A stretch of DNA of 64,000 bases, taken from assembly GCF_005144585.1 (NCBI RefSeq), contig NZ_SSMQ01000014.1, positions 124,001 through 188,000 of the forward strand. The letters are read 5' to 3'. The translations under genes were made by a program, and so were the position numbers. Of the stretch, positions 1 through 64,000 are shown piece by piece. The stretch's first letter is position 1; every line of letters begins with the position of its first letter. This stretch comes from Polyangium fumosum (lineage in GTDB: Bacteria > Myxococcota_A > Polyangia > Polyangiales > Polyangiaceae). Below the pieces are notes generated by a model. That model searched no databases. It was not told the origin of the DNA and saw only the letters and a list, made by a program, of their open reading frames with translations.

Positions 1-248
1 AGATCTCCCGCAAGCAGGTCAAGAGTGTGCTCGAGTCTCTGGTCACGGTCGGGCACCGTGAGCTGAAGAAGTCGGGCGTCTTCACGCTGCCGGGCTTTGC
101 GAAGTTCCGGGTGGTGAAGCGGCCGGCGACGAAGGCCCGCCAGGGGATCAACCCCTTCACCAAGCAGCCGATGACCTTCCCGGCGAAGCCCGCCAGCAAG
201 TCGGTGCGTGCGCGCCCGATCAAGGCGATCAAAGACGCCCTCGTCTGA
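1..248 (+). CDS. HU-family DNA-binding protein, 5'-truncated
   Basis: C-terminal part of a small basic histone-like protein; the open frame runs in from the window edge (first full codon at base 3) and ends at TGA 246-248. The visible part has the HU/IHF pattern: a helix reading SRKQVKSVLESLVTVGHREL, then a beta-arm segment with GVFTLPGFAKFRVVKRPATKARQGINPFT and a lysine/arginine-rich end. HU proteins dimerise and bend DNA in nucleoid organisation. The tail KPASKSVRARPIKAIKDALV is typical of myxobacterial and delta-type HU variants. A GTG at 27 is internal to the fold and is unlikely to be the real start. A strong terminator follows 36 bases downstream. Confidence 0.8.
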   Translation, partial: ISRKQVKSVLESLVTVGHRELKKSGVFTLPGFAKFRVVKRPATKARQGINPFTKQPMTFPAKPASKSVRARPIKAIKDALV

Positions 249-283
249 TAAACCGCTGCTCCCGTCGCGGCAGCAGCGCGCGA

Positions 284-322
284 CGAACGGCCCCGCGAGT
301 TCGCGTGGGCCGTTCGTTTTTT
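284..322 (+). terminator. Rho-independent terminator after the HU-like gene
   Basis: CGAACGGCCC (284-293) pairs with GGGCCGTTCG (307-316). An inner CGCGA/TCGCG pair extends the stem almost to the loop, and six T residues follow immediately. It ends the HU-like transcript. Confidence 0.9.
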
Positions 323-423
323 GTGGTCCCAAAGCAAAAAGACGAGGCGCTTGGGGCTCCAACGATCTGCCGCAGCGCGGCGCAGCCCTCCGCGAGCGGA
401 GAGCCGCGCCGCCGCGGGAGGCG

Positions 424-1038
424 TCACTTCTTTTTCTTGTAGATCTGGATGGCCACGGGGCCCGAGCCCGTCTTCGCCGTCGCGTTGACCTTCACCATCG
501 CGGGCACCGGCCACGGCCACGCGTAGCAGCTCGTCTTCTGGCCGATCGACGCTGACGAACCCGCCTCCTGGTCCACCGCGAGCGTCGGGTTCGCGGCGAG
601 GGCGCCGAGCTGCGGCGGCAGCGCCGTCGCCATGTCGAGCGTCATCGCCAGGTTGAGCTCCGTCACGCCGCCCGCGCCCTGCCCGATCACCGTGTAGCAG
701 AAGCCCGGCTCCAGCATCATCGTCGGCGTCGAGGCCGTCTGCCCCTCGGGCACCACCATGCAGAGCTGCCCACCTTCGGCCTTCATGCCGGGCGCCTCCA
801 CCTTCTCGCGCCCCTGCAGCATCGTCGTCAGCGCCAGCGACTGCACCGAGTCACACGCGGCCACCGTCGGCGGGGGCGGGGGCGGCGGGGGCGGCGGCGG
901 GGGCGGGGGCATGAAGCCGGCGTCCGGACCCGGCTGCGGCGGCGTCTCGGGCTCGCTCCCGCAGCCCGCCGACATCACCATCACCATCATCGACACGGCC
1001 GCCGCAGCGGCCCCCATGCACACCATCGAACGCGTCAT
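424..1038 (-). CDS. Secreted lipoprotein with polyproline linker
   Basis: A 204-residue predicted lipoprotein. The start chosen is the ATG at 1036-1038, preceded by a GAGGAGG ribosome binding site; an upstream in-frame extension lacks such a site. The N-terminus is a hydrophobic methionine/alanine-rich signal ending in SAGC, followed by a linker with 14 consecutive prolines. The C-terminal ~130 residues contain GFCYTVIGQGAG and CYAWPWPVPAMVKVNA. These match the C-terminal domain of the lipoprotein at 1661-2494 (GKCYTVLAVGAG, CYKWPWPMAGQAKYVI), so the two are paralogues. Function is unknown; a cell-surface location is inferred from the signal. Two cysteine pairs in the domain could form disulphides. 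Confidence 0.75.
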   Translation of the reverse strand: MTRSMVCMGAAAAAVSMMVMVMSAGCGSEPETPPQPGPDAGFMPPPPPPPPPPPPPPTVAACDSVQSLALTTMLQGREKVEAPGMKAEGGQLCMVVPEGQTASTPTMMLEPGFCYTVIGQGAGGVTELNLAMTLDMATALPPQLGALAANPTLAVDQEAGSSASIGQKTSCYAWPWPVPAMVKVNATAKTGSGPVAIQIYKKKK

Positions 1039-1161
1039 CGGACCCTCCTCGAAGCTCGAGGGGCGCGCATGCGCGCCGCGCGAGACAGAGTCGCGCTCAT
1101 ACACCCGAACCCTAACCGGGGCCACATCGCGATGAGGCCGTTCGAAGCGCGACCGGCTGCG

Positions 1162-1455
1162 TCATCGGATGGGCACGCCGAGCTCCTCCATCTCTCGCTG
1201 GATGCAGATGCGGGCCACGATGAGCGCGCGGGCCCGGAGCGACTCGTCGAGGTGCGCGGCCGTGTTCGCATCGTCGAGCGCCTCGCGCAGCATGCCGCGT
1301 TCGAGGTTCGCGATGGCCCGGCACAGGTGGTACTCGGCGCGCTCCGCCGCGATCCCCATCCCCGCGCCTGGCTTCAGCTCTTCGTCCAGGAACCAGCGCG
1401 CGAACGTCCCGGGCGGAGTGTCCGCCCCCTTCGGTCCCCCGCTCCTCTGATCCAT
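1162..1455 (-). CDS. Small helical hypothetical protein
   Basis: Ninety-seven codons from ATG 1453-1455. A longer in-frame extension to 1680 exists but overlaps the promoter and ribosome-binding region of the divergent lipoprotein gene, so I reject it. The product is mostly alpha-helical with a TPR-like spacing (AEYHLCRAIANLERGMLREALDDANTAAHL), but only about one and a half repeats are present. There is no signal peptide or membrane segment. No family recognised. The start codon sits inside a 7-bp inverted repeat (1455-1471), which may affect translation or bind a regulator. The gene lies between two paralogous lipoprotein genes. Confidence 0.5.
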   Translation of the reverse strand: MDQRSGGPKGADTPPGTFARWFLDEELKPGAGMGIAAERAEYHLCRAIANLERGMLREALDDANTAAHLDESLRARALIVARICIQREMEELGVPIR

Positions 1456-1471
1456 GAGGTAGTTTACCTCA
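1455..1471 (-). promoter_or_regulatory. Inverted repeat across a start codon
   Basis: TGAGGTA (1455-1461), GTT, TACCTCA (1465-1471) is a perfect 7-bp inverted repeat. On the minus strand the A of the start codon of the small helical gene is its last base, and the only nearby GAGG ribosome-binding candidate lies in the opposite arm. It could sequester the ribosome binding site in mRNA, or be an operator. Either role is inference. Confidence 0.35.
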
Positions 1472-1660
1472 CTGTAACGAGGTGTGCAGGGCGCGGCGCG
1501 CGGCTCGTGGGGGCGCGTGGGGACGAAAAACGGCTTTCGACGATCCGGTGTTGCTTGACGCCCGTCCAATCCGTCGGAAAGGCACACGTAAGTTTCACGG
1601 GTTCCCCGCGTTGATTGATAGGGTAGGACCCAGATTCGCCCGATTCCCGAGGAGGTCGCC

Positions 1661-2494
1661 TTGATTCGATCCATTGTCATCTCGTCCGCGCTGCTCGTCG
1701 CGCTCGCGCTTGCGACCGGCTGCGAGAAGTCCGACGACTCTCAGCCGGCCCAGACGGCCGCCAACCAGCAGCAAAACCCCTACCAGCAGTACCCGCAGGG
1801 GCAGTATCCGCAGGGGCAGTATCCGCAGGGGCAATACCCGCAAGGGCAGTACCCGCAGGGCCAGTACCCGCAGGGGCAGTACCCGCAGCAGCAGCCGTAT
1901 CCGCAGCAGCAGCCGTATCCGCAGCAGCAGCCGTACCCGCAGCAGCAGCCGGCTCCGCAGCAGCCGGCCCCGCAGGGCACCACGGCGCAGCCCGGCGGCT
2001 TCCAGTTCCCCACGATCCCCGGCTTCCCCGCTCCGGGCGGCACGACGACGACGGGCGGCACCACGACGCAGACGAGCGGCGGGGCGCAGGCGCAGCGCAT
2101 CGACCCGAACCTCGCGGGCGCGGCCACGCTGCCGCTCACGGCGTTCGCCCAGCAGTCGGCCCCGGGCATGCAGCGCGACGGCGCTGTGGCCGCGGGCAAC
2201 TTCTCCGAGGGCAGCATCCTCGAGGAGCCGGTCAACCTGCAGCCGGGCAAGTGCTACACGGTGCTCGCCGTCGGCGCGGGGCCGAGCGAGGTCGACATCT
2301 CGCTCGTCGCGACGACGCCCGTGCCCGGCATGAACCCGGTCCTCGCGCAGGACAGCGGCAGCGGCCAGCAGGCCTCGCTCGGCGGCGGCGGCAATTGCTA
2401 CAAGTGGCCGTGGCCGATGGCGGGGCAGGCCAAGTACGTCATCAAGGCGACGCGTGGATCGGGCGTCATCGCGGCGCAGCTCTACTCGAAGTGA
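1661..2494 (+). CDS. Lipoprotein with YPQGQ repeat linker
   Basis: A 277-residue predicted lipoprotein starting at TTG 1661 with GAGGAGG at 1649-1655. The signal segment (IVISSALLVALALATGC) ends in a near-lipobox cysteine. Residues ~44-105 are a low-complexity linker: six YPQGQ pentapeptides followed by YPQQQ/QQPAP units, reminiscent of prion-like Gln/Tyr/Pro linkers. A Pro/Gly/Thr stretch leads to a C-terminal domain with GKCYTVLAVGAGPSEVDIS and NCYKWPWPMAGQ, shared with the lipoprotein at 424-1038. Function unknown; it is probably an outer-surface protein carried on a flexible stalk. A strong terminator follows. Confidence 0.75.
   Translation: MIRSIVISSALLVALALATGCEKSDDSQPAQTAANQQQNPYQQYPQGQYPQGQYPQGQYPQGQYPQGQYPQGQYPQQQPYPQQQPYPQQQPYPQQQPAPQQPAPQGTTAQPGGFQFPTIPGFPAPGGTTTTGGTTTQTSGGAQAQRIDPNLAGAATLPLTAFAQQSAPGMQRDGAVAAGNFSEGSILEEPVNLQPGKCYTVLAVGAGPSEVDISLVATTPVPGMNPVLAQDSGSGQQASLGGGGNCYKWPWPMAGQAKYVIKATRGSGVIAAQLYSK
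1790..1945 (+). repeat. 15-bp in-frame coding repeats (YPQGQ/YPQQQ)
   Basis: Six 15-bp units encoding YPQGQ run from 1790 to 1879 with only synonymous changes between units, followed by related YPQQQP units. Copy-number change would keep the frame and only alter the length of the lipoprotein stalk. Confidence 0.85.
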
Positions 2495-2534
2495 CGTGAC
2501 ATTCGCCTCGGAATGAGGCGAACCCAAAGACGAC

Positions 2535-2578
2535 GGGGGCGTAGCTCGACGAAGCGAGCCGCGCCCCCGCGGCTTTTT
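2535..2578 (+). terminator. Strong hairpin terminator
   Basis: GGGGGCG (2535-2541) pairs with CGCCCCC (2562-2568), and GCTCG (2544-2548) pairs with CGAGC (2555-2559). The T-run at 2574-2578 gives plus-strand polarity. The hairpin also lies just past the minus-strand glyA stop. Its sequence resembles the hairpin at 24057-24091. Confidence 0.8.
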
Positions 2579-2591
2579 GTGCGGCGTTTCG

Positions 2592-3866
2592 TCAGGAGAC
2601 GATGCCGGGCGCGGGGAAGCTCTGGCAGAGTTCCTTCACCTCGCCGGCGATCCGGGTGATGCGCGCCTCGTCCTGCGGATGGTCGGCGACCTCGGCCATC
2701 CACGCCGCGATGAGCTCCATCTCCTTCGGGCCCATGCCGCGCGACGAGATCGACGGCGTGCCGATGCGGAGCCCCGAAGGATCCATGGGCTTGCGCGGAT
2801 CGTTGGGGATCGAATTGTAGTTGCCCACGAGCCCCGCGCGATCGAGCGCCTTCGCGTACGGCTTTCCGCCGATGTTCTTCGGCGTCATGTCGACGAGCAG
2901 GAGGTGGTTGTCCGTGCCGCCGGTGATCAGCCGGAAGCCCTTCGCTTCGAGCGCCGCGCCGAGGACACGCGCGTTCTCCACCACGCGCGCCGCGTACTGC
3001 TTGAACGACGGCTCCATCGCCTCGCGCGCGGCGACCGCGATCGCGGCCGTCGTGTGGTTGTGCGGGCCGCCCTGCAGGCCTGGGAACACCGCGCGATCAA
3101 TCGCGGAGGCGTGCTCGGTCTTGCAGAGGATGGCCGCGCCGCGCGGGCCACGGAACGTCTTGTGCGTCGTCATCGTCACGACGTCCGCGATCCCGATCGG
3201 CGACGGATGCGCCCCGCCGGCGACGAGGCCCGCGATGTGCGCGATGTCGGCCGCGAGGATCGCGCCCACCTCGTCCGCGATGGCGCGGAACGCGGGGAAG
3301 TCGAGCGTGCGCGGGTAGGCCGTCGTGCCGCACCAGATGAGCTTCGGCCGGTGCGTCCGGGCGAGCTCGCGCACCTGGTCCATGTCGATGCGGTGATCGT
3401 CCGCGCGCACGCCGTAGGGCACGCTGTTGAAGAACTTGCCCGTGATGCTGACGTTCCAGCCGTGCGTCAGGTGCCCGCCCGCGGGCAGGCCGAGGCCCAT
3501 GATCGTCTCGCCGGGCTTCACGAACGCGAGGTACACGGCGAGGTTCGCGGGGCTGCCCGAGTAGGGCTGCACGTTGACGTGATCGGCCCCGAAGACCTGC
3601 TTCATGCGGCTCCGGGCCAGCTCCTCGACCTGATCGATCTGCTGCTGGCCCTCGTAGTACCGCTTCTGCGGGTAGCCCTCCGAGTACTTGTTCGTCAGGA
3701 CCGACCCCGTCGCTTCGAGGACCGCACGCGAGACGTAGTTCTCGCTCGCGATGAGCCGGATCGTGTCGGCCTCCGCGCGCTCCTCGCGGCGGATGAGCTC
3801 GGCGATCTCCGGATCGACCTCGGAGAGCGGGCGGTGGCCCTCGGGCTTCGTTGTCGCGGCGGTCAT
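2592..3866 (-). CDS. glyA: Serine hydroxymethyltransferase
   Basis: PLP enzyme that interconverts serine plus tetrahydrofolate with glycine plus 5,10-methylene-THF, the main cytosolic source of one-carbon units. The 424 residues match the usual ~420. Visible motifs: IRLIASENYVS near the N-terminus, NKYSEGYPQKRYYEG, QPYSGSPANLAVY, and the cofactor-binding lysine in TMTTHKTFRGPRG (K236). The start ATG (3864-3866) overlaps the TGA of the upstream E2 gene in an ATGA junction, so the two are cotranscribed and probably translationally coupled. A terminator-like hairpin lies just downstream at 2535-2578. Confidence 0.97.
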   Translation of the reverse strand: MTAATTKPEGHRPLSEVDPEIAELIRREERAEADTIRLIASENYVSRAVLEATGSVLTNKYSEGYPQKRYYEGQQQIDQVEELARSRMKQVFGADHVNVQPYSGSPANLAVYLAFVKPGETIMGLGLPAGGHLTHGWNVSITGKFFNSVPYGVRADDHRIDMDQVRELARTHRPKLIWCGTTAYPRTLDFPAFRAIADEVGAILAADIAHIAGLVAGGAHPSPIGIADVVTMTTHKTFRGPRGAAILCKTEHASAIDRAVFPGLQGGPHNHTTAAIAVAAREAMEPSFKQYAARVVENARVLGAALEAKGFRLITGGTDNHLLLVDMTPKNIGGKPYAKALDRAGLVGNYNSIPNDPRKPMDPSGLRIGTPSISSRGMGPKEMELIAAWMAEVADHPQDEARITRIAGEVKELCQSFPAPGIVS

Positions 3867-5191
3867 CCGACTTCGAACTCCCCGCGGCTCAGCAAATCTG
3901 CGACGCGCCAGAGGAACGAGTTTGCCAGCACGCCGTCGACGATCCGGTGATCGTACGAGAGCGCCATGTACATCACCGGGTGGATGGCGATGACGTCCTC
4001 GCCGTCGCGCGTCACCACCACGGGCCGCTTCTTGATCTCGCCCATGCGCAGGATGCCCACGTTCGGCTGCGAGATGATCGCGCCGCCGAAGAGGTTGCCC
4101 TTGAGGCCGGGGTTCGAGACCGTGAACGTCGTGCCAGCGAGGTCGTCTGCGGTGGTCTTGCCCGCCCGCGCGCGCGTCGCGAGTTCGTCGATCTGCGCCG
4201 CGACGCCGCGGAGCGAGAGTTGATCGGCGTGCTTGATGCTCGGCACGAGGAGACCACCAGGCGTCTCGACCGCGACGCCCAGGTTGATCTCCTTGAGCAC
4301 GACGAAGGAGTTGTCGAGCACGCGCGCGTTGAGGTGCGGGTGCTCGCGCAGCGCGCGGACCGTCGCCGCGCAGATGAAGGCGAGGAACGTGAGCGGCACG
4401 CCCTCCTTCTTGAAGCGATCCTTGTGCTGGTCGCGCAGCTTCGTGGTCGCCTGCAGATCGACCTCGGCCACCGTGACCACGTGCGGCGACGTGATCTTCG
4501 AGTACGCCATGTGGTCGGCCGTGATGCGACGGCGGCGCGAGAACGGGATGACCTCGTCACCCGGGCGCGGCGTGTACGGCGGCACCTTGTACGCGCCATA
4601 CCCGACGCCCGGGATCGGCGGGACGAATCCACCACCCGACTGCACGAGCTGCGCGAGCTCCGGGGCGGCCATGATCGGCTGGGCGGGCACGTGCGCGGCG
4701 GGCGGCGGAGGCACGGCGAACGCGGCGGGCGCGGGCGCGGCGTGGGCCACGCGGCGCACGTCGTCGTGCGTGATGCGCCCGTGCTCGCCCGTGCCTTGCA
4801 CCTGGCTCAGGTCGACGCCTTCTTCCCGCGCGAGCTTGCGCGTCGAGGGCGAGCCGAGCGGCTGCGCCGTGGACTCGGCCTTCGTCTCTTTGGGCGCCTG
4901 CGGCTCGGCGGGCGCGGGGGGGATGGCGGGGCGCACCACGTCTGCGCCGGCCGTCGCCGTCTCATCGAGGCGGCAGAGCAGCCCGCCCTTCGGGACCACC
5001 GCCCCTACGGCCGCCACGATGCTCTCGACCCGCCCCGCGGAAGGAGCGGGGACCTCGGTGTCGGCCTTGTCCGTCGCGACTTCCAGGAGCGGCTGCTCCC
5101 GCGCCACGAAGTCGCCTTCACGCACGAGCCACTTGGTCACCGTCCCCTCGGCCACGCTTTCACCGAGCTGGGGCATGACTACGTCGATCAT
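3863..5191 (-). CDS. 2-oxoacid dehydrogenase E2 (dihydrolipoamide acyltransferase)
   Basis: A 442-residue E2 acyltransferase. Start chosen at ATG 5189-5191 (MIDVVMPQLGES), which begins exactly at the lipoyl domain; an AGGAG lies upstream. Order: lipoyl domain (residues ~1-75, lipoyl lysine K42 in EVATDKADTE), Pro/Ala-rich linker, peripheral subunit-binding domain (STRKLAREEGVDLSQVQGTG...GRITHDDV), second linker, and the catalytic domain ending with SYDHRIVDG (H415, D419). It transfers the acyl group from E1 to CoA. The E1 and E3 partners are not in the window, so the substrate (2-oxoglutarate, branched-chain oxoacids or pyruvate) cannot be fixed. It overlaps glyA downstream by 4 bp. Confidence 0.93.
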   Translation of the reverse strand: MIDVVMPQLGESVAEGTVTKWLVREGDFVAREQPLLEVATDKADTEVPAPSAGRVESIVAAVGAVVPKGGLLCRLDETATAGADVVRPAIPPAPAEPQAPKETKAESTAQPLGSPSTRKLAREEGVDLSQVQGTGEHGRITHDDVRRVAHAAPAPAAFAVPPPPAAHVPAQPIMAAPELAQLVQSGGGFVPPIPGVGYGAYKVPPYTPRPGDEVIPFSRRRRITADHMAYSKITSPHVVTVAEVDLQATTKLRDQHKDRFKKEGVPLTFLAFICAATVRALREHPHLNARVLDNSFVVLKEINLGVAVETPGGLLVPSIKHADQLSLRGVAAQIDELATRARAGKTTADDLAGTTFTVSNPGLKGNLFGGAIISQPNVGILRMGEIKKRPVVVTRDGEDVIAIHPVMYMALSYDHRIVDGVLANSFLWRVADLLSRGEFEVG

Positions 5192-5320
5192 GGAGTTCGC
5201 TCCTGGAAATCCCCGCGCTTTCGGGTCTGGCTCGCGGGGGGGCCGCTCGTATACGCCTTGCGCCTGGCGAGGGCAACGTGAGCGCACGCGCAGAGCGACG
5301 ATCTTGGGCTTCTGCCGGTG

Positions 5321-6076
5321 TCAGAGCGCCGTGCCCGAGGACGCCTTCGCGAGCGCGCGGTCGACGGCGCGGGTGCTGAAGCCCACGAGGATCTGCCCGC
5401 GGATGTCGATGACGGGGATGCTGCCGCCGCGCTGGCCCGACTTTTCGAGCTTGTCGCTCATCTCCCGTGCGGCCTCCGGGCTCGCCTCCACATCCTTCTT
5501 CACGACGCGCACTCCCTTGGAGCGCAAATAATCTTCCGCCTGGTGGCAGGGTTTGCACCAGTCCGCGCCGTAGACGATCACCGTCAGATCCGAGGCCACG
5601 ACGGGCGGCTCGTTCGTCGGCTTCGCCCCTTGCGTCGCGCTCGGCGCGCCTGTCGGCGAGGGCGGCGGGGGAGGGGCGATCTTCGCGAGGTACGCGCTCC
5701 GCCGCTTCTCCACCTCTGACTCCCACGCGCGCCGCGTCATCGTCCGCGCCGCGTACGTCCCGTCGTCGCGCTTCTTCGTCAGATCGACGACGTAAAACAG
5801 GTGCTTCGTCCCGTCCTCGCGATCACTCACGACGACACGCACGAGCGATCGACCCTCCGCCGGCACGTCCGCGGGCTTGAGCTCGACGTGCATGTCGCCC
5901 TTCTCGTCGATCCACGTGAGCAGGAGGTTCGGCGTGTCCTCGCCGATCGCGAGCGCCGGCAGCTCCTCCGTCGTCGCGAGCGGCGTCGTGCCATCGTCTT
6001 CTTTCTTGCTCGAACACGCGGCCGCGTTTTGCAAGGTGAAGAGCGCGATGATTGCGAAGAGCGCCGCGCGATTCAC
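5321..6076 (-). CDS. Thioredoxin/glutaredoxin-like lipoprotein
   Basis: A 251-residue exported redox protein. GTG start with GGAGG upstream. The N-terminal hydrophobic segment ends at a cysteine (QNAAAC, C21; the lipobox is imperfect). Residues ~40-120 form a domain without a recognised family. A Pro-rich linker leads to a glutaredoxin/thioredoxin-like domain with the redox motif WCKPC in VIVYGADWCKPCHQAEDYL and a cis-proline context (GGSIPVIDIRGQILVGF). It probably handles thiol-disulphide exchange at the periplasmic face. The start overlaps the stop of the ABC-F gene (GTGA junction), so the two form an operon. Confidence 0.8.
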   Translation of the reverse strand: MNRAALFAIIALFTLQNAAACSSKKEDDGTTPLATTEELPALAIGEDTPNLLLTWIDEKGDMHVELKPADVPAEGRSLVRVVVSDREDGTKHLFYVVDLTKKRDDGTYAARTMTRRAWESEVEKRRSAYLAKIAPPPPPSPTGAPSATQGAKPTNEPPVVASDLTVIVYGADWCKPCHQAEDYLRSKGVRVVKKDVEASPEAAREMSDKLEKSGQRGGSIPVIDIRGQILVGFSTRAVDRALAKASSGTAL

Positions 6077-8085
6077 GCCGTCCTCCCCACGTCTTCAGCC
6101 GCGAGCTCCTCGCCGAGCGTCATCCACTCCGTCATCGCCGTGTCCACGCGCCGCGCCAGCGCTTGCTCCTCGGACACCATTTTCGCGAGTTTTTCCCAGT
6201 CCCCGCCCGGGTCCTGCTTCAGGCCCTCGCGCATCCGTCCGAGCTCGGCCTCACCCTTCGCGATCTCCTCTTCGAGCTCCTTCACGCGCTTGCGCTTGCG
6301 CTCGATCGCACGCGACGCGGCCTTCTCCGCCTCGAACGCGCGTTTCTTGTCGAGCGGCGACTCCGGCCCCTTCGCCTGCGTCACGACCGTCGACGCGCTC
6401 CGCTTCACCGCGCGTTTCGCGCGCCCGTCGTCCTGGGCGCGCGCGTCCTCGTCGGCGCCGTCGTCCTCCTCGAGCGGGGTGCTCGGCCGGGACAAACTCG
6501 CCTGGAAGTCACGGTATCCGCCGGGGAAGAGCTCGATCTTGCCGCCGTGGAACGCGCAGATCCGCGTGGTCACCGCGTCGAGGAAGCGGCGATCGTGCGA
6601 CACGAGCACGACCGATCCTTCGAAGCTCGCGAGCGCCTCCTCCAGGATCTCCGCCGCCGGGATGTCGAGGTGGTTCGTCGGCTCGTCGAGGAACAGCAGG
6701 TTGCGTGGTTCGAGCAGGAGCTTCGCCAGCGCGAGCCGGCTCCGCTCGCCCCCGGAAAAACCTTCCACCTTGCGCAGCGTGTCGTCGCCATAGAAGCGGA
6801 ACCGCGCGAGGTACTGCCGCGCTGCGTCCACGTTCATGTCGCCCCGCACGCTGCGGATCTCCTCGACCGCCGTCTTGTTCGGATCGAGCGAGCCGAGGTG
6901 CTGATCGAAATACCCCTCGCAGAGGTTCGTGCCGCGCTTGACCTCGCCTTGGTCCTCCTCGGCCCCGCGCCCCGCGAGGATCTTCAGCAGGGTCGACTTG
7001 CCACACCCGTTCGGGCCGAGGATGCCGATCCGCTCCCCGCGACGCAGGAGCAGTTCAAACCCCGAAAAGAGCTGCCGCCCGCCGCGCTCCGCCGCGAGCC
7101 CCCGCGCGTCGAGCACGATGTCTCCGCTGCGCGGCGCCTGCACGAAGCGGAAGGCCACCTTCTCCGCCCGCGCCCACACGTCCTCCGGCCGGTCGACGGT
7201 CTCCAGCTTGTCGAGCATCTTCCGCCGGCTCTGCGCCTGCTTCGTCTTTTGCCCCGCGATGTTCCGCCGAATGAACTCCTCGGTCTTCGCGACGAACGCC
7301 TCTTGCCGCTCGGCGAGCTCGCGCTCCCGCTCGAGATCCTCCTCGCGTGCCTCCGCGTACTGCGAGTACGCGAGCGGATACACGCGAAAACTCCGCCGCC
7401 CGAGCTCCATCGTGATCGGGCAGAGCGCGTCGAGGAACGCGCGATCGTGCGAGACCACGAGCATCGCGCTCGGCAGGGCCGCGAGGTGCCGCTCCAGCCA
7501 CGCGATCGTCTCGATGTCGAGGTGGTTCGTCGGCTCGTCGAGCAAGATCAGGTCCGGCGTGTTCGCGAGCGCCACGCCGAGGTGCAGCCGCCCGCGCTCC
7601 CCGCCCGACAGGCTCCCGAGCGCGCGGCCCATGTCCTCGTGCGAGAAGCCGAGGTGCGCGGCGAGCATCTCCACGCGCCGCTCCAGCGCATCCCCGCCCG
7701 CCAGGTGGTACTTGTCCGTCGCGTTCGCCAGCCGATCGAGCGCTTGTTTCGTCCCGCTCGCGGCCGCGTGCGAGGCCTCGTCGAGCTCCTTCCGCAACGA
7801 AAGCAGCTCGTCGAACCCCGACAGGAAGGCTTCGAGCACCGTGCCGACCTTCGGCAGTTCGTGGGATTGCCGGACGTACGCGACCCGCGTCCCTCGCTTG
7901 ATCACGACCGAGCCCGCGTCCGGGACGAGCTCCCGCGCGATCAGCCGCATCAGCGTGGACTTTCCCGCGCCGTTCGGCGCCACGAGCGCGGCCCGCTCCC
8001 CCGGGGCGAGCGAGAACGTCACCCCTTGAAAGAGCTGATTTGCGCCGTACCCGAAGCCGAGGCCGGAGACCTGAAGGACGGTCAT
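6073..8085 (-). CDS. ABC-F family ATPase (Uup/YheS-like)
   Basis: A 670-residue soluble protein with two fused ABC ATPase domains and no membrane segments, the hallmark of ABC-F proteins, which act on ribosomes. Domain 1: Walker A APNGAGKST, signature LSGGERGRL, Walker B LILLDEPTNHLD. Domain 2: GPNGCGKST, FSGGERSRLALAKLLL, LLFLDEPTNHLD. The linker between them is charged and helical. The C-terminal ~90 residues form a coiled coil (ERKRKRVKELEEEIAKGEAELGRM region), as in Uup. A second ATG six codons upstream is possible; I chose the one that begins MTVLQVSGLGFGYG. It is the first gene of a two-gene overlap with the redox lipoprotein. Confidence 0.9.
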   Translation of the reverse strand: MTVLQVSGLGFGYGANQLFQGVTFSLAPGERAALVAPNGAGKSTLMRLIARELVPDAGSVVIKRGTRVAYVRQSHELPKVGTVLEAFLSGFDELLSLRKELDEASHAAASGTKQALDRLANATDKYHLAGGDALERRVEMLAAHLGFSHEDMGRALGSLSGGERGRLHLGVALANTPDLILLDEPTNHLDIETIAWLERHLAALPSAMLVVSHDRAFLDALCPITMELGRRSFRVYPLAYSQYAEAREEDLERERELAERQEAFVAKTEEFIRRNIAGQKTKQAQSRRKMLDKLETVDRPEDVWARAEKVAFRFVQAPRSGDIVLDARGLAAERGGRQLFSGFELLLRRGERIGILGPNGCGKSTLLKILAGRGAEEDQGEVKRGTNLCEGYFDQHLGSLDPNKTAVEEIRSVRGDMNVDAARQYLARFRFYGDDTLRKVEGFSGGERSRLALAKLLLEPRNLLFLDEPTNHLDIPAAEILEEALASFEGSVVLVSHDRRFLDAVTTRICAFHGGKIELFPGGYRDFQASLSRPSTPLEEDDGADEDARAQDDGRAKRAVKRSASTVVTQAKGPESPLDKKRAFEAEKAASRAIERKRKRVKELEEEIAKGEAELGRMREGLKQDPGGDWEKLAKMVSEEQALARRVDTAMTEWMTLGEELAAEDVGRTA

Positions 8086-8189
8086 GGCCGGCAGTCTTAG
8101 CATGTAAGACAGGAGTCACCCGACATCCGGCCCCGGGGGACGCCGGAACCTCGCGCCATCCGTCCCGAACCTGGATAGGATGTGCCCCG

Positions 8190-8813
8190 ATGACGAACGC
8201 CACGGACCTCGAACCCACCGCCCTCGCCTGGACCGAGGAGCTCGCGCGCGCGCTTCAAACGCGTACGGCGTGGAGCCAGCTTGGCACGGTGGAGATCGTC
8301 GAGCACTCGGGCGCGGCCACGCTGGGAGGCGTGATCGATCGTCGCCTCATCCGGCTCGAACAGGGCAAGCCCGTCCTGGAGACGCTCGAAAAATGGCGCG
8401 GCACGGCCGACGGTCGCATCGTCGACAGGCTCGTCGTCCAGGCGAACACGATGCTCCTTCGGCGCTTGCCGCCGGCGCGCGTGGTCGAGCCCTTTGGCCC
8501 CGCGTGGCTGGCCGAGTTCGAGTCCAAGGGCCCGATCGTCGTCCTCGGCACGGCCGCCGATCTCGTGCACGCCGTGCGCACGTTCCGCGATACGCCGCTC
8601 GGCGGCCGCATCCGCCCATCGGCAGCGGATTGCAGGCCCGGCTCCCTCGTGGCGGTGGCCGGCGAGGGGCTCACGGCGACGATGGTGTGCATGGTTTCAT
8701 TGTCGATGACGCCGCAGGGCATTCACGTCGTCAGCGTCGTCGACAACAAATCGCGAACGAACGCAAAGCTCTCGCGCGCCGACGCCACGCTCGTCACCCC
8801 GCGCACCGTCTGA
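8190..8813 (+). CDS. Hypothetical protein
   Basis: 207 residues from ATG 8190, with a weak GGATAGGA ribosome-binding site. I do not recognise a family. The sequence is soluble, with no signal peptide and no cysteine motif. It mixes a helical N-terminal half (TEELARALQTRTAWSQLGTVEIVEHS) with a beta-rich C-terminal half (GPIVVLGTAADLVHAVRTF; SLVAVAGEGLTATMVCMVSL). It is divergent from the ABC-F gene across a 104-bp gap. Downstream lies the repeat-bearing intergenic region. Confidence 0.6.
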   Translation: MTNATDLEPTALAWTEELARALQTRTAWSQLGTVEIVEHSGAATLGGVIDRRLIRLEQGKPVLETLEKWRGTADGRIVDRLVVQANTMLLRRLPPARVVEPFGPAWLAEFESKGPIVVLGTAADLVHAVRTFRDTPLGGRIRPSAADCRPGSLVAVAGEGLTATMVCMVSLSMTPQGIHVVSVVDNKSRTNAKLSRADATLVTPRTV

Positions 8814-8926
8814 CCCGCCAAAAACGTGCTTGCACCGGCACGGGCACGATTCTCACGTTCCCGCGCACTGCATCGGTTTTACCAACCAGATTGGTGGTGA
8901 ATGCCGTGAAGTTGTGCGTTGTCATT

Positions 8927-9051
8927 GAAAAGAATGGGAGCCCATGTAATTGACGGTATCCATTCAAACCGTTGACGGGCGAATTTCTGTGAAAAGAATG
9001 GGAGCCCATGCAATCGGCGGTATCCGTTCAAACCGTTGACGGCGTATTTCT
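8927..9051. repeat. 64-bp tandem duplication upstream of the di-iron/cupin gene
   Basis: Two adjacent ~62-bp copies (8927-8988 and 8991-9051), offset 64 bp, share roughly 87% of bases. Each copy holds the palindrome ATGGGAGCCCAT and the block TTCAAACCGTTGACGG. They occupy the middle of the 405-bp non-coding stretch 8814-9218, in which I see no gene and no clear promoter. They could be paired operators for the downstream gene; this is inference. Confidence 0.7.
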
Positions 9052-9218
9052 CGGGTGAGAGACGTGAAACGCCTCGCTACGCGACCCCAAACGGGATAGA
9101 TTCGAGCCTATTCATTCGTCCCAGCCGATAATGCGGCGGGACGAGGCGCGTGACGCATCGCAGCGGGCGAGGGTCCCGACGCTGCGGCGTCAAACCCTGG
9201 TCGATCGAGGAGAAGTGT

Positions 9219-10514
9219 ATGTCCGGAGAGGCGAAGCAAGAAACCAACCATGTGGGCGGCTGGGATTCCATGCCGCCTTCGTCGCGCGCGCCGGCCTTCG
9301 TGACGACGCCGGTGGGGGCGAACGATCCTGATCGGAAGGGCGCCGAGGCGGCGCTGCTCAACCTCAAGCAAGCCCAGGCCGAGCACCCGTTCTGGCGGAA
9401 CCGCTTCTTCAAGGCGTGCACCGCCGGCCAACTGACGAGGGCCGATTTTCAGTTCTTTTTCGGCCAGTACTACCTCTACAACCGGAACTTCACGCGATAC
9501 CTCGCCGCGCTGATGGCGAACTCGGACAACGATTACCATCGCGCGCGGCTGTCGGAGAACCTGTGGGAGGAGGGCGGCGGCCTCGAGACGGACAAACGCC
9601 ACGCCGAGATCTTCCGCAAGTTCCTGCGTGAAGCGCTCGAAATCGACATCGAAAAGACGGACTATCTCGACGCCACGCGCTTCTTCGTGCGCGAATTCCT
9701 CGATTTTTGCCTCCGCTCCCACCCCGCCGCAGGCTCGGCCTTCCTGTCGCTCGGCACCGAGGGCATCGTCTCGCGGATGTATACGATCATGGTCGAGGGC
9801 ATGCTCAAGGCCTCGATCCCCGAGGAGTTCCTGAGCTTCTTCCGCATTCACATCGGTTGCGACGACGAGCACGCGCAGACGCTGGAGGACATGATGGTGT
9901 CCTACATGCACACGCCCGACTGGTACAACACGTGCCTGTCGTCGATGAATTACGCGCTGAGCCTGCGTCACCGCTTCTTCGAGAGCCTCTACGACGCCAT
10001 CCAGGGGCGCAAGCTCCAGGGCGTGATGAGCCGCATCCAGGCGCGCCGCTCCCTCGCCCCCCAGTACCCCGATCCCAGCCTGATCCGCTTCGCCTCGGGC
10101 CAGCACGGCGCCCCGCTCTACGAAAACGAGACCGAGCGCCAGAACGTCAAGGCCACGGTCGAGCGAATGCCCTTCAAGTCGGAGATCATCGACACCCGAA
10201 TCGTGCGCATCGCGCCCGGCAAGCTCAACGAGCGGCACAAGCACGCCCACGAGATGATCCTCCACATCGCGGAGGGCGCCGGCCGCGTCCAGGTGAACGA
10301 GTCGACCGTCGACGTGAAGGCCGGGGACACGGTCTTCGTGCCCCGCTGGTCCCTCCACCAGACGCAGAACACGGGCGACGGCGAGCTCGTGATGCTGGCC
10401 TTCACGGATTACGGCCTCACGCGCCGCGCCTACCAGAACGAGCCGCCGGCCCGCCCGGCCCCGCGCAAGGAAGAAGGCGCGGTCGCGCAGGCCGTCGCCG
10501 ACGCCGAGGAGTAA
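9219..10514 (+). CDS. Haem-oxygenase-like di-iron protein fused to a cupin
   Basis: 431 residues from ATG 9219, with a GAGGAGAA site upstream. Residues ~40-270 match the iron-containing redox enzyme (PqqC/HDO) fold: an all-helical region with FQFFFGQYYLYNRNFTRYL, the putative metal ligands E and H in SENLWEEGGG and TDKRHAEIF, a glutamate in SLGTEGIVSRMY, and DDEH in IGCDDEHAQTL. Residues ~330-405 form a cupin with HKHAHEMILHIAEG and GDTVFVPRWSLHQTQNTG, which supplies a second probable metal site. Proteins of the HDO superfamily do O2-dependent oxidations; the substrate here is unknown. It appears monocistronic, ending at a strong hairpin. Confidence 0.8.
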   Translation: MSGEAKQETNHVGGWDSMPPSSRAPAFVTTPVGANDPDRKGAEAALLNLKQAQAEHPFWRNRFFKACTAGQLTRADFQFFFGQYYLYNRNFTRYLAALMANSDNDYHRARLSENLWEEGGGLETDKRHAEIFRKFLREALEIDIEKTDYLDATRFFVREFLDFCLRSHPAAGSAFLSLGTEGIVSRMYTIMVEGMLKASIPEEFLSFFRIHIGCDDEHAQTLEDMMVSYMHTPDWYNTCLSSMNYALSLRHRFFESLYDAIQGRKLQGVMSRIQARRSLAPQYPDPSLIRFASGQHGAPLYENETERQNVKATVERMPFKSEIIDTRIVRIAPGKLNERHKHAHEMILHIAEGAGRVQVNESTVDVKAGDTVFVPRWSLHQTQNTGDGELVMLAFTDYGLTRRAYQNEPPARPAPRKEEGAVAQAVADAEE

Positions 10515-10554
10515 ACCGCGGCGCGCGCCCCGTCCCCCCGGGCGCAAAAAACGA

Positions 10555-10585
10555 GAATGGCCCGGCGCAGGCAGCCGGGCCATTC
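10555..10585. terminator. Bidirectional hairpin terminator
   Basis: GAATGGCCCGGC (10555-10566) pairs perfectly with GCCGGGCCATTC (10574-10585) around a 7-nt loop. It sits between the convergent di-iron/cupin gene and the response-regulator gene. A T-rich stretch on the plus side (TTCTTCATTT) follows. Confidence 0.75.
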
Positions 10586-10624
10586 TTCATTTGGGGCCCA
10601 ATGGTTTGAGCCCGAACGGATCTC

Positions 10625-11764
10625 TCAGAATCGCTTCGAGGGATCCTGGTCGAGCTTCTTCAGGTTGAGCTCGATGCGGCGGTTGCCCGGGTCGAGCTCC
10701 AGCGCCTGCTGCCAGAACTTGCGCGCGTCCTCGCGCTGGCCGTTTCGCAGCGCCGTGAAGCCCTGATCCATGAGCGAAGCGACCTCGCGCTCCTTGAGGC
10801 GCGCCGCAATCTCCTCGGGCGTCTCCTCGGGCGGCGGCGGAGGCGGCGGAGGCGGCGGAGGCGGCGGGGGCGGCGGCGGCAGCGGCGTGAGGTCGCGCGG
10901 CACCGGCGGCGCGTTGAGCGCGTCGAGGCGCATGCGCGCGTTCGTCGGGATCTGCGCCTTCTGCTGGAAGCCGGGGTCCGGCCCGAAGTCCCAGTCGTCC
11001 TTGCTGCCCTGCTGCTGCGTGATGCGGCCGGGCCGCACCGAAGGCCGCGGCGCCTCGTCGTCGGACGGGCCGAAACGCGCCTTCTCGTCGAGCTTGCGCA
11101 CGCCCTCCATCAGGATGTGCTGGTAGTCGCCGTTGATCGTGCGCTCGAAGTCCGGCGGGAACGGCGCCATGTTGAAGACGCCGTCCTCGACCGCGATCAT
11201 CTCATGCACCGCGTCCTCGCCGACCAGGTTGTTCCAGATGGCGTGCACGATGTCGCCGTTCTGGATGAGGATCACGCCCGAGAGTTGCCCGCGCGCGATG
11301 CGCAGCGCCGTCGTCTTGCGGCCGAGGCAGAGCATCTGGATGACGTCGACTGCGGACAGCTCGGAGAGGCTCCCGCCCAGGCCATCGGGCTTATCCATGG
11401 CCTGCAGGAGCGCCGCGCGCAGCTCGTGCAGGTCGAAGGGCTTGCGCAGCAGCTTGAGGCAACCGACGGCGTGCGCCTTGTCGCGGATCGTCGCGATGTC
11501 GAACGCGGTCATCACGATGGCCCGCGTGTCCGGCGTCTCTACCGCGGCCCAGCAGACGAGGTCCATGCCGCTCATGCCGGGCAGGTGGACGTCGGTCACC
11601 AGGATGTCGATCGGCGTCTCGCGCAGGATTTGGCGGCCCACCTCGGCGTTCTTCGCCAAGAGGACGTCGTACCGATGGTTGTCCTGATAAAGAAACCGAT
11701 GGAGGGCGAGGACGATCCCGTCCTCGTCGTCGACGATCAGCACTCTGTGGCGTCGTTGAGCCAT
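10625..11764 (-). CDS. Response regulator: REC, DUF4388-like (PATAN) and TPR
   Basis: 379 residues. The receiver domain (~5-125) has VDDED near the start, the phosphoacceptor D58 in ILVTDVHLPGMSG, and the lysine of LRKPFDLHE. A middle domain (~130-230, LSELSAVDVIQMLCLGRKTTALRI... GVILIQNGDIVHAIWNNLVGEDAV) matches the DUF4388/PATAN family often found downstream of receivers in myxobacteria. A polyproline run of about 17 residues joins it to a short TPR (MDQGFTALRNGQREDARKFWQQALELDPGNRRIEL). There is no DNA-binding domain, so output is probably by protein contact. It lies 7 bp after the histidine kinase gene, likely its cognate kinase. Confidence 0.88.
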   Translation of the reverse strand: MAQRRHRVLIVDDEDGIVLALHRFLYQDNHRYDVLLAKNAEVGRQILRETPIDILVTDVHLPGMSGMDLVCWAAVETPDTRAIVMTAFDIATIRDKAHAVGCLKLLRKPFDLHELRAALLQAMDKPDGLGGSLSELSAVDVIQMLCLGRKTTALRIARGQLSGVILIQNGDIVHAIWNNLVGEDAVHEMIAVEDGVFNMAPFPPDFERTINGDYQHILMEGVRKLDEKARFGPSDDEAPRPSVRPGRITQQQGSKDDWDFGPDPGFQQKAQIPTNARMRLDALNAPPVPRDLTPLPPPPPPPPPPPPPPPPPEETPEEIAARLKEREVASLMDQGFTALRNGQREDARKFWQQALELDPGNRRIELNLKKLDQDPSKRF

Positions 11765-11771
11765 GGCTGTT

Positions 11772-12797
11772 CTACCTGCCGGTCATGATGGGCAACGTGA
11801 TCGTGACGCACGTTCCCGAGACGTTTCCGCTCCGTCGACCGATCGCGATCGAGCCACCGTGGTCGGTCACGATTCGATAGCATATCGAGAGCCCGAGCCC
11901 CGTGCCCGTGGGTTTGGTCGTGAAGAACGAGTCGAAGACTTTGTCGACGATCTCCTCGGGGATCCCGCTGCCCGTGTCCTCCACGTGCAGGACCATCCGG
12001 TCGTCCTCGATGCCCGCGTGGACCCTCAGCTCTCCGCCCTCCGGCATCGCGTCGGCCGCGTTGATGAAGAGGTTCAAGAGGACCTGCTGGAGCTGGTCCT
12101 GATCGATCCAGAGCGGGCGAAGCAGGCCGTACCGGGTGCTGAAGTGGATGTTGTTGAGCCGCCCTTCGGCCGCACCGCGCGCGCGGTTCAGGATGGTCGG
12201 GAGATCGGCCTTGGTGCGCCGCGGCGGCCTGTGGCGCACGAACCCGAGGAGCTGGCCGAGCATGTTGTTCAGCCGGTCGATCTCGCGGTTCACCGCGTGC
12301 AGCGAGTCGCCAAGCCCGGCCTCGGCGGCCTCGTGCTCGATCGACTGGATCGTCGCTTTGATCGCGGCGAGCGGGTTTCCGATCTCGTGCGCGACCATCG
12401 CGCACGCCTTGCCGACCTCGGAGAGCCGCTCGAGCTGCCTGCGCTCGGCCTGGAAGCGCTCGGTCTCCGTGACGTCGTGCATGGAGATGATCGTGCCGAG
12501 CCGGTTCGAACGGAAGAGGCGATAGCCGACGATGGTCTTGTTGCCCGCTTCGTCGAAGGCCTCGACCGTGAGCTCTTTCATGCGTGGCGGGCCGTCGCGC
12601 CCGCGCTCGCTTTCCACGTGCTCGAAGATCTTGTTGATAAGCGGGGCACCCCCCGCGCGCCGCGTGATCAGGTCGTCGGCGACGCGGTTCGTCACGACGA
12701 CCTCGCCCCCTTCGTCCACGATCACGACACCCACCCCGATCTCGTCGAGCAGGGTGGTTCCCGATGAAAACGGTACGTTGGGACGGTTCTTCCTCAT
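11772..12797 (-). CDS. PAS-containing soluble histidine kinase
   Basis: 341 residues with no membrane segment. An N-terminal PAS-like domain (~15-110, GVGVVIVDEGGEVVVTNRVAD) precedes a HisKA domain with the phosphoacceptor in MVAHEIGNPLAAIKATIQ. The HATPase_c domain has the N box (LLNLFINAADAM), G1 (VEDTGSGIP), F box (FDSFFTTK) and G2 (GTGLGLSIC). It is a NtrB-like cytoplasmic sensor kinase that probably phosphorylates the adjacent receiver protein. It lies in a minus-strand run with the envelope and roadblock genes upstream; the 79-bp gap to that gene may contain a separate promoter. Confidence 0.92.
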   Translation of the reverse strand: MRKNRPNVPFSSGTTLLDEIGVGVVIVDEGGEVVVTNRVADDLITRRAGGAPLINKIFEHVESERGRDGPPRMKELTVEAFDEAGNKTIVGYRLFRSNRLGTIISMHDVTETERFQAERRQLERLSEVGKACAMVAHEIGNPLAAIKATIQSIEHEAAEAGLGDSLHAVNREIDRLNNMLGQLLGFVRHRPPRRTKADLPTILNRARGAAEGRLNNIHFSTRYGLLRPLWIDQDQLQQVLLNLFINAADAMPEGGELRVHAGIEDDRMVLHVEDTGSGIPEEIVDKVFDSFFTTKPTGTGLGLSICYRIVTDHGGSIAIGRRSGNVSGTCVTITLPIMTGR

Positions 12798-12876
12798 GAT
12801 TTGGAGCGGGGCGGCGCAGCGTAGGCGCAGCGATCGTCCATGCTACGCCGCTCGCGCCACCCCTGGGGCCTCAACG

Positions 12877-14634
12877 TCAACCGTAGCCAAAGAGCTTGGT
12901 GACCGTCTTCACGACCTTCTCCTCGGCCGGATCCGGCGCCTCGTCGCGGAAGCCGAGCACGCTGAGCGCCAGCGTCTCGTCCGACCACCGCAGCCATCGC
13001 GTTCGCATGACCACGTTGTTCACGTCGAGGATGTGGATCACATGAGGCTCGGCGATCGGCAGGAGGTTCCTCACCCGATCACTCACCTCGGACACGACCG
13101 AAGCCGCAGCCGCGAGCTCGTTCTGGTACCGGACCTCGCCGGCCGCCGCGATCACGAGACCACGCGTATCCGCCAGCACGACCGCACGCCCGCCCGTGTC
13201 CTCGCGGAGCAGCGAGCTCATGCCTTCTTCGAGCAGCGTCTCCAGGCGTTTGTCCGTGTTGCGGAAGCTGATCGGACCCGTGCTGATCGGCGCCTGGCTC
13301 GGCGGAGCCTTCTCCATCGAGCGCGCCGCCGTCATGGCGAAGGCCTGCGCCTCGAGGTCGATGATGCGGCGCCGCAGGTTCTTCGCTTCGATCGCGATCG
13401 CCTCGAGTTCCTCGACCCGCCTGCGCAGATCGCTGTTCTCGTTGGCGTAGTAATCGAGCTCCGCGGCCTTCTGCTCCAGCGTGCGCACCCGGAGCGAGAG
13501 CTCGTTGTTCTTCTTGTTGAGCGCCTCGGCTTCCTTGCGCAGCTTGTCGGCCTCGGCCGCGCTCGCGCCGCCGCCGCTCGCCGCGGCGGGCGCGCTGGTA
13601 GCGGCAGCCTTGAGCTTCGCCTCGAGGTCCTGCACCTTCGCGCGCGCGGAGCCGAGCTCCATGCCGAGCTTCGCCGCCTCGTTCGCGGCTTGCTGCAGCG
13701 TGCCGATCTGCGCCTGGAGCTGCTGCACCTTGGTCTTCTCGGCCGCGAGATCCTGACCGACCTTGCCCGCGTCGCCCGTGGACTTCTGCGCCGCCGCGAG
13801 CTTCTGCTCGAGGTCGCGCACCTTGGTCTTCTCGGCCTGGATGTCCTGCGCGAGCTTGCTCGTGCCTTCGGCCGTCTTCTGCAGCGCGGCGACCTGCGTC
13901 TGGAGCTGCTGCACCTTGGCCTTCTCGGTCGCGAGCTCTGCGGAGAGCTTGTCCGAGCCGCCTTGCCGCGTCTTGAGCTGCGCGTTCTCCGCCGTGAGCT
14001 GCTCGGCCCGCTGCGCCGACGCGCGGAGCTGGTCCGCTTGCGTTCGCGCCTCGCGGAGCTGCGCCTGCGCGGCTTGCACCTGCGCGTTCGATTCGGCGAG
14101 TCGACGCTCGAGATCTTGCCGCGCGCCGTCGTCCCCGCGCCCCGCTTGCGCCTGGGCCGTCGCGGCTTGCAGGCGTTGCTCGAGGTCGTGGGCGCGTGCG
14201 CGCTCGGCTTGCAAGGCCTGGGCAGCTTGATCGGCCGCGGCCACGCGTTGCCGGAGCTCGGCGTTCTCCTGCCGGAGCTGGGCCTCCGCGGGCGAAGGAC
14301 CGCTCGCAGCGGCCCGCGCGCGGTTGACCTCCGCCTGGAGCTGGTTCACCTGCTCGCGGAGCTTTTGCGCTTCACCCTGGGCCTTCTGCGCTGCCTCGGC
14401 GCGCGCACGCTCCGCGGAGTCGGAGGCCGAGCGCGAGAGGTCCGCGTTCTGCTGCTGCAGGGCCGCGACCTGGGCCTCGGCTTGCTGCCGTGCCTCTTTT
14501 TCGGCCTGGACGAGGCTCGGATCCGCGGCGGCGCCGTTCTTCGAAGGGAACGCCCTGCTCACGAGCAGACCGGCCCCGAAAAACAGGCCGGCTCCTGCCG
14601 CGGAAGAAAGCCATATCGATTGGATCAGGTCCAT
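12877..14634 (-). CDS. Membrane-anchored coiled-coil protein with C-terminal roadblock/LC7-like domain
   Basis: 585 residues. One N-terminal membrane segment (IWLSSAAGAGLFFGAGLLVS) is followed by about 400 residues of Ala/Gln/Glu-rich coiled coil. The C-terminal ~110 residues (LETLLEEGMSSLLRED...AVVLADTRGLVIAAAGE...ILDVNNVVMRTRWLRW) resemble a roadblock/LC7 domain, the fold of MglB. This suggests a cytoplasmic rod that holds a GTPase-interacting platform at the membrane. It is 19 bp downstream of the OmpA-like gene and in the same run as a stand-alone roadblock gene. The roadblock call is by pattern recognition and should be confirmed by profile search. Confidence 0.78.
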   Translation of the reverse strand: MDLIQSIWLSSAAGAGLFFGAGLLVSRAFPSKNGAAADPSLVQAEKEARQQAEAQVAALQQQNADLSRSASDSAERARAEAAQKAQGEAQKLREQVNQLQAEVNRARAAASGPSPAEAQLRQENAELRQRVAAADQAAQALQAERARAHDLEQRLQAATAQAQAGRGDDGARQDLERRLAESNAQVQAAQAQLREARTQADQLRASAQRAEQLTAENAQLKTRQGGSDKLSAELATEKAKVQQLQTQVAALQKTAEGTSKLAQDIQAEKTKVRDLEQKLAAAQKSTGDAGKVGQDLAAEKTKVQQLQAQIGTLQQAANEAAKLGMELGSARAKVQDLEAKLKAAATSAPAAASGGGASAAEADKLRKEAEALNKKNNELSLRVRTLEQKAAELDYYANENSDLRRRVEELEAIAIEAKNLRRRIIDLEAQAFAMTAARSMEKAPPSQAPISTGPISFRNTDKRLETLLEEGMSSLLREDTGGRAVVLADTRGLVIAAAGEVRYQNELAAAASVVSEVSDRVRNLLPIAEPHVIHILDVNNVVMRTRWLRWSDETLALSVLGFRDEAPDPAEEKVVKTVTKLFGYG

Positions 14635-14653
14635 TCCTTCCTCAAGTCCTCGG

Positions 14654-15382
14654 CTACCGCCACTCGATCTCGACGCGCCGGTTTCGGGCCCAGGCCGTCG
14701 GGGTGTTGGTGGAATCCGCGGGCTTCATGCCGCCCACGGCCTCGGTCGTGATCCTGGAGTGCGGAATGCCGTTCGCGTGGAAGAAGTTCTCCACCGCCGC
14801 GGCGCGCTTGCGGCTGAGCTCCAGGTTGTGCTCGCGCGATCCGAGTTGATCCGAATGCCCCCGGAGATGGATGCGCAGGCTCGGGTTCGCCTTCAGCTGC
14901 TTGAGGACCTCGTCGAGCGTGCTCTTGGCCGACAACGTCAAGAGATTCGAATCGATCTCGAAGAGGACGTCGGAGATTCCCGCGGGTTTGTCGCCAGAAG
15001 CCACCGCCGGGGGCGGTTTCGGAGCCGGCGGGGGCTCGGGCTCCGACGTGGGGGCCGGCGGGGTCGCCGCGGCCACCGAGACCACCGGCAGCGCGGAGGT
15101 CGTCGCCGTGGGCTCGGGCGCCGTGTTTTGCGGCTCGGGCGTAGGCGTTGGTTTGGGAGGCGGCGCGACGGCGACGCTCGGGCCAGGCGTAGCCGTAGGC
15201 CTTTGCGCCGAGGCCTGCGCCGAGGTGGTCGACCCCGGCCGAGCCCCGGTCACCTGGGCCTGCTTCGCCTGCTCCTCGGCGTACTCAGGCGCGAGCTTGA
15301 GGTTGACCAGCCCGAGGTCCGCGAGACCGAGGAGCAACAGCCCACCAAAGGCCAGCCGAGCGTTTCCAGTCGAGTTAGCCAT
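14654..15382 (-). CDS. OmpA-like peptidoglycan-binding protein
   Basis: 242 residues. An N-terminal hydrophobic anchor (ARLAFGGLLLLGLADLGLVNL) precedes a long Pro/Thr/Ala-rich linker. The C-terminal OmpA/MotB domain (~135-242) has VLFEIDSNLLTLSAKSTLDEV, IHLRGHSDQLGSREHNLELS (the TD/HSD-type ligand region), LSRKRAAAVENFF and RNRRVEIEW. It should tether the inner membrane to peptidoglycan. It lies between a roadblock gene (16 bp upstream) and the coiled-coil/roadblock gene, which suggests that this cluster builds an envelope-linked complex. Confidence 0.9.
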   Translation of the reverse strand: MANSTGNARLAFGGLLLLGLADLGLVNLKLAPEYAEEQAKQAQVTGARPGSTTSAQASAQRPTATPGPSVAVAPPPKPTPTPEPQNTAPEPTATTSALPVVSVAAATPPAPTSEPEPPPAPKPPPAVASGDKPAGISDVLFEIDSNLLTLSAKSTLDEVLKQLKANPSLRIHLRGHSDQLGSREHNLELSRKRAAAVENFFHANGIPHSRITTEAVGGMKPADSTNTPTAWARNRRVEIEWR

Positions 15383-15398
15383 GACAATCAGGCCGCCG

Positions 15399-15773
15399 TC
15401 ATACGATCTTGGACAGCTCGGTCACGCGCCGGCGAATATCGAGGAACACGAGGCCGAGCTTCGCGTCGGGCGTCGTGAGCACGATGAGCAGCGCTTCCGC
15501 GCCGACCGCGTTCAGGATGACGTAGCCTTGACGGCCACGCACGTACGTCTGCTCCATGGCGCCACCCATGAGCTCGTGGGCGATACGCTCACCGACACCG
15601 AGGAGCGCGGCGGCCATACCGGACACCAACTCTTCGTCGATCTCGTTCGGGAGCAGCGACGCGATGATGAAGCCGTCGGTGCTCACCATGGCCGACCCGA
15701 TGATGTCGGGCGATACCGAACGAAGATTGCGAAGAATTTCCTGGATTTTTTCGACTCGACTTCCAGCTGCCAC
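15399..15773 (-). CDS. Roadblock/LC7 domain protein (MglB-like)
   Basis: 124 residues, GTG start with AGGAGGAG 4 bases upstream. The whole protein is one roadblock/LC7 domain: VEKIQEILRNLRSVSPDIIGSAMVSTDGFIIASLLP, then GMAAALLGVGERIAHELMGG and GYVILNAVGAEALLIVLTTPDAKLGLVFLDIR. The family includes MglB, the GTPase-activating partner of the polarity GTPase MglA. No MglA-like GTPase gene is present in this window. It starts a closely spaced run with the OmpA-like and coiled-coil genes. Confidence 0.9.
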   Translation of the reverse strand: MAAGSRVEKIQEILRNLRSVSPDIIGSAMVSTDGFIIASLLPNEIDEELVSGMAAALLGVGERIAHELMGGAMEQTYVRGRQGYVILNAVGAEALLIVLTTPDAKLGLVFLDIRRRVTELSKIV

Positions 15774-15962
15774 GTCTCCTCCTGTGCGGGCAAGCCGAGC
15801 CCGAGTTCGTACTCGAGCTCATAATCAACCCGGGCGCCGCGTCCGGGACATGTTCTGCCCTCTCGCACTGCTCTCCGGCGTCCCTCGGGCCTCCGTCTAC
15901 GCCGAGGCCCCTCGGAAAACCGGCGCGTGGGCGAGGCCGCCACCTCTACGTGGCGGCATCGT

Positions 15963-16439
15963 CTAGCCCAATTCGACCGTCACCTGGCACGTGCCTTCGC
16001 CATTGGCGCCGCACTTCGTCTCGTACGCCTTCGGCTTCTTCTTGATCAGGACCTCGGTGATCCCGGCGACGAAGCCGACCTCGAAGTGGCAAATCCGCTT
16101 CGAGATGCTCGCCATGCCCGCGCACGTGATGCACTCGTCCAGGTCCACCACGAGAAGCTTGTCGTCAAGCTGGCGAGGGATGAGAATGCCGATACGTGAA
16201 TCGCGCACGAACTGGACGACCTCCTTGAGGTATTCGTCCGTGCTCGGCTTGTACAGCATCTGGCCGGCTTCCTTGCCGAGCTCCCTACCGCCGTTCTGGA
16301 AAACGACCGCCGCCCCGCGCCCCAGCACCTCCTCGACGTACCCGGCCGAGAAGTGACGGAACACGCGAAAGACCAACAACGGAATGTCGTTTCCCAGAAT
16401 CGGCCTGTGGGTCTGAGCGACTTCTTGGATGAGACCCAT
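15963..16439 (-). CDS. V4R (4-vinyl reductase) domain protein
   Basis: 158 residues that form a single V4R-type small-molecule-binding domain: RHFSAGYVEEVLGRGAAVVFQNGGRELG, then DECITCAGM, KRICHFEVGFVAGITEVLIKKK and TKCGANGEGTCQV. The spaced cysteines are typical of V4R domains, which bind hydrocarbons or metals and often act as sensors. ATG 16437-16439 with a GAGGTG site upstream. A 189-bp gap separates it from the roadblock gene, so it may be first in the same transcript or have its own promoter. As a ligand sensor it is a plausible input for the downstream cluster; that link is inference. Confidence 0.82.
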   Translation of the reverse strand: MGLIQEVAQTHRPILGNDIPLLVFRVFRHFSAGYVEEVLGRGAAVVFQNGGRELGKEAGQMLYKPSTDEYLKEVVQFVRDSRIGILIPRQLDDKLLVVDLDECITCAGMASISKRICHFEVGFVAGITEVLIKKKPKAYETKCGANGEGTCQVTVELG

Positions 16440-17063
16440 TAGAGCACCTCATTGTCCTTGGATTGACCTGAACTCACACCAACCTCCCCGTGTGGCGGAC
16501 CAAACCGTGCGCGGCCGGCGCGGGGACTCCCGCCACCCACCGCCTGCATACGCCCTCGCGCAGGCAGGGCAGCGGCGGACCCGCGTGCCGGCTCGGCGGG
16601 GTAGAGGCAGAGTGTACCGTCGGTTCGACCATCGCGTGAAAAATCGGCGGGAAGTCCAAGCGTTGACGTTGCACCCCGGGGCGTGTGCCTACGAGGTCGC
16701 GGGGGCCGGGGGCGGTCCATGGACCCGCCCCGGGTTCCGCAGAAACCTTGAACCAAGGCAGGATAGACTGAAACGGACCCCGATGCTAGCCAAGAAATCC
16801 CCGCCAAGGGGCTCCGGGCACCGCGAGGATACGCGGCATCGCATGCGATCACAAGAAACCATCCAGCACGCCGATCACGTCCGACAGACCCGTTTGGAAA
16901 ACCGGACGAACCGTGGTTTGGATCGCTCAGGATGCTGGTTGTGATCTGTTGTTGTGAATTGGAATGCTTTGTTGGCGCACGGACGCGTGCGCGTCCATGT
17001 GCCGAAGTGTGTGAGGATGGGCCTCCGAGGGTCGAGGCCCAGGCGGGGGGACAGGAAAAACCG
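16440..17063. other. 624-bp intergenic region with strong hairpins, no gene seen
   Basis: No convincing gene; the open frames across it have poor composition. Three hairpins stand out: an almost perfect palindrome around TCCATGGA flanked by GGGGCGG/CCGCCCC (~16705-16731); GCAC-GGACGCG-TG-CGCGTCC-AT-GTGC (16977-17002); and TGGGCCTC-N8-GAGGCCCA (17018-17041), 22 bp past the ATPase gene stop. The last two may protect or end the minus-strand mRNA, but neither has a clear T-run. GC content dips near 16930-16975. Confidence 0.5.
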
Positions 17064-19178
17064 TCAAGCGGCGACCGAAGGTACGGACTGGAACGTGGCC
17101 GCCAGGACGTCAGGCGCAGGTAGGCCGACCGACGATAGTCCACGCCGCGCCGCCGGGAGCCATGACGCCGGATCCCCCACGATGCCCCGCGCCATCGACT
17201 CCAAGAGCCGACGCCGCAAGAGATCCTTGCGCCGGTAGAAGCTCGCCCCGTGCTCGGCGTTCGCATGCGGGACGTAACTCGCCAAGGACACGTGCGTCTT
17301 CTCGTGCAGCATCAGATCCACGAGCGCGCCGAACGCCGCCGGATCGTCCTGCTGAAGCACGGACACGAGCAGCGCGCGCACCCGCGCCGACGCGAGGTTG
17401 ACGCTGATGCCGCTGCCGTCCGTGTGCGCCATCTCGTCCGGGCCGTAGAGATCCTGGTGCACCGAGATCGGCGAGGGCGTGAGCTCCGCCGCGATCGAGA
17501 TCGCCGCGTCGATCCCCTCGAGCACCGTCATCGCCGCCGCGAGCGCGTCGACGCCCGGCACCTCCTTCGCCGTCGCGAGCAACGTCTCCCGATCGATGCG
17601 CTGCATCGCGAGCGCGCCGATGCGCCGTCCCCGGCGGTCCTGCGAGCCCGCCGCCGCAGCCGCCGCGCTCGTCGCGACGAGCCGCCGCCAGAGCGCGTCC
17701 GCGAGCGGATCGTCGAGCGAGACGTACGTGCGTCCCGGCAGCAGCGGCTCTCCCATCGGTCGAAGCGTGCCCGCACGGTAAGCGCCAAGCAGATGGCGCA
17801 AGGTGACGATGCGCGGGTGCTGTTCGTGCTCGTCGTCGATCGTGATCACGCGGATGGCCGGCGTGTCGAGGAGCGCATCCGCGAACCGCACGACCTCCTC
17901 GGGCGCGGCCACGGTGGGGCGCTTTTGCGGCCGTCGCTCGGACTCCGGCGGCGCGGCGCTCGACGGCGTCATCAACGGCCAGGGCTTCGACGAGCGTGTT
18001 GCCTCCGTGAGCTCCTCGGGCGCGCTCGCTGCCGCAGGTTGCGTGGGCTGGCCCGCGAGCGCGGCGCAAAGCAGCCGATCGAGGACCGAGGAGAGCCTGT
18101 GATCCACGGCGCGGAGCAGCTCGCGATCGTAGAGCGCGTCATGCAAGACGAAGCGTTCGAACGCCGCGATGAGCGCCGACTCGATGGCCGCCGAGGCGTG
18201 CGCGGCCACCGCGGATCGACCCTTGTTGAGCGGCACCTCGGCAGGCAGCTCGACGACGATGCCGAAGCCCGCCGACACGATCGCCCGCGCGAGGTCGCGG
18301 TGGAGCGAGAGCTCGGGCGCGGTGAAGAGATCCTGACGGACCGCGACGAGCAAGCCGCGTTGCGTGATCGTGACGTGCGGCAGAGCGCCGTCGCCGCGGC
18401 CGACCCAGATCGAGATCTCGCCGAGCGGGCCGGTGATCGGACCCCCGACGTGCGCGCGCGCGACGCGGCGCATGCGCGTGCGGGCGACGTTGATGAGCAC
18501 ACCGTCGACGTAGATCCGAGCGACGGAGGGATCGACGAACGACGCGGCCGCGGCGACCTCGGAGGCGAGGACCGAGCGGCTGATCGGCTCGTCGAGCAGG
18601 AGCCGCACCGACGTGCCGGTCCACCCCTCGACGTGCGGCAGCGGCCGGAGAGACCAGGCGAAATCGGCATACGGCGGGCCCTTGCCGAGTGGCTCGACGC
18701 GCAGGAGGTGTCCCTCGGTGCGCGTGCGCGTCTTCACTTCGAGCCGCGGCGCGATCTCGAGCGCGCTGAAGAAGCCGATGCCGTGCTCGCCGATCGCGAG
18801 CTCCTCGCCCTCCTTGCCGCTGCGGAACGGGACGAGGAGATCGCCGAGGACCTCGTCGGCCGTCATGCCGCGCCCGCGATCGGTCACGATGATCTCGGTG
18901 CCGCCGAGCCCCGACTGCACGTCGATCGCAGCCCCGCGCGGTGAGGCGTCGAGCGCGTTCTGGACGAGCTCGCGCAAGGGCGCGATGCGCGAGGCGCTCT
19001 GCGCGTAGATCGTACGCGAGAGGATCCGCTCGGCGAGATCGGGGACCGTCGCCTCTCTGCGGCAAGCCTCCACGATGCCCGGGCGGGCCGCGCGGCTCGC
19101 CGCGAGGTAGGCCGCCGAGCGGCCATGCACGCGCACGAGGAGCAGGTCCGAGAGACGGCCAGCGTAGACTTCGGTCAT
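17064..19178 (-). CDS. Hsp90-like (GHKL) ATPase with C-terminal HExxH motif
   Basis: 704 residues from ATG 19176-19178 (GGGGGGAA upstream; an extension to 19223 lacks support). The N-terminal GHKL ATPase domain has the N box with E70/N74 (RELVQNALDAS), D100 in VTDRGRGM, and GEHGIGF (130-136), as in Hsp90/MutL/MORC proteins. A middle Hsp90-like region follows to about residue 350, then a variable linker. Near the C-terminus LVDLMLHEKTHVSL carries a zinc-peptidase-type HExxH (625-629), with H643 in AEHGASFY as a possible third ligand. No Hsp90 dimerisation domain is evident. It is 41 bp downstream of a second GHKL gene. The peptidase function is inferred from the motif only. Confidence 0.8.
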   Translation of the reverse strand: MTEVYAGRLSDLLLVRVHGRSAAYLAASRAARPGIVEACRREATVPDLAERILSRTIYAQSASRIAPLRELVQNALDASPRGAAIDVQSGLGGTEIIVTDRGRGMTADEVLGDLLVPFRSGKEGEELAIGEHGIGFFSALEIAPRLEVKTRTRTEGHLLRVEPLGKGPPYADFAWSLRPLPHVEGWTGTSVRLLLDEPISRSVLASEVAAAASFVDPSVARIYVDGVLINVARTRMRRVARAHVGGPITGPLGEISIWVGRGDGALPHVTITQRGLLVAVRQDLFTAPELSLHRDLARAIVSAGFGIVVELPAEVPLNKGRSAVAAHASAAIESALIAAFERFVLHDALYDRELLRAVDHRLSSVLDRLLCAALAGQPTQPAAASAPEELTEATRSSKPWPLMTPSSAAPPESERRPQKRPTVAAPEEVVRFADALLDTPAIRVITIDDEHEQHPRIVTLRHLLGAYRAGTLRPMGEPLLPGRTYVSLDDPLADALWRRLVATSAAAAAAGSQDRRGRRIGALAMQRIDRETLLATAKEVPGVDALAAAMTVLEGIDAAISIAAELTPSPISVHQDLYGPDEMAHTDGSGISVNLASARVRALLVSVLQQDDPAAFGALVDLMLHEKTHVSLASYVPHANAEHGASFYRRKDLLRRRLLESMARGIVGDPASWLPAARRGLSSVGLPAPDVLAATFQSVPSVAA

Positions 19179-19219
19179 CGGTTCCCCCCTGATTTCCCCA
19201 CCGCCCGAGGCTCGCTCGA

Positions 19220-20938
19220 TCAAGCCGTTCCCGTGACCCCGATGGGCTCGCTGACGATGAGCTCCCGCTCGAGATCCGGTTCACGCATGCCCGTCGCGCG
19301 ATCGAACGCGACGCGCAGCGCGTACTGCTCCGACCAGCCCACGCGCCGCGCGACCGCAGGCGCGTCCTCGCGCACGAGCAGCGCGTGACGCGTCCCGAGG
19401 CAAGGCAGCGGGCCCGGCGCGTTCTTGCGGCCGCGCGCGAGCGCCACGGGGACGGCCTCGGGCCGCTCGGATCGACGGGCGAGCTCCACGATCCCAGGCA
19501 GATCCGGGCGGCGACGCGCGAGGCTCGACAGGCTCTCGGCGTGATCGATCTCGAGCTCGCGCGCGAGCAGCTCTCGCTCGCCGGGGATGAAGCCTTGCCA
19601 CTCGCGCTCGGCCCAGAAGCTCTCGGGGACGAAGAGCCGGCTCTCCACGTTGCTGCCGAGGAAGCCGATCAGCGGCTCGCGTCGCTCCGGCCCGACGAGG
19701 TACCGATCGGGGCCGAGCAAGGCGCGCGCGAGCTCGGGCGCGACCTCGTTCCACGCCGCGGATTGAAGCATCAGCGCGCTGATCTGCGCGGCGACCTCCG
19801 CCAGGCGATCGGCCGCCTTGCGGCTCGTCCCCGGCGCGCGGGCGAGGTCCACAAGCCTGCGGTAGAACGACGCGGCCGTCGCGCGGAAGTTGCGGCAAGG
19901 CTTGAGCGCGTCGCGCCCCTCGGTGAGCTCCACCGCGGAGGGAAAATCGATCAGCGCGAGCTCCGGGATCGCGAGGCAGCCTTCGACCTTCACGCCGGCG
20001 TGGTAGGTCGCGGCGCAGATCCCGGTCACGAGCGCGCGGCCGCCCACGTAGAAGCGCGCGACGCGGCTCGGATCCTCGGGCGAGAGCGCATCCGTGAAGT
20101 GCGAGCCTCCCGCGAGGTACCGGCCGTCGTTCAGCGGCGCGCTGTCGAGGTTCACGATCGCGCGCTCTTTCGGGAAGAAGTGCAGCGCGTCGCGCAGGTA
20201 CGCGCGGAGCGGCTCGGCCTCGATGAGGGAGGAGCGCACCTGCACACGCGTCCCGGCGCGCGGCGTGAGCTTGCGGATCGCGCAGACGAGCGACGAGGGC
20301 TCGGGGCCGTCGGCGAGCACCGAGAGCGACCAGCCCGAGGTCCCGTCGCCCGTCTCCACCTCGATCGACAGGCTGGTCGGATCGGGCAGCCCGAGGCCGA
20401 TGACCGAGAAGAAGCCCACGCCGAAGCGCCCGAGGTCCACGCCGGCGCGCTTGTCGGTCGCGAACGGCACGAGCAGCCGCGACAGGATCGTCCGCAGATC
20501 CATGCCGATCCCGTCGTCGGTCACGGTCACCACGCCTTCGCGCACCCGCACATCCACGCGGGCGGGGTGCTCGGGCGTCGCGTCGATCGCGTTCAGCACG
20601 AGCTCGACCACGGGCCGCAGCGGGTGGCCGAACTGCCGGCCCACCTCCTCATCGAGGATCTTGAGCAGGTAGGCCCGATCCATCGGTGGGCGGGCCGGTG
20701 CTCCGGCGCCCGAGACGAGCGCCACGAGCGCGGGCCGGTAGAGCCCGATGGCCACGAGCTCGTGCAACGAGCCCAGGAAGCAGAGCTCGCCTTCCCGTAC
20801 CCCTCCGCGGGCGATTCCGCCGGCGCGGGCTGCGGCGAGGTCGATGTGCGTCCTCGTGAACGGCCCTACGTGCGCCGATTGCTCGGCCGGAGGCGTCCCG
20901 AGGGGCGAAGAGTCCGGAGCGCTGCGTGCCGTCGCCAT
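19220..20938 (-). CDS. Hsp90-like (GHKL) ATPase
   Basis: 572 residues. A divergent N-terminal ~85 residues precede the GHKL ATPase domain: N box RPVVELVLNAIDATPEH (E112, N116), G1 VTDDGIGM (D141/D142) and G2 GRFGVGFFSVIGLG (170-183). A phosphate-loop-like VPFATDKR lies between them, at the same place as VPFRSGKE in the neighbouring ATPase, so the two proteins share architecture and are likely ancient duplicates. The C-terminal ~200 residues are unrecognised and lack the HExxH motif of the neighbour. It is first in a two-gene unit divergent from a VWA lipoprotein. Role unknown; GHKL pairs of this kind are sometimes part of conflict or stress systems. Confidence 0.8.
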   Translation of the reverse strand: MATARSAPDSSPLGTPPAEQSAHVGPFTRTHIDLAAARAGGIARGGVREGELCFLGSLHELVAIGLYRPALVALVSGAGAPARPPMDRAYLLKILDEEVGRQFGHPLRPVVELVLNAIDATPEHPARVDVRVREGVVTVTDDGIGMDLRTILSRLLVPFATDKRAGVDLGRFGVGFFSVIGLGLPDPTSLSIEVETGDGTSGWSLSVLADGPEPSSLVCAIRKLTPRAGTRVQVRSSLIEAEPLRAYLRDALHFFPKERAIVNLDSAPLNDGRYLAGGSHFTDALSPEDPSRVARFYVGGRALVTGICAATYHAGVKVEGCLAIPELALIDFPSAVELTEGRDALKPCRNFRATAASFYRRLVDLARAPGTSRKAADRLAEVAAQISALMLQSAAWNEVAPELARALLGPDRYLVGPERREPLIGFLGSNVESRLFVPESFWAEREWQGFIPGERELLARELEIDHAESLSSLARRRPDLPGIVELARRSERPEAVPVALARGRKNAPGPLPCLGTRHALLVREDAPAVARRVGWSEQYALRVAFDRATGMREPDLERELIVSEPIGVTGTA

Positions 20939-21132
20939 CGAGCAGACAATGGTGGGCCAAGTTACCTCTCGCGCAAGGGGGGGTTCCGATACCGAGCGTT
21001 CTCTTTGGCTTGTGTTCCTGGCGTGGAGACGCGATCCGCCCCGGCGCGTTTGCGTGCCGCTCGTCGTGGTCGATTTCGAGGTCTGGCTTCTGATACGCTC
21101 GGGTCGTTTTCCTTACGACTGAGGAGGAAACG

Positions 21133-22512
21133 ATGGGGCGCGTTCTGCGGTGGCTCGGCGTGAGCCTGGGGCTTTTCGTTTCGATTGGAATTGGGCTCGG
21201 GGGAGGCTGCGCGGCGGGAGGCAGCAACCGTCCTGGAAGCGGAGGGGACGGCGGCGAGGGGGGCTCGGGAGGATCGGGCAACCAGGGCCCCGTCGGACCT
21301 GGAGGCGGCGGCGTGGGCGGATTCGGCGGCGGCGTGGGCGGCGGGGGCCCGGCTTGCGCGAAATTCACGGCGGAGGCCCAGCAAGCGCCCGCGGCCATGC
21401 TCACCGTGCTCGACGCGAGCGCCAGCATGAACAAATCGTCCAAGTGGGGGACGGCGCAGCTCGCGATCAAATCGGCGATCGACAAGGACGTCTTCGACAC
21501 GATGTCCCTGGGCCTCACGGTCTTCCCGGCGAGCTTCATCAACCCGCCGCCCTGCATCTGCTCCTATGTCGGGCTCGATCAGGCGACATGCAATGCCCTG
21601 CTCGCGCCGGGCGTCTCGTGCGGCATCTCCGTTCTCCCGCAGGTGCCCGTGGCGCCGGCCGGGAAAGACAAGACAAACGCCCCGACCGGCGTACGCCGCC
21701 AGATGTACGATTGGCTCGTCGGCCATCCGCCGCTCAGCAACGGCGACGACGGATCGCCGATTTACGACGCTCTCAAGGCTGGCTACGAATCCTTGAAAAC
21801 CGAGAACATCGCCCGGCGTATGCTCGTCCTCATCACGGACGGCGGTTTCTCGTGCACGTCCGTGGCGAGCCCGGCCCGGCCCGGGTACGCCGACGATTAC
21901 AGTTGCCCCGACTGGGAATATCCGGACAGCGTGAATGCCCTCATCGCGGGCGCCCGGAACGACCCGAACAAGCCCATTTTCACGTTCATCGTGGGCGTTC
22001 CGGGGTCGAACAGCACGGGCGTCGACGTCGACGGGTTCGCCACCCCGCCTTACAACATGCTCCTCGCGCTCTCGACGTACGCCGTGAGCGGCTCGCCGGA
22101 CACCGTGGATCCGAGCTGCGACAAGGGCGCCGCCTTCACGCAAGGCGCGCCTGCCCCTGCCAAACCTTGCCATATCGATCTCTCGAACGGCGCGCAGTTC
22201 AACGCCGACGCGTTGGCCAAGGCGATCGCCGACGTCCGCGGCAAGGCGCTCGGCTGCGTCTACGACCTGCCGCCCCCGCCGCCCGGCGAGCAGATCGACA
22301 AGACCCAGGTCAACGTGAACCTCACGCTCGACGGCATGCTGCAAAACCTGAAGAAGCGCACGGATCCGCTGGATCTCTGCCCGCAGGACGGCTGCTGGGA
22401 CTACACCCCGGACGGCAAGGTCCAGCTCCTGGGGAAGGCCTGCGAGGGCCTCGGCGCGGCCACCGACGTGAAGGTCGACATCCAGGTCGGCTGCGAGACC
22501 ATCCTCAAATAG
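21133..22512 (+). CDS. VWA-domain lipoprotein with glycine-rich linker
   Basis: 459 residues, ATG with GAGGAGGAAA upstream. A signal peptide ends at a cysteine in LGGGCAAGG, then a ~50-residue Gly/Ser-rich stalk typical of myxobacterial surface lipoproteins. A von Willebrand factor A domain follows, with the MIDAS-type DASASMNKS and a later LVLITDGGFSC. Numerous cysteines (PPCICSYVGLDQATC, CPQDGCWDY, GCETIL) suggest a disulphide-stabilised exported fold. Probable role is surface adhesion or protein binding; the ligand is unknown. It is divergent from the GHKL pair with a 194-bp shared upstream region. Confidence 0.82.
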   Translation: MGRVLRWLGVSLGLFVSIGIGLGGGCAAGGSNRPGSGGDGGEGGSGGSGNQGPVGPGGGGVGGFGGGVGGGGPACAKFTAEAQQAPAAMLTVLDASASMNKSSKWGTAQLAIKSAIDKDVFDTMSLGLTVFPASFINPPPCICSYVGLDQATCNALLAPGVSCGISVLPQVPVAPAGKDKTNAPTGVRRQMYDWLVGHPPLSNGDDGSPIYDALKAGYESLKTENIARRMLVLITDGGFSCTSVASPARPGYADDYSCPDWEYPDSVNALIAGARNDPNKPIFTFIVGVPGSNSTGVDVDGFATPPYNMLLALSTYAVSGSPDTVDPSCDKGAAFTQGAPAPAKPCHIDLSNGAQFNADALAKAIADVRGKALGCVYDLPPPPPGEQIDKTQVNVNLTLDGMLQNLKKRTDPLDLCPQDGCWDYTPDGKVQLLGKACEGLGAATDVKVDIQVGCETILK

Positions 22513-22632
22513 AAGGCGTTTTTCGCGCCAAGCGGGTTTCCGGCGCGGCCCCTCCGTCGTCTTCGTGCGTCCCGACGCGGCGCTCGCCTGTTCCCCGATC
22601 TCGCGCGGCGCCTGGCGTGCTACGTCACGGGC

Positions 22633-23097
22633 ATGAAGCTCCCATCCCTGCTGTACCCCGATCTGAATCGCACGGGCTCGCTGGGCGTCTTGGTGGTCCG
22701 GCTCGTGACGGGCCTGCTCCTCGCCGCGCACGGGTTCTCGAAGCTCGCGGCCGGCCCCGCCGGGCTCGCCGGGGGCCTCGCGATGAAGGGTTTTCCCGCG
22801 CCGACGCTCCTCGCCTGGTGCGCGACCCTCGCCGAGCTCCTCGGCGGCATTTGCTTGATGCTCGGCCTGCTCACGCGCCCCGCGGGCGCCGTCGTGGCCT
22901 TCAACATGGTCGTCGCCTGGGCCTCCATGCACATGGCGGATGCCGCGCATTTCGGCACGGCCAAAGGCGGGTCATTCGAATACCCCTTCCTGCTCTCGAG
23001 CCTCGGCCTCGCGCTCGCCCTCACGGGCGGCGGCCGTTATTCGCTCGACGCGGTCCTCTTCGGTCGCAAGACCGATTCCGGCGGCGGAGGCGGCTGA
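22633..23097 (+). CDS. DoxX-family membrane protein
   Basis: 154 residues with four predicted membrane segments. DoxX signature: GVLVVRLVTGLLLAAHGFSKL, then a glycine/alanine-rich loop and AELLGGICLMLGLLTRPAG, with FNMVVAWASMHM and PFLLSSLGLALALTGGGRYSLDAVL at the end. DoxX proteins are small integral membrane proteins linked to quinone/redox functions or membrane integrity; the exact role is unclear. The 3' end overlaps the convergent YihY gene by 61 bp. Confidence 0.88.
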   Translation: MKLPSLLYPDLNRTGSLGVLVVRLVTGLLLAAHGFSKLAAGPAGLAGGLAMKGFPAPTLLAWCATLAELLGGICLMLGLLTRPAGAVVAFNMVVAWASMHMADAAHFGTAKGGSFEYPFLLSSLGLALALTGGGRYSLDAVLFGRKTDSGGGGG

Positions 23098-23963
23098 ATC
23101 GAGCGCGGCCCCTCGGCCTTCGGCGAGGCCCAGCGCTCCTGCGCGTCGTCGTGTGGATCTCGCACGCCCTCGAGCTGCGCGTTCACCTCACCGCCGACGA
23201 GCAGCGCCATCGAAAGGAGCCAGAGCCAGAACAGCAGCACCGCGACATTCGCGAGCGTGCCGTAGAGCGTCGCGTACCGCGCCAAACTCCGCACGTAGAC
23301 CGAGAACAACGTCGAGACGATCGCCCACAACGACACGGTCACGAGCGCGCCGGGCCAGACGCGCCTCCGCACCGTGGCCGGACGCGTGATCGTGAGCCGG
23401 AAGAACGCCGCGATCAGCGCCGTCACGATCACCGCAGGCCCGGCCGCCGCCACGAGGGCCCCCCCGAGCGAACCGGTCACGTGCGTGAACAGAATGCCCA
23501 GCGCCGTGGCGATCCCGACGAAGGGGATCGCGCCGAGCACGAGCGCGACGCCCACGAGCCGCCGTTTCCACCAGGGACGGGGCGTGCAGACGAACATTGT
23601 CTCGAACACGCCGATCGCCGTCGCGGCGCCGCCCGACGCGACCCACAGGAAGGCGAGGAGCCCGAGCGGCGCGAGCACGAGGGCCTTCGCGTCGGAGATC
23701 CGGAAGAAGTCCTCGCCGAGCGCCGCTGAAACGGACGGAGGCGCCGCGCTGAGCAGCGATCCCAGGAGCTCCGCGGCCGCGTCGCGCAGCCGATGCAGCG
23801 CCCAGCCGGCGACGGCGAGCAGCGGGATGATGCTGAGGAACGCGTCGAACGCCATGGCGCTCGCGGCCCGCGGCGCGTCGTGCAGATCGAGGTAGTGGAC
23901 CAACCGGCCGAGCGCCCGGAAGGCGGAGCTCGCCAACACGGAGAGGTGCCGCCGGTCCCACAT
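23037..23963 (-). CDS. YihY/BrkB-family inner membrane protein
   Basis: 308 residues with about six membrane segments. Family pattern: HDAPRAASAMAFDAFLSIIPLLAVAGWAL near the N-terminus and YATLYGTLANVAVLLFWLWLLSMALLVGGEVNAQLE near the C-terminus, as in UPF0761/YihY (often misnamed ribonuclease BN). Molecular function is not established. The hydrophilic C-terminal ~45 residues are Pro-rich and overlap the DoxX gene on the other strand. Confidence 0.9.
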   Translation of the reverse strand: MWDRRHLSVLASSAFRALGRLVHYLDLHDAPRAASAMAFDAFLSIIPLLAVAGWALHRLRDAAAELLGSLLSAAPPSVSAALGEDFFRISDAKALVLAPLGLLAFLWVASGGAATAIGVFETMFVCTPRPWWKRRLVGVALVLGAIPFVGIATALGILFTHVTGSLGGALVAAAGPAVIVTALIAAFFRLTITRPATVRRRVWPGALVTVSLWAIVSTLFSVYVRSLARYATLYGTLANVAVLLFWLWLLSMALLVGGEVNAQLEGVRDPHDDAQERWASPKAEGPRSIQPPPPPESVLRPKRTASSE

Positions 23964-24056
23964 GCCTGTACTGTAGCAAGGCTCCGGCCTTCATGGCGCA
24001 TTGTGTCGTCGCGTTCGTGCGCCATGGAAAGCAAAAAGCCGACCCCGTTGATGCTT

Positions 24057-24091
24057 GGGGGCTCCGCTCGGGCTTTCCGAGCTACGCCCCC
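24057..24091 (-). terminator. Hairpin downstream of groEL
   Basis: GGGGGC (24057-24062)/GCCCCC (24086-24091) and GCTCGG (24066-24071)/CCGAGC (24077-24082) form a two-part stem; on the minus strand a T-run (GGCTTTTTGC) lies about 20 bases further on. It is near-identical in layout to the hairpin at 2535-2578 (GGGGGCGTAGCTCG shared). It probably ends the groESL message. Confidence 0.5.
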
Positions 24092-24161
24092 AAACCCCCG
24101 ACGAGGCCGGCCTTCGCTGTTCTTTCACGATTGCGTCGTGGGTGTCACGACGCGCTTCGGA

Positions 24162-26124
<1,963 letters not shown>

Positions 26125-26248
26125 CGTGAAACCCTCCGGGGGTGGCCGAGAGCCACCAGATCCCATTCGCAATGGGCAGGCGCGGAGCGCGCGCATTCAT
26201 GCTTGGCGCCCCCGCCACATGCCCGATGAGCTTGCGGTTTTTCGATTG

Positions 26249-26275
26249 TTAGCACTCACGGAGGGTGAGTGCTAA
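26249..26275 (-). promoter_or_regulatory. CIRCE operator (HrcA site)
   Basis: TTAGCACTC-N9-GAGTGCTAA, a perfect match to the CIRCE consensus, extended by one pair each side (GTTAGCACTC/GAGTGCTAAC). It lies just downstream of the predicted -10 box of the groESL promoter, where bound HrcA repressor would block transcription until heat shock. Confidence 0.97.
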
Positions 26276-26287
26276 CGAGCGGCCCGG

Positions 26288-26315
26288 AAGATAGTCATGG
26301 TCGTTCGGCTGTCAA
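26288..26315 (-). promoter_or_regulatory. groESL sigma70-type promoter
   Basis: On the minus strand TTGACA (26310-26315), 16-bp spacer, TATCTT (26288-26293). The expected start site lies next to the CIRCE operator. The rest of 26125-26577 shows no gene. Confidence 0.75.
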
Positions 26316-26577
26316 GCGGCCGAAATTCGCGGCCGAAACGATCGCTGGCAGCCGCCCCCCGGGGTGGCCACAAATCCTCGGAATCCCTCGTAAAACCGTC
26401 TGCCGTGTGCTGGGCGTCGTGCGCCCGCTGCGGTAGATTCCGTTCATGAGGCCCGCGTCCGGCCCCGCGCCGTCCGCGAGCCTCTGCCGCCGGTCTTTCG
26501 AGGACGAGCTGTTCAACCGGGCGCGTGGCGCCTGCTGGATCCCGGTCCCAAGCGCCCCGTCCAGGACGAGGTGCCCC

Positions 26578-27186
26578 GTGAGCCGTACAACCAATATCGC
26601 GATCTCTCCCAGTATCTCCGACTACTTCATGGACGCCGTCGGCGATGCGCTGCGCGCGCGGAAGATCGAGGCCTCCGCGGCGGCGTCGCATTACCTCGTC
26701 GGGGTTCTCTGTGATTATGCCCACCCCAGCGAGGACAACGAGCCGGCTTTTTCCCGGCCCCTCGCTTTCCAGCTCCACGACGCGCTCGAGGCCTCGGGGA
26801 CCACGCGCTTCCGCCGCCTGCGCGCGCTCGGGGACGGCGTGCTCTACGGGATCGGTTTTTTCGGCGGCCACGTCGACATCCGCGGGATCGACCGCGGCTA
26901 CGTGATCCGCGTCGGCGCGACCGCGTACGACAACGCCTCGGCCATGCTGCGCACGCCGGGCCAGCGCGCGACCCACGACGTCCTGTCCGAGCTCGCCGAT
27001 CGCTTCGAGCAATTCGTGGAGGTCCTGAACGAGGTCGCCGACGGCGCCATCGCGCAGGGCGCGCAGGGCCAGCGCGGGCTGCTCAAGCTCTACGAGCGCT
27101 GGCTCCGCACGGGCTCGTCGCGCATCGCGGAGGAGCTCGGCGCGCGTGGGCTCGTCGCGACACGTGGAAAGGAGGGCGTTCACTGA
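26578..27186 (+). CDS. Hypothetical protein, first of a coupled pair
   Basis: 202 residues from GTG 26578 with a GAGGTG site at 26567-26572; an in-frame ATG at 26446 gives a poor-quality extension. A family is not recognised. The product is soluble and helical, with DYFMDAVGDALRARKI, SAAASHYLVGVLCDYAHP and a C-terminal RGLLKLYERWLRTGSSRIAEELGARG helix. Its stop overlaps the start of the next gene (TGATG), so the two are translationally coupled and probably act together. Confidence 0.65.
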   Translation: MSRTTNIAISPSISDYFMDAVGDALRARKIEASAAASHYLVGVLCDYAHPSEDNEPAFSRPLAFQLHDALEASGTTRFRRLRALGDGVLYGIGFFGGHVDIRGIDRGYVIRVGATAYDNASAMLRTPGQRATHDVLSELADRFEQFVEVLNEVADGAIAQGAQGQRGLLKLYERWLRTGSSRIAEELGARGLVATRGKEGVH

Positions 27187-27794
27187 TGGCGCCCTCGCTG
27201 CCAGCACGCATTCAGGCAGCGCTCGAAGGCACGTACGGCATCCCGGAGGCGCCCTCGGTGGAGGATTTCATCCAGCCGATCGACGCGTCCGAGGACGAAG
27301 GCCGCGAGGTCCTTTTCGTGCGCGAGGACGAGGACGGCGTCTCGATGGCGCTTCATTTGCCGCGCGCGGCGCTCGAACCGAAGAGCCCGTCGTTTGATCT
27401 GCTCTGCCAGGTCGTGGAAGGCGTGAGCCATTTCCTCTGCCTGGCCGAGCGCGCGCGTCGAGAGCTCCCGGTCACGCAGTTCGAGCTGGAGCTCCAGGCC
27501 GAGGTCGACAAGTACGTGCTCTTCGTGCACGGCCCGCTCGCCGCGCGGCGCTTCGATCCCAGCCGCGCGGCCCGCATCCGCGCGCGCCTCTTCGAGGCCG
27601 TGGCGTATCTCCATCCGCCTGGCACCGAGCGCGGCGATCGCTACCGCCTCGCCAATGATCTCGCCGCGCGCTTCGCGGGCAGGCTCGAAGAGAGCTTCGC
27701 GCGGCGTGGCCACTTCGATCGGATGCGCCGCGCGCTCCGCTCTTTCTACGCGGCCGGACAATCCGACAAGATCAGCCTCGCCCGCGCGGCTTAG
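27186..27794 (+). CDS. Hypothetical protein, second of a coupled pair
   Basis: 202 residues starting in the TGATG overlap with the preceding gene. The N-terminal half has alternating beta-type segments (DEGREVLFVREDEDGVSMALHLP) and the middle is helical (LCQVVEGVSHFLCLAERARRELP; FELELQAEVDKYVLFVHGPL). The final ~70 residues are Arg-rich helices. No catalytic motif recognised. It ends in a 4-bp convergent overlap with the epimerase gene. Confidence 0.7.
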   Translation: MAPSLPARIQAALEGTYGIPEAPSVEDFIQPIDASEDEGREVLFVREDEDGVSMALHLPRAALEPKSPSFDLLCQVVEGVSHFLCLAERARRELPVTQFELELQAEVDKYVLFVHGPLAARRFDPSRAARIRARLFEAVAYLHPPGTERGDRYRLANDLAARFAGRLEESFARRGHFDRMRRALRSFYAAGQSDKISLARAA

Positions 27795-28798
27795 ACCATC
27801 CCGTTCGTCCGGAAATACTCGATCGCGTGCTCGACCGAGGTCCGGAGCGGCGTGCAGGGCATGCCGAGCTCGCGCCGGGCCTTCTCGCCGTTGAAGTAGG
27901 CGTACTCCTGCATGTAGCGGACGCTCTTGTACGTCGCGAGCGGCGGCGCGTGGCTCACGTGATCGGACCAGGATTCGAGGCCGAAGGCCATCGCTCGCGC
28001 GAGGCCCGAGGGGATCGGCAGGCGCGGCGGCGTCTTCCCCGCGACCTCGGCGACGAGCTCGAGGAACGCGCGGAACGAGATGTTGTGGTTTCCCAGGATG
28101 TACCGCTCGCCGAAGCGCCCGCGGGTCTCGGCCGCGACGTGCGCCGCGGCGACGTCGTCCACGTCGACCGCGCAGAACCCGCCTTTCCCCACGCCGGGCA
28201 TCTTTCCGCGGAGGAACGAGAGGATGATCCCGCCCGTCGGCGTGGGCCCGATGTCACGCGGGCCGAAGGGGAACGCGGGGTTCACGATCACCACGGGAAA
28301 ACCGGACTCGGCGAGGCGCATGACGACCCGCTCGGCGTGGTACTTCGAGGCGATGTAGTCGTTCGCGATGTTCCAGAGGTTCCACGGCGTCGACTCGTCG
28401 GCGGGGCTCGCGTCGTCCTTCAAGCCGACGGCCGCGATCGAGGACGTGTAGATTACGCGGCGAACGCCGACGTCGCGGGCCGCGAGGAGCGAGGTCAACG
28501 TGCCCTCGATGTTGACGCGGTGGATCGGCGTCGGATCGGGCATCCACACCTTGTAGATGGCCGCGAGGTGGTAAAACGCGCCCGCGCCTTCGAGCGCGTT
28601 GCGCATCCCCTTCGCGTCGCAGACGTCGACCTCGACGCGCTCGACACGATCCGCGGGCAAACCTTCGAGGTTTTTCGGGTTGGCGCCGGGCTCGACGAGC
28701 GCGCGCACCTTGCGGCCCTCTTCGAGCAGCTTGCGCACGACGGCCGAGCCGATGAATCCCGTGGCGCCGCTCACGGCGGCGAGGTCCTGCGTGGTCAT
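27791..28798 (-). CDS. NAD-dependent epimerase/dehydratase (extended SDR; HpnA-like)
   Basis: 335 residues. The extended SDR fold shows the NAD-binding SGATGFIGSAVVRKLLEEG, GAGAFYHLAAIYKVW, the catalytic Ser region YTSSIAAVG and YxxxK in DYIASKYHAERV, then VNPAFPFGPRD. Overall closest in my judgement to the hopanoid-associated sugar epimerase (HpnA) group and dihydroflavonol reductase-like proteins. The substrate is not determined by sequence. Monocistronic minus-strand gene, divergent from the receiver-histone gene. Confidence 0.85.
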   Translation of the reverse strand: MTTQDLAAVSGATGFIGSAVVRKLLEEGRKVRALVEPGANPKNLEGLPADRVERVEVDVCDAKGMRNALEGAGAFYHLAAIYKVWMPDPTPIHRVNIEGTLTSLLAARDVGVRRVIYTSSIAAVGLKDDASPADESTPWNLWNIANDYIASKYHAERVVMRLAESGFPVVIVNPAFPFGPRDIGPTPTGGIILSFLRGKMPGVGKGGFCAVDVDDVAAAHVAAETRGRFGERYILGNHNISFRAFLELVAEVAGKTPPRLPIPSGLARAMAFGLESWSDHVSHAPPLATYKSVRYMQEYAYFNGEKARRELGMPCTPLRTSVEHAIEYFRTNGMV

Positions 28799-29049
28799 GG
28801 TGCGCCTCCATGCTCGCCCGAGTTGGCGGCCAAGGGAACGAGGTACGTCGTGGCGAAGTTCGTCCGGCGCTTCCTGATGCGTGTCCGCGTGTACGGGCAG
28901 CGCTCTACGAAGATATCGGGAATGTCCAGCCGTCCTCGTCGTTTGGGGGCAGGGACGCCTGCGCCGAGGCTCCGAGATGCTGTGGTGAAAGTGCCCGGCG
29001 CATGTAGGCCTTGACCTTCCACCCTTCCGCGTACTCTCATCCCGAAACG

Positions 29050-29817
29050 ATGTCGTCCGCCAGCACCAGCACGAAGCCCCTCACCGTCGTCGTCGCCGAG
29101 GACGAGCCCGCCATGCTGAGCCTGGTGGCTCGCCATTTGAGGACCCTCGGCTTTCAGGTCCACGATGCCGCCGACGGCGAGACCGCCTGGCGCCTCACGC
29201 AGCAGCATCATCCCGATCTCGTGATGCTCGACGTGATGATGCCGCAGATGAGCGGCTGGGAGGTCGCGAAGCTCGTCAAGGCGCCGGGCGCCGCGGGCGG
29301 AACGCTCGCGAACACGCCGGTCCTGATGCTCACGGGCATCGGCGAGAGCATGAACGCGATGACCTCGCCGCTCTTCGCCGACGGTTGGCTCGACAAGCCG
29401 TTCGAGTTCGCAAGGCTCGACGAGAAGATCAGCGAGCTGCTCGCGAAGTACGGCAAGGACATGCCGCCGCGCCGCGCGCTCGACGACGCCGAGCTCGACG
29501 AGGAGCCGATCGAGGAAGCCGCGCCCCCGCCGAAGCCCGCGCGCGCCGCGAAGAAGGCGACGAAGAAGGCCACGAAGAAGGCGGCGAAGAAGCCCGCCGC
29601 AAAGAAGGCCGGCAAGGCCGCGGCGAAGGCCACCAAGACCACGAAGAAGGTGGCCACGAAGGCTGCGGCGCCGGCGAAGAAGGCGGCCGCGAAGAAGGCC
29701 ACGAAGAAGGCGGCGGGCAAGGCGCCGGCCGCGAAGAAGGCGGCGAAGGGGAAGGCGACGGCGGGGCGGAAGTCGACGGCGAAGAAGCCGCGCGCGGCCG
29801 CGCGTCGATCGAGCTGA
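29050..29817 (+). CDS. Receiver domain fused to histone H1-like Lys/Ala tail
   Basis: 255 residues from ATG 29050; a TTG at 29011 is an alternative, and neither has a clear ribosome binding site. Residues ~10-135 form a CheY-type receiver: VVAEDEPAM, phosphoacceptor Asp in DLVMLDVMMPQMSGWEV, LMLTGIG and the lysine of GWLDKPFEF. After an acidic linker (DDAELDEEPIEE), the last ~95 residues are almost only Lys, Ala, Pro, Thr and Arg in AAKK/TKKA repeats, like eukaryotic H1 and bacterial HctB/AlgP tails. Such tails bind DNA non-specifically. This suggests a phosphorylation-switched nucleoid or chromatin-like protein; that is inference. No partner kinase is adjacent. Confidence 0.85.
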   Translation: MSSASTSTKPLTVVVAEDEPAMLSLVARHLRTLGFQVHDAADGETAWRLTQQHHPDLVMLDVMMPQMSGWEVAKLVKAPGAAGGTLANTPVLMLTGIGESMNAMTSPLFADGWLDKPFEFARLDEKISELLAKYGKDMPPRRALDDAELDEEPIEEAAPPPKPARAAKKATKKATKKAAKKPAAKKAGKAAAKATKTTKKVATKAAAPAKKAAAKKATKKAAGKAPAAKKAAKGKATAGRKSTAKKPRAAARRSS

Positions 29818-29840
29818 CGGCGCGAAGGCCTGCACGAGGA

Positions 29841-29873
29841 GGGCGCAGCGGACGGTCTTCGTCCGACGCGCCC
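29841..29873 (+). terminator. Probable terminator after the receiver-histone gene
   Basis: GGGCGC (29841-29846)/GCGCCC (29868-29873) with inner CGGACG/CGTCCG and a GTCTT loop; TTCGTCGTTT follows, so the T-run is interrupted. The rest of 29874-30104 shows no gene. Confidence 0.5.
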
Positions 29874-30104
29874 TTCGTCGTTTGTGGCTGCGTCGGGCCG
29901 TGACGTTCCTGGAGGCGGGTAGGGGGGCGCCCCGAACGCGCTCGCGCCTCGGGGGAATCCTCCCGGCGCGTGGGGCGTAAGATCGCGCTGCGCGGCGCGT
30001 TCCGAGGGTAGGAACTTACGGGCGCCCGAAACGTCAACAGCTACAATGACGCCCCTCACCTCCCGGCGATCGGTCCTCCCGGGGCGATCGGAGCGACTTC
30101 TACC

Positions 30105-32090
30105 GTGAGCGATCACCGTACCCAAGGGCTCTCTCGCATCCGCCGCGCCGCCGCGATCGTCTCGCTCCGGCTGCGCATCGCGCGGGCCGTACGTTACCTG
30201 CCGAACGCGCTCACGTTGGCGTTCGCCGTCGTCGCGGGCACCCTCGCGTGCCGCAAGTTGTTCCCCGACCACGTCTCCGAGCAGCGCGCGCGCCACATCC
30301 TGATCGGCGCCGCCGCGGCCGTCGTCGCCGTCGCGCTCGTGGGCCTCCTCCGCAAGCTCCCGCCGCGCGCCGGCACGATCGCGCTCGATCGTCATCACAA
30401 ACTCCACGACCGGCTCACGAACGCGCTCGCCTTCGATGCCCTCAAGGCGTCCGACCGCACGCCGCTCATGGAGGTCGCCATCGATGACGCGTGCGAGAAC
30501 GCGCGGGATCTGAAGCCCGGCAAGGCCGCGCCGATTCGTTTGCCCTCCGACTATTTCGCGGCGTTCTTGGTCGGCGTGGGTGCCGTCGCGCTCGCGCTCT
30601 TCGAGATCCGCACGCCCATCAAGGAGGCGCCGCCGCAGCTCCGCACGATCGACGCGGTCGCGCTCTCGGACGACGATCTGGAGCTCTTCCGCGAGGCCGC
30701 GAAGGAGCTCGCGAAGAAGGAGCAGACGCCCGAGGTGCAGGCCGCGATCGAGCGGTTCAACCAGCTCGTCGAGGACATCGCGAACAAGCGGCTCGATCGC
30801 ACGGAGGCCTTCCGCAAGATGGAGGCCATCGAGCGTGACCTCTTGAAGGGCGCCGAGGCCGATCGGAAGGCGCTCGAAGAGGCGCTCGAGCAGATGGGCA
30901 AGGACCTCGAATCGAGCGAGCTCTCGAAGCCGGTCGGCGAGTCGCTGAAGAAGAAGGACCTCGAGAAGGCGAAGAAGGACCTGAAGGAGCTCGCCGAGCG
31001 GCTGCGCGACGCGAAGAAGAAGCCGGACAAGGCCTCGCTGGAGCGGCTCAAGGACGCGCTGAAGAAGGCTGCGGAGCGGCAGAAGGACGCGCTCGCCGCG
31101 ATCAACGAGAAGCGCGCCGAGGTCCGCGAGGAGCTGCTCAAGAAGAAGCAAAAGAAGAACGAGCAGGACGGCGGCCCGCCGGACGAGCAAGAGGAGCGCC
31201 TGCTCAAGAAGAAAGAGCGCGAGCTCGAGCGGCTCGATCGCGAGGCGGAGAAGCAAGAGCGCGTCGGGCGGCAGCTCGACAAACTCGATCGCGCGCTCGC
31301 GAAGGCGGCCGAGGATCTGATGCGCGAGCTCGGCGCTTCCGCCGAGGATCTCGAACAAGCGGCCGAGGACATCAACCGCATGCAGCAGGAGGAGATGTCC
31401 GAGAAGGAGAAGGAAGAGCTCCGGCAGCGGCTCGAAGAGCTGCGCGAGATGCTCCGGCAGCAGGGGCAATCGGGCAAGCAGCGCATGTCCCGCATGCTCC
31501 GCTTCGGCAAACGCGCGCGTGGCGGTCAGGGGCAAGGTCAGCCGCAGCAGGGCCAGGGCCAGCAGGGTCAGGGCCAAGACGGGCAAGAGGGCCAAGAGGG
31601 CCAAGAGGGCGAGGGCCAGAACGGCCAGAACGGCGGCCAGCAGAGCGGTGGTCAGGGCAAACAGTGGGTGATCGGCCCCGGCGGCAAGCGGATGCTCGTC
31701 CTGTCGCAAGGCGGCGGCGGCCAGGGGCAGGGACAAGGCCAGGGCGAGGGGCAAGGCCAGGGCGAGGGCCAGGGGCAGGGCGGCCAGGGCACGGAGCCGG
31801 GCGGCAAGGGCGTCGGCTCGGGGCACGACGGCGACATCGCCGGCAAGCGCACCGATCCCAAGATGGGGACGCAGGACGTGCAGGCCCAGGGCCTCGACAG
31901 CGGCGGCGGCCCGTCGAACAGCGAGGTGATCCTCGCGGCGGCCGAGAAGGGCTTCCGGGGCGGCGGCTACAAGAAGGTCTTCACGCAGTACAAGACCGTC
32001 GCCGAGGAGCAAATCAACAAAGAAACGGTGCCCGACGGGTACCGTTTCTTTGTGCACCGCTATTTCCAGCTCATTCGCCCCAGGGAGTGA
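30105..32090 (+). CDS. Large membrane-anchored coiled-coil protein of a MoxR operon
   Basis: 661 residues, GTG start. Two N-terminal membrane segments (~30-90) and a third near residue 155, then ~250 residues of highly charged Lys/Glu coiled coil. A Gln/Gly-rich disordered region (GQGQGQPQQGQGQQGQG type, ~470-600) follows, and a short conserved end (GGYKKVFTQYKTVAEEQINKE...YRFFVHRYFQLIRP). Layout matches DUF4175-like proteins found before MoxR ATPases. It is 52 bp upstream of moxR and transcribed with it; probably a membrane scaffold of the MoxR-VWA machine. The terminal domain resembles those in Bat-operon partners, but this is by context only. Confidence 0.72.
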   Translation: MSDHRTQGLSRIRRAAAIVSLRLRIARAVRYLPNALTLAFAVVAGTLACRKLFPDHVSEQRARHILIGAAAAVVAVALVGLLRKLPPRAGTIALDRHHKLHDRLTNALAFDALKASDRTPLMEVAIDDACENARDLKPGKAAPIRLPSDYFAAFLVGVGAVALALFEIRTPIKEAPPQLRTIDAVALSDDDLELFREAAKELAKKEQTPEVQAAIERFNQLVEDIANKRLDRTEAFRKMEAIERDLLKGAEADRKALEEALEQMGKDLESSELSKPVGESLKKKDLEKAKKDLKELAERLRDAKKKPDKASLERLKDALKKAAERQKDALAAINEKRAEVREELLKKKQKKNEQDGGPPDEQEERLLKKKERELERLDREAEKQERVGRQLDKLDRALAKAAEDLMRELGASAEDLEQAAEDINRMQQEEMSEKEKEELRQRLEELREMLRQQGQSGKQRMSRMLRFGKRARGGQGQGQPQQGQGQQGQGQDGQEGQEGQEGEGQNGQNGGQQSGGQGKQWVIGPGGKRMLVLSQGGGGQGQGQGQGEGQGQGEGQGQGGQGTEPGGKGVGSGHDGDIAGKRTDPKMGTQDVQAQGLDSGGGPSNSEVILAAAEKGFRGGGYKKVFTQYKTVAEEQINKETVPDGYRFFVHRYFQLIRPRE

Positions 32091-32142
32091 GCGGCGCGCG
32101 CGGGCACGATTGGTTTTTCCAAGTAGAACGATAGGGGAAGAG

Positions 32143-33147
<1,005 letters not shown>

Positions 33148-33161
33148 GGACCGTCCTCGCC

Positions 33162-34109
33162 ATGGGTGTGCTCGAGTTCCTGGGGCTCCGGCCCGACAAG
33201 CCGTCCTTGCGCCGCGGCGGCGCGGCGGGCGAAGACGACCTCTTCGACGACGAGTTCCAGCGCAAGCTCGAGTACCTCGCGATGGTGAGCCGCCGCGTGT
33301 TCTCGGGCGCGATGCGCGCCGAGCGCCGGACGAAGAAGACGGGCTCGGGCATCGAGTTCGCCGATCACCGCGACTACGCGCCCGGCGACGACATCCGTTA
33401 CCTCGACTGGAGCGCCTACCAGAAGTTCGATCGGCTCCTCATCCGCCTCTACGAGGAGGAAGAGGATCTTGCGATCTACTTCATCCTCGACACGTCCTCG
33501 TCGATGGGCTTCGGCGAGGGAGAGAAGCTCCGGCAGGCGAAGCGCCTCTGCGCGGCGCTCGCGTACGTGGGCCTGGCGAACCTCGATCGGATCGCGATCG
33601 TCGCCGCCACCGACGAGGTCAGCGGGCGGATGCCGACGACGCGCGGCAAGGCGCGCATCTTCCGCATCTTCCGCTTCCTCAACGGCGTGAAGGCCGAGGG
33701 CCCGACGGACCTCGGCGCGGCGATGAAGACGTTCGTCGCGCAGCACAAGCGCCGCGGCCTCGCCGTGTTGCTCACCGACCTCTACGATCCGGAGGGCTTC
33801 GAGCGCGGGATCAATGCGCTGCGCTTCAACCGCTTCGAGCCCTACGTGATCCACCTCGTCGATCGGAACGACGCGCGGCCCGACATCAAGGGCGACGTGC
33901 GCGTCTACGACTGCGAGACGGGCCAGGAGCGCGAGGTCACGGTCACGGCCAAGGTGCTCGAAAAATATCAGCAGGCGTACGAAGGCTACCTGGACGAGGT
34001 GCAGCGGTTCTGCACGACGCGCCAGGTGAGTTACTTCCGCGCCGACGTCGACGTGTCCTTCGACGAGCTCATCCTCCGCGTCTTCCGCCGCGGCGGCTTC
34101 CTCCGGTAG
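33162..34109 (+). CDS. DUF58 domain protein
   Basis: 315 residues from ATG 33162, 14 bp after moxR. DUF58 signature: SGIEFADHRDYAPGDDIRYLDWSAYQKFDRLLIRLYEEEEDLAIYFILDTSSSMGFG, which leads into a VWA-like fold (DTSSSM replaces the MIDAS DxSxS). Then VLLTDLYDPEGFERGINALRFNRFEPYVIHLV. DUF58 proteins accompany MoxR and are thought to be MoxR clients. Soluble; no signal peptide. Confidence 0.93.
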   Translation: MGVLEFLGLRPDKPSLRRGGAAGEDDLFDDEFQRKLEYLAMVSRRVFSGAMRAERRTKKTGSGIEFADHRDYAPGDDIRYLDWSAYQKFDRLLIRLYEEEEDLAIYFILDTSSSMGFGEGEKLRQAKRLCAALAYVGLANLDRIAIVAATDEVSGRMPTTRGKARIFRIFRFLNGVKAEGPTDLGAAMKTFVAQHKRRGLAVLLTDLYDPEGFERGINALRFNRFEPYVIHLVDRNDARPDIKGDVRVYDCETGQEREVTVTAKVLEKYQQAYEGYLDEVQRFCTTRQVSYFRADVDVSFDELILRVFRRGGFLR

Positions 34110-34112
34110 GCC

Positions 34113-36008
34113 ATGCATTTCGTCGGCGTCCCGCTCGCGACCCTGCTTCAGATCGGCGCCCTCGCCGGCAGCGTGGTCGTCGTCTTCTACATCCTGAAGC
34201 TGCGTCGGCGCCCCGTCGCCGTCCCCTTCGAGAAGCTCTGGGAGCGCATCCTGCGCGACAAGGAGGCGACGAGCCTCTTCTCGCAGTTGAAGCGCTTCCT
34301 CTCGCTCCTCCTGCAGCTCGCGCTCCTCGCGCTGCTCTTGCTCGCGCTCGGCGATCCGCGGCCCGCGGCGAACATCCTCGAAGGTCGCAACATCATCGTG
34401 CTCGTCGACGCGAGCGCGAGCATGAAGGCCACGGACGTCTCGCCGTCGCGCATCGAGGCCGCGAAGGACGAGGTCAAGCGCATGGTCCGCGGCCTCTCGG
34501 GCAGCGATCGCATGCTCATCGCGCAGATGGACGCGGCCGTGACGCCGCTCTCCACGATGACGAGCGAGATCCCCGACCTCGAAGCGGCCGTCGCGTCGAT
34601 CAAGGCGACCGACGCGAGCGCCGACTTCGCGCGTGGCCTGCGCTTCGGGGCCGACACGCTGCGTGGCCTCTCGTCGCCGGAGATCATCGTCGTGTCGGAC
34701 GGCGCGCTCGGCCCCGCGGTCGACGCAGCCGGACCCGTGGAGCTCGGCGATGTGCGGATCTCGTATCTACCCATCGGATCCCGCGCGACGAACGTGGCGA
34801 TCACGGGCTTCTCCGTGCGGCGGTACCCGCTCGACAAGAGCCGCTACGAGGTGATGCTCGAGGTCACGAACACGAACGACGAGCCGGTCGACGTCGAGCT
34901 CTCGCTCTTCGGCGACGGGCAGCTCACGGACCTCTCGCAGATCCGGCTCGGGCCCAAGGAGCGGCTGCCGCGCTTCTATCCGAACCTCTCGGGCGCGTCG
35001 AAGACGCTCGAAGCGAAGATCGCGTACGCGAACGGCAGCCGCGACGATCTGCCCGCCGACGATCACGCCTTCGCGCTCCTGCCCGAGCGCAGGCGGTCCC
35101 GCGTGCAGGTCGTGACCTCGGGCAACATGTTCCTCGAAGCCGCGCTCCTGCTCGACGAGTACCTCGAGGTCACGACGATTGATCCCTCGCGGTACCCGGC
35201 CAAGGGCAACTTCGACGTGACCATCTTCGACGGCGTGACGCCGAACGTCTCGGCGGGCAGCGGCAGCCTGCTCTACCTGAACCCCTCGGGCGAGAACGTG
35301 CCGTTCGAGGTGGGCAAGCCCGTCGAAGATACGGATCCGAACTATCGGCTCGGCTTCGACGAACTCGACGAGAAGCACCCGATCCTCCGCTACACGGTCC
35401 TCTCGGACGTCAACATCGGGCGCGCGCGTCCGCTGAAGGGCGAGAAGGAGGACAAGGTGATCGGCAAGAGCTACAAGGGGCCGATCCTGATCGCCGGCAC
35501 CCGCGCGGGCGTGAAGTTCGTCGCGCTCGGCTTCGACGTCCGCGAGAGCGATTTCCCGCTGCGGATCTCCTGGCCGCTCTTCCTGCTCAACACGATCAAC
35601 GAGTTCGTCGAGGAGGATGTCCAGTACATCTCCTCCTTCCGCACGGGCGCGGTCTGGCAGATTCCGGCCTCGTCCGCGGCGGAGACCGCGACGCTCGAGT
35701 TGCCCGACGGAACGAGGCGCAGCGTGCCCGTGAAGGACGGCCGCGCGATCTTCCTCGGCCAGCAAGCGGGCTTCTACAAGCTGTCCATGGGGCAGGACGA
35801 GACCACGACGTTCGCGGCGAACCTCGTCGATCCGGCCGAGAGCGTGATCAAGCCGGCGACGGAGCTCGTCGTCGGGGGGCGCGCCGCGGGGCCCGTCGGG
35901 GAGTTCAAGGTCGGCGTGCGGCGCGAGATCTGGATCTACTTGCTCGCCGCGGTGCTCCTCGTCACCGCGATCGAGTGGCTCACGTTCCATCGGAGGGTGA
36001 CGGTGTGA
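34113..36008 (+). CDS. BatA-like VWA membrane protein
   Basis: 631 residues, start 3 bp after the DUF58 stop. N-terminal aerotolerance-regulator type (BatA) segment: two membrane helices (IGALAGSVVVVFYILKLRRRPVAVPFEKLWE and LSLLLQLALLALLLLALGDPRP). Then a VWA domain with the MIDAS DASASMKATD and IIVVSDGALG, an Ig-like/beta region, and a C-terminal membrane helix (IYLLAAVLLVTAIEWLTF). It probably sits in the inner membrane with the VWA domain as MoxR client. The stop overlaps the next start (GTGA). Confidence 0.9.
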   Translation: MHFVGVPLATLLQIGALAGSVVVVFYILKLRRRPVAVPFEKLWERILRDKEATSLFSQLKRFLSLLLQLALLALLLLALGDPRPAANILEGRNIIVLVDASASMKATDVSPSRIEAAKDEVKRMVRGLSGSDRMLIAQMDAAVTPLSTMTSEIPDLEAAVASIKATDASADFARGLRFGADTLRGLSSPEIIVVSDGALGPAVDAAGPVELGDVRISYLPIGSRATNVAITGFSVRRYPLDKSRYEVMLEVTNTNDEPVDVELSLFGDGQLTDLSQIRLGPKERLPRFYPNLSGASKTLEAKIAYANGSRDDLPADDHAFALLPERRRSRVQVVTSGNMFLEAALLLDEYLEVTTIDPSRYPAKGNFDVTIFDGVTPNVSAGSGSLLYLNPSGENVPFEVGKPVEDTDPNYRLGFDELDEKHPILRYTVLSDVNIGRARPLKGEKEDKVIGKSYKGPILIAGTRAGVKFVALGFDVRESDFPLRISWPLFLLNTINEFVEEDVQYISSFRTGAVWQIPASSAAETATLELPDGTRRSVPVKDGRAIFLGQQAGFYKLSMGQDETTTFAANLVDPAESVIKPATELVVGGRAAGPVGEFKVGVRREIWIYLLAAVLLVTAIEWLTFHRRVTV

Positions 36009-38809
36009 ACAAGCGCCTTCGGGTCATCGCTTGGGTCTCGACCTGCCTCGCGCTCGCAGGGCTCCTCTTTTGGGCCTATCGGCGCTTCGTCCTCTTGCAC
36101 CCCGATCCCACGCTGACGTGGGTGCGCCATGGGATCACCTACGAGCTGCTCAACCCGAAGATGCTCGGGGCGGTCCTGCTCGCGCCGTGGTTCGTCGCCG
36201 TCCTCTCGCAGTCGCTCGCCGATCTGCCGTGGCCGCAGCGCGTGCTTTCGGTGCTGCTGCGCATCTCGTTCGTCGCGCTCCTCGCGCTCGGCCTCTCGCG
36301 CCTCGCGCGCACGGCCACGACCGAGAAGGTCTGCACGGTCTACCTCGTCGACGTCTCGGACTCCGTCACGGACGAGGCGCTCGACGATGCGCGCGCGGCC
36401 GTGCAGCGGGCCTGGGCCGAGAAGCCGAAGGACGGCATCGTCAAGCTCGTCACGTTCGCCAAGCGGCCACGCGTCGTGGAGGCGCCGGAGGCCGAGGGCG
36501 AGGAGAACACGAAGCCTCCGCCGATCACGCGGCACGAGAGCGCCGACAAGGCGCAGTCGGAGTCGCTCGGCGCGGGCTCGAACCTGCAGGCCGCGCTCCA
36601 GCTCGCGTACGGCCTTTATCCGCAGGGCTACTTGAAGCGCGCCGTGCTCCTCACGGACGGCGTGCAGACCGAGGGGGATCTCCTCGCCGAGTCGAACCGC
36701 GCCAAGGAGTTCGGGATCAAGCTCTTCACGATCCCGTACCGCAGGCCTGCGCCGCCCGAGGTGGCCGTGCGCGAGCTCAAGATGCCGGAGCGCGTGAAGG
36801 TCGGCGAGACGTTCGCGATCCACGCCGACATCTACGCGACGCGGGCGACGAAGGCACGCGCGCGGCTCTACCAGGGCGAGGCGCTGAATGGGCTCGAAGG
36901 CATCAAGGAGCTCGATCTCAAGGCCGGCCCGAACGACGTCATCTTCAAGAGCGTCGTGCGTATCGCGGGCCAGGTGACGTACGCGTTCGAGGTCGACGAG
37001 ATCCCGGCCGACAAGTTCAAGGAGAACAACAAGTTCTCCACGACGATCGACGTCCCCGGGCGCCCGGCGGTGCTCTACATCGAGGGCACGCCGCAGCACG
37101 CGGGGCCGCTCTCGAGCGCGCTCACGGCGCAGCAGCTCGACGTCGACGTGCGTCCGCCCGCGGGTTTTCCGGCCTCGATCAAGGAGATCGAGCGCTTCGA
37201 CTTCGTGATCCTGAGCGATACGCCGAAGGACGCCGTGTCGCTCCAGGCGCAGGAGCTCATCGAGACGTACGTCCGTGATCTCGGCGGCGGCTTCCTCTTC
37301 GCGGGCGGCGAGGCGGGCTACGGGCTCGGCGGCTGGTATCACTCGACGATCGAGCGGATCTTGCCCGTCCGTATGGACAACGAGCGCAAGAAGGAGATGC
37401 CGAGCGTCGCGATGGTCCTCGTCATCGACCGCTCGGGCTCGATGACCGGCCTGCCGCTGGAGATGGCGAAGGCCGCGGCGAAGGCCACGTCGGGCGTGCT
37501 CTCGTCCGACGATCTGATCGAGGTGATCGCCTTCGACTCAGCGCCGACGCGGTACGTGAAGATGCAGCCGGCGAGGAACCGCTCGCGCATCCAGGGCGAC
37601 ATCGCGCGCATCCAGCCGGGCGGCGGCACGGAGATCTTCCCGGCGCTCGACGCGGCCTACCAGGACCTCACGGTCACGCAGGCCCGCAAGAAGCACGTCG
37701 TCTTGTTGACGGACGGCAAGGCGTCGAACTCGGGCATCCGGGATCTCGTCTCGGCCATGATCGCCGAGTCGATCACGGTGACGACCGTCGGCCTCGGCGG
37801 CGACGTGGACGAGCAGCTCCTCAAGATGATCGCCGACGTCGGCGGCGGCCGGTATCACGCCGTCGGCGACGCGAACAACCTGCCGCGCGTCTTCACGAAG
37901 GAGACGGAGATGATCGCGCGCGCCGCCGCGGTCGAGGAGTGGTTCCCCGTCACGCAGGTCGGCGACGCGGCCTTCCTCCGCGGCATCGACGTGCGCACCG
38001 CGCCGAACCTGCACGGCTATGTCTCGACGAAGATGAAGCCGCCGCCGGCGGTGGAGCTGCTCCAGAGCGACACGCAGGAGCCCATCCTCGCGCGCTGGCG
38101 CGTGGGCCTCGGCTGGACGCTCGCGTGGACGAGCGACGTGAAGTCGCGCTGGGCGGTCGAGTGGCTCCGGTGGCCGGGCTTCGAGCGCTTCTGGGGCCAG
38201 CTCGTGCACGAGCACATGCGGCAGAAGCATCGGCGCGAGCTCGACATGAAGGCCGAGGTCGTGGGCGGGCGGCTGCGCGCCTCCGTCGACGCCTTTGGGG
38301 CCGACGAGCGCTTCGAGAACAACCTGACCTCGAAGCTCTCGATCATCGTGCCCGGCGGCGAGACGAAGGTCGTCGACTTCCGGCAGACGGCGCCTGGTCG
38401 GTACGAGGTCGACGAGCCGCTCGACAAGTACGGCTCCTTCCTGCTGCGCGCCGAGCACATGCGCGAGGCCGAGGGCGGATCGATGAAGCAGGTCGCCGTG
38501 AGCTTCGGCCACGTGTCGAACCCGTATCCGAAGGAGTACGCGAGCTTCGAGGCCGATCTCCCGACGCTCGAGAAGGCAGCCCTCGCCACGGGTGCGTCCG
38601 TCGATCCGGCCTCCGTGCAGGCGATCTTCGATCCGGCCGGCGAGAAGGTGACGTACCACGAGGAGCTGTGGACGCGCTTCGTGTACGCGGCGATCGTGGT
38701 CTTCCTCCTCGACCTCTTCGTCCGTCGTGTTCGCCTGTTCGATCGCAAGTTCCTGCCGAAGCGCGGGGCGCGCCCGTCCGGGCAAGCGGCCTCTGCGCGG
38801 GGGGCTTGA
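36005..38809 (+). CDS. Large VWA membrane protein with two VWA-like segments
   Basis: 934 residues from GTG 36005 in a GTGA overlap with the preceding gene; the longer ATG frame lies inside that gene. N-terminal membrane helices (~10-30, 55-70, 80-100) lead to a first VWA-like region (VYLVDVSDSVTDEAL). A glutamine-amidotransferase-like segment follows (AVLYIEGTPQHAGPL... FLFAGGEAGYGLGGW). Next comes a canonical VWA domain with the MIDAS DRSGSMTG and GGTEIFPAL plus LLTDGKAS, and finally a C-terminal helix (FVYAAIVVFLLDLFVRRVRLF). Last gene of the MoxR operon, which therefore encodes scaffold, ATPase, DUF58 and two VWA clients. Confidence 0.9.
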   Translation: MNKRLRVIAWVSTCLALAGLLFWAYRRFVLLHPDPTLTWVRHGITYELLNPKMLGAVLLAPWFVAVLSQSLADLPWPQRVLSVLLRISFVALLALGLSRLARTATTEKVCTVYLVDVSDSVTDEALDDARAAVQRAWAEKPKDGIVKLVTFAKRPRVVEAPEAEGEENTKPPPITRHESADKAQSESLGAGSNLQAALQLAYGLYPQGYLKRAVLLTDGVQTEGDLLAESNRAKEFGIKLFTIPYRRPAPPEVAVRELKMPERVKVGETFAIHADIYATRATKARARLYQGEALNGLEGIKELDLKAGPNDVIFKSVVRIAGQVTYAFEVDEIPADKFKENNKFSTTIDVPGRPAVLYIEGTPQHAGPLSSALTAQQLDVDVRPPAGFPASIKEIERFDFVILSDTPKDAVSLQAQELIETYVRDLGGGFLFAGGEAGYGLGGWYHSTIERILPVRMDNERKKEMPSVAMVLVIDRSGSMTGLPLEMAKAAAKATSGVLSSDDLIEVIAFDSAPTRYVKMQPARNRSRIQGDIARIQPGGGTEIFPALDAAYQDLTVTQARKKHVVLLTDGKASNSGIRDLVSAMIAESITVTTVGLGGDVDEQLLKMIADVGGGRYHAVGDANNLPRVFTKETEMIARAAAVEEWFPVTQVGDAAFLRGIDVRTAPNLHGYVSTKMKPPPAVELLQSDTQEPILARWRVGLGWTLAWTSDVKSRWAVEWLRWPGFERFWGQLVHEHMRQKHRRELDMKAEVVGGRLRASVDAFGADERFENNLTSKLSIIVPGGETKVVDFRQTAPGRYEVDEPLDKYGSFLLRAEHMREAEGGSMKQVAVSFGHVSNPYPKEYASFEADLPTLEKAALATGASVDPASVQAIFDPAGEKVTYHEELWTRFVYAAIVVFLLDLFVRRVRLFDRKFLPKRGARPSGQAASARGA

Positions 38810-39010
38810 TGCGCGGAGGGAGCGGGCTGTGGGGTGCGCACGTGCGGGCTTGCTCGCCGACCCGGACGGGAAATGCACGTGGCAGCCGCGTCTCGGGTTC
38901 CGTGTTTCCAGGTGAAGTGGTAGAAGGGGACGAAGGTTCGTCCTTCTGTCGACGACCTTCGGCCGATCTTGGACATTCCCAGCTCGGCCCCCGAACCCCT
39001 GCGTGATGAC

Positions 39011-39955
39011 GTGAGTTCTCTCGATGCCCTCCTGACCCGCCTCGAAGCGGGGCGCCCGCTCGTCCTGGGTGGCGATCCGGTCTCGTCCTTCGCGGCGAGG
39101 GGCGTGGAGACCTCCGGCGCAGCGCCCCTCGGGCGCGCCGTGCGTGAGAACCCCGCCGCCGTCTCCGAGCACTACCGCCAGGAGATCGCCGCGGGATCGG
39201 ATGTGATCGTAGCGGTCACGGACGAGACGATGCCGCGGGCGCTCGCGCAGATCGGGATGGCGTTCCGCTCGGCCGCGCTCACGGGCGCGGCGGTCGACCT
39301 CGCGATCGAGGCGGTGGGCACGGCGCATCGGCCCGTCGTGGTGGCGGGCCTGCTCGGCGCGCGCTGGATCGCGCCGGCGCTGCCGGAGCGGATCACCGAA
39401 GAGTACGCGATGCACGCGACGCGCCTGTCGACATCGGGTTGCGACCTCATCATCGCGCGCGGTTTCTCGCCGGAGGCGTTCCGGCACGGCACGCAGCTCG
39501 CGCGCATGGCGCGGCTCTCGGCCATCGTGAGCGCGTGTGCGACGCAGCTCCCGACGTGGGCGTTGCTCGAGACATCAGACGGCGAGCGTGTCGTCGATGG
39601 GGACTCGTTGGAAGAGGGGACACGCGCCGCGGTCGAGGCGGGCGTGCATGCCGTGCTCGTCGACGTACCGAGCGAGAGCGCAGCCAAGGCTGCGCTGGAG
39701 ATCGTGCTGCGCGCGGGGGCTCCGCGCGTCGGGGTTCTGCTCGCGGCGAGCCCCGAGTGCCAACATGGCGTACCAGACACCACGACATCGGTGGAAGCGT
39801 GGGCCGCGGCGTGCAAACGTCTGGTGGACGCAGGGGCGAGGTTCGTCGGCGGTGGTGCTGGGACCACGGCAAAACACGTCGCAGTCCTCGCGCGTGTGCT
39901 TGGCCCGAAGGGCTCCGGCTCGGAGCGCTCCCCGATGTGGCCGCAGGCCGTCTAG
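39011..39955 (+). CDS. Homocysteine S-methyltransferase-like protein lacking the zinc cysteines
   Basis: 314 residues from GTG 39011 (a TTG at 38969 is possible; neither has a good ribosome binding site). The overall pattern follows the S-methyl_trans family: LLTRLEAGRPLVLGGDPVSSFAARGVET at the N-terminus, VVVAGLLGARW, STSGCDLIIARGF, and ARFVGGGAGTTAKHVAVLA at the C-terminus. Canonical enzymes have a GGCC motif in that last block and an NC pair earlier, which bind zinc for homocysteine activation. Here the block is GGGAG and the earlier Cys is absent (VLVDVPSES). A normal zinc methyltransferase reaction therefore looks unlikely. It precedes glutamate-cysteine ligase, so a thiol-related role is possible. 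Confidence 0.65.
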   Translation: MSSLDALLTRLEAGRPLVLGGDPVSSFAARGVETSGAAPLGRAVRENPAAVSEHYRQEIAAGSDVIVAVTDETMPRALAQIGMAFRSAALTGAAVDLAIEAVGTAHRPVVVAGLLGARWIAPALPERITEEYAMHATRLSTSGCDLIIARGFSPEAFRHGTQLARMARLSAIVSACATQLPTWALLETSDGERVVDGDSLEEGTRAAVEAGVHAVLVDVPSESAAKAALEIVLRAGAPRVGVLLAASPECQHGVPDTTTSVEAWAAACKRLVDAGARFVGGGAGTTAKHVAVLARVLGPKGSGSERSPMWPQAV

Positions 39956-40004
39956 GCCTGGTCTGCGCCCCAACTCCCCTCGAACAGTCCGAGAACCACG
40001 AACG

Positions 40005-41366
40005 ATGGCCGAAGCGAGCCTTTCGAATCAGGCGGAGATCATCCGCGGCATCGATGACCTCCTGATCCCCTTCCACGCGGCGATGAAGCCGCGCGATCGC
40101 TACCGCATCGGCGCAGAAGCCGAGAAGTTCGGCGTCGACACGACGACCGGGGCGCCCCTCCCTTACGAGGGCCCGCGCAGCGTCCTCACGGTGCTCGAAG
40201 CGCTCGTCGAGCGACACGGCTGGAAGATCGATCGCGAATCGCCCACGGGCCCGATCATCGCCCTCGAACGCGCGGGCGCCTCCGTGACCTTGGAGCCGGG
40301 CGGCCAGCTCGAGCTCTCCGGCGCCGCGTTCGACAACATTCACCAGATCTGCCTGGAGATGAGCGGTCATCTCGCGGAGCTGCGCGACATCTCGGGCGAG
40401 CTCAACCTGAGCTGGCTCGGCGTCGGGTTTCATCCGCTCGCGCGGCAGGATGAGCTGCCGTGGGTGCCGAAGTCTCGGTACGGGATCATGCGCCGTTACC
40501 TGCCGACGCGCGGCACGGGCGGCCTCGACATGATGCGTCGCACGGCCACGGTGCAGGCGAACTTCGACTACTCCAGCGAGGAGGGCGCCATGCGCGCGCT
40601 CCGCGTCTCGCTCCGGCTCTCGCCCGTCACCACGGCCATGTTCGCGAACTCCCCGTTCGTCGAGGGCGGCCTCTGGGGTGGCAAGAGCCGGCGCGCGCTC
40701 ACGTGGCTCAGCGTGGATCCCGCGCGGCAGGGGCTGCTGGAGAACGTGCTCGAGCGCGGCAAGCGCTTCGTCGACTACGTCGAGTGGGCGCTCGACGCGC
40801 CGATGTTCCTCATCAAGCGCGGCGAGACCGTCCTCGAGAACACGGGCCAGTCCTTCCGCAGCTTCTTGAAGCACGGCTTCCGGGACACCCGCGCCACCTC
40901 GACCGACTGGCAGACGCACCTGAACACGCTCTTCCCCGAGGTGCGGCTCAAGCGCACGATCGAGGTCCGCGGCGCGGACTCGCAGTCGGCCGCGCTCACG
41001 TGTGCGCTGCCGGCGCTCTGGACGGGCATCCTCTACGACGATCGGGCTCTCGACGAAGCCGAGGCGCTCACCGAGAGTTTCACGTATGCCGAGCTCGAAG
41101 CGCTCCGTCCGGCGATCGCCGAGAAGGGGCTCGGGGCCACGTTCCGCGGCGAGCGGCTCGCGGCGCTCGCGGAGCGCGTGCTCGTGATCGCCGAGGGCGG
41201 GCTCGCGCGGCGGGCGCGGATGCGCAATGGCAAGGACGAGCGCGTGCACCTCGCGCGCCTCGGCAGCCTTGTCGAGAAGGGCCAGTGTCCTGCCGACGCG
41301 CTCGTCGAGGGCCTCGAAGCCAGCTCGGATCTGCGCCGCGAGATCCTCGTGCGGGCTCGCATCTAG
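40005..41366 (+). CDS. gshA: Glutamate-cysteine ligase, plant/proteobacterial GCS2-like type
   Basis: 453 residues from ATG 40005. It catalyses ATP-dependent gamma-glutamylcysteine formation, the first step of glutathione synthesis. Family features: RIGAEAEKFGVD at the N-terminus, VTLEPGGQLELSGA, the LGVGFHPLARQDELPWVPKSRYGIMRRYLP block, MMRRTATVQANFDYSSE, and FPEVRLKRTIEVRGADSQ. This is the form found in plants and alpha/delta-type proteobacteria, with a length of ~450. No gshB follows. It is 49 bp downstream of the degenerate methyltransferase-like gene, probably the same transcript. Confidence 0.93.
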   Translation: MAEASLSNQAEIIRGIDDLLIPFHAAMKPRDRYRIGAEAEKFGVDTTTGAPLPYEGPRSVLTVLEALVERHGWKIDRESPTGPIIALERAGASVTLEPGGQLELSGAAFDNIHQICLEMSGHLAELRDISGELNLSWLGVGFHPLARQDELPWVPKSRYGIMRRYLPTRGTGGLDMMRRTATVQANFDYSSEEGAMRALRVSLRLSPVTTAMFANSPFVEGGLWGGKSRRALTWLSVDPARQGLLENVLERGKRFVDYVEWALDAPMFLIKRGETVLENTGQSFRSFLKHGFRDTRATSTDWQTHLNTLFPEVRLKRTIEVRGADSQSAALTCALPALWTGILYDDRALDEAEALTESFTYAELEALRPAIAEKGLGATFRGERLAALAERVLVIAEGGLARRARMRNGKDERVHLARLGSLVEKGQCPADALVEGLEASSDLRREILVRARI

Positions 41367-41438
41367 GGCCGCCTTCGCAGGGAGAACGAGCCATCGCTCG
41401 GCGCGCTCTCCTGCTCCTTGGGGGACGGGGTTCGGACG

Positions 41439-42791
41439 ATGTCGACGATTCTCTATCTGCTCGCGACGGCGCTTCTCATCCTGCTGAACGCGTTTTTCGT
41501 CGCCTCCGAGTTCGCCATCGTCAAGATGCGCCCGTCGCGCCTGGAGCAGCTCGTGCGCAGCGGCGACGCGCGGGCCAAGCGGGCGCTCGCGATGTCGCAG
41601 CGCCTCGACGCCTACCTCTCGGCGAACCAGCTCGGCATCACGCTCGCGAGCCTCGGCCTCGGCTGGATCGGCGAGCCTGCGGTCGCGCACCTCCTCGAAC
41701 CTGCGCTCCTCAAGTTCGGCGTCGGCCCCGAGGCCACACGCGCGATCGCCCTCGGCGTCGCGTTCACCCTGATCATGTCGCTGCACACGATCATCGGTGA
41801 GCTCGCGCCGAAGACCCTCGCCATCCAGCGCACCGAGAAGGTCACGCTCTGGGCCGCGCAGCCGCTCCACGTCTTCTTCCTCCTGATGTGGCCCATCATC
41901 TGGGTCCTCAACTCCGCTGCGAACGGCTTCGTCCGCCTCTTTGGCCTCCAGCCCGCGCACGAAGAGGAGATCGCCCACACCTCCGAGGAGCTCCGCATCC
42001 TCCTCACGCGCAGCCCCGCCGGCCTCGATCCCGCGCTGCGCAGCATGCTCGTGCGCATCTTCGATCTGCGCCGCCGCACCGCGCGCCACGTCATGTCGCT
42101 CCGCAGCGAGGCCGCGACGCTCCGGGCTGCGATGAGCATCGATGAGGCCGTGAAGATCGTCGCGGAGGCCGGATACTCGCGGTATCCCGTCCTCGACGCC
42201 CAGGGCCACACCGTGCTCGGGTACCTGCACCTGCGTGACCTCTTCGACGTCCTCTCGGGTCGTCGCAAGGCCGCGCGTGTCGCCGAGCTCCTCCGCAAGC
42301 CGATCTTCGCCCGCGAGACCACCTCCGTCGAGCGCCTCCGCCTGGAGATGCAGGCCAAGCAGATCCCCGTGGCGATCGTCACGAGCCCGACCGGCGAGTT
42401 CGTCGGACTCGTCACGATCGAGGACGTGCTCGAAGAGATCGTCGGCGAGATCCGGGACGAGAACGACGAGGAGGTCCCGCCGATCCATCGCCGTGGTCCG
42501 GGCCTCGTGGAGGTCGACGGCCGTGTCCTCCTCGCGGACCTCGAGCGCGACGCGGGGATCGTCCTCCTGCCCGAGGCGAAGACCGTCGAGACCGTGGGCG
42601 GCTACATCCTCGAACGGCTCGAACACCCGGCCGAGCCTGGGGATCGCGTCGAGTGCGAGGGCTACACGCTCGTCGTGACCGACGTCGTCGGCCGGCGCGT
42701 GCGTCGCGTCCGCATCATCACGACGGACAAGTCGGTGCCGCCGCCGCCACCGTCGGCGGCCGAGGCGGAGGGCGGCGCGCTGCCCGAGTGA
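41439..42791 (+). CDS. CorC/HlyC-type CNNM-CBS membrane protein
   Basis: 450 residues from ATG 41439. The N-terminal CNNM (DUF21) domain has three to four membrane segments: ILYLLATALLILLNAFFVASEFAIVKMRPSR, LGITLASLGLGWIGEPA and LIMSLHTIIGELAPKTLAIQ. Two CBS domains follow (SLRSEAATLRAAMSIDEAVKIV; TSVERLRLEMQAKQIPVAIV with VTIEDVLEEIVGEI). The CorC_HlyC C-terminal domain is last (VEVDGRVLLADLERDAGI). Such proteins are linked to divalent cation (Mg2+/Co2+) efflux. A TTG seven codons upstream is a possible start. Confidence 0.93.
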   Translation: MSTILYLLATALLILLNAFFVASEFAIVKMRPSRLEQLVRSGDARAKRALAMSQRLDAYLSANQLGITLASLGLGWIGEPAVAHLLEPALLKFGVGPEATRAIALGVAFTLIMSLHTIIGELAPKTLAIQRTEKVTLWAAQPLHVFFLLMWPIIWVLNSAANGFVRLFGLQPAHEEEIAHTSEELRILLTRSPAGLDPALRSMLVRIFDLRRRTARHVMSLRSEAATLRAAMSIDEAVKIVAEAGYSRYPVLDAQGHTVLGYLHLRDLFDVLSGRRKAARVAELLRKPIFARETTSVERLRLEMQAKQIPVAIVTSPTGEFVGLVTIEDVLEEIVGEIRDENDEEVPPIHRRGPGLVEVDGRVLLADLERDAGIVLLPEAKTVETVGGYILERLEHPAEPGDRVECEGYTLVVTDVVGRRVRRVRIITTDKSVPPPPPSAAEAEGGALPE

Positions 42792-42835
42792 TGGGCGGAG
42801 TGGACTCGGGCTCGCACTCGGTTTAACCGGGGGGC

Positions 42836-45157
42836 ATGCACAAGGCACAGGGTTTGGCGGGCGTGCTTGCGCTCGCGGGGGTGCTCTCCGGTTGCGGCGG
42901 GGCCGGCGAGCCGTGGCCGAAGCGGCCGCTCTTGAACGAGATGACGAAGGATCGTGCGGCGGAAGGTGCGCCCAAGACGGCGGCGCCCGCGGCCGATCCG
43001 ACGCGCGGCACGATCCTCGGGCCTGAGAAGAGCGCCATCACGTACGAGCGCCTGGTGAAGATGCCGGAGCCCGGGTGGAACATCCCGCGCATGGCCATGC
43101 CTTCGCCCGACGGCAAGCTCGTCACGTACCTCGCGAGCGAGTCGGGGGACATGACCATGTCGCTCTTTGTGTTCGACCTCGCGACGCGCACGTCGAAGGT
43201 GCTCCTCCGCGCCTCGGATCTCCCGGGCAGCGCGAAGCCGCTCTCGCGCGAGGAGGAGCTCCGGCGTGAGCGCCAGCGGCAGCGGGCGATGGGGATCGTC
43301 GCGTACCAGTGGGCCGAGAAGGCGCCTGTCATGCTCTTGCCTTCGTCGGGAGACGTCTTCGTGCGGAAGACGGACGGCGCGATCACGCGCCTCACGGAGA
43401 CGAAGGAGCCCGAGCTCGACCCGCAGATCTGCGCCTCGGGCGAGCGCGTCGCGTTCGTCCGATCGGATGACGTGTGGGTCGTGGACGTCGCGACGCGCAA
43501 GGAGACGCGGCTCACGACGGGCGGACCTGCGGGGACCACGCGCGGGCAGAGTGATTTCCTCGGGCAGGAGGAGCTCGACGAGCCGCACGGGTTTTTCTGG
43601 TCCCCGGGCTGCGACAAGATTGCGTATCTCGAAGTGGACGAGCGCGAGGTCCCCGAGCATCCGGTGCTCGGGTATCGCGGCGAGACGCCGGACCTCATGA
43701 TGCAGAAGTACCCTGCGGTGGGTGACAAGAACCCCAAGGTCCGCGCGGGGATCGTCGATCTCAAGACGAAGAAGACGACCTGGTTGAAATGGCCTGCCGA
43801 GGCCGAGCGCTACATGGTCCGTTTCCACTGGGCGCCCGACGGCAATTCCCTTTATTTGCAGACGCTCGATCGCCTCCAGAAGCGCCGCGCGCTCGTGCGC
43901 GTGGACGCGAAGAGCGGCGAGACGAAGGAGCTTTTCGCGGAGACCTCGGCCACGTGGCTCGATCCGGCCTCGTTCAAGCCGCTCGACGATTCCAAGCGGT
44001 TCTTGTGGACGCGCGACATCGGGGGGCACATCCACCTCGAGCTCCGGGACGTTGCCACGGGCGCGCCGATCAAGCAGCTCACCTCGGGCGACTGGGACGT
44101 GCAGCTCCTCGGCCGCGTCGACGAGGCGGGCGGGCGTGTCTTTTACATCGCGGATCACAAAGAGGCTCCGCTCGACCGGCAGCTTTATTCAGTGAAACTC
44201 GACGGCAGCGAGACGAAGCGCTGGACCGAGGAACCCGGCGTGCATTATGCGGGCGTCGATCGGACCGCGAAGATCGTCATGGACATCCATTCGGCGAAGG
44301 ATCGCGCGCCGAAGGTCGTCATTCGCGAGCTCGGCGGCGCCGTGATCGGCGATCTCACGCTGCCGATGGATGCCGATTTCGCCTCGCTCGGCGTGCGCTC
44401 GCCGGAGATCGTGACGGTGGACGGCCCCGGCGGCGTGAAGCTGTATGGCTCGCTCCTCCCGCCGCGCGTGATCGAGCCCGGGAAGAAGTATCCGGTCCTC
44501 GTGATGGTCTATGGCGGTCCGGGCGTGCAGACGGTCCTCAACATGTGGTCGCCGTCCCTCCTGTGGCAGCACCTCGCGGATCGGGGCTTCGTCGTGTTCC
44601 AGCTCGACAACCGCGGTACGTCGGGGCGGGGCCCGGCGTTCGAGGCGCCGCTCTACAAGAACGTCGGCCACGTCGAGCTCGAGGACCAGATCGCCGGCCT
44701 CGACGCCATCGCCAAGCGCCCGTACGTCGACGCGAGCCGCGTCGGCATTTTTGGCCACAGCTATGGCGGGTACATGGCGGCGCTCGCGTTGCTCAAGGCG
44801 CCCGAACGGTTTCACGTGGGCGTCGCCGGTTCGCTCGTGACGGACTTCCGGCTCTATGACAGCGCATACACCGAGCGGTACCTCGGCAGCCCCAAGGAGG
44901 ACGCGAAGGCCTACGAAGCGGCGGATCTGACGAAGCTCGCCGGCAACCTCCGCGGCAAGCTCTTCCTCCTGCACGCGCTCATGGATGAGAACGTGCATTT
45001 CCAGAACACGGCGGAGCTCATCGACGCGCTCGTCGCGGCGAACAAACGCTTCGATCTGATGGTGTTCCCCGGCGAGCGCCACGGCTACCGGGCGCCGGCC
45101 GCGCGCCTCTACGCGACCCAGCGGTCGATCGAATACTTCGCGGAGAACCTGCGGTAG
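42836..45157 (+). CDS. S9-family dipeptidyl-peptidase-type lipoprotein
   Basis: 773 residues. Signal peptide with a good lipobox (LSGC). An N-terminal ~450-residue beta-propeller-like region (MPSPDGKLVTYLASE; FWSPGCDKIAYLEVDE; HWAPDGNSLYLQTLD) is followed by the alpha/beta-hydrolase domain. Catalytic triad visible: Ser in GHSYGGYMAAL, Asp in LMDENVHFQNT, His in GERHGY. YGGPGVQ and QLDNRGTSGRGP are typical of DPP-IV/S9B enzymes. It cleaves peptides, probably N-terminal dipeptides, at the outer or periplasmic surface. A terminator follows. Confidence 0.93.
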   Translation: MHKAQGLAGVLALAGVLSGCGGAGEPWPKRPLLNEMTKDRAAEGAPKTAAPAADPTRGTILGPEKSAITYERLVKMPEPGWNIPRMAMPSPDGKLVTYLASESGDMTMSLFVFDLATRTSKVLLRASDLPGSAKPLSREEELRRERQRQRAMGIVAYQWAEKAPVMLLPSSGDVFVRKTDGAITRLTETKEPELDPQICASGERVAFVRSDDVWVVDVATRKETRLTTGGPAGTTRGQSDFLGQEELDEPHGFFWSPGCDKIAYLEVDEREVPEHPVLGYRGETPDLMMQKYPAVGDKNPKVRAGIVDLKTKKTTWLKWPAEAERYMVRFHWAPDGNSLYLQTLDRLQKRRALVRVDAKSGETKELFAETSATWLDPASFKPLDDSKRFLWTRDIGGHIHLELRDVATGAPIKQLTSGDWDVQLLGRVDEAGGRVFYIADHKEAPLDRQLYSVKLDGSETKRWTEEPGVHYAGVDRTAKIVMDIHSAKDRAPKVVIRELGGAVIGDLTLPMDADFASLGVRSPEIVTVDGPGGVKLYGSLLPPRVIEPGKKYPVLVMVYGGPGVQTVLNMWSPSLLWQHLADRGFVVFQLDNRGTSGRGPAFEAPLYKNVGHVELEDQIAGLDAIAKRPYVDASRVGIFGHSYGGYMAALALLKAPERFHVGVAGSLVTDFRLYDSAYTERYLGSPKEDAKAYEAADLTKLAGNLRGKLFLLHALMDENVHFQNTAELIDALVAANKRFDLMVFPGERHGYRAPAARLYATQRSIEYFAENLR

Positions 45158-45172
45158 GTGTCCGTGGGGGAG

Positions 45173-45204
45173 GGGGCTCGGGCGAGCTGGGCCGAGCCCC
45201 TTCT
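45173..45204 (+). terminator. Terminator after the S9 peptidase gene
   Basis: GGGGCTCGG (45173-45181)/CCGAGCCCC (45192-45200), perfect 9-bp stem, followed by TTCT. Separates the peptidase gene from tRNA-Pro. Confidence 0.65.
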
Positions 45205-45273
45205 AGCCCCTTGCTCTAGGTCGGGACGTCGTCTAGAGTGCCGCCGCGCGGTGCCCGACAGCGGGTGGCGCAC

Positions 45274-45347
45274 CGGGGAGTCGCACAGTCCGGTAGTGCA
45301 CGAGCTTTGGGTGCTCGTCGTCGTGGGTTCAAATCCCACCTCCCCGA
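45274..45347 (+). tRNA. tRNA-Pro (anticodon TGG)
   Basis: Full cloverleaf: acceptor CGGGGAG/CTCCCCG with discriminator A (45347); D-arm GCAC/GTGC; anticodon stem CGAGC/GCTCG around loop TTTGGGT, giving anticodon TGG (UGG); variable TCGTC; T-arm GTGGG-TTCAAAT-CCCAC. The 3' sequence continues ACCC, so CCA is not encoded and would be added post-transcriptionally. Confidence 0.95.
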
Positions 45348-45358
45348 CCCAGCCTGCC

Positions 45359-46330
45359 TCAATACGACTGCATCTTGTCGCAATACAGGTTCGGGCCAGG
45401 ATCCACGCCGAGCATCTGCGTGTATCGCTGGTAAAACCCGACGCGGTCCTCCACCTTCGCGTTCGTCGGCTGGTTGCACTCGAGCCCGCCGTTGATGATG
45501 TTGATCGTCATCCCGAACCCGGGCACCCGGCCGAGCATTTGATCCTGCGACGACGGCGTCCACGTCCCCGTCATCACGTCGTGGCAGGACGGCTTCGGCG
45601 ATTGCGGCGTCATCCAGAACCACCCGCCCGTCCGGAAGGCCACCGTGCCATTCGACGTCACCAGATCCGGATCCGTCAGGAGCGGCAGCCCGAGCGCGGC
45701 GCCCGCTTGCCCGTAGTTGTAGTTCCACGAGAGCTGCATGGGCCCGCGCCCGTGGTACGTCTTCCCCGGCGTGCAAGGCCATGGCTGGTTCGTCGCGTCG
45801 CAATACCCCGTGCAGCCCCCGTTCTCGCAGCCGACCTCCTGCGTGAAATAGAGGCCCCACGCATGTGGACCGTCCGGGGCCGCGGGCCAGCCGCCCGTGG
45901 TCTCGTGCGAGATGTTCGCGAGGAATGCGGCCGCCTCGCGCTTCCGGTCGTCCAGGCTGCCCTCGTTGCAGAATGCTGGGAACGTCTCCGCCGCGGCGAC
46001 GAGCGATTCATATGCGTAGAGCGCGTTCCGGTGCAGGAACATCGCGTCGTAGACCTCTTTCGAGACGATCGCCGCGAATCCATTGCCGCCGCCGCCGCCG
46101 CTGCCGCCCATTCCCCCGGCGCCGCCCATTCCCCCAGCGCCGCCCATTCCCCCAGCGCCGCCCATTCCCCCAGCGCCGCCCATTCCTCCGACGCCGCCGC
46201 TGCCGCCCGCGCCACCGCTGCCGCCCGCGCCGCCCGCGCCGCCACTGCCGCCCGCGCCTCCCTCACCGTCGCCGCAAGCCACGCCGACCAGCGCCATGGC
46301 CACGATCAAGCTCGTCCACCGGGTCTTCAT
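45359..46330 (-). CDS. GH19 chitinase/lysozyme-like lipoprotein
   Basis: 323 residues. Signal segment ends near GVAC, then a Gly/Met-rich stalk (GGMGGAG repeats, ~25-85). The C-terminal ~235 residues are glycoside hydrolase family 19: [18 protein letters not shown] with the catalytic Glu, [36 protein letters not shown] and [15 protein letters not shown]. Family members hydrolyse chitin or peptidoglycan-like beta-1,4 glycans. A surface-tethered form fits predation or fungal-wall use, as inference. The stop lies 12 bases past the tRNA-Pro 3' end. Confidence 0.88.
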
Positions 46331-46394
46331 GGCCCGGCATCGTCACCCGGGGCGCCCTTGAAATCCACAGCGGCGTGGGCCTGTGGTTTTCGCC

Positions 46395-46829
46395 TCAATG
46401 CGCGTCGCGCTGCTCCACGAGCCACGCCCGCGCCGCACGCTCGTCCTTCACGCACACGGGCATCGGTTTTCCGAGCGCCCGCCCTCGCAGAAACCAGCCC
46501 CCTGTCGTCACGAGCTTCGCCACGAGCTGCTGCTGGAACGTCCCCCCGAACACCACGAGCCCTGCATACGCCGGCGGCAATTGCCGCATCGCCGCGAGGC
46601 GCCTCGCCTCCGGCGTCACGTGCCCCACGCCCGCCACGTCGAGCAGCAGGTACGCACGCCCCGTCGCCGTCGCGAAGCGCTCGAACGCGTCCAGGATGCG
46701 CGCGACGTCCGCGTCACTCAAGTCCCCCACAAATCGCACGAGCGCGATGTCAGGTGGCTCCAAGGCGAGCTGATGCGTCCCGACCGTCAAGGTCTCGCGA
46801 TCCGCGCTCACCGGCGTCTGGAGAGTCAT
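46395..46829 (-). CDS. STAS-like single-domain protein
   Basis: 144 residues. Beta-alpha pattern of a STAS/SpoIIAA-like domain: DIALVRFVGDLSDADVARILDAFERF, GRAYLLLDVAGVGHVTPEARRLAAMRQLP, GLVVFGGTFQQQLVAKLV. No serine phosphosite equivalent to DSSG is clear. It is probably a regulatory or lipid-binding cytosolic protein. It lies 64 bp upstream of the GH19 lipoprotein gene on the same strand. Confidence 0.6.
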   Translation of the reverse strand: MTLQTPVSADRETLTVGTHQLALEPPDIALVRFVGDLSDADVARILDAFERFATATGRAYLLLDVAGVGHVTPEARRLAAMRQLPPAYAGLVVFGGTFQQQLVAKLVTTGGWFLRGRALGKPMPVCVKDERAARAWLVEQRDAH

Positions 46830-46982
46830 CGCCGCCGCCCCGTCGATATCTCTCCGCGCTCGTAGGCTGACCCTCCTCGAGGGTCAAGTCTGTATGGAAC
46901 GAATGTACACGACCGTCGCGTGCGGGACCCGCCCGCACGTCCAGGTCACAAAGGGCCCCGGCCTTCCAGGACCCGCCCCCGC

Positions 46983-47090
46983 TCAGCCTTGACCGTCCTG
47001 GGACGTAATTTCCACGCCCGGGCCGAGGAAGACGACGGCAAGGGCCAGTCCCATGAACTTCAGAACTTGGTGAACACGCTCGCGCATCAT
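46983..47090 (-). CDS. 35-residue hydrophobic peptide
   Basis: Short ORF from ATG 47088-47090 with GGAGG 5 bases upstream, ending at TGA 46983-46985. The peptide is MMRERVHQVLKF-, then a single hydrophobic segment MGLALAVVFLG, then a short polar end. A good sigma70-type promoter sits 30 bp upstream (47120-47148). No family recognised; it could be a small membrane protein or a toxin-like peptide, but there is no evidence for either. The rest of 46830-47212 shows no gene. Confidence 0.5.
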   Translation of the reverse strand: MMRERVHQVLKFMGLALAVVFLGPGVEITSQDGQG

Positions 47091-47119
47091 GGCCGCCTCC
47101 ATGTCAAGTCGAAGGACTG

Positions 47120-47148
47120 ATTGTTACAGGACGGTGACACACGTGCAA
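47120..47148 (-). promoter_or_regulatory. sigma70-type promoter for the 35-codon ORF
   Basis: On the minus strand TTGCAC (47143-47148), 16-bp spacer, TAACAAT (47120-47126). This lies ~30 bp upstream of the small ORF's start codon. Confidence 0.5.
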
Positions 47149-47212
47149 GTTTCTTTTAGCGCGCCTTGACTTTTTCCAGAACAAGGTCACGCGCCGCGTT
47201 AGGGCGGGACGG

Positions 47213-48289
47213 TCAGCGTCGAACGACCTCGTCGAACACGGCTTCGAGCTCCTCCGCGTGGTGGCTCCACGTGTACCGCGACCGAACGAGCGACGCGCCG
47301 GCCGAGCCGACCCGGGCGCAGAGTTCCGCGTCCGTGAGCACGTTCATGAGCGTCCGCCGCAAGGCATCCGGATCCTCGGCCCGGTAGAGGAGCACCTCCT
47401 CGTCCGCCTGGAACAGCTCCCGCATTCGGGGCGTGTCGATCGTCACCGCCACCTTCCCGAGCGCCATGTACTCGAGCACCTTGATGGGGTCCCGGTTCAT
47501 GCCGTACACGCGGAAAATCGGGTGCTTCGACGGCGCATACGGCGCCACGCACACGTCCGCCGCGTCGATGTACGCCCCGATCTCCCCGTGCGGCACCCGC
47601 CCCGCAAAGACGACCCGCCCCGAGACCCCACGCGACGCGGCCAGCCGCTCCACGCGCCGCTTGTCCTGCCCGTCCCCGACCAGCAGAAACACCACATCCG
47701 GCCCTGCCCACGACCGCGCGACCTCGACCAGCACCTCGACCCCGTGCCAGTCCGGGAAGCTTCCCGTGTACAGCACGATCCGCTCCCCGCGCGGCGCATA
47801 CCGCGCCCGCACGGCCTCGCCGCTCTTGCCGACGAGCCCGTCCACGTCCACGCCCCAGTGCACGATCCTTAGTTTGTCCCGGTATTCCTCGGGGATGAAC
47901 TCCGCGCTCGTGGCCACGATACGGTCCGAATACCGGAACGAGAGCGCGCTCGCGTCCCGGTCGAGCGTCATGAGCACGCACGGCGCGCCCGTCGCGCGCG
48001 CCAGCATGGGCCCGAGCCCGAACGCCGAATACCGCTCGTAAATCACGTCGGGCCGGAAGGCGCGCACCGCGCCGACGACCCGCGCGAACGCCACAGGCAG
48101 GAAGCCTTTTTGCAGCACCGGGTGCAGGTTGAACCCGCGCGCGAGCGCGCCCGGCTGGGTCGATCCCGCGCGGCAATAGAGCAGCACGTCGTGGCGCTTC
48201 GAGAGCGCGCGATGGACGTTCGACACGTGCGTCGAGCCGCCATGCGTGCCCGGGACCGGGATGTTCGGGGCAAGATATACGATACGCAT
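47213..48289 (-). CDS. Glycosyltransferase family 4 (GT4)
   Basis: 358 residues from ATG 48287-48289 (MRIVYLAPNIPVPGTHGGSTHV). The GT-B fold shows GGSTHVSNVHRALSKRHDVLLYC at the N-terminus and IVLYTGSFPDWHGVEVLVEVA, FLLVGDGQDKRRVERLA, ADVCVAPYAPSKHP, DPIKVLEYMALGKVAV in the C-terminal domain. The E-x7-E-type region is replaced by a Lys/Tyr variant. It transfers a sugar from a nucleotide or lipid donor; the target is unknown. It starts 29 bp downstream of the MMPL gene stop, same strand, likely an operon. The upstream extension overlaps the MMPL gene and is rejected. Confidence 0.88.
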   Translation of the reverse strand: MRIVYLAPNIPVPGTHGGSTHVSNVHRALSKRHDVLLYCRAGSTQPGALARGFNLHPVLQKGFLPVAFARVVGAVRAFRPDVIYERYSAFGLGPMLARATGAPCVLMTLDRDASALSFRYSDRIVATSAEFIPEEYRDKLRIVHWGVDVDGLVGKSGEAVRARYAPRGERIVLYTGSFPDWHGVEVLVEVARSWAGPDVVFLLVGDGQDKRRVERLAASRGVSGRVVFAGRVPHGEIGAYIDAADVCVAPYAPSKHPIFRVYGMNRDPIKVLEYMALGKVAVTIDTPRMRELFQADEEVLLYRAEDPDALRRTLMNVLTDAELCARVGSAGASLVRSRYTWSHHAEELEAVFDEVVRR

Positions 48290-48318
48290 CGGACGAGAAT
48301 CGAAGGAAGGAGGGGGTT

Positions 48319-50883
48319 TCAGGCGGCCTGGCCGCCGCTGCCTTCGGCCTCTGCGGCCGCGCTCTGCGCTGCCTTGCGACGGCGCTCCAGCCACACGAGG
48401 AACGCCGGCAGGATCAGCACCGCCGAGAGCAGGCAGGCGATCTCCCCGACCGCCGCCGCCAGCCCGAAGCTCGCGATCCCCTTGTTGATGGAGAACATCA
48501 GCGCGAAATACCCGATGCACGTCGTCATCGAGCAGAGCACGAGCGCGCCGCCCGTCTCCGTGAAGACCCGATCGAGCCGTTCGCCGCCCTCCGAGAGATA
48601 TCGCTGCATCAGGTTGTGCGAATACTCGGCCCCGATCCCGAACGTGATCGGCAGGACGATGAAGTTCAAGAAATTGAGCTTGATACCCCGCAGGTACAAG
48701 AACCCGAGCAGCATCGATACGCCGAAGAGCCACGGCACGAAGACGCCGAGCGACCGCGCGCTGCCGCGGAACGCGATCAGGATGATCACCACGACCCCGA
48801 TCGCCGCGAGCCCCACCGCCTTCGGCGCGTCCTCCACCACGGCCTGGATCATGTCCGCGTAAATCACCGCGCGGCCCGATCCCTTGATCACGTCGCCCGT
48901 CGGCAGCGTCGTCGACCGGAAGCTATCGGCCCAGCGGATGAGGTAATGCGCGTCCCACACGCTCTGGCCCTGCTTCGGCACGATGTACACGATCCGCCCG
49001 CGCGTCCCGTCCTTCTCCGTGAACGGCCGCGCCACGGTCTCGGGCAGATCCGGGATCGCGATCGGCTTCAACTCCTCCGCGGGCACGTACGGCGTGATCT
49101 CGGCCCAGTCCGCGTCCGAGATCAAATTCCGCTTCCGCGCCTTCTGCACGATGCGCCGGATGTCCTCGATGAGCGGCAGTTTTTCCGCCTGCTCCTTCGG
49201 GATCAGCGAGTGGATCGTCACCACCTTCTCGAACGGCTTCGCGTCCGCGGGCGCCGCTGCGAGCCGCTTTTGCAGCTCCGTTTCGAGCAGCGGGACCTGC
49301 TCCAGGCGGTCCGTCATGACCGCCATTCCGTCCTGCGACATCCGGCCGACGATGTACCCCACGCGCACCGACAGCGACAGCGCCGCGCTCTTGTCGCGCC
49401 GCTCGCTGCGGATGTTGCGCATGTCGTACTCGATCGGATCCTTCGTCAAATATTGATACGTGAGCCCCACCGAGACGAGCCCGATCACGACCCCGATCGC
49501 CCCGAGCGTGCGCGGCGCGGCCTGCGCGAGCTTCGCGAAGAGCACGCCATAATAGCCGCGCGCCTTCGTCTTCTCCTTTCCGGGGAAATACACCGGACGC
49601 ACCCGCTCCGTCGCCGCGAGCAGCGCCGGCGTGAAGAGGTACGTCGCGAGCCAGCAGAGAAGCATCCCGTAGGCGCCGATGACCCCGAAGTGCTTGAAGC
49701 CCCGGAAATCCGTCAGCATCAACGAGCCGTACGCCAGCATCGTCGTCGCCGAGCCCGAGAGCGTCGGCAGCCACGTATCCTTGTGCGCCGCCTCGATCGC
49801 CTCCTCGACGTCGGCATTGTCGTCCCGGCGCGCTTCCAGGTATCGCGCCATGTACATGATGCCGTAGTTGATGCCATTGCCGGCGATGATCGAGACCAGA
49901 AAGCCCGTCGAGCTGTTCAGGTATCCGATCGTGAAATACGTCAGGCCGAACGTCCACACGAGCCCCACGAGCAGGCTGCCCGCCATCACGAGCACCGTCC
50001 GCACCCGCAGGAAGAACAGGAGCACCGGCACGAGCACGCCGAGCACCCCGCCCACGCCGACCTCCCCGAGGTCCCGCACGATCGCGTCGTATTCCTCGCC
50101 GCTGATGACGAGATCCCCCGTGTAACCGACCTCCATCGTCGGATCGAGCTTCTTCGGCCCGATCTCCTCGACGACCTGCTCGATCTTTCGCCGCAGCTCC
50201 TCGCGGTCCGCCTTCTTCGACAGGCTCGTGCGCGCGATGACGGCGGCGAACTTGCCGTCGGCGCTCATGTAATACCCGTTCGGGTGCGGACCTCGATCGA
50301 TCTCCGCCTGGGGCTTCGGTTTTGCCTTTGCCTCGCTCGCCTTTTTCCCCGTCAGCCGCTCCTTGAGCGACGCTGCCGTGATCGGCGGCGGCGGATCCGA
50401 CTCGTCGAGCAGGACGCCCGTCTCCTTCTGGACCTCGTACTCGTACCGCGCGACGACCTCGTCCCGCGCCTTCTGCAGGTCTGCGAGCTCCGCGAAGAGC
50501 AGCTTGTTCTCGTCGAAGAACGCCTTCGTCTCCCGCGAGCTCCAGTCGACCTGCTCGACCCACGGCGATCCGATTGCCTGGAGCTTCGGCGCGAGCGCGT
50601 CCACGAATGCCCGGAGCGCCGCCTCGTTTTTCCCGTCCGCGATCTCCGCCGTGACCGTCAGCGTGGTGATGCCCGAGAGCCGCGCCGACACCCGGCGCAT
50701 CTCGATCACGCTGTCCTTGTTGTCGGGCAATAACTCCGAGAAATCGGGCCGAAAGCCGATCTTCGTCGCGAAGAAGCCCGCGGGCACGAGCGAAAGCAGG
50801 GCCAGGAGAAGGACCAGAAAAGGCCGGCGCGCCTGGAATCGACCCAGGACGCGGAAAGGCCGGGGGGAAGTACGTTCGTGCAT
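48319..50883 (-). CDS. MMPL/RND-family lipid transporter
   Basis: 854 residues from ATG 50881-50883 (MHERTSPRPF). About 12 membrane segments in two halves, each with a periplasmic loop: FRPDFSELLPDNKDSVIEMRR (MMPL signature), LGVLVPVLLFFLRVRTVLVMAGSLLVGLVW, GNGINYGIMYMARYLEARRD, and the second half with SLGVFVPWLFGVSMLLGFLYLRGI, FGIGAEYSHNLMQRYL. The GxxxD/Y-type relay of RND pumps is replaced by the MMPL form. Resembles HpnN and mycobacterial MmpL transporters, which move lipids across the inner membrane. With the GT4 gene, a lipid or glycolipid export role is plausible. Confidence 0.9.
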   Translation of the reverse strand: MHERTSPRPFRVLGRFQARRPFLVLLLALLSLVPAGFFATKIGFRPDFSELLPDNKDSVIEMRRVSARLSGITTLTVTAEIADGKNEAALRAFVDALAPKLQAIGSPWVEQVDWSSRETKAFFDENKLLFAELADLQKARDEVVARYEYEVQKETGVLLDESDPPPPITAASLKERLTGKKASEAKAKPKPQAEIDRGPHPNGYYMSADGKFAAVIARTSLSKKADREELRRKIEQVVEEIGPKKLDPTMEVGYTGDLVISGEEYDAIVRDLGEVGVGGVLGVLVPVLLFFLRVRTVLVMAGSLLVGLVWTFGLTYFTIGYLNSSTGFLVSIIAGNGINYGIMYMARYLEARRDDNADVEEAIEAAHKDTWLPTLSGSATTMLAYGSLMLTDFRGFKHFGVIGAYGMLLCWLATYLFTPALLAATERVRPVYFPGKEKTKARGYYGVLFAKLAQAAPRTLGAIGVVIGLVSVGLTYQYLTKDPIEYDMRNIRSERRDKSAALSLSVRVGYIVGRMSQDGMAVMTDRLEQVPLLETELQKRLAAAPADAKPFEKVVTIHSLIPKEQAEKLPLIEDIRRIVQKARKRNLISDADWAEITPYVPAEELKPIAIPDLPETVARPFTEKDGTRGRIVYIVPKQGQSVWDAHYLIRWADSFRSTTLPTGDVIKGSGRAVIYADMIQAVVEDAPKAVGLAAIGVVVIILIAFRGSARSLGVFVPWLFGVSMLLGFLYLRGIKLNFLNFIVLPITFGIGAEYSHNLMQRYLSEGGERLDRVFTETGGALVLCSMTTCIGYFALMFSINKGIASFGLAAAVGEIACLLSAVLILPAFLVWLERRRKAAQSAAAEAEGSGGQAA

Positions 50884-51157
50884 TGGAAAAGCGCGTCTCG
50901 GCGCGGGATCCACGGCCGAGGGACGCGGGGATAGTGCACGCCCGCGAGAGGCCCTGCAAGCCCGCGCGCCGGAAAGCTCCGGGTGAGAATGTGCTCGCCG
51001 CTACCTTGCCTACGCACCGTCTCGCGAAGCGTGAACCACGTTCACACCGTGAAGGCGTGCAGCAACGGTTTCTTTCTCTCGTCCTTCATGCCAAATGGGG
51101 CCTCGCTCGCGCCTCCCCTGGCGCGTGCCCGACCTCTCCTCCTTTGCGTTCCAACCG

Positions 51158-52054
51158 ATGACCATCCGCCTCAGCGACGTGATCAAATCTCCCGACGTGG
51201 AGGACCCCGTGAACCTCCACGTCCACCGGCCGCTCCAGCTCCTGCTCGCGCGGCCGCTCGTGAAGACCTCCATCACGCCGAACCAGATCACGTTCCTGTC
51301 CCTCTGCGCGGGCCTCGGCGCCGCCGCCTGCATCGTCGAGGGCAGCCTTTACGTGCGGCTCGCGGGCGCGCTCCTCCTCTTCGCGTCGGCCATCCTCGAC
51401 GGCGTCGACGGCATGATCGCGCGGCTGAAAAAGACCTCGTCCGAGACGGGCCACGCGATCGACGGCGCCTCCGACTACGCGGTCAACGTCGCCACGACCC
51501 TCGCGGCCGTCTACCACCTCGGACAGACCTCGGGCAGGCCGCTCCTCGCGGCCGCGCTCGGCCTCGGCACGCACATCGCATGGGCGCACCACCTCATGCT
51601 CTACGATTTCCACTGCGCCCTTTATCTACGCTTCTACTCGGGCGGCAAGCACCAGGGCGGCGATCGCGAACGCGCGCAGAAGACGCTGGAAAAGGTGCGG
51701 CAGGGCGGCTCGCTCTTCCAGCGCGTGCTCATGACGGTCTTCGTCTGGCAGCTCGGCAACCGGCAATCCCTGCTCGCCAAGGTCAGCCCCCTCGGCGTGC
51801 GCCTCTCGGAGCGACCGGCGGACGACACGTTCGGCAAGACGTACGTCGCCACGCACCGCGCGCCCATGCGGTTATGGGCGCTCTGCGGCAACGCCCCGCA
51901 CATGGACCTCATGGTCCTCGCCATCGCGCTGGATCGTTTCGAGGTTTATTTCGTGCTTCGTATCGTGCTCTTCACGCTCCTCGCGATCGTCGCGATCGTA
52001 TGGGAGCGCCGGGTCCTCGCGGCGCACGCGGAGTCCGGCGAGGTCCTTTCGTGA
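51158..52054 (+). CDS. CDP-alcohol phosphatidyltransferase family protein
   Basis: 298 residues from ATG 51158; no strong ribosome binding site, and an ATG at 51095 is a possible alternative. The CDP-OH signature DGVDGMIARLKKTSSETGHAIDGASD matches D-x2-DG-x2-AR-x8-G-x3-D-x3-D. Multiple membrane helices (AGALLLFASAILDG; LAAVYHLG; VYFVLRIVLFTLLAIVAIVWE). Such enzymes make phospholipids by exchanging CDP for an alcohol; the alcohol here is unknown. Its stop overlaps the next gene's GTG start. Confidence 0.85.
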   Translation: MTIRLSDVIKSPDVEDPVNLHVHRPLQLLLARPLVKTSITPNQITFLSLCAGLGAAACIVEGSLYVRLAGALLLFASAILDGVDGMIARLKKTSSETGHAIDGASDYAVNVATTLAAVYHLGQTSGRPLLAAALGLGTHIAWAHHLMLYDFHCALYLRFYSGGKHQGGDRERAQKTLEKVRQGGSLFQRVLMTVFVWQLGNRQSLLAKVSPLGVRLSERPADDTFGKTYVATHRAPMRLWALCGNAPHMDLMVLAIALDRFEVYFVLRIVLFTLLAIVAIVWERRVLAAHAESGEVLS

Positions 52055-53922
52055 CGACGGCGCTCTCGGCCCAGGAGGAGAAACCCGCGCCTTCGGAGGC
52101 GACGCTCGCGCGGGCGAAGGTGCGCCGCGCCGTCGCGCTCGTCGCGCTCTTCACGGCGATCTTTTACGTGCCCTCGCTCCGCTGCGGCTTCTTCGCGGAC
52201 GACTGGTTGCACCGGCTCGCGCTCGATCAGTTCCCGGACATCTTCCGCGAGCACCTGAACCTCTTTGGCCTCATCCGTTCGAACGAAGAGGTCGCCGCAT
52301 TCAAGAAATTCGGCCTGGCGCCCTGGTGGACCGATCCGGACATGCGGATCAACTTCTGGCGCCCGATCCCGTCGATCACGCACTGGCTCGAGTACCAGCT
52401 CTTCGGCCACAGCGCGATCGCCGCGCACCTCATCAACATCGGGTTTTACACGGCCACCGTCTTCCTCGTCCACCGCCTCCTCGCGCGGTTCCTCTCTCCG
52501 TCCCGCTGGCCGCTCGTCTTTGCGGTCGCGGTCTTCGCGCTCGACGACGCGCACGCGCTGAACATCGTGTGGAGCGCGAACCGCAACGAGACCGTGGGCG
52601 CGATCTTCGTCCTCGCCTCGCTGCTCTCGTTCATCCGGTACCGCGAGGGCGCCGGCCGCGCCTTCGCGGGTTTATCGCTCCTCTCGTATGCCTGCGCCCT
52701 GCTCTCGAAGGAGTCGGGCCTCGTGCTCCCGCTCTTCGTGCTCGCGCACGTCGTGGTCTTCCCCGAACGACCGGGACAAGCTCTTTTCGCGCGCATTCGC
52801 CCGCACCTCGGCATGCTGGCCGCGTTCTTCGTGGTCAGCGTGGCGTTCCTCGCCCTGTACTTCGTGGTGCTCGGGCACGGCGCGAACTCGGTGTATTACA
52901 TCAACCCGCTGAAGAACCCTGGCCTGTGGGCCGAGCATTTCTTCCGGTCCGGGTTTTACCACGCCGTGATCCTCGCGACGGGCGTGCCCCTGCACGTGCT
53001 CTCCAGCACCCCCGTGCGCGATTACCCGCTCGCGGCGCTCGCGCTCGGCGCGGTCACGGTCGGCTTCTGGGCGCTCGCGTGGCGCTGGTTGCGGCAGGAC
53101 AGGCCGCTGCGCTTCTTCGTGCTCACGATGGTGGCGGGGCAGGTCATCGTGACGACGAGCTTCCCCGACCCGCGCAACCTCTTCTTGCCCTCGATCGGCT
53201 TCGCCTACATGGTCGCGCGGGTCCTCGAAGAAGCCGTCGCCCGGTTCCCGAAGGGCCGCTCCTATCGCGCCGTCGCCGGCACGCTCGTCTTCTTGCACCT
53301 CGTGCTCGCGCCCGTGCTCTGCCAGGTGTGCATCTACATCGTCGCCACGTTCGAGGGCCGCTACCGGGTGATCGCGGACTCGCTCGCGAAGTCCATCGAT
53401 TACCAGCGCCTCCCCGAGGACAAGCTCGAGGTCTACTTCCTGAACTGGCACCAGCGCGAGATGACCGCGCTTTATGGCCTCTACCTCCGCCGCGTGCTCC
53501 CGACGGGCGTGACCGATTACAAGCCGATCACGCACAACCCGAACATCTCCTACGTCGACAAGCTCTACCAGGGCCTCGGCGGCGAGCGGATCCATTACTA
53601 CTCGCTCTCCTACGTGGTGGGCGAGGTCGACGTGGAGGTCCTCTCGGAGCACGAGATCGCCGTCCGCCCGAAGAAGGGCCATTTCTTCCCGACGCTCTTC
53701 GAGCAGCTCTACACGACGGGCAAGCCGTGGCAAGCGGGGCAGGTCTTCGAGCCGGGCACGCATCGCGCGACGATCGAGGAGGTCTCGCCGGAGGGGGAGG
53801 TCTTGAAAGTGCGCTTTACCTTCCCGGAGCCGCTGAGCTCGCCGCGCTATCGCTTCATGAAATGGGACGGCGAGCGATTCGTGCCGGTCTCGTTCGTGGC
53901 GGTGGCGGGACGGAGCAATTGA
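52051..53922 (+). CDS. GT-C fold membrane glycosyltransferase (PMT/ArnT-like)
   Basis: 623 residues from GTG 52051 in a GTGA overlap. About 11-12 membrane segments and a large C-terminal exported domain. The GT-C pattern is clear: an acidic DD in the first periplasmic loop (FFADDWLHRLALDQFP), FWRPIPSITHWLEYQLFGHSAIAAHLINI, ALDDAHALNIVWSANRNETV, and YACALLSKESGLVLPLFVLAHVVVF. The C-terminal ~200 residues are soluble and Tyr/Trp-rich. It would transfer a sugar from a polyprenyl-phosphate donor outside the inner membrane. The overlap suggests it works with the CDP-alcohol enzyme in building a glycolipid; inference. Confidence 0.85.
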   Translation: MTTALSAQEEKPAPSEATLARAKVRRAVALVALFTAIFYVPSLRCGFFADDWLHRLALDQFPDIFREHLNLFGLIRSNEEVAAFKKFGLAPWWTDPDMRINFWRPIPSITHWLEYQLFGHSAIAAHLINIGFYTATVFLVHRLLARFLSPSRWPLVFAVAVFALDDAHALNIVWSANRNETVGAIFVLASLLSFIRYREGAGRAFAGLSLLSYACALLSKESGLVLPLFVLAHVVVFPERPGQALFARIRPHLGMLAAFFVVSVAFLALYFVVLGHGANSVYYINPLKNPGLWAEHFFRSGFYHAVILATGVPLHVLSSTPVRDYPLAALALGAVTVGFWALAWRWLRQDRPLRFFVLTMVAGQVIVTTSFPDPRNLFLPSIGFAYMVARVLEEAVARFPKGRSYRAVAGTLVFLHLVLAPVLCQVCIYIVATFEGRYRVIADSLAKSIDYQRLPEDKLEVYFLNWHQREMTALYGLYLRRVLPTGVTDYKPITHNPNISYVDKLYQGLGGERIHYYSLSYVVGEVDVEVLSEHEIAVRPKKGHFFPTLFEQLYTTGKPWQAGQVFEPGTHRATIEEVSPEGEVLKVRFTFPEPLSSPRYRFMKWDGERFVPVSFVAVAGRSN

Positions 53923-53970
53923 CGTTCAGTGTGCGCGATTCTACGCAGCTAAAAACGAGGAGGCCTATCC

Positions 53971-54525
53971 ATGACGACTGATTTGCAGGTCAAGAAATTC
54001 ACCTACGTATTCACCTGGTTCGACCAGAATGCTGATGGATGGCTCACCCGGGACGACTTCGAGAAGATCGCCGGGTTGTTCACCGCCCTGGCGGACGAGA
54101 AGGATCTGAAGAACAGGACGGCGATGCAGCAGGGTTTCATGAACTGGTGGGGCGTCCTCTTGGGGGCCACGGAGGGCAACGCGGGAGAGAAGATCGGGCT
54201 GCCGGAGTTCATCCGCATCATGGCCGCCACGGTCATTGCCCCGCAGAATTTCGAGAATGCGGTGCTCGGCCTCGTCGACGGGTTGATTGGCGCCCTCGAC
54301 CGTGACGGTGACGGGAGTCTTTCGTTCGAAGAGTACGTGCGGATGTACGACGCGCTGGGCGTCCCTCCGGTGACCTCCACCGAGGCGTTCAAGCGGCTCG
54401 ACCGGGATGGCAGCGGAAAGATCAGTTATGCCGAGTTCCGGCAGGCCATCGTCGAGTATTACCTGAGCGCGGACCCGAACGCCCCCGGGAACTGGCTGCT
54501 CGGCCCGATGGCCGTGTTCCAGTAG
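53971..54525 (+). CDS. EF-hand calcium-binding protein (calerythrin-like)
   Basis: 184 residues, ATG with GAGGAGG at 53958-53964. Three good EF-hand loops: DQNADGWLTRDD, DRDGDGSLSFEE and DRDGSGKISYAE; a fourth, EGNAGEKIGLPE, is degenerate, as in bacterial calerythrin and sarcoplasmic calcium-binding proteins. Soluble and acidic. It probably buffers or senses cytosolic Ca2+. Forty-eight base pairs after the GT-C gene. Its downstream neighbours belong to the accessory island. Confidence 0.93.
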   Translation: MTTDLQVKKFTYVFTWFDQNADGWLTRDDFEKIAGLFTALADEKDLKNRTAMQQGFMNWWGVLLGATEGNAGEKIGLPEFIRIMAATVIAPQNFENAVLGLVDGLIGALDRDGDGSLSFEEYVRMYDALGVPPVTSTEAFKRLDRDGSGKISYAEFRQAIVEYYLSADPNAPGNWLLGPMAVFQ

Positions 54526-54575
54526 CGCGGCGGCCGTGACGACGGAGGAGGTGTCGCCCGGCGGCGGGGCGGGCG

Positions 54576-55064
54576 TCACCCTGATTCTGTGGAGCTCCCT
54601 CGCAGCAGCGGGAAGGGCTCCGCGTCGTCGAAGCGCTCCCCCGTTTGGGCATCCCTGTAGATCCAGTCGTTCCCTCTCTTTTCGACGTGCGCGTTGCGCA
54701 CGAACGCCGTCACGTGGTCGTACTGGAACGAAATGCCGCCGAAGTTGAAGCCGAACCAGAGCTCCAGGCTGCCGCTTTGGGATCGACGACTGGCCTTGAT
54801 GGATTCCACCACGACCGCGCGAGGACTCTCACGGGTCTCGTAGGACTCTTGAAACTTGCGGTTGACGGCGAGATCGCCCGCTTCCCTCGTGTAGCCACGG
54901 ACGCCCGTGAAGAGGAAACCCACGAAAGCGCGTTGCGCCCCCTCGTCCGGGGGGAAGTCACACACCAACGTAAACCTCTTGGGAGCGTGCTCGAAGCGGA
55001 ACGCTATCAAGAGGGACTCCGCCAGCGTCGTGAATGCTTCTTGTGCGGTCGCCAGGGGTCTCAT
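54576..55064 (-). CDS. Hypothetical protein at the island edge
   Basis: 162 residues from ATG 55062-55064; a GTG at 55079 adds five residues, and neither has a clear ribosome binding site. Beta-rich in the middle (RFTLVCDFPPDEGAQRAFVGFLFTGVRGY; GSLELWFGFNFGGISFQYDHVTAFVRN). No signal peptide or motif recognised. Composition is a little less GC-biased than its neighbours. It lies upstream of and divergent from the retron reverse transcriptase region, but a functional link is not shown. Confidence 0.6.
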   Translation of the reverse strand: MRPLATAQEAFTTLAESLLIAFRFEHAPKRFTLVCDFPPDEGAQRAFVGFLFTGVRGYTREAGDLAVNRKFQESYETRESPRAVVVESIKASRRSQSGSLELWFGFNFGGISFQYDHVTAFVRNAHVEKRGNDWIYRDAQTGERFDDAEPFPLLRGSSTESG

Positions 55065-55261
55065 GTTCGTGGCTTTCACGGGGTGAAGTGAAGGAGGCGT
55101 AGCGCCGTTTGCGCCGGTCGAGGAGGCCGATCGCGGCGAAGCGCACGAACGAGGCCGCGTTCGTTGCTGACTCCGGCTTCGACGGCGGAGCAGGTTCCGC
55201 AGCCCCTCGGATCGGTCACCTGGTTTCCGCCGGAGCGAGCGCCGCCGCTGCCGCCCGCGTC

Positions 55262-55296
55262 ACCGCTTCCGCTTCCGCTCCCGCTCCCGCTCCCGG
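55262..55296. repeat. Short GCTYCC hexamer repeat
   Basis: About five tandem 6-bp units (GCTTCC/GCTCCC) in the region 55080-55538 between the hypothetical gene and the reverse transcriptase. It would encode a Gly-Ser run on the minus strand, but the open frame there is not otherwise convincing. A smaller relative of the hexamer array in the kinase gene at the window's end. Confidence 0.6.
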
Positions 55297-55397
55297 GACG
55301 CGCGTCCTTAAATATGGGTGGGCCAATCGTGATCCAATTCACCAAAGACCCTTGGAGCACGCCCGTCAGCATACTCTTGCTGCCGGTTGAGGTGGGC

Positions 55398-55425
55398 TTG
55401 ACTTGCTGGCGTACTTGGGTGTAAT
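55398..55425 (+). promoter_or_regulatory. sigma70-type promoter of the retron locus
   Basis: TTGACT (55398-55403), 16-bp spacer, TGTAAT (55420-55425). The expected start site (~55432) falls at the beginning of the long inverted repeat, so the transcript would open with that hairpin and then read into the reverse transcriptase gene. Upstream, CCGTCAGCA/TGCTGCCGG (55363-55386) forms a further small stem-loop. Confidence 0.55.
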
Positions 55426-55433
55426 TCCCTTCT

Positions 55434-55516
55434 GGGGTCGCTGGATAACGATTGCGAGAGTACGTGTTCGTACTCGCTCTTTGAGTCAATCACAAAGCTG
55501 GTATCCAAGCGACCCC
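55434..55516 (+). ncRNA. Structured leader of the retron RT, candidate msr-msd element
   Basis: GGGGTCGCTGGATA (55434-55447) pairs with TATCCAAGCGACCCC (55502-55516) with one bulged base. Inside, GATTG/CAATC and GCGAG(AG)TACG/CGTACTCGC form a nested hairpin with loop TGTT. The RT start codon is 22 bases downstream. Retrons normally encode their msr-msd RNA just upstream of the RT gene. The outer repeat could be the a1/a2 pair or the msd stem; at 83 nt this element is shorter than described msr-msd RNAs, so its limits are uncertain. No better a1/a2 pair was found by eye. Confidence 0.45.
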
Positions 55517-55538
55517 TTGCTTCTCCTTCAGTGCTGGG

Positions 55539-56516
55539 ATGTGGATGAGTCTTCGCAATTTCGCGTTCGTGCGGAACATCCAAGACCTATCGAGGGAGCT
55601 GGGCTGCGAGCGCGCACAGCTCGAAGAGTACATTTCGTCCCGGCAGCGTGAATTCTACAAGGAGATGCGGATCCCGAAGAAGGGACGACGCCGCCGAGAA
55701 TTCCGCACCGTTTACAAGCCCTGCCGGGAGCTGGCCGTCCTTCAGAAGAACATTGCAACCCTGCTTCAGCGGAACCCCTTGCCCGAATACGTTCAGGGCT
55801 TCGTTTCCGATCGTTCGATTTACAAAAATGCCAAGATCCATATCGGTCAAAAGATCCTTCTGCACGCCGATATACATGAGTTTTTCGAGTCGATCACGCT
55901 GGAGCGCGTGCGGGATGCATTTGAGACCTGTGGAAGCAATAGGGAGGTCGCGACGTTGCTGGCGAAGCTTTGCACCCTCGATGGCTTCCTCCCGCAAGGG
56001 TCGAGCGCAAGCCCCGTCTTGGCCAACCTGGTCTGCCGGCATCTCGACACTGATATCAACGCCCTTGCGATCAGTTACGGCTGCAGATACAGCCGTTATG
56101 CCGACGACATCACCCTTTCGGGCGATCGCGTACCACCCGCGGAGAGTGTCGAGAACCTGCTGAAACGGCACGCCTTCGAGCTGCGACCGGGCTCGTGCCG
56201 TACGCAGCGGCGCGGGCACGGGCAATACGTCACCGGCCTGTCCGTCGAGGATGCCGTGCCCCGGATCCCGCGCCGAATGAAGCGGCGTCTCCGCTTGGTC
56301 CTCCGGTTGGCAAGGAGCGCAATGCAGCACGCAGATTTGTTGCTGTCGGAGACGAAAATCGATGGATGGCTAGCCTTCTTTCATTCCGTCGAGCCCAACC
56401 TGGCGTCCAAGCTCTCCGCGGAGTGGGATCCAATTCGAGCACGGCTCAATAACCGACACACAGGGTCTCCTGATGACCCCTCGGAGGAAGTCACGGAAGA
56501 GGAGCCTTCCGACTGA
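55539..56516 (+). CDS. Retron-type reverse transcriptase
   Basis: 325 residues (ATG 55539; ATG 55545 is possible; weak ribosome binding site). Retron hallmarks: NAKIH (97-101, the NAxxH motif), first catalytic Asp in LLHADIHEFFESI (D111), PQGSSASPVLANL (152-164), YADD (187-190), and QYVTGLSVED (VTG motif, 231-233). The C-terminus (WLAFFHSVEPNLASKLSAEW) is the normal retron RT end; no effector domain is fused. It would make msDNA from a partner RNA. Downstream on the same strand there is no gene; its 3' end overlaps the convergent protease gene by 26 bp. GC content is lower than in the flanks, consistent with transfer. Confidence 0.92.
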   Translation: MWMSLRNFAFVRNIQDLSRELGCERAQLEEYISSRQREFYKEMRIPKKGRRRREFRTVYKPCRELAVLQKNIATLLQRNPLPEYVQGFVSDRSIYKNAKIHIGQKILLHADIHEFFESITLERVRDAFETCGSNREVATLLAKLCTLDGFLPQGSSASPVLANLVCRHLDTDINALAISYGCRYSRYADDITLSGDRVPPAESVENLLKRHAFELRPGSCRTQRRGHGQYVTGLSVEDAVPRIPRRMKRRLRLVLRLARSAMQHADLLLSETKIDGWLAFFHSVEPNLASKLSAEWDPIRARLNNRHTGSPDDPSEEVTEEEPSD

Positions 56517-57813
56517 AGAACCTGTTCGTGTCGAGGCGCCGAACCAGGCGCACCTTGTCCCGGATGCTCTCGAATTCGCGGCTATCGCGCGGGTCCGCGG
56601 CATCGACGCGCGCTTTTACGATCTCGCAGACGTAATCGGTGACCCAATGGCACGCCTCGGCGCGCTCGACGAGCGACACCTCGTGCTCCCGGAGTGCCGG
56701 CGCGTCCTTGCGGATTTGGCGCTTCATTCCGATTTGGCTTGCCATTGCTGAGACAACACCGGGAAGCGCCTTCGTTCGGGTGCCCGAGGTCGCATGGATG
56801 AAGACGATGCGCGAGGCATGACGTCTCAGCCTATCCGCCAGCACACCCTCCAGGAGCTGTTCGAACACGAGCTGTTCGGGCTTCTCCCCGAAGAATTTCC
56901 TTGGCGCACAGCAAACATACGCCTCGAAGAGTTGCCCCTTGAGAATTTCGACGAAGCGGGCGCGCACGTCGCGATCGTCGTCCCGGTACCGAAAACCCCG
57001 CCGACGCAGCCGATCTTCGACGCCAGGAATCTCGAGGAGGGCTTGATCGTGCAACAGATCTTCCCGCGCATTTTCGAGCGCGTTGGTTAGGCGCGAGGGA
57101 TCTTCCAAGAGTACTACGCCCACAGCGATAGCACCGGGACCGCCATCGAAGCCCGCCTCTCCGAGAAAGATATGAATCGTATCGGGACGTGCGGCGGCGC
57201 TCGCCAGTGGAGCCGGCGTGAGCAGTTCGGGGCAGGCGGTTCGGAGAGCCTCCACCCGGGTTGCGAAGGCGGTTGCCGTATGCCGACCAGTTGAGGGATC
57301 ACTGGGCCGGATGGCTTGAATCATCGCGACGACCTTCCCGCGCGCCTCATCGAGTAGAGGGCCGCCGCTATACCCTGGGGAGATTTCCTGAGATTGGAGC
57401 TGTATACGGTATTCGTCCCGGAGCCTACCGAGAGCGTTGACGTCCGCCCACAAGCCGTTGCCTTCGCCCTCGGGGAAACCATAACCGCACAATTTACGGT
57501 TCTCTATATCGGTCGATTCGCCGATCTCCACCGGTCGGACGCCGGCGGGGAGGGGAACATCGATGCGCAAGAATGCGAGATCCTCCGCATCGCTCGCACG
57601 CCAGAACTCGGGCACGACGAGGGCTTCGACGAGCTCCTTAGACTCCGTCGCCAGGAATCGAACGCGAACCCGTCTACCGGGCGCGGCACCTGCCTCCTCG
57701 ACGACGTGAGCGCTTGTCGCTACGAGGCTCTGCGAAACGACGAAGCCGGTGCCGATCACCTCTACGCCCTTGAGGATCTTGACGAGCGCGGACGTCAGGT
57801 CGTTACGGTTCAT
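56491..57813 (-). CDS. Trypsin-like protease fused to a DUF3800-like domain
   Basis: 440 residues. Residues ~1-200 are a trypsin-like serine protease without a signal peptide: H36 in LVATSAHVVEEAG, D78 in AEDLAFLRID, S149 in ISPGYSGGPLLDE. Residues ~212-415 match DUF3800, an RNase H-like fold: an N-terminal IFLGEAGFDGG (the usual DESG is altered to GEAG), RDVRARFVEILKGQLFEAYV, LVFEQLLEGVLADRL, and a final CHWVTDYVCEIVKARV in place of LQxAD. An intracellular protease joined to a putative nuclease-like effector resembles bacterial conflict proteins. It starts 9 bp after the metallophosphoesterase stop, so the two form an operon convergent with the retron RT. Confidence 0.78.
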   Translation of the reverse strand: MNRNDLTSALVKILKGVEVIGTGFVVSQSLVATSAHVVEEAGAAPGRRVRVRFLATESKELVEALVVPEFWRASDAEDLAFLRIDVPLPAGVRPVEIGESTDIENRKLCGYGFPEGEGNGLWADVNALGRLRDEYRIQLQSQEISPGYSGGPLLDEARGKVVAMIQAIRPSDPSTGRHTATAFATRVEALRTACPELLTPAPLASAAARPDTIHIFLGEAGFDGGPGAIAVGVVLLEDPSRLTNALENAREDLLHDQALLEIPGVEDRLRRRGFRYRDDDRDVRARFVEILKGQLFEAYVCCAPRKFFGEKPEQLVFEQLLEGVLADRLRRHASRIVFIHATSGTRTKALPGVVSAMASQIGMKRQIRKDAPALREHEVSLVERAEACHWVTDYVCEIVKARVDAADPRDSREFESIRDKVRLVRRLDTNRFFSRKAPLP

Positions 57814-57822
57814 GGCGACAGA

Positions 57823-59241
57823 TCAAGCGAACGAGTCTCCACGGCGATGGCGGCGCAGCATGGGTCGTGCATCGTCGATAACGAGCCCTGCATCGGTCAG
57901 GCGAACGTCTGCATAGGTGGGGTCGCAGTCACGGATGCCTTCAAGTCGATTGGTCGCCAGACATCGAATCCAATCGATAAAATCGACGCGGCTCTTTGCA
58001 TTCTCCTCAAGAAGCCTGTCATCCACTACAATGAGATCTGCCCACGTGCCGGTATTCAGGTAACGACCGCCGTTCTCGAGACGGATGTGGCGCCGGAGAT
58101 GCGTGTGACCCATGACGACCACCTTTGCAACTCCTGCATCGACCATCTGTCGCGCCGCGTCGACATAGGGCCGGGAAGCTTCGCTGTCTTTGTCGTCATC
58201 CACGAACGTTTTATCGTTTTGCATTTTTTTTGCCAGTGCTACTTGTAGTTGCCGGATCCGGTGAGTGCCGATGTCGTCGCCTTTTTCGAGGATAGCCTTG
58301 AGGCTCTCCGTCTCATCCTCGAGGAACGCTCTGCGCAGCGTCTCGAAGAGACCGACGGGTTGACGCGCCGCATTGGCCCTGGCTACCTCGAGTTCCTCGG
58401 CAAAAGCGTCTTCTACGTCAGGCGGCAAAACGTCTTCTTCGTCGCTTCGAGCGACGAATCGCCGCTGTCCGGGCCTCGGCGCGTCGCCCGAGGCTCTCCA
58501 GATGGCCTTGCGGAAATGTTGCTTCACGTAGAGCTGCGCGCCCTTGAATAGCTTGTGTAGATCCTGGAGGAGCTGAGGTTCGAAAGCCAAGAGCATAAGC
58601 GTCACGATCTTGTCCTCGGGCTTCAGCAGGTCGACGAAGTGATACCGCTCCTTGAGCGGATTCATGACCTCCTCGACGAGCCGCGAGCCCGGGCAGATGC
58701 TAAGCGGCTTTGGCGGCACCTCGCCACGCGATGCGCAGCTCACGAGCTCTCGCAGTCCGTCGTAGTCGATGGCGTTCCACGGGTCGTACCGATTGCCATG
58801 TTCGATGAGCAGCTCACCCACGCGGTAGGTCTCGTTGTTACAGACGAAGAGGCACCGGTGTGGCTCGGTGCCGAGCGCCCGCAGGAGCGATTCGCGCACT
58901 CGCGGAAAGGCAAGCTCGACATCGTGGTTGCCGAGGAGGATTGTGAAGCGGCTAAGCCGATTAGCGCAGAACGCCAGTTTGGAGAAGACCTCGGGAAGTC
59001 GGCTGCGAATGGCGGTCAGCTTTTCGACGACTTCGGACTCACTCGCCGTGAAGCCCGCATACGGCTTCTCTGCGAGAAAATCGACAAAGTCGCCGTTGAT
59101 GACGAGCTCGACTTCTTCGCCCTGCGCCGGGACATACGCCGCAAGTTGCTCGAGGAAGTCGACCAGATGCTCGGGATGCCCAAGCATGGGATGTTCGGCC
59201 CCACCGATGTGGAGATCAGAGATGACGATCACTCGCCGCAT
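57823..59241 (-). CDS. Calcineurin-like metallophosphoesterase
   Basis: 472 residues, ATG with GGAGGG upstream. Metal-binding motifs: D9/H11 in VISDLHIGG, D51 in VINGDFVDF, N105/H106 in LLGNHDVEL, HGNRYD and GHTHLRR near residue 390. The family hydrolyses phosphomonoesters, diesters or nucleotides. Between the GNHD and GHTH blocks it carries a ~230-residue helical insertion (KIVTLMLLAFEPQLLQDLHKLFKG; acidic DEEDVLPPDVEDAFAEELEVARA) of unknown function. First gene of a two-gene unit with the trypsin-DUF3800 gene. Substrate unknown. Confidence 0.88.
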   Translation of the reverse strand: MRRVIVISDLHIGGAEHPMLGHPEHLVDFLEQLAAYVPAQGEEVELVINGDFVDFLAEKPYAGFTASESEVVEKLTAIRSRLPEVFSKLAFCANRLSRFTILLGNHDVELAFPRVRESLLRALGTEPHRCLFVCNNETYRVGELLIEHGNRYDPWNAIDYDGLRELVSCASRGEVPPKPLSICPGSRLVEEVMNPLKERYHFVDLLKPEDKIVTLMLLAFEPQLLQDLHKLFKGAQLYVKQHFRKAIWRASGDAPRPGQRRFVARSDEEDVLPPDVEDAFAEELEVARANAARQPVGLFETLRRAFLEDETESLKAILEKGDDIGTHRIRQLQVALAKKMQNDKTFVDDDKDSEASRPYVDAARQMVDAGVAKVVVMGHTHLRRHIRLENGGRYLNTGTWADLIVVDDRLLEENAKSRVDFIDWIRCLATNRLEGIRDCDPTYADVRLTDAGLVIDDARPMLRRHRRGDSFA

Positions 59242-59402
59242 CGCGCCCTCCGTGGCGTAGGTACTCTAACCCGAGGAAGCCCGCATCGTGTCACCTAACC
59301 GCGGCACCGATGCCAGAACGCCGTCGTCAAGACAGATCATCGTTGCAGCGCTCCCGGGCGAGGTCCCGGGGCCAACAGCGCATCCCCGGAGGGACACGCG
59401 GA

Positions 59403-59850
59403 ACCCTCTTGGAGGACCCTCTCGACCCTCCCCGACGACCCTCCCATCCCCCCGAGAAACGCTCTCGTCCCTGTTCGATGACAGCGCCATTCCTCTTCAA
59501 GAAACTCTCACCCCTCTCGGAGAACGCTCTCGTCCCTCTGCTTGCATACCATCCACCCTCTCCGAGACCCTCCCGACCCCCGTCGAAGACCCCTCGTCCC
59601 TTCCGGGACAGGGTTCTTCTCCACCCGGAGGACACGCGCGACCCTCTTGCAGGAGGGTATCGTCTTTCCCCGGAGGTACTCTCCTTCCTCCCCGAGACCC
59701 CCGCGCCCCCTCCGAAAGGGGGTCTCCTCCCCCTCGAAGACCCTCCCACCCCTCTTGCAGGAGGGTCTCACCCTCCCGGAAGCCCCTCTCCTCTGTCTCC
59801 GCAGACCATCCCACCCCTCCCGGAGACGGTCTCACCCCACCCGGCGAACG
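59403..59850. repeat. Degenerate 21-22-bp minisatellite (~20 units)
   Basis: A ~450-bp array of imperfect units with the core CCCTCYCCGGAGAYCCTCTC. Two identical 17-bp copies of CCCTCTTGCAGGAGGGT start at 59642 and 59750 (108 bp apart, five units). Units drift between 20 and 23 bp, so open frames through it are low-complexity Pro/Ser/Arg or Gly/Glu/Arg peptides that I do not accept as genes. Spacers are absent, so it is not a CRISPR array. It fills most of the 662-bp gap 59242-59903 at the border of the island. Confidence 0.75.
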
Positions 59851-59903
59851 GTCCTGCGACGATCCCAGCCGTGTCCGAGGCGTGATACCATCCACGTGGC
59901 CCC

Positions 59904-60311
59904 ATGACCGACAAGAAGACCTGGTCCCTCACCGATCCGCCCGAGGAGCCGCAGGCGCGGGGCGACGCGACGCCGCTCCTCGTGCCCAGGCCGGTCGACC
60001 CCGTGGGCGGAGGAGGCGAGCCCCCCAGCGCAACGACGAGCGAAGGCGGGTACCGTGGATCGCCGGAGCCTATCCATCAGGGGCCCGTCGTCATGGGCAA
60101 CCCCAAGGGCTCGCGGTATTCGACGGGCCCGAGCCAGGAGCCCATCCTCATGGGCAACCCCAAGGGCTCGCGCTACACGACGGGCTCGGGCTGGGGACAA
60201 GACGAAGACGTCCTCGAACGTCGCAGCCGCCGCCGGAAGGTCTTGGCCCTGGTCCTCTGCGGGCTCGCGCTCGCCGCCGTCGCCGCTTTCGTCTTTCTCC
60301 GGCGCGGCTGA
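59904..60311 (+). CDS. Tail-anchored hypothetical protein with duplicated MGNPKGSRY motif
   Basis: 135 residues from ATG 59904. Residues ~1-100 are polar and Pro/Gly-rich, and carry two copies of the motif MGNPKGSRY-(S/T)-TG separated by about 10 residues. The underlying 23-bp DNA segment is also repeated (around 60093 and 60150). A single C-terminal membrane helix (VLALVLCGLALAAVAAFVFL) ends in RRG, preceded by RRSRRRK, so the bulk faces the cytosol. Function unknown. It is 3 bp upstream of the ferritin-like gene and transcribed with it. Confidence 0.7.
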   Translation: MTDKKTWSLTDPPEEPQARGDATPLLVPRPVDPVGGGGEPPSATTSEGGYRGSPEPIHQGPVVMGNPKGSRYSTGPSQEPILMGNPKGSRYTTGSGWGQDEDVLERRSRRRKVLALVLCGLALAAVAAFVFLRRG

Positions 60312-60314
60312 GGC

Positions 60315-61133
60315 ATGGCGCGCGAGGTCTTTGATCTCTCCTTCTCGAACGGGTTCGCGCGCACCCTGCACGAGCGCGCCCTCGGCGATATCGAGCACGA
60401 ATACCCGTGGCAGAGCCTCGATCCCTCGCGGTACCCGCCATTGCTCCTCGCGCGGGCGCGGGTCGGGTGGACCGAGAATGCGTTCAACGAATTCTGCACC
60501 GCCGCGGCGATGGGCCAGATGCTCCAGGCCCTCGTGCAGGCGCGCGCGCCGCTCGACCTCATCGGCATGGCGAGCCGCTTCGCGATCGAGGAGGTCCTGC
60601 ACGTCGAGCTCTGCGCGCGGATGGCCATGCGGCTCGGCGGCGGGGCGCCCATCCATTACGATCCCGAGGACATCGTCTTCGACCTCGACCCGTCGCTCAC
60701 CCCGCTCGAACGATCCAATGAGCTCGTCGTGCGCCTCTGCTGTGTGGGCGAGGCGTTGAGCTTCCCGCTGCTCTCGGGCGCGATGCGGAGCGCCTCGCAC
60801 CCGCTCAGCCGCTCCATCCTGGAGACGATCGTGCGGGACGAGGCGCACCACGGCAATTTCGGGTTCCTCTACCTCGATTGGATCCGCGCGGACCTCCGCC
60901 CCGCCGAGCGGGATCGCCTCGGGAAAGCGGCGCGGCAGACGCTCGACGCCTATCGTTCGTTATGGGAGCGCGGCCCGAGCCACGTCGTCGACGGCGTGAC
61001 CAGCGAGGGGTTTCTCCTGGAACACGTGCGCGAGCTCGGCTGGATGGAGGCGTCGGCGTATGCGGAGCTCGCGCGCGTCACGATCGAAGAATCGGTCCGC
61101 GCTCCGCTCGCGCGGGTCGGGATCTCGCTCTGA
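60315..61133 (+). CDS. Ferritin-like di-iron protein
   Basis: 272 residues. A four-helix-bundle pattern with two ExxH-type metal-binding elements: IEEVLHVELCARMAMRLG and IVRDEAHHGNFGFLYLDW. Additional glutamates in TENAFNEFCTAAAMGQML and GEALSFPLLSGAM would complete a di-iron site. This is the ferritin-like superfamily that includes AurF-type oxygenases; the exact subfamily and substrate are unclear. It lies 3 bp after the tail-anchored gene and ends 9 bp from the convergent sigma54 activator gene. Confidence 0.75.
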   Translation: MAREVFDLSFSNGFARTLHERALGDIEHEYPWQSLDPSRYPPLLLARARVGWTENAFNEFCTAAAMGQMLQALVQARAPLDLIGMASRFAIEEVLHVELCARMAMRLGGGAPIHYDPEDIVFDLDPSLTPLERSNELVVRLCCVGEALSFPLLSGAMRSASHPLSRSILETIVRDEAHHGNFGFLYLDWIRADLRPAERDRLGKAARQTLDAYRSLWERGPSHVVDGVTSEGFLLEHVRELGWMEASAYAELARVTIEESVRAPLARVGISL

Positions 61134-61142
61134 TTCCGAGGT

Positions 61143-62501
61143 TCAGCCCTCGTCGCTCGCCCGGATCCCGAGCCGCGCCGCGAGCCTCTGCAAAAACCGG
61201 CGGCTCACCCCCGCGAGCTCCGCTGCCCGCGTCACGTTCCCGCCCGTCTTCTTCAGCATCGCCCGCAGATACACCTCCTCGAACCGCTCGGTCCACGCCT
61301 GCCGCGCGTCCTTCAGCGGCAGGTGCAGCGGCACGAGGTCGTCGACCTCGGCGTGTGGCCGCTCCACCGAAGCCGGGGGCGCCGAGGGCGGGCCGTGGGG
61401 CGAGACGAACCCGAGCGAGACGCTCCGCTCGATGAAGTTCCGAAGCTCGCGCACGTTGCCCGGGAAGCTACGCGCGGCGAGGACGCGCAAGAAATCCGGC
61501 GGCAAGGCGCCCGCGCCGGGCGAGAGTCTGTCGTAGAAATGCTGCGCCAGGATCGGCACGTCCTCCGGGCGCTCGCGCAAGGACGGGAGGGAGACCTCCA
61601 CGACGGCCAGCCGATAATAGAGATCCTCGCGGAACGTCCCCTCGTTCACGCGCCGCGCGAGGTCCCGGTTCGTCGCGGCCACGATCCGCACGTCGACGCG
61701 CTTCGCCGTATTGCCGCCGACGCGCCGCACCGTGCGCGTCTCGATCGCCCGGAGGAGCTTCGCCTGGAGCGCGAGCGGCATCTCCCCGATCTCGTCGAGG
61801 AAGAGCGTCCCGCCGTCGGCCTCCTCGAACACGCCCCGCCGATCCGAGGTCGCACCGCTGAACGCGCCGCGCATGTGCCCGAACAGCTCGCTCTCGAAGA
61901 GCGTCTCCGGAATGGCGCCGCAGTCGATCGGCACGTACGGCCCCGCATTGCGCCGTGACATCACGTGCACCGAGCGCGCGACCACGTCCTTGCCCGTGCC
62001 CGTCTCGCCCGTCACGAGCAGCGTCGTATCCATCGGCGCGACCCGCTCGAGCACCGCATAAAGCTGCCGCATGGGCAAACTCGCGCCGACCAGCTCGCCG
62101 AACGAGGTCCGCGGCGAGACTTCGACGAACGCAGGCGTGTCCCCCACATCCACCCGGATCGACGTCGCGCCCACGCGCAGCACCGTGCCCGCGGGAACGT
62201 CCGCGTCGCGCATGCGCGCCCCGCCGACGTAGGTGCCATTCGTGCTGCCGTGATCCTTCAGGGTCATCGTCCCCGCGCGGACCCGGAGCTCGCAATGCAT
62301 GCGTGACACCGTGGGATCCGTGAGCACGAGATCACAATGGGCCGCCGTCCCGATCCGCGAGAGCGAGGCCTGCACGGTGACGCGTTTGCCCCGGTCCTTG
62401 CCCTCGACGACGACGAGGTCGACCGACGGGAGCCGCAGCCCCGTCGCCGGCGCAGGGACACGCGTCGTGGCGCCTTGCTCGAAATCGTCGAAGTCACTCA
62501 T
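61143..62501 (-). CDS. FHA-domain sigma54-dependent activator
   Basis: 452 residues from ATG 62499-62501 (MSDFDDFEQG); a longer frame runs back through the kinase gene's repeat and is rejected. FHA domain (~25-115): LSRIGTAAHCDLVLTDPTVSRMHCEL and HGSTNGTYVGG, which binds phosphothreonine. AAA+ domain: Walker A GETGTGKD (165-172), GAFSGA (212-217; the usual motif is GAFTGA), Walker B GGTLFLDEIGEM, VRIVAATNRDL, FPGNVRELRNFIER. A Fis-type helix-turn-helix is last (VTRAAELAGVSRRFLQRLAARLG). It activates sigma54 promoters. It lies 7 bp downstream of the kinase gene, which probably regulates it. Confidence 0.93.
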   Translation of the reverse strand: MSDFDDFEQGATTRVPAPATGLRLPSVDLVVVEGKDRGKRVTVQASLSRIGTAAHCDLVLTDPTVSRMHCELRVRAGTMTLKDHGSTNGTYVGGARMRDADVPAGTVLRVGATSIRVDVGDTPAFVEVSPRTSFGELVGASLPMRQLYAVLERVAPMDTTLLVTGETGTGKDVVARSVHVMSRRNAGPYVPIDCGAIPETLFESELFGHMRGAFSGATSDRRGVFEEADGGTLFLDEIGEMPLALQAKLLRAIETRTVRRVGGNTAKRVDVRIVAATNRDLARRVNEGTFREDLYYRLAVVEVSLPSLRERPEDVPILAQHFYDRLSPGAGALPPDFLRVLAARSFPGNVRELRNFIERSVSLGFVSPHGPPSAPPASVERPHAEVDDLVPLHLPLKDARQAWTERFEEVYLRAMLKKTGGNVTRAAELAGVSRRFLQRLAARLGIRASDEG

Positions 62502-62508
62502 GCGTGTC

Positions 62509-64000
62509 TCATTTGGCGTAAGGGTTCGGCGGCAGGCGGCTTTTTGGTTTGGTGGTGGCGGTCGTCGGGGGTTTGGGGCGAGCGGAGGCAGAGGCGGGAG
62601 CGGGAGCGGAAGCGGGAGCGGAAGCGGGAGCGGGAGCGGAAGCGGAAGCGGGAGCGGAAGCGGAAGCGGAAGCGGGAGCGGAAGCGGAAGCGGGAGCGGG
62701 AGCGGGAGCGGAAGCGGAAGCGGGAGCGGGAGCGGGAGCGGGAGCGGGAGCGGAAGCGGAAGCGGTCGTCCCCGCGGCCTCCGTTTCTTCGTGGTTCGCC
62801 CTGCCAAAGAGGAAAACCCCTGCACCCAGAGCCACCGTCACCCCCACGGCCGCCACCCCCACCGCCATCACGCGCCTCGTCCCCTTCGCGGGCGTCGCCG
62901 CTGTCTCCGGCGCCGGCAATGCGTGGGTCGCCGCGTCCGCGACGGCCGCCTCGTTCTGCGCCACGCGAGCTTCCGGAATCGACGCCGACGACGCGCGCAC
63001 CGCGGGCAAGCCGAGCTCCGAGAGCCGCGCGCGGACCTCCTTTCGCCGCTCCGCCAGCGTGTCGCCCACCGTCTCCCGCACGACACGCGACACCTCCGCC
63101 GCGCTCGCGAAACACCCTGCGCGCCGCGCCGCCTCTTCGAGGGCCGCGCCAAACGCGTCCGCGCTTTGATATCGCGCCGCCGGATCCTTTTCGAGCGCCC
63201 GCCCCACCACCGCGTCGAGCGCATCCCCGAGATCCGGCACCACCGTGCTGAGCAGCGGCGCCTCCTCCCGCAATGCACGATCGAGCGCTTGTCCCTCGTT
63301 CGCGCCCTTGAACAGGCGCCTGCCGACGAGCGCCTCCCATACCACCACACCCATCGCGAACACGTCCACCCGCGCATCCGGACGCTCACCCCGGATGTAC
63401 TCGGGCGCCATGTACCCGACCTTTCCCTTGAGCGTGCCCACCGTCGTCGGCGCGCGAGAATCGTCCTCTGCTTTCGCCACGCCGAAATCCGTGATCTTCG
63501 AGACCCCGTCGAGGCCCACGAGGATGTTTTGCGGCGACACGTCACGATGCACGAGCCCGAGCGGCCTGCCCTCGTCGTCCGTGAGCGCGTGCGCCGCCGC
63601 GAGGCCCGCGCATGCTTCGGCCCCGATGCGCACGACCACGCCCGGCGAGAGCCTCCGGCCAGCGCGCCCCGCGGCCGCCATGAGCTGGCCGAGCGACGCG
63701 CCCTCGACGTAGTCCATGACGAGCTGGATCGACGCACCGGCGAGGTCGACGTCGCGCACGTCGACCACGTTCGCGTGGTGGATCCGCGCGGCGATTTGCG
63801 CCTCCCGGACGAGCGCCTCGCGGAAGCCGGGGTCTTCGAGCAGGTGCTCGTGGGGACGCTTGAGCGCCACGAGCTGCTGAAAACCGAGGGGCCCGCGCAG
63901 CACGCCGACGTACACCGTCGCCATGCCGCCCGAGGCGACTTTCACGAGCGGCTCGTACCGAGGCGAGCCGGCGAATGCAGCAGACGGGACAGCTCTCACG
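62509..64000 (-). CDS. Ser/Thr protein kinase with membrane anchor, possibly 5'-truncated
   Basis: At least 497 codons; a GTG at 63997-63999 may be the start, or the gene may extend past the window edge. The kinase domain (~10-290) shows the Gly loop VASGGMATVY, VALKRP, HRDVSPQNIL, DFGVAKA and YMAPEYIRGE. A linker leads to one membrane helix (VMAVGVAAVGVTVALGAGVFLFG). The outside part is an Ala/Pro/Ser hexamer-encoded stalk (~420-475) ending in KPKSRLPPNPYAK. It is followed by the FHA-sigma54 activator gene after 7 bp: a kinase-FHA pair typical of myxobacterial signalling. Confidence 0.9.
   Translation of the reverse strand, partial: VRAVPSAAFAGSPRYEPLVKVASGGMATVYVGVLRGPLGFQQLVALKRPHEHLLEDPGFREALVREAQIAARIHHANVVDVRDVDLAGASIQLVMDYVEGASLGQLMAAAGRAGRRLSPGVVVRIGAEACAGLAAAHALTDDEGRPLGLVHRDVSPQNILVGLDGVSKITDFGVAKAEDDSRAPTTVGTLKGKVGYMAPEYIRGERPDARVDVFAMGVVVWEALVGRRLFKGANEGQALDRALREEAPLLSTVVPDLGDALDAVVGRALEKDPAARYQSADAFGAALEEAARRAGCFASAAEVSRVVRETVGDTLAERRKEVRARLSELGLPAVRASSASIPEARVAQNEAAVADAATHALPAPETAATPAKGTRRVMAVGVAAVGVTVALGAGVFLFGRANHEETEAAGTTASASAPAPAPAPAPASASAPAPAPASASAPASASASAPASASAPAPASAPASAPAPASASARPKPPTTATTKPKSRLPPNPYAK
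62594..62765 (-). repeat. Hexamer repeat array in the kinase gene
   Basis: About 28 tandem 6-bp units, GCGGGA/GCGGAA on the plus strand, coding for Ala-Pro or Ala-Ser pairs on the minus strand. The unit is a multiple of three, so gains or losses change only the length of the exported stalk. Confidence 0.9.

Follow-up and report, generated by a model that had tools for sequence, protein, structure and literature searches.

In known ATP-dependent proteolysis, AAA+ partners such as Clp, Lon and FtsH take part. Among GHKL ATPases, MutL-alpha has its active site on PMS2. MutL-alpha (MLH1-PMS2) is described as a heterodimer of two GHKL subunits that supplies hydrolase activity (PMC12733681). Here we analyse a gene pair of Polyangium fumosum, found in a window of 64,000 nucleotides (the whole stretch of DNA that was analysed), which may encode a previously undescribed ATP-controlled protein-cutting clamp of large-genome soil myxobacteria (the Polyangium/Sorangium group), because its two Hsp90-like genes appear to be coupled and one of them ends in a conserved zinc-protease-like domain. 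No named system with this architecture was found in the model libraries or the literature searched, as a first-pass annotation of this DNA had supposed.

Layout and distribution of the gene pair

Both open reading frames lie in tandem at the place where the annotation had put two Hsp90-like genes, on the minus strand. The upstream gene, B (19220..20938, 572 aa), is an open reading frame with a HATPase_c match above the Pfam cut-off, and consists of an Hsp90-like GHKL ATPase N domain and a probable middle domain, together spanning residues about 50-400, followed by a C-terminal region (about 400-550). The downstream gene, A (17064..19178, 704 aa counted from its likely ATG), consists of an Hsp90-like N and middle ATPase part (1-345), a linker, an alpha/beta segment (about 425-530) and a zincin-like C-terminal domain (residues about 530-704; 17067..17591, minus strand). 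Read from a TTG, the frame of A runs to 719 aa, with the ATG 15 codons further in. Judged from the sequence, the true start is probably this ATG; in the untrimmed alignment, on the basis of which we chose to begin the orthologue rows at the ATG, all 13 rows that reach the start have an ATG there to within one column. The motif coordinates given below are computed from the ATG at 19178, which reproduces the earlier numbering of H625, H629 and H643.

A survey of 108 Polyangiaceae genomes finds A in 14 and B orthologues in 14, plus one contig-end fragment of B in a fifteenth. The first-pass annotation had called for a survey of co-occurrence, and here every A-carrying genome (14/14) also has B, with the two genes adjacent on one strand in 13 of the 14 and the remaining case broken at contig ends. 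The pair is found in 6/6 Polyangium and 6/6 Sorangium genomes, two of these being contig-broken. In the window, 41 bases separate B from A (19179..19219, minus strand); at all seven intact junctions outside Polyangium, the start of A lies within the stop of B in a 4-base ATGA overlap, which suggests that the two genes are translationally coupled.

A profile of the C-terminal domain of A (A3), searched against a sample of 377 genomes of the phylum, gives eight matches, six of them in Polyangiaceae; the other two are stray (E 0.005 in a stop-containing frame and E 0.008 in a 54-residue frame). Carrier counts are taken from the 108-genome family survey, because three carriers of A (G116, G130 and G133) are missing from the matches in the sample, presumably undrawn. 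The A3 profile was searched within the phylum and on viral contigs, with no match in the latter, and the genome-contig scan used A itself, which is unmatched in the plasmid and phage collections.

The pair lies in ordinary chromosome beside housekeeping genes, with neighbours that include BrkB/YihY, DoxX, GroEL/GroES and signalling genes, and no neighbour is common to all loci compared between genera. Both genes are, by comparison of their coding sequences, under purifying selection (dN/dS 0.09-0.14 in 6/6 within-genus pairs tested, three for A and three for B). Some neighbours recur: a BrkB/YihY gene stands near the pair in three Sorangium loci (L068, L070 and L072), the ABC-ATPase gene at 6073-8103 of the window recurs on the downstream side of A in three loci (L070, L071 and L073), and the divergent secreted-type neighbour gene is also present at the Minicystis locus L071.

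Two related ATPase modules

The Bergerat ATPase features (N box, DxGxG, GxxGxG) are present in A and B alike. In A they read ELVQNALDA (E70, N74), DRGRGM (D100) and GEHGIGF, and in B ELVLNAIDA (E112, N116), DDGIGM (D141) and GRFGVGF, with the key residues invariant in the rows checked (eight divergent rows for A and 13 rows for B). The complete motifs had been recognised in the first-pass annotation, as had the VPFxxxK common to both proteins (LLVPFRSGK in A, LLVPFATDK in B). Each protein also has a conserved Arg-bearing loop (PLNKGR in A, ELTEGR in B), which we take to be the equivalent of the Hsp90 catalytic loop. The model of A over residues 1..360 aligns with TRAP1 82..446 (Z 17.4, rmsd 4.6, 265 residues aligned) and has a predicted Hsp90-type middle domain after the N domain. 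The same is proposed, less certainly, for B, where the model is of low confidence (mean pLDDT 61.4) with matches of Hsp90 and topoisomerase type, residues 292-347 within the putative middle domain are below pLDDT 50, and the profile link to the middle domain of A stands at 31-42% probability in a region where the B model is poor. Whole-length alignments of the A model (rmsd near 18-20) are uninformative about the Hsp90 C-terminal dimerisation domain. The PF00183 HSP90 model matches neither A nor B at E<=1, and its sole match in the source genome is the HtpG gene on contig C33, separate from the pair.

The proposal that A and B are diverged duplicates fits the N domain, aligned by profile over A 27-234 with 98% probability, and weakly the middle domain, but does not extend to the C-terminal regions, which share no profile similarity (probability 0.3%). 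A tree made without MutL unites A and B with support 99/97; its rows are 18 of the 24 GHKL relatives discussed below, the source genome's own paralogue, three HtpG, five A and five B. This clade is possibly a long-branch join. Neither A nor B takes a supported position in a tree that lacks the other, and a tree including MutL, which was then redone without it, joined MutL to B.

A peptidase-like domain in B was considered and rejected in view of the same dissimilarity of the C-terminal regions. The strand and helix order of B 495-550 resembles that of A 570-633, which we record as a lead only.

The zincin-like C-terminal domain of A

Between the two proteins, HExxH is present in A and absent from B, in agreement with the earlier reading of HEKTH and a later His (AEHGASFY) in one protein only. 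The HEKTH codons (17292..17306, minus strand; residues 625-629) supply the putative ligands H625 and H629 and the catalytic-type E626, and the EHG codons (17247..17255, minus strand; residues 642-644) supply H643 as putative third ligand. All four residues are invariant in 14/14 orthologue rows of A, one of which (L073) is a contig-broken fragment with the C-terminal part only. The motif reads HEK(T/A)H in every row, with K627 invariant and charged, G644 is conserved together with H643, and F647 is invariant (HGxxF). A further block of 15 residues, HQDLYGPDEMAHTDG (residues 574-588; 17415..17459, minus strand), is also invariant in 14/14 rows. Lack of conservation or a position in a loop unable to chelate zinc had been named in advance as grounds for dismissing the motif; it is conserved, and sits in a predicted helix (613-633) of the A model, with residues 636-641, directly before H643, below pLDDT 50. 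While HE..H by itself occurs in 622/20000 shuffles of A, HE..H followed after 8-25 residues by HG..[FYW] occurs in 1/20000.

By sequence comparison, this end of A weakly resembles SprT/Wss1-type zincins, mainly via the motif. Among 11 domain members, Pfam WLM gives a weak match in three (best E 0.044; the window member reaches 14.3 bits, under the curated cut-off of 26) and SprT-like a match in one (E 0.019), and the best Pfam match of any member is to DUF6187, which is not a zincin family (1/11, E 0.0023). Aligned by hhalign with 21 SprT-like rows of relatives, which were excised around their HE..H motif (21 of 23 SprT loci, L098 being excluded as below cut-off and L104 as judged YgjP-like), the domain scores 31.9 at 48% probability; 200 column shuffles reach no more than 23.5, and reversal gives 10.7. 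Masking the seven motif residues reduces the match to 1% probability, and it therefore rests mainly on the motif. The DSSP element order of the region in the whole-A model agrees with a zincin fold. When the zincin profile was searched against PDB sequences, it matched no zincin (three chains at E about 2, all of a single helicase II (Ku) subunit). Zincins are also absent among the matches listed for the whole A model in structure searches, which excludes nothing, because GHKL proteins fill these listings.

The zincin-like fold of A could instead hold zinc in a structural or regulatory role, or be otherwise non-peptidase; the pair would then be a specialised chaperone of Hsp90-like type, its C-terminal arms serving just for client binding. 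We judge this unlikely. It would suit the invariant K627, as HExxH peptidases usually have uncharged residues at the matching position of their consensus, and also the motif-driven similarity to SprT, the preference of one domain member for DUF6187, and B, whose absence of HExxH implies that a partner arm lacking the peptidase motif is tolerated. Against it, purely structural zinc sites seldom require the Glu, and E626 is as invariant as the three histidines. We prefer the reading that A carries a plausible zincin and B does not, from which we infer zinc binding and proteolysis by A.

A candidate ATP-driven clamp and its relation to known systems

With nearly an even chance of being right, we propose that A and B are the two subunits of an ATP-driven Hsp90-like clamp, with a zinc-dependent peptidase arm on A. 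More tentative is the fuller version, in which the GHKL clamp is a heterodimer with a zinc protease built into it and coupled to ATP cycling of Hsp90 type, B is protease-less, and the whole is fixed in one large-genome myxobacterial clade. In the putative A-B complex, ATP binding would lead A and B to dimerise via their N domains, and clamp closure and hydrolysis would bring a client protein to the putative zinc site of A or open that site, while B would add the second ATPase and, at its C terminus, a docking arm of another kind. Its role would probably be a clade-specific one in cytosolic protein processing or quality control. As an alternative to the A-B complex, A could act as a homodimer.

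A less probable arrangement than the non-peptidase chaperone is that A and B each homodimerise, A as an Hsp90-like protease and B as an Hsp90-like chaperone, and share an operon while forming no complex. HtpG is a homodimer, and the strong divergence of A and B, with their dissimilar C-terminal regions, speaks for such an arrangement, but the strict co-occurrence and the 4-base coding overlap at 7/7 intact non-Polyangium junctions favour a fixed partnership. Of the functions first offered for the pair, an ATP-coupled chaperone/protease fits best and a conflict system is unsupported: a phage-defence or similar role, with an Hsp90-like sensor unleashing a protease, is very improbable, for although defence models match the ATPase domains of A (TmtA, E 2.8e-9; REase_II) and B (REase_II, MzaB) and phage rIIA proteins resemble the A model, the defence-model matches end at the ATPase part, the presence of the pair, whole or contig-broken, in every Polyangium and Sorangium genome and in ordinary chromosome makes a mobile system unlikely, and the neighbours, the purifying selection and the unmatched plasmid, phage and viral collections (searched with A or its C-terminal domain) also argue against it.

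The heterodimeric clamp, if true, would be a solution different from AAA+ proteolysis: a clamp of Hsp90 type would carry a peptidase itself and so unite chaperone and protease in one ATP-gated machine. Among described proteins, TRAP1 and HtpG top the PDB sequence search with the A profile (best E 9.2e-7), whereas the C-terminal arms of A and B differ from those of Hsp90 and PF00183 is unmatched. The closest N-domain relatives found by search outside the A/B orthologues are sacsin-type or small Hsp90-like GHKL proteins of Polyangiales, and the best NCBIfam model for A is P_loop_sacsin (35.2 bits, below the cut-off of 50); unlike A, none of the 24 relatives examined, which are part of those found and include two cut by contig ends (L025 and L050), has a C-terminal HExxH. 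In one of the 24, an HEETH precedes the ATPase domain. Phage rIIA proteins are among the top matches of the A model in the viral library but are phage-encoded, and their partner, rIIB, does not to our knowledge belong to the GHKL ATPases. The best stretch of Tiamat TmtA against A covers model positions 72-158 of 1486, short of a full-length match.

The SprT-like/WLM minigluzincins (Wss1, Spartan) share with A an HExxH followed after about 13 residues by HGxxF, the HExxH helix being preceded by strands and one helix and followed by a further helix, whereas the domain of A (in the window member) is below the Pfam cut-off and terminates an Hsp90-like protein. A role in DNA-crosslink repair by analogy with Wss1/Spartan was rejected, given that positive and negative charges are balanced in whole A and B and that acidic residues prevail in the zincin region of A (13 K+R, 19 D+E). 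MutL-alpha resembles the proposed layout in having two unequal GHKL subunits, one with a hydrolase. It differs in being a nuclease and DNA clamp, while our proposal for A and B has a peptidase, Hsp90-like N and middle domains and an acidic zincin region; A reaches 22.3 bits with the best mutl model (cut-off 180), and the Pfam scan reports no nuclease domain in A. If the proposal is true, it becomes directly testable whether closure of a GHKL clamp gates proteolysis, as is thought for DNA cutting by MutL-alpha.

Hsp90-like ATPase regions of A and B

Gene B (minus strand, 19220-20938) is the first in transcription order and gene A (minus strand, 17064-19178) the second, with a gap of 41 bases between them, on contig C55 of a genome of 12.98 Mb. 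Of the named relatives, Polyangium strains come closest (96-97% identity in A), so the source is a myxobacterium of Polyangium type. The called reading frame of A opens at a TTG 15 codons upstream of an ATG at 19178. In the orthologue alignment an ATG occupies this position, within one column, in each of the 13 rows long enough to include it. Counted from this ATG, A has 704 residues, and the residue numbering of the first-pass annotation is correct.

A and B are each Hsp90-like. Both score above cut-off with Pfam HATPase models, and the N box, DxGxG, lid residues and an Arg-bearing loop of the middle region are invariant in the rows checked. Residues 1-360 of A, in an AlphaFold2 model with mean pLDDT 75.5, align with TRAP1 (Z 17.4, rmsd 4.6, 265 residues aligned), and TRAP1 and HtpG rank top in a PDB sequence search with A. 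Structure matches of the weaker B model (mean pLDDT 61.4) are to the ATPase domains of type II topoisomerase, Hsp90 and GyrB, with Z about 12-13; GyrB was the sole match of the B sequence profile (E 0.08).

A and B had been taken for diverged duplicates, a reading that fits the ATPase part and finds no support at the C-terminal ends. Profile alignment pairs A 27-234 with the corresponding part of B at 98% probability, links the middle domains more weakly (31-42%) and finds no link between the C-terminal ends (0.3%). A tree that included HtpG and other Hsp90-like proteins of Polyangiales unites A with B in a single clade (99/97), but the tree program flagged this as a meeting of long branches; neither is reliably placed alone. 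An ancient tandem duplication of the ATPase parts is therefore likely but not proven. A further family, of single Hsp90-like proteins, occurs across Polyangiales at 24 loci (L014-L034, L049, L050, L052). Its frames are mostly about 530-710 aa with sacsin/HtpG-like ATPase domains, and Pfam found nothing outside the ATPase/sacsin region in the 10 scanned.

Distribution and genomic context of the pair

Among 108 Polyangiaceae genomes A is present in 14, and B is co-inherited in the same 14, with a contig-end fragment in a fifteenth. All six Polyangium genomes carry A; B is found in 6/6 Sorangium genomes, a count that includes one contig-end fragment with no A found and one genome in which contig ends break both genes. 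Searches with A matched nothing in the plasmid or phage collections, nor did its C-terminal domain match any viral contig. A 377-genome phylum sample added only two stray weak matches to that domain. Within-genus dN/dS is 0.09-0.14 when each gene is taken whole; a linker at about 380-425 evolves fast.

A adjoins B on the same strand in 13 of the 14 carriers (both lie at contig ends in the other, G485). At all seven intact junctions outside Polyangium the B stop overlaps the A start as ATGA, several with a GGAGG-like site upstream. The genes to either side are of ordinary kinds. One flank has BrkB/YihY, DoxX and GroEL/GroES, and the other V4R, Roadblock, OmpA and a histidine kinase. This order is common to three other Polyangium strains (L065-L067, of which L067 has no DoxX match) and only partly kept outside the genus. 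The first-pass annotation had also suggested a conflict system, which is unlikely because the pair is present throughout the clade, lies among ordinary genes and is under purifying selection.

Several nearby genes were also recorded. At 10625-16439 a response regulator with DUF4388, a histidine kinase, a coiled-coil protein (named by eye), OmpA, Roadblock/LC7 and V4R run in one direction, in the same order in three other Polyangium strains, and resemble a signalling or polarity cluster. The gene at 21133-22512, divergent from B as is its counterpart in Minicystis (L071), shows, on inspection by eye, a DxSxS motif resembling that of von Willebrand A domains; its product had no Pfam match at E<=0.001. 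Further away, 55539-59241 resembles a retron defence locus and includes an unusual protease-DUF3800 protein: a reverse transcriptase of retron-like type (best PADLOC model RT_VIII, E 4.7e-82), a convergent 440-aa protein with trypsin-like peptidase and DUF3800_VII-type domains, and after it a metallophosphoesterase-like gene. These three genes have a third-position G+C of 0.69-0.73, below most called genes of the window. An Rfam scan of the window at gathering level gave only a tRNA.

The HEKTH domain and its possible function

Conservation of HEKTH in homologues is borne out, with HEK(T/A)H and AEHG invariant in 14/14 rows of A. The rows include Sorangium, Minicystis and Byssovorax at 57-63% identity. 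Upstream of both motifs, the 15-residue block HQDLYGPDEMAHTDG (window 17415-17459) is fully invariant and exceeds the HEKTH stretch in length. The model places HEKTH within helix 613-633, which follows short strands and a helix; H643 directly precedes helix 645-664, and residues 636-641 are poorly modelled. Shuffling A gives HE..H alone in about 3% of cases and the full HE..H...HG..F pattern in 1 of 20000.

Pfam gave weak matches to two zincin families, WLM (3/11 domain members, best E 0.044) and SprT-like (1/11, E 0.019); one member of the 11 matched DUF6187 more strongly (E 0.0023). Profile alignment to 21 SprT-like sequences of relatives scored 31.9 (48% probability). The highest score among 200 column shuffles was 23.5, and masking the seven motif residues lowered the alignment score to 17.5 (1%). 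The domain is thus most likely a SprT/Wss1-like zincin, mainly by motif and spacing. Counting against it is K627, invariant and charged inside HExxH, where a charged residue is unusual for a peptidase.

We propose that A and B form a heterodimeric clamp, closed by ATP, that would present clients to the putative zinc site of A for proteolysis. Sequence and model show the motifs, the N+M fold of A, the conservation, the co-inheritance and the overlap of the coding regions; heterodimer, zinc, proteolysis and client type are inferred. The main rival reading is that of a chaperone whose metal site does not serve a peptidase.

None of the profile libraries used named the pair or the A C-terminal domain above cut-off, and no such system was found in open-licence PubMed Central papers. 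In A/B an Hsp90-like GHKL module is joined to a zincin-like domain and has a partner of its own. The N+M fold of A aligns with that of the Hsp90 TRAP1. The genome also has a true HtpG, encoded separately. MutL-alpha is two GHKL ATPases acting as a heterodimer that provides an endonuclease (PMC12733681); A/B resembles it in having two GHKL subunits, here probably from one coupled message, and one putative hydrolase-bearing arm.
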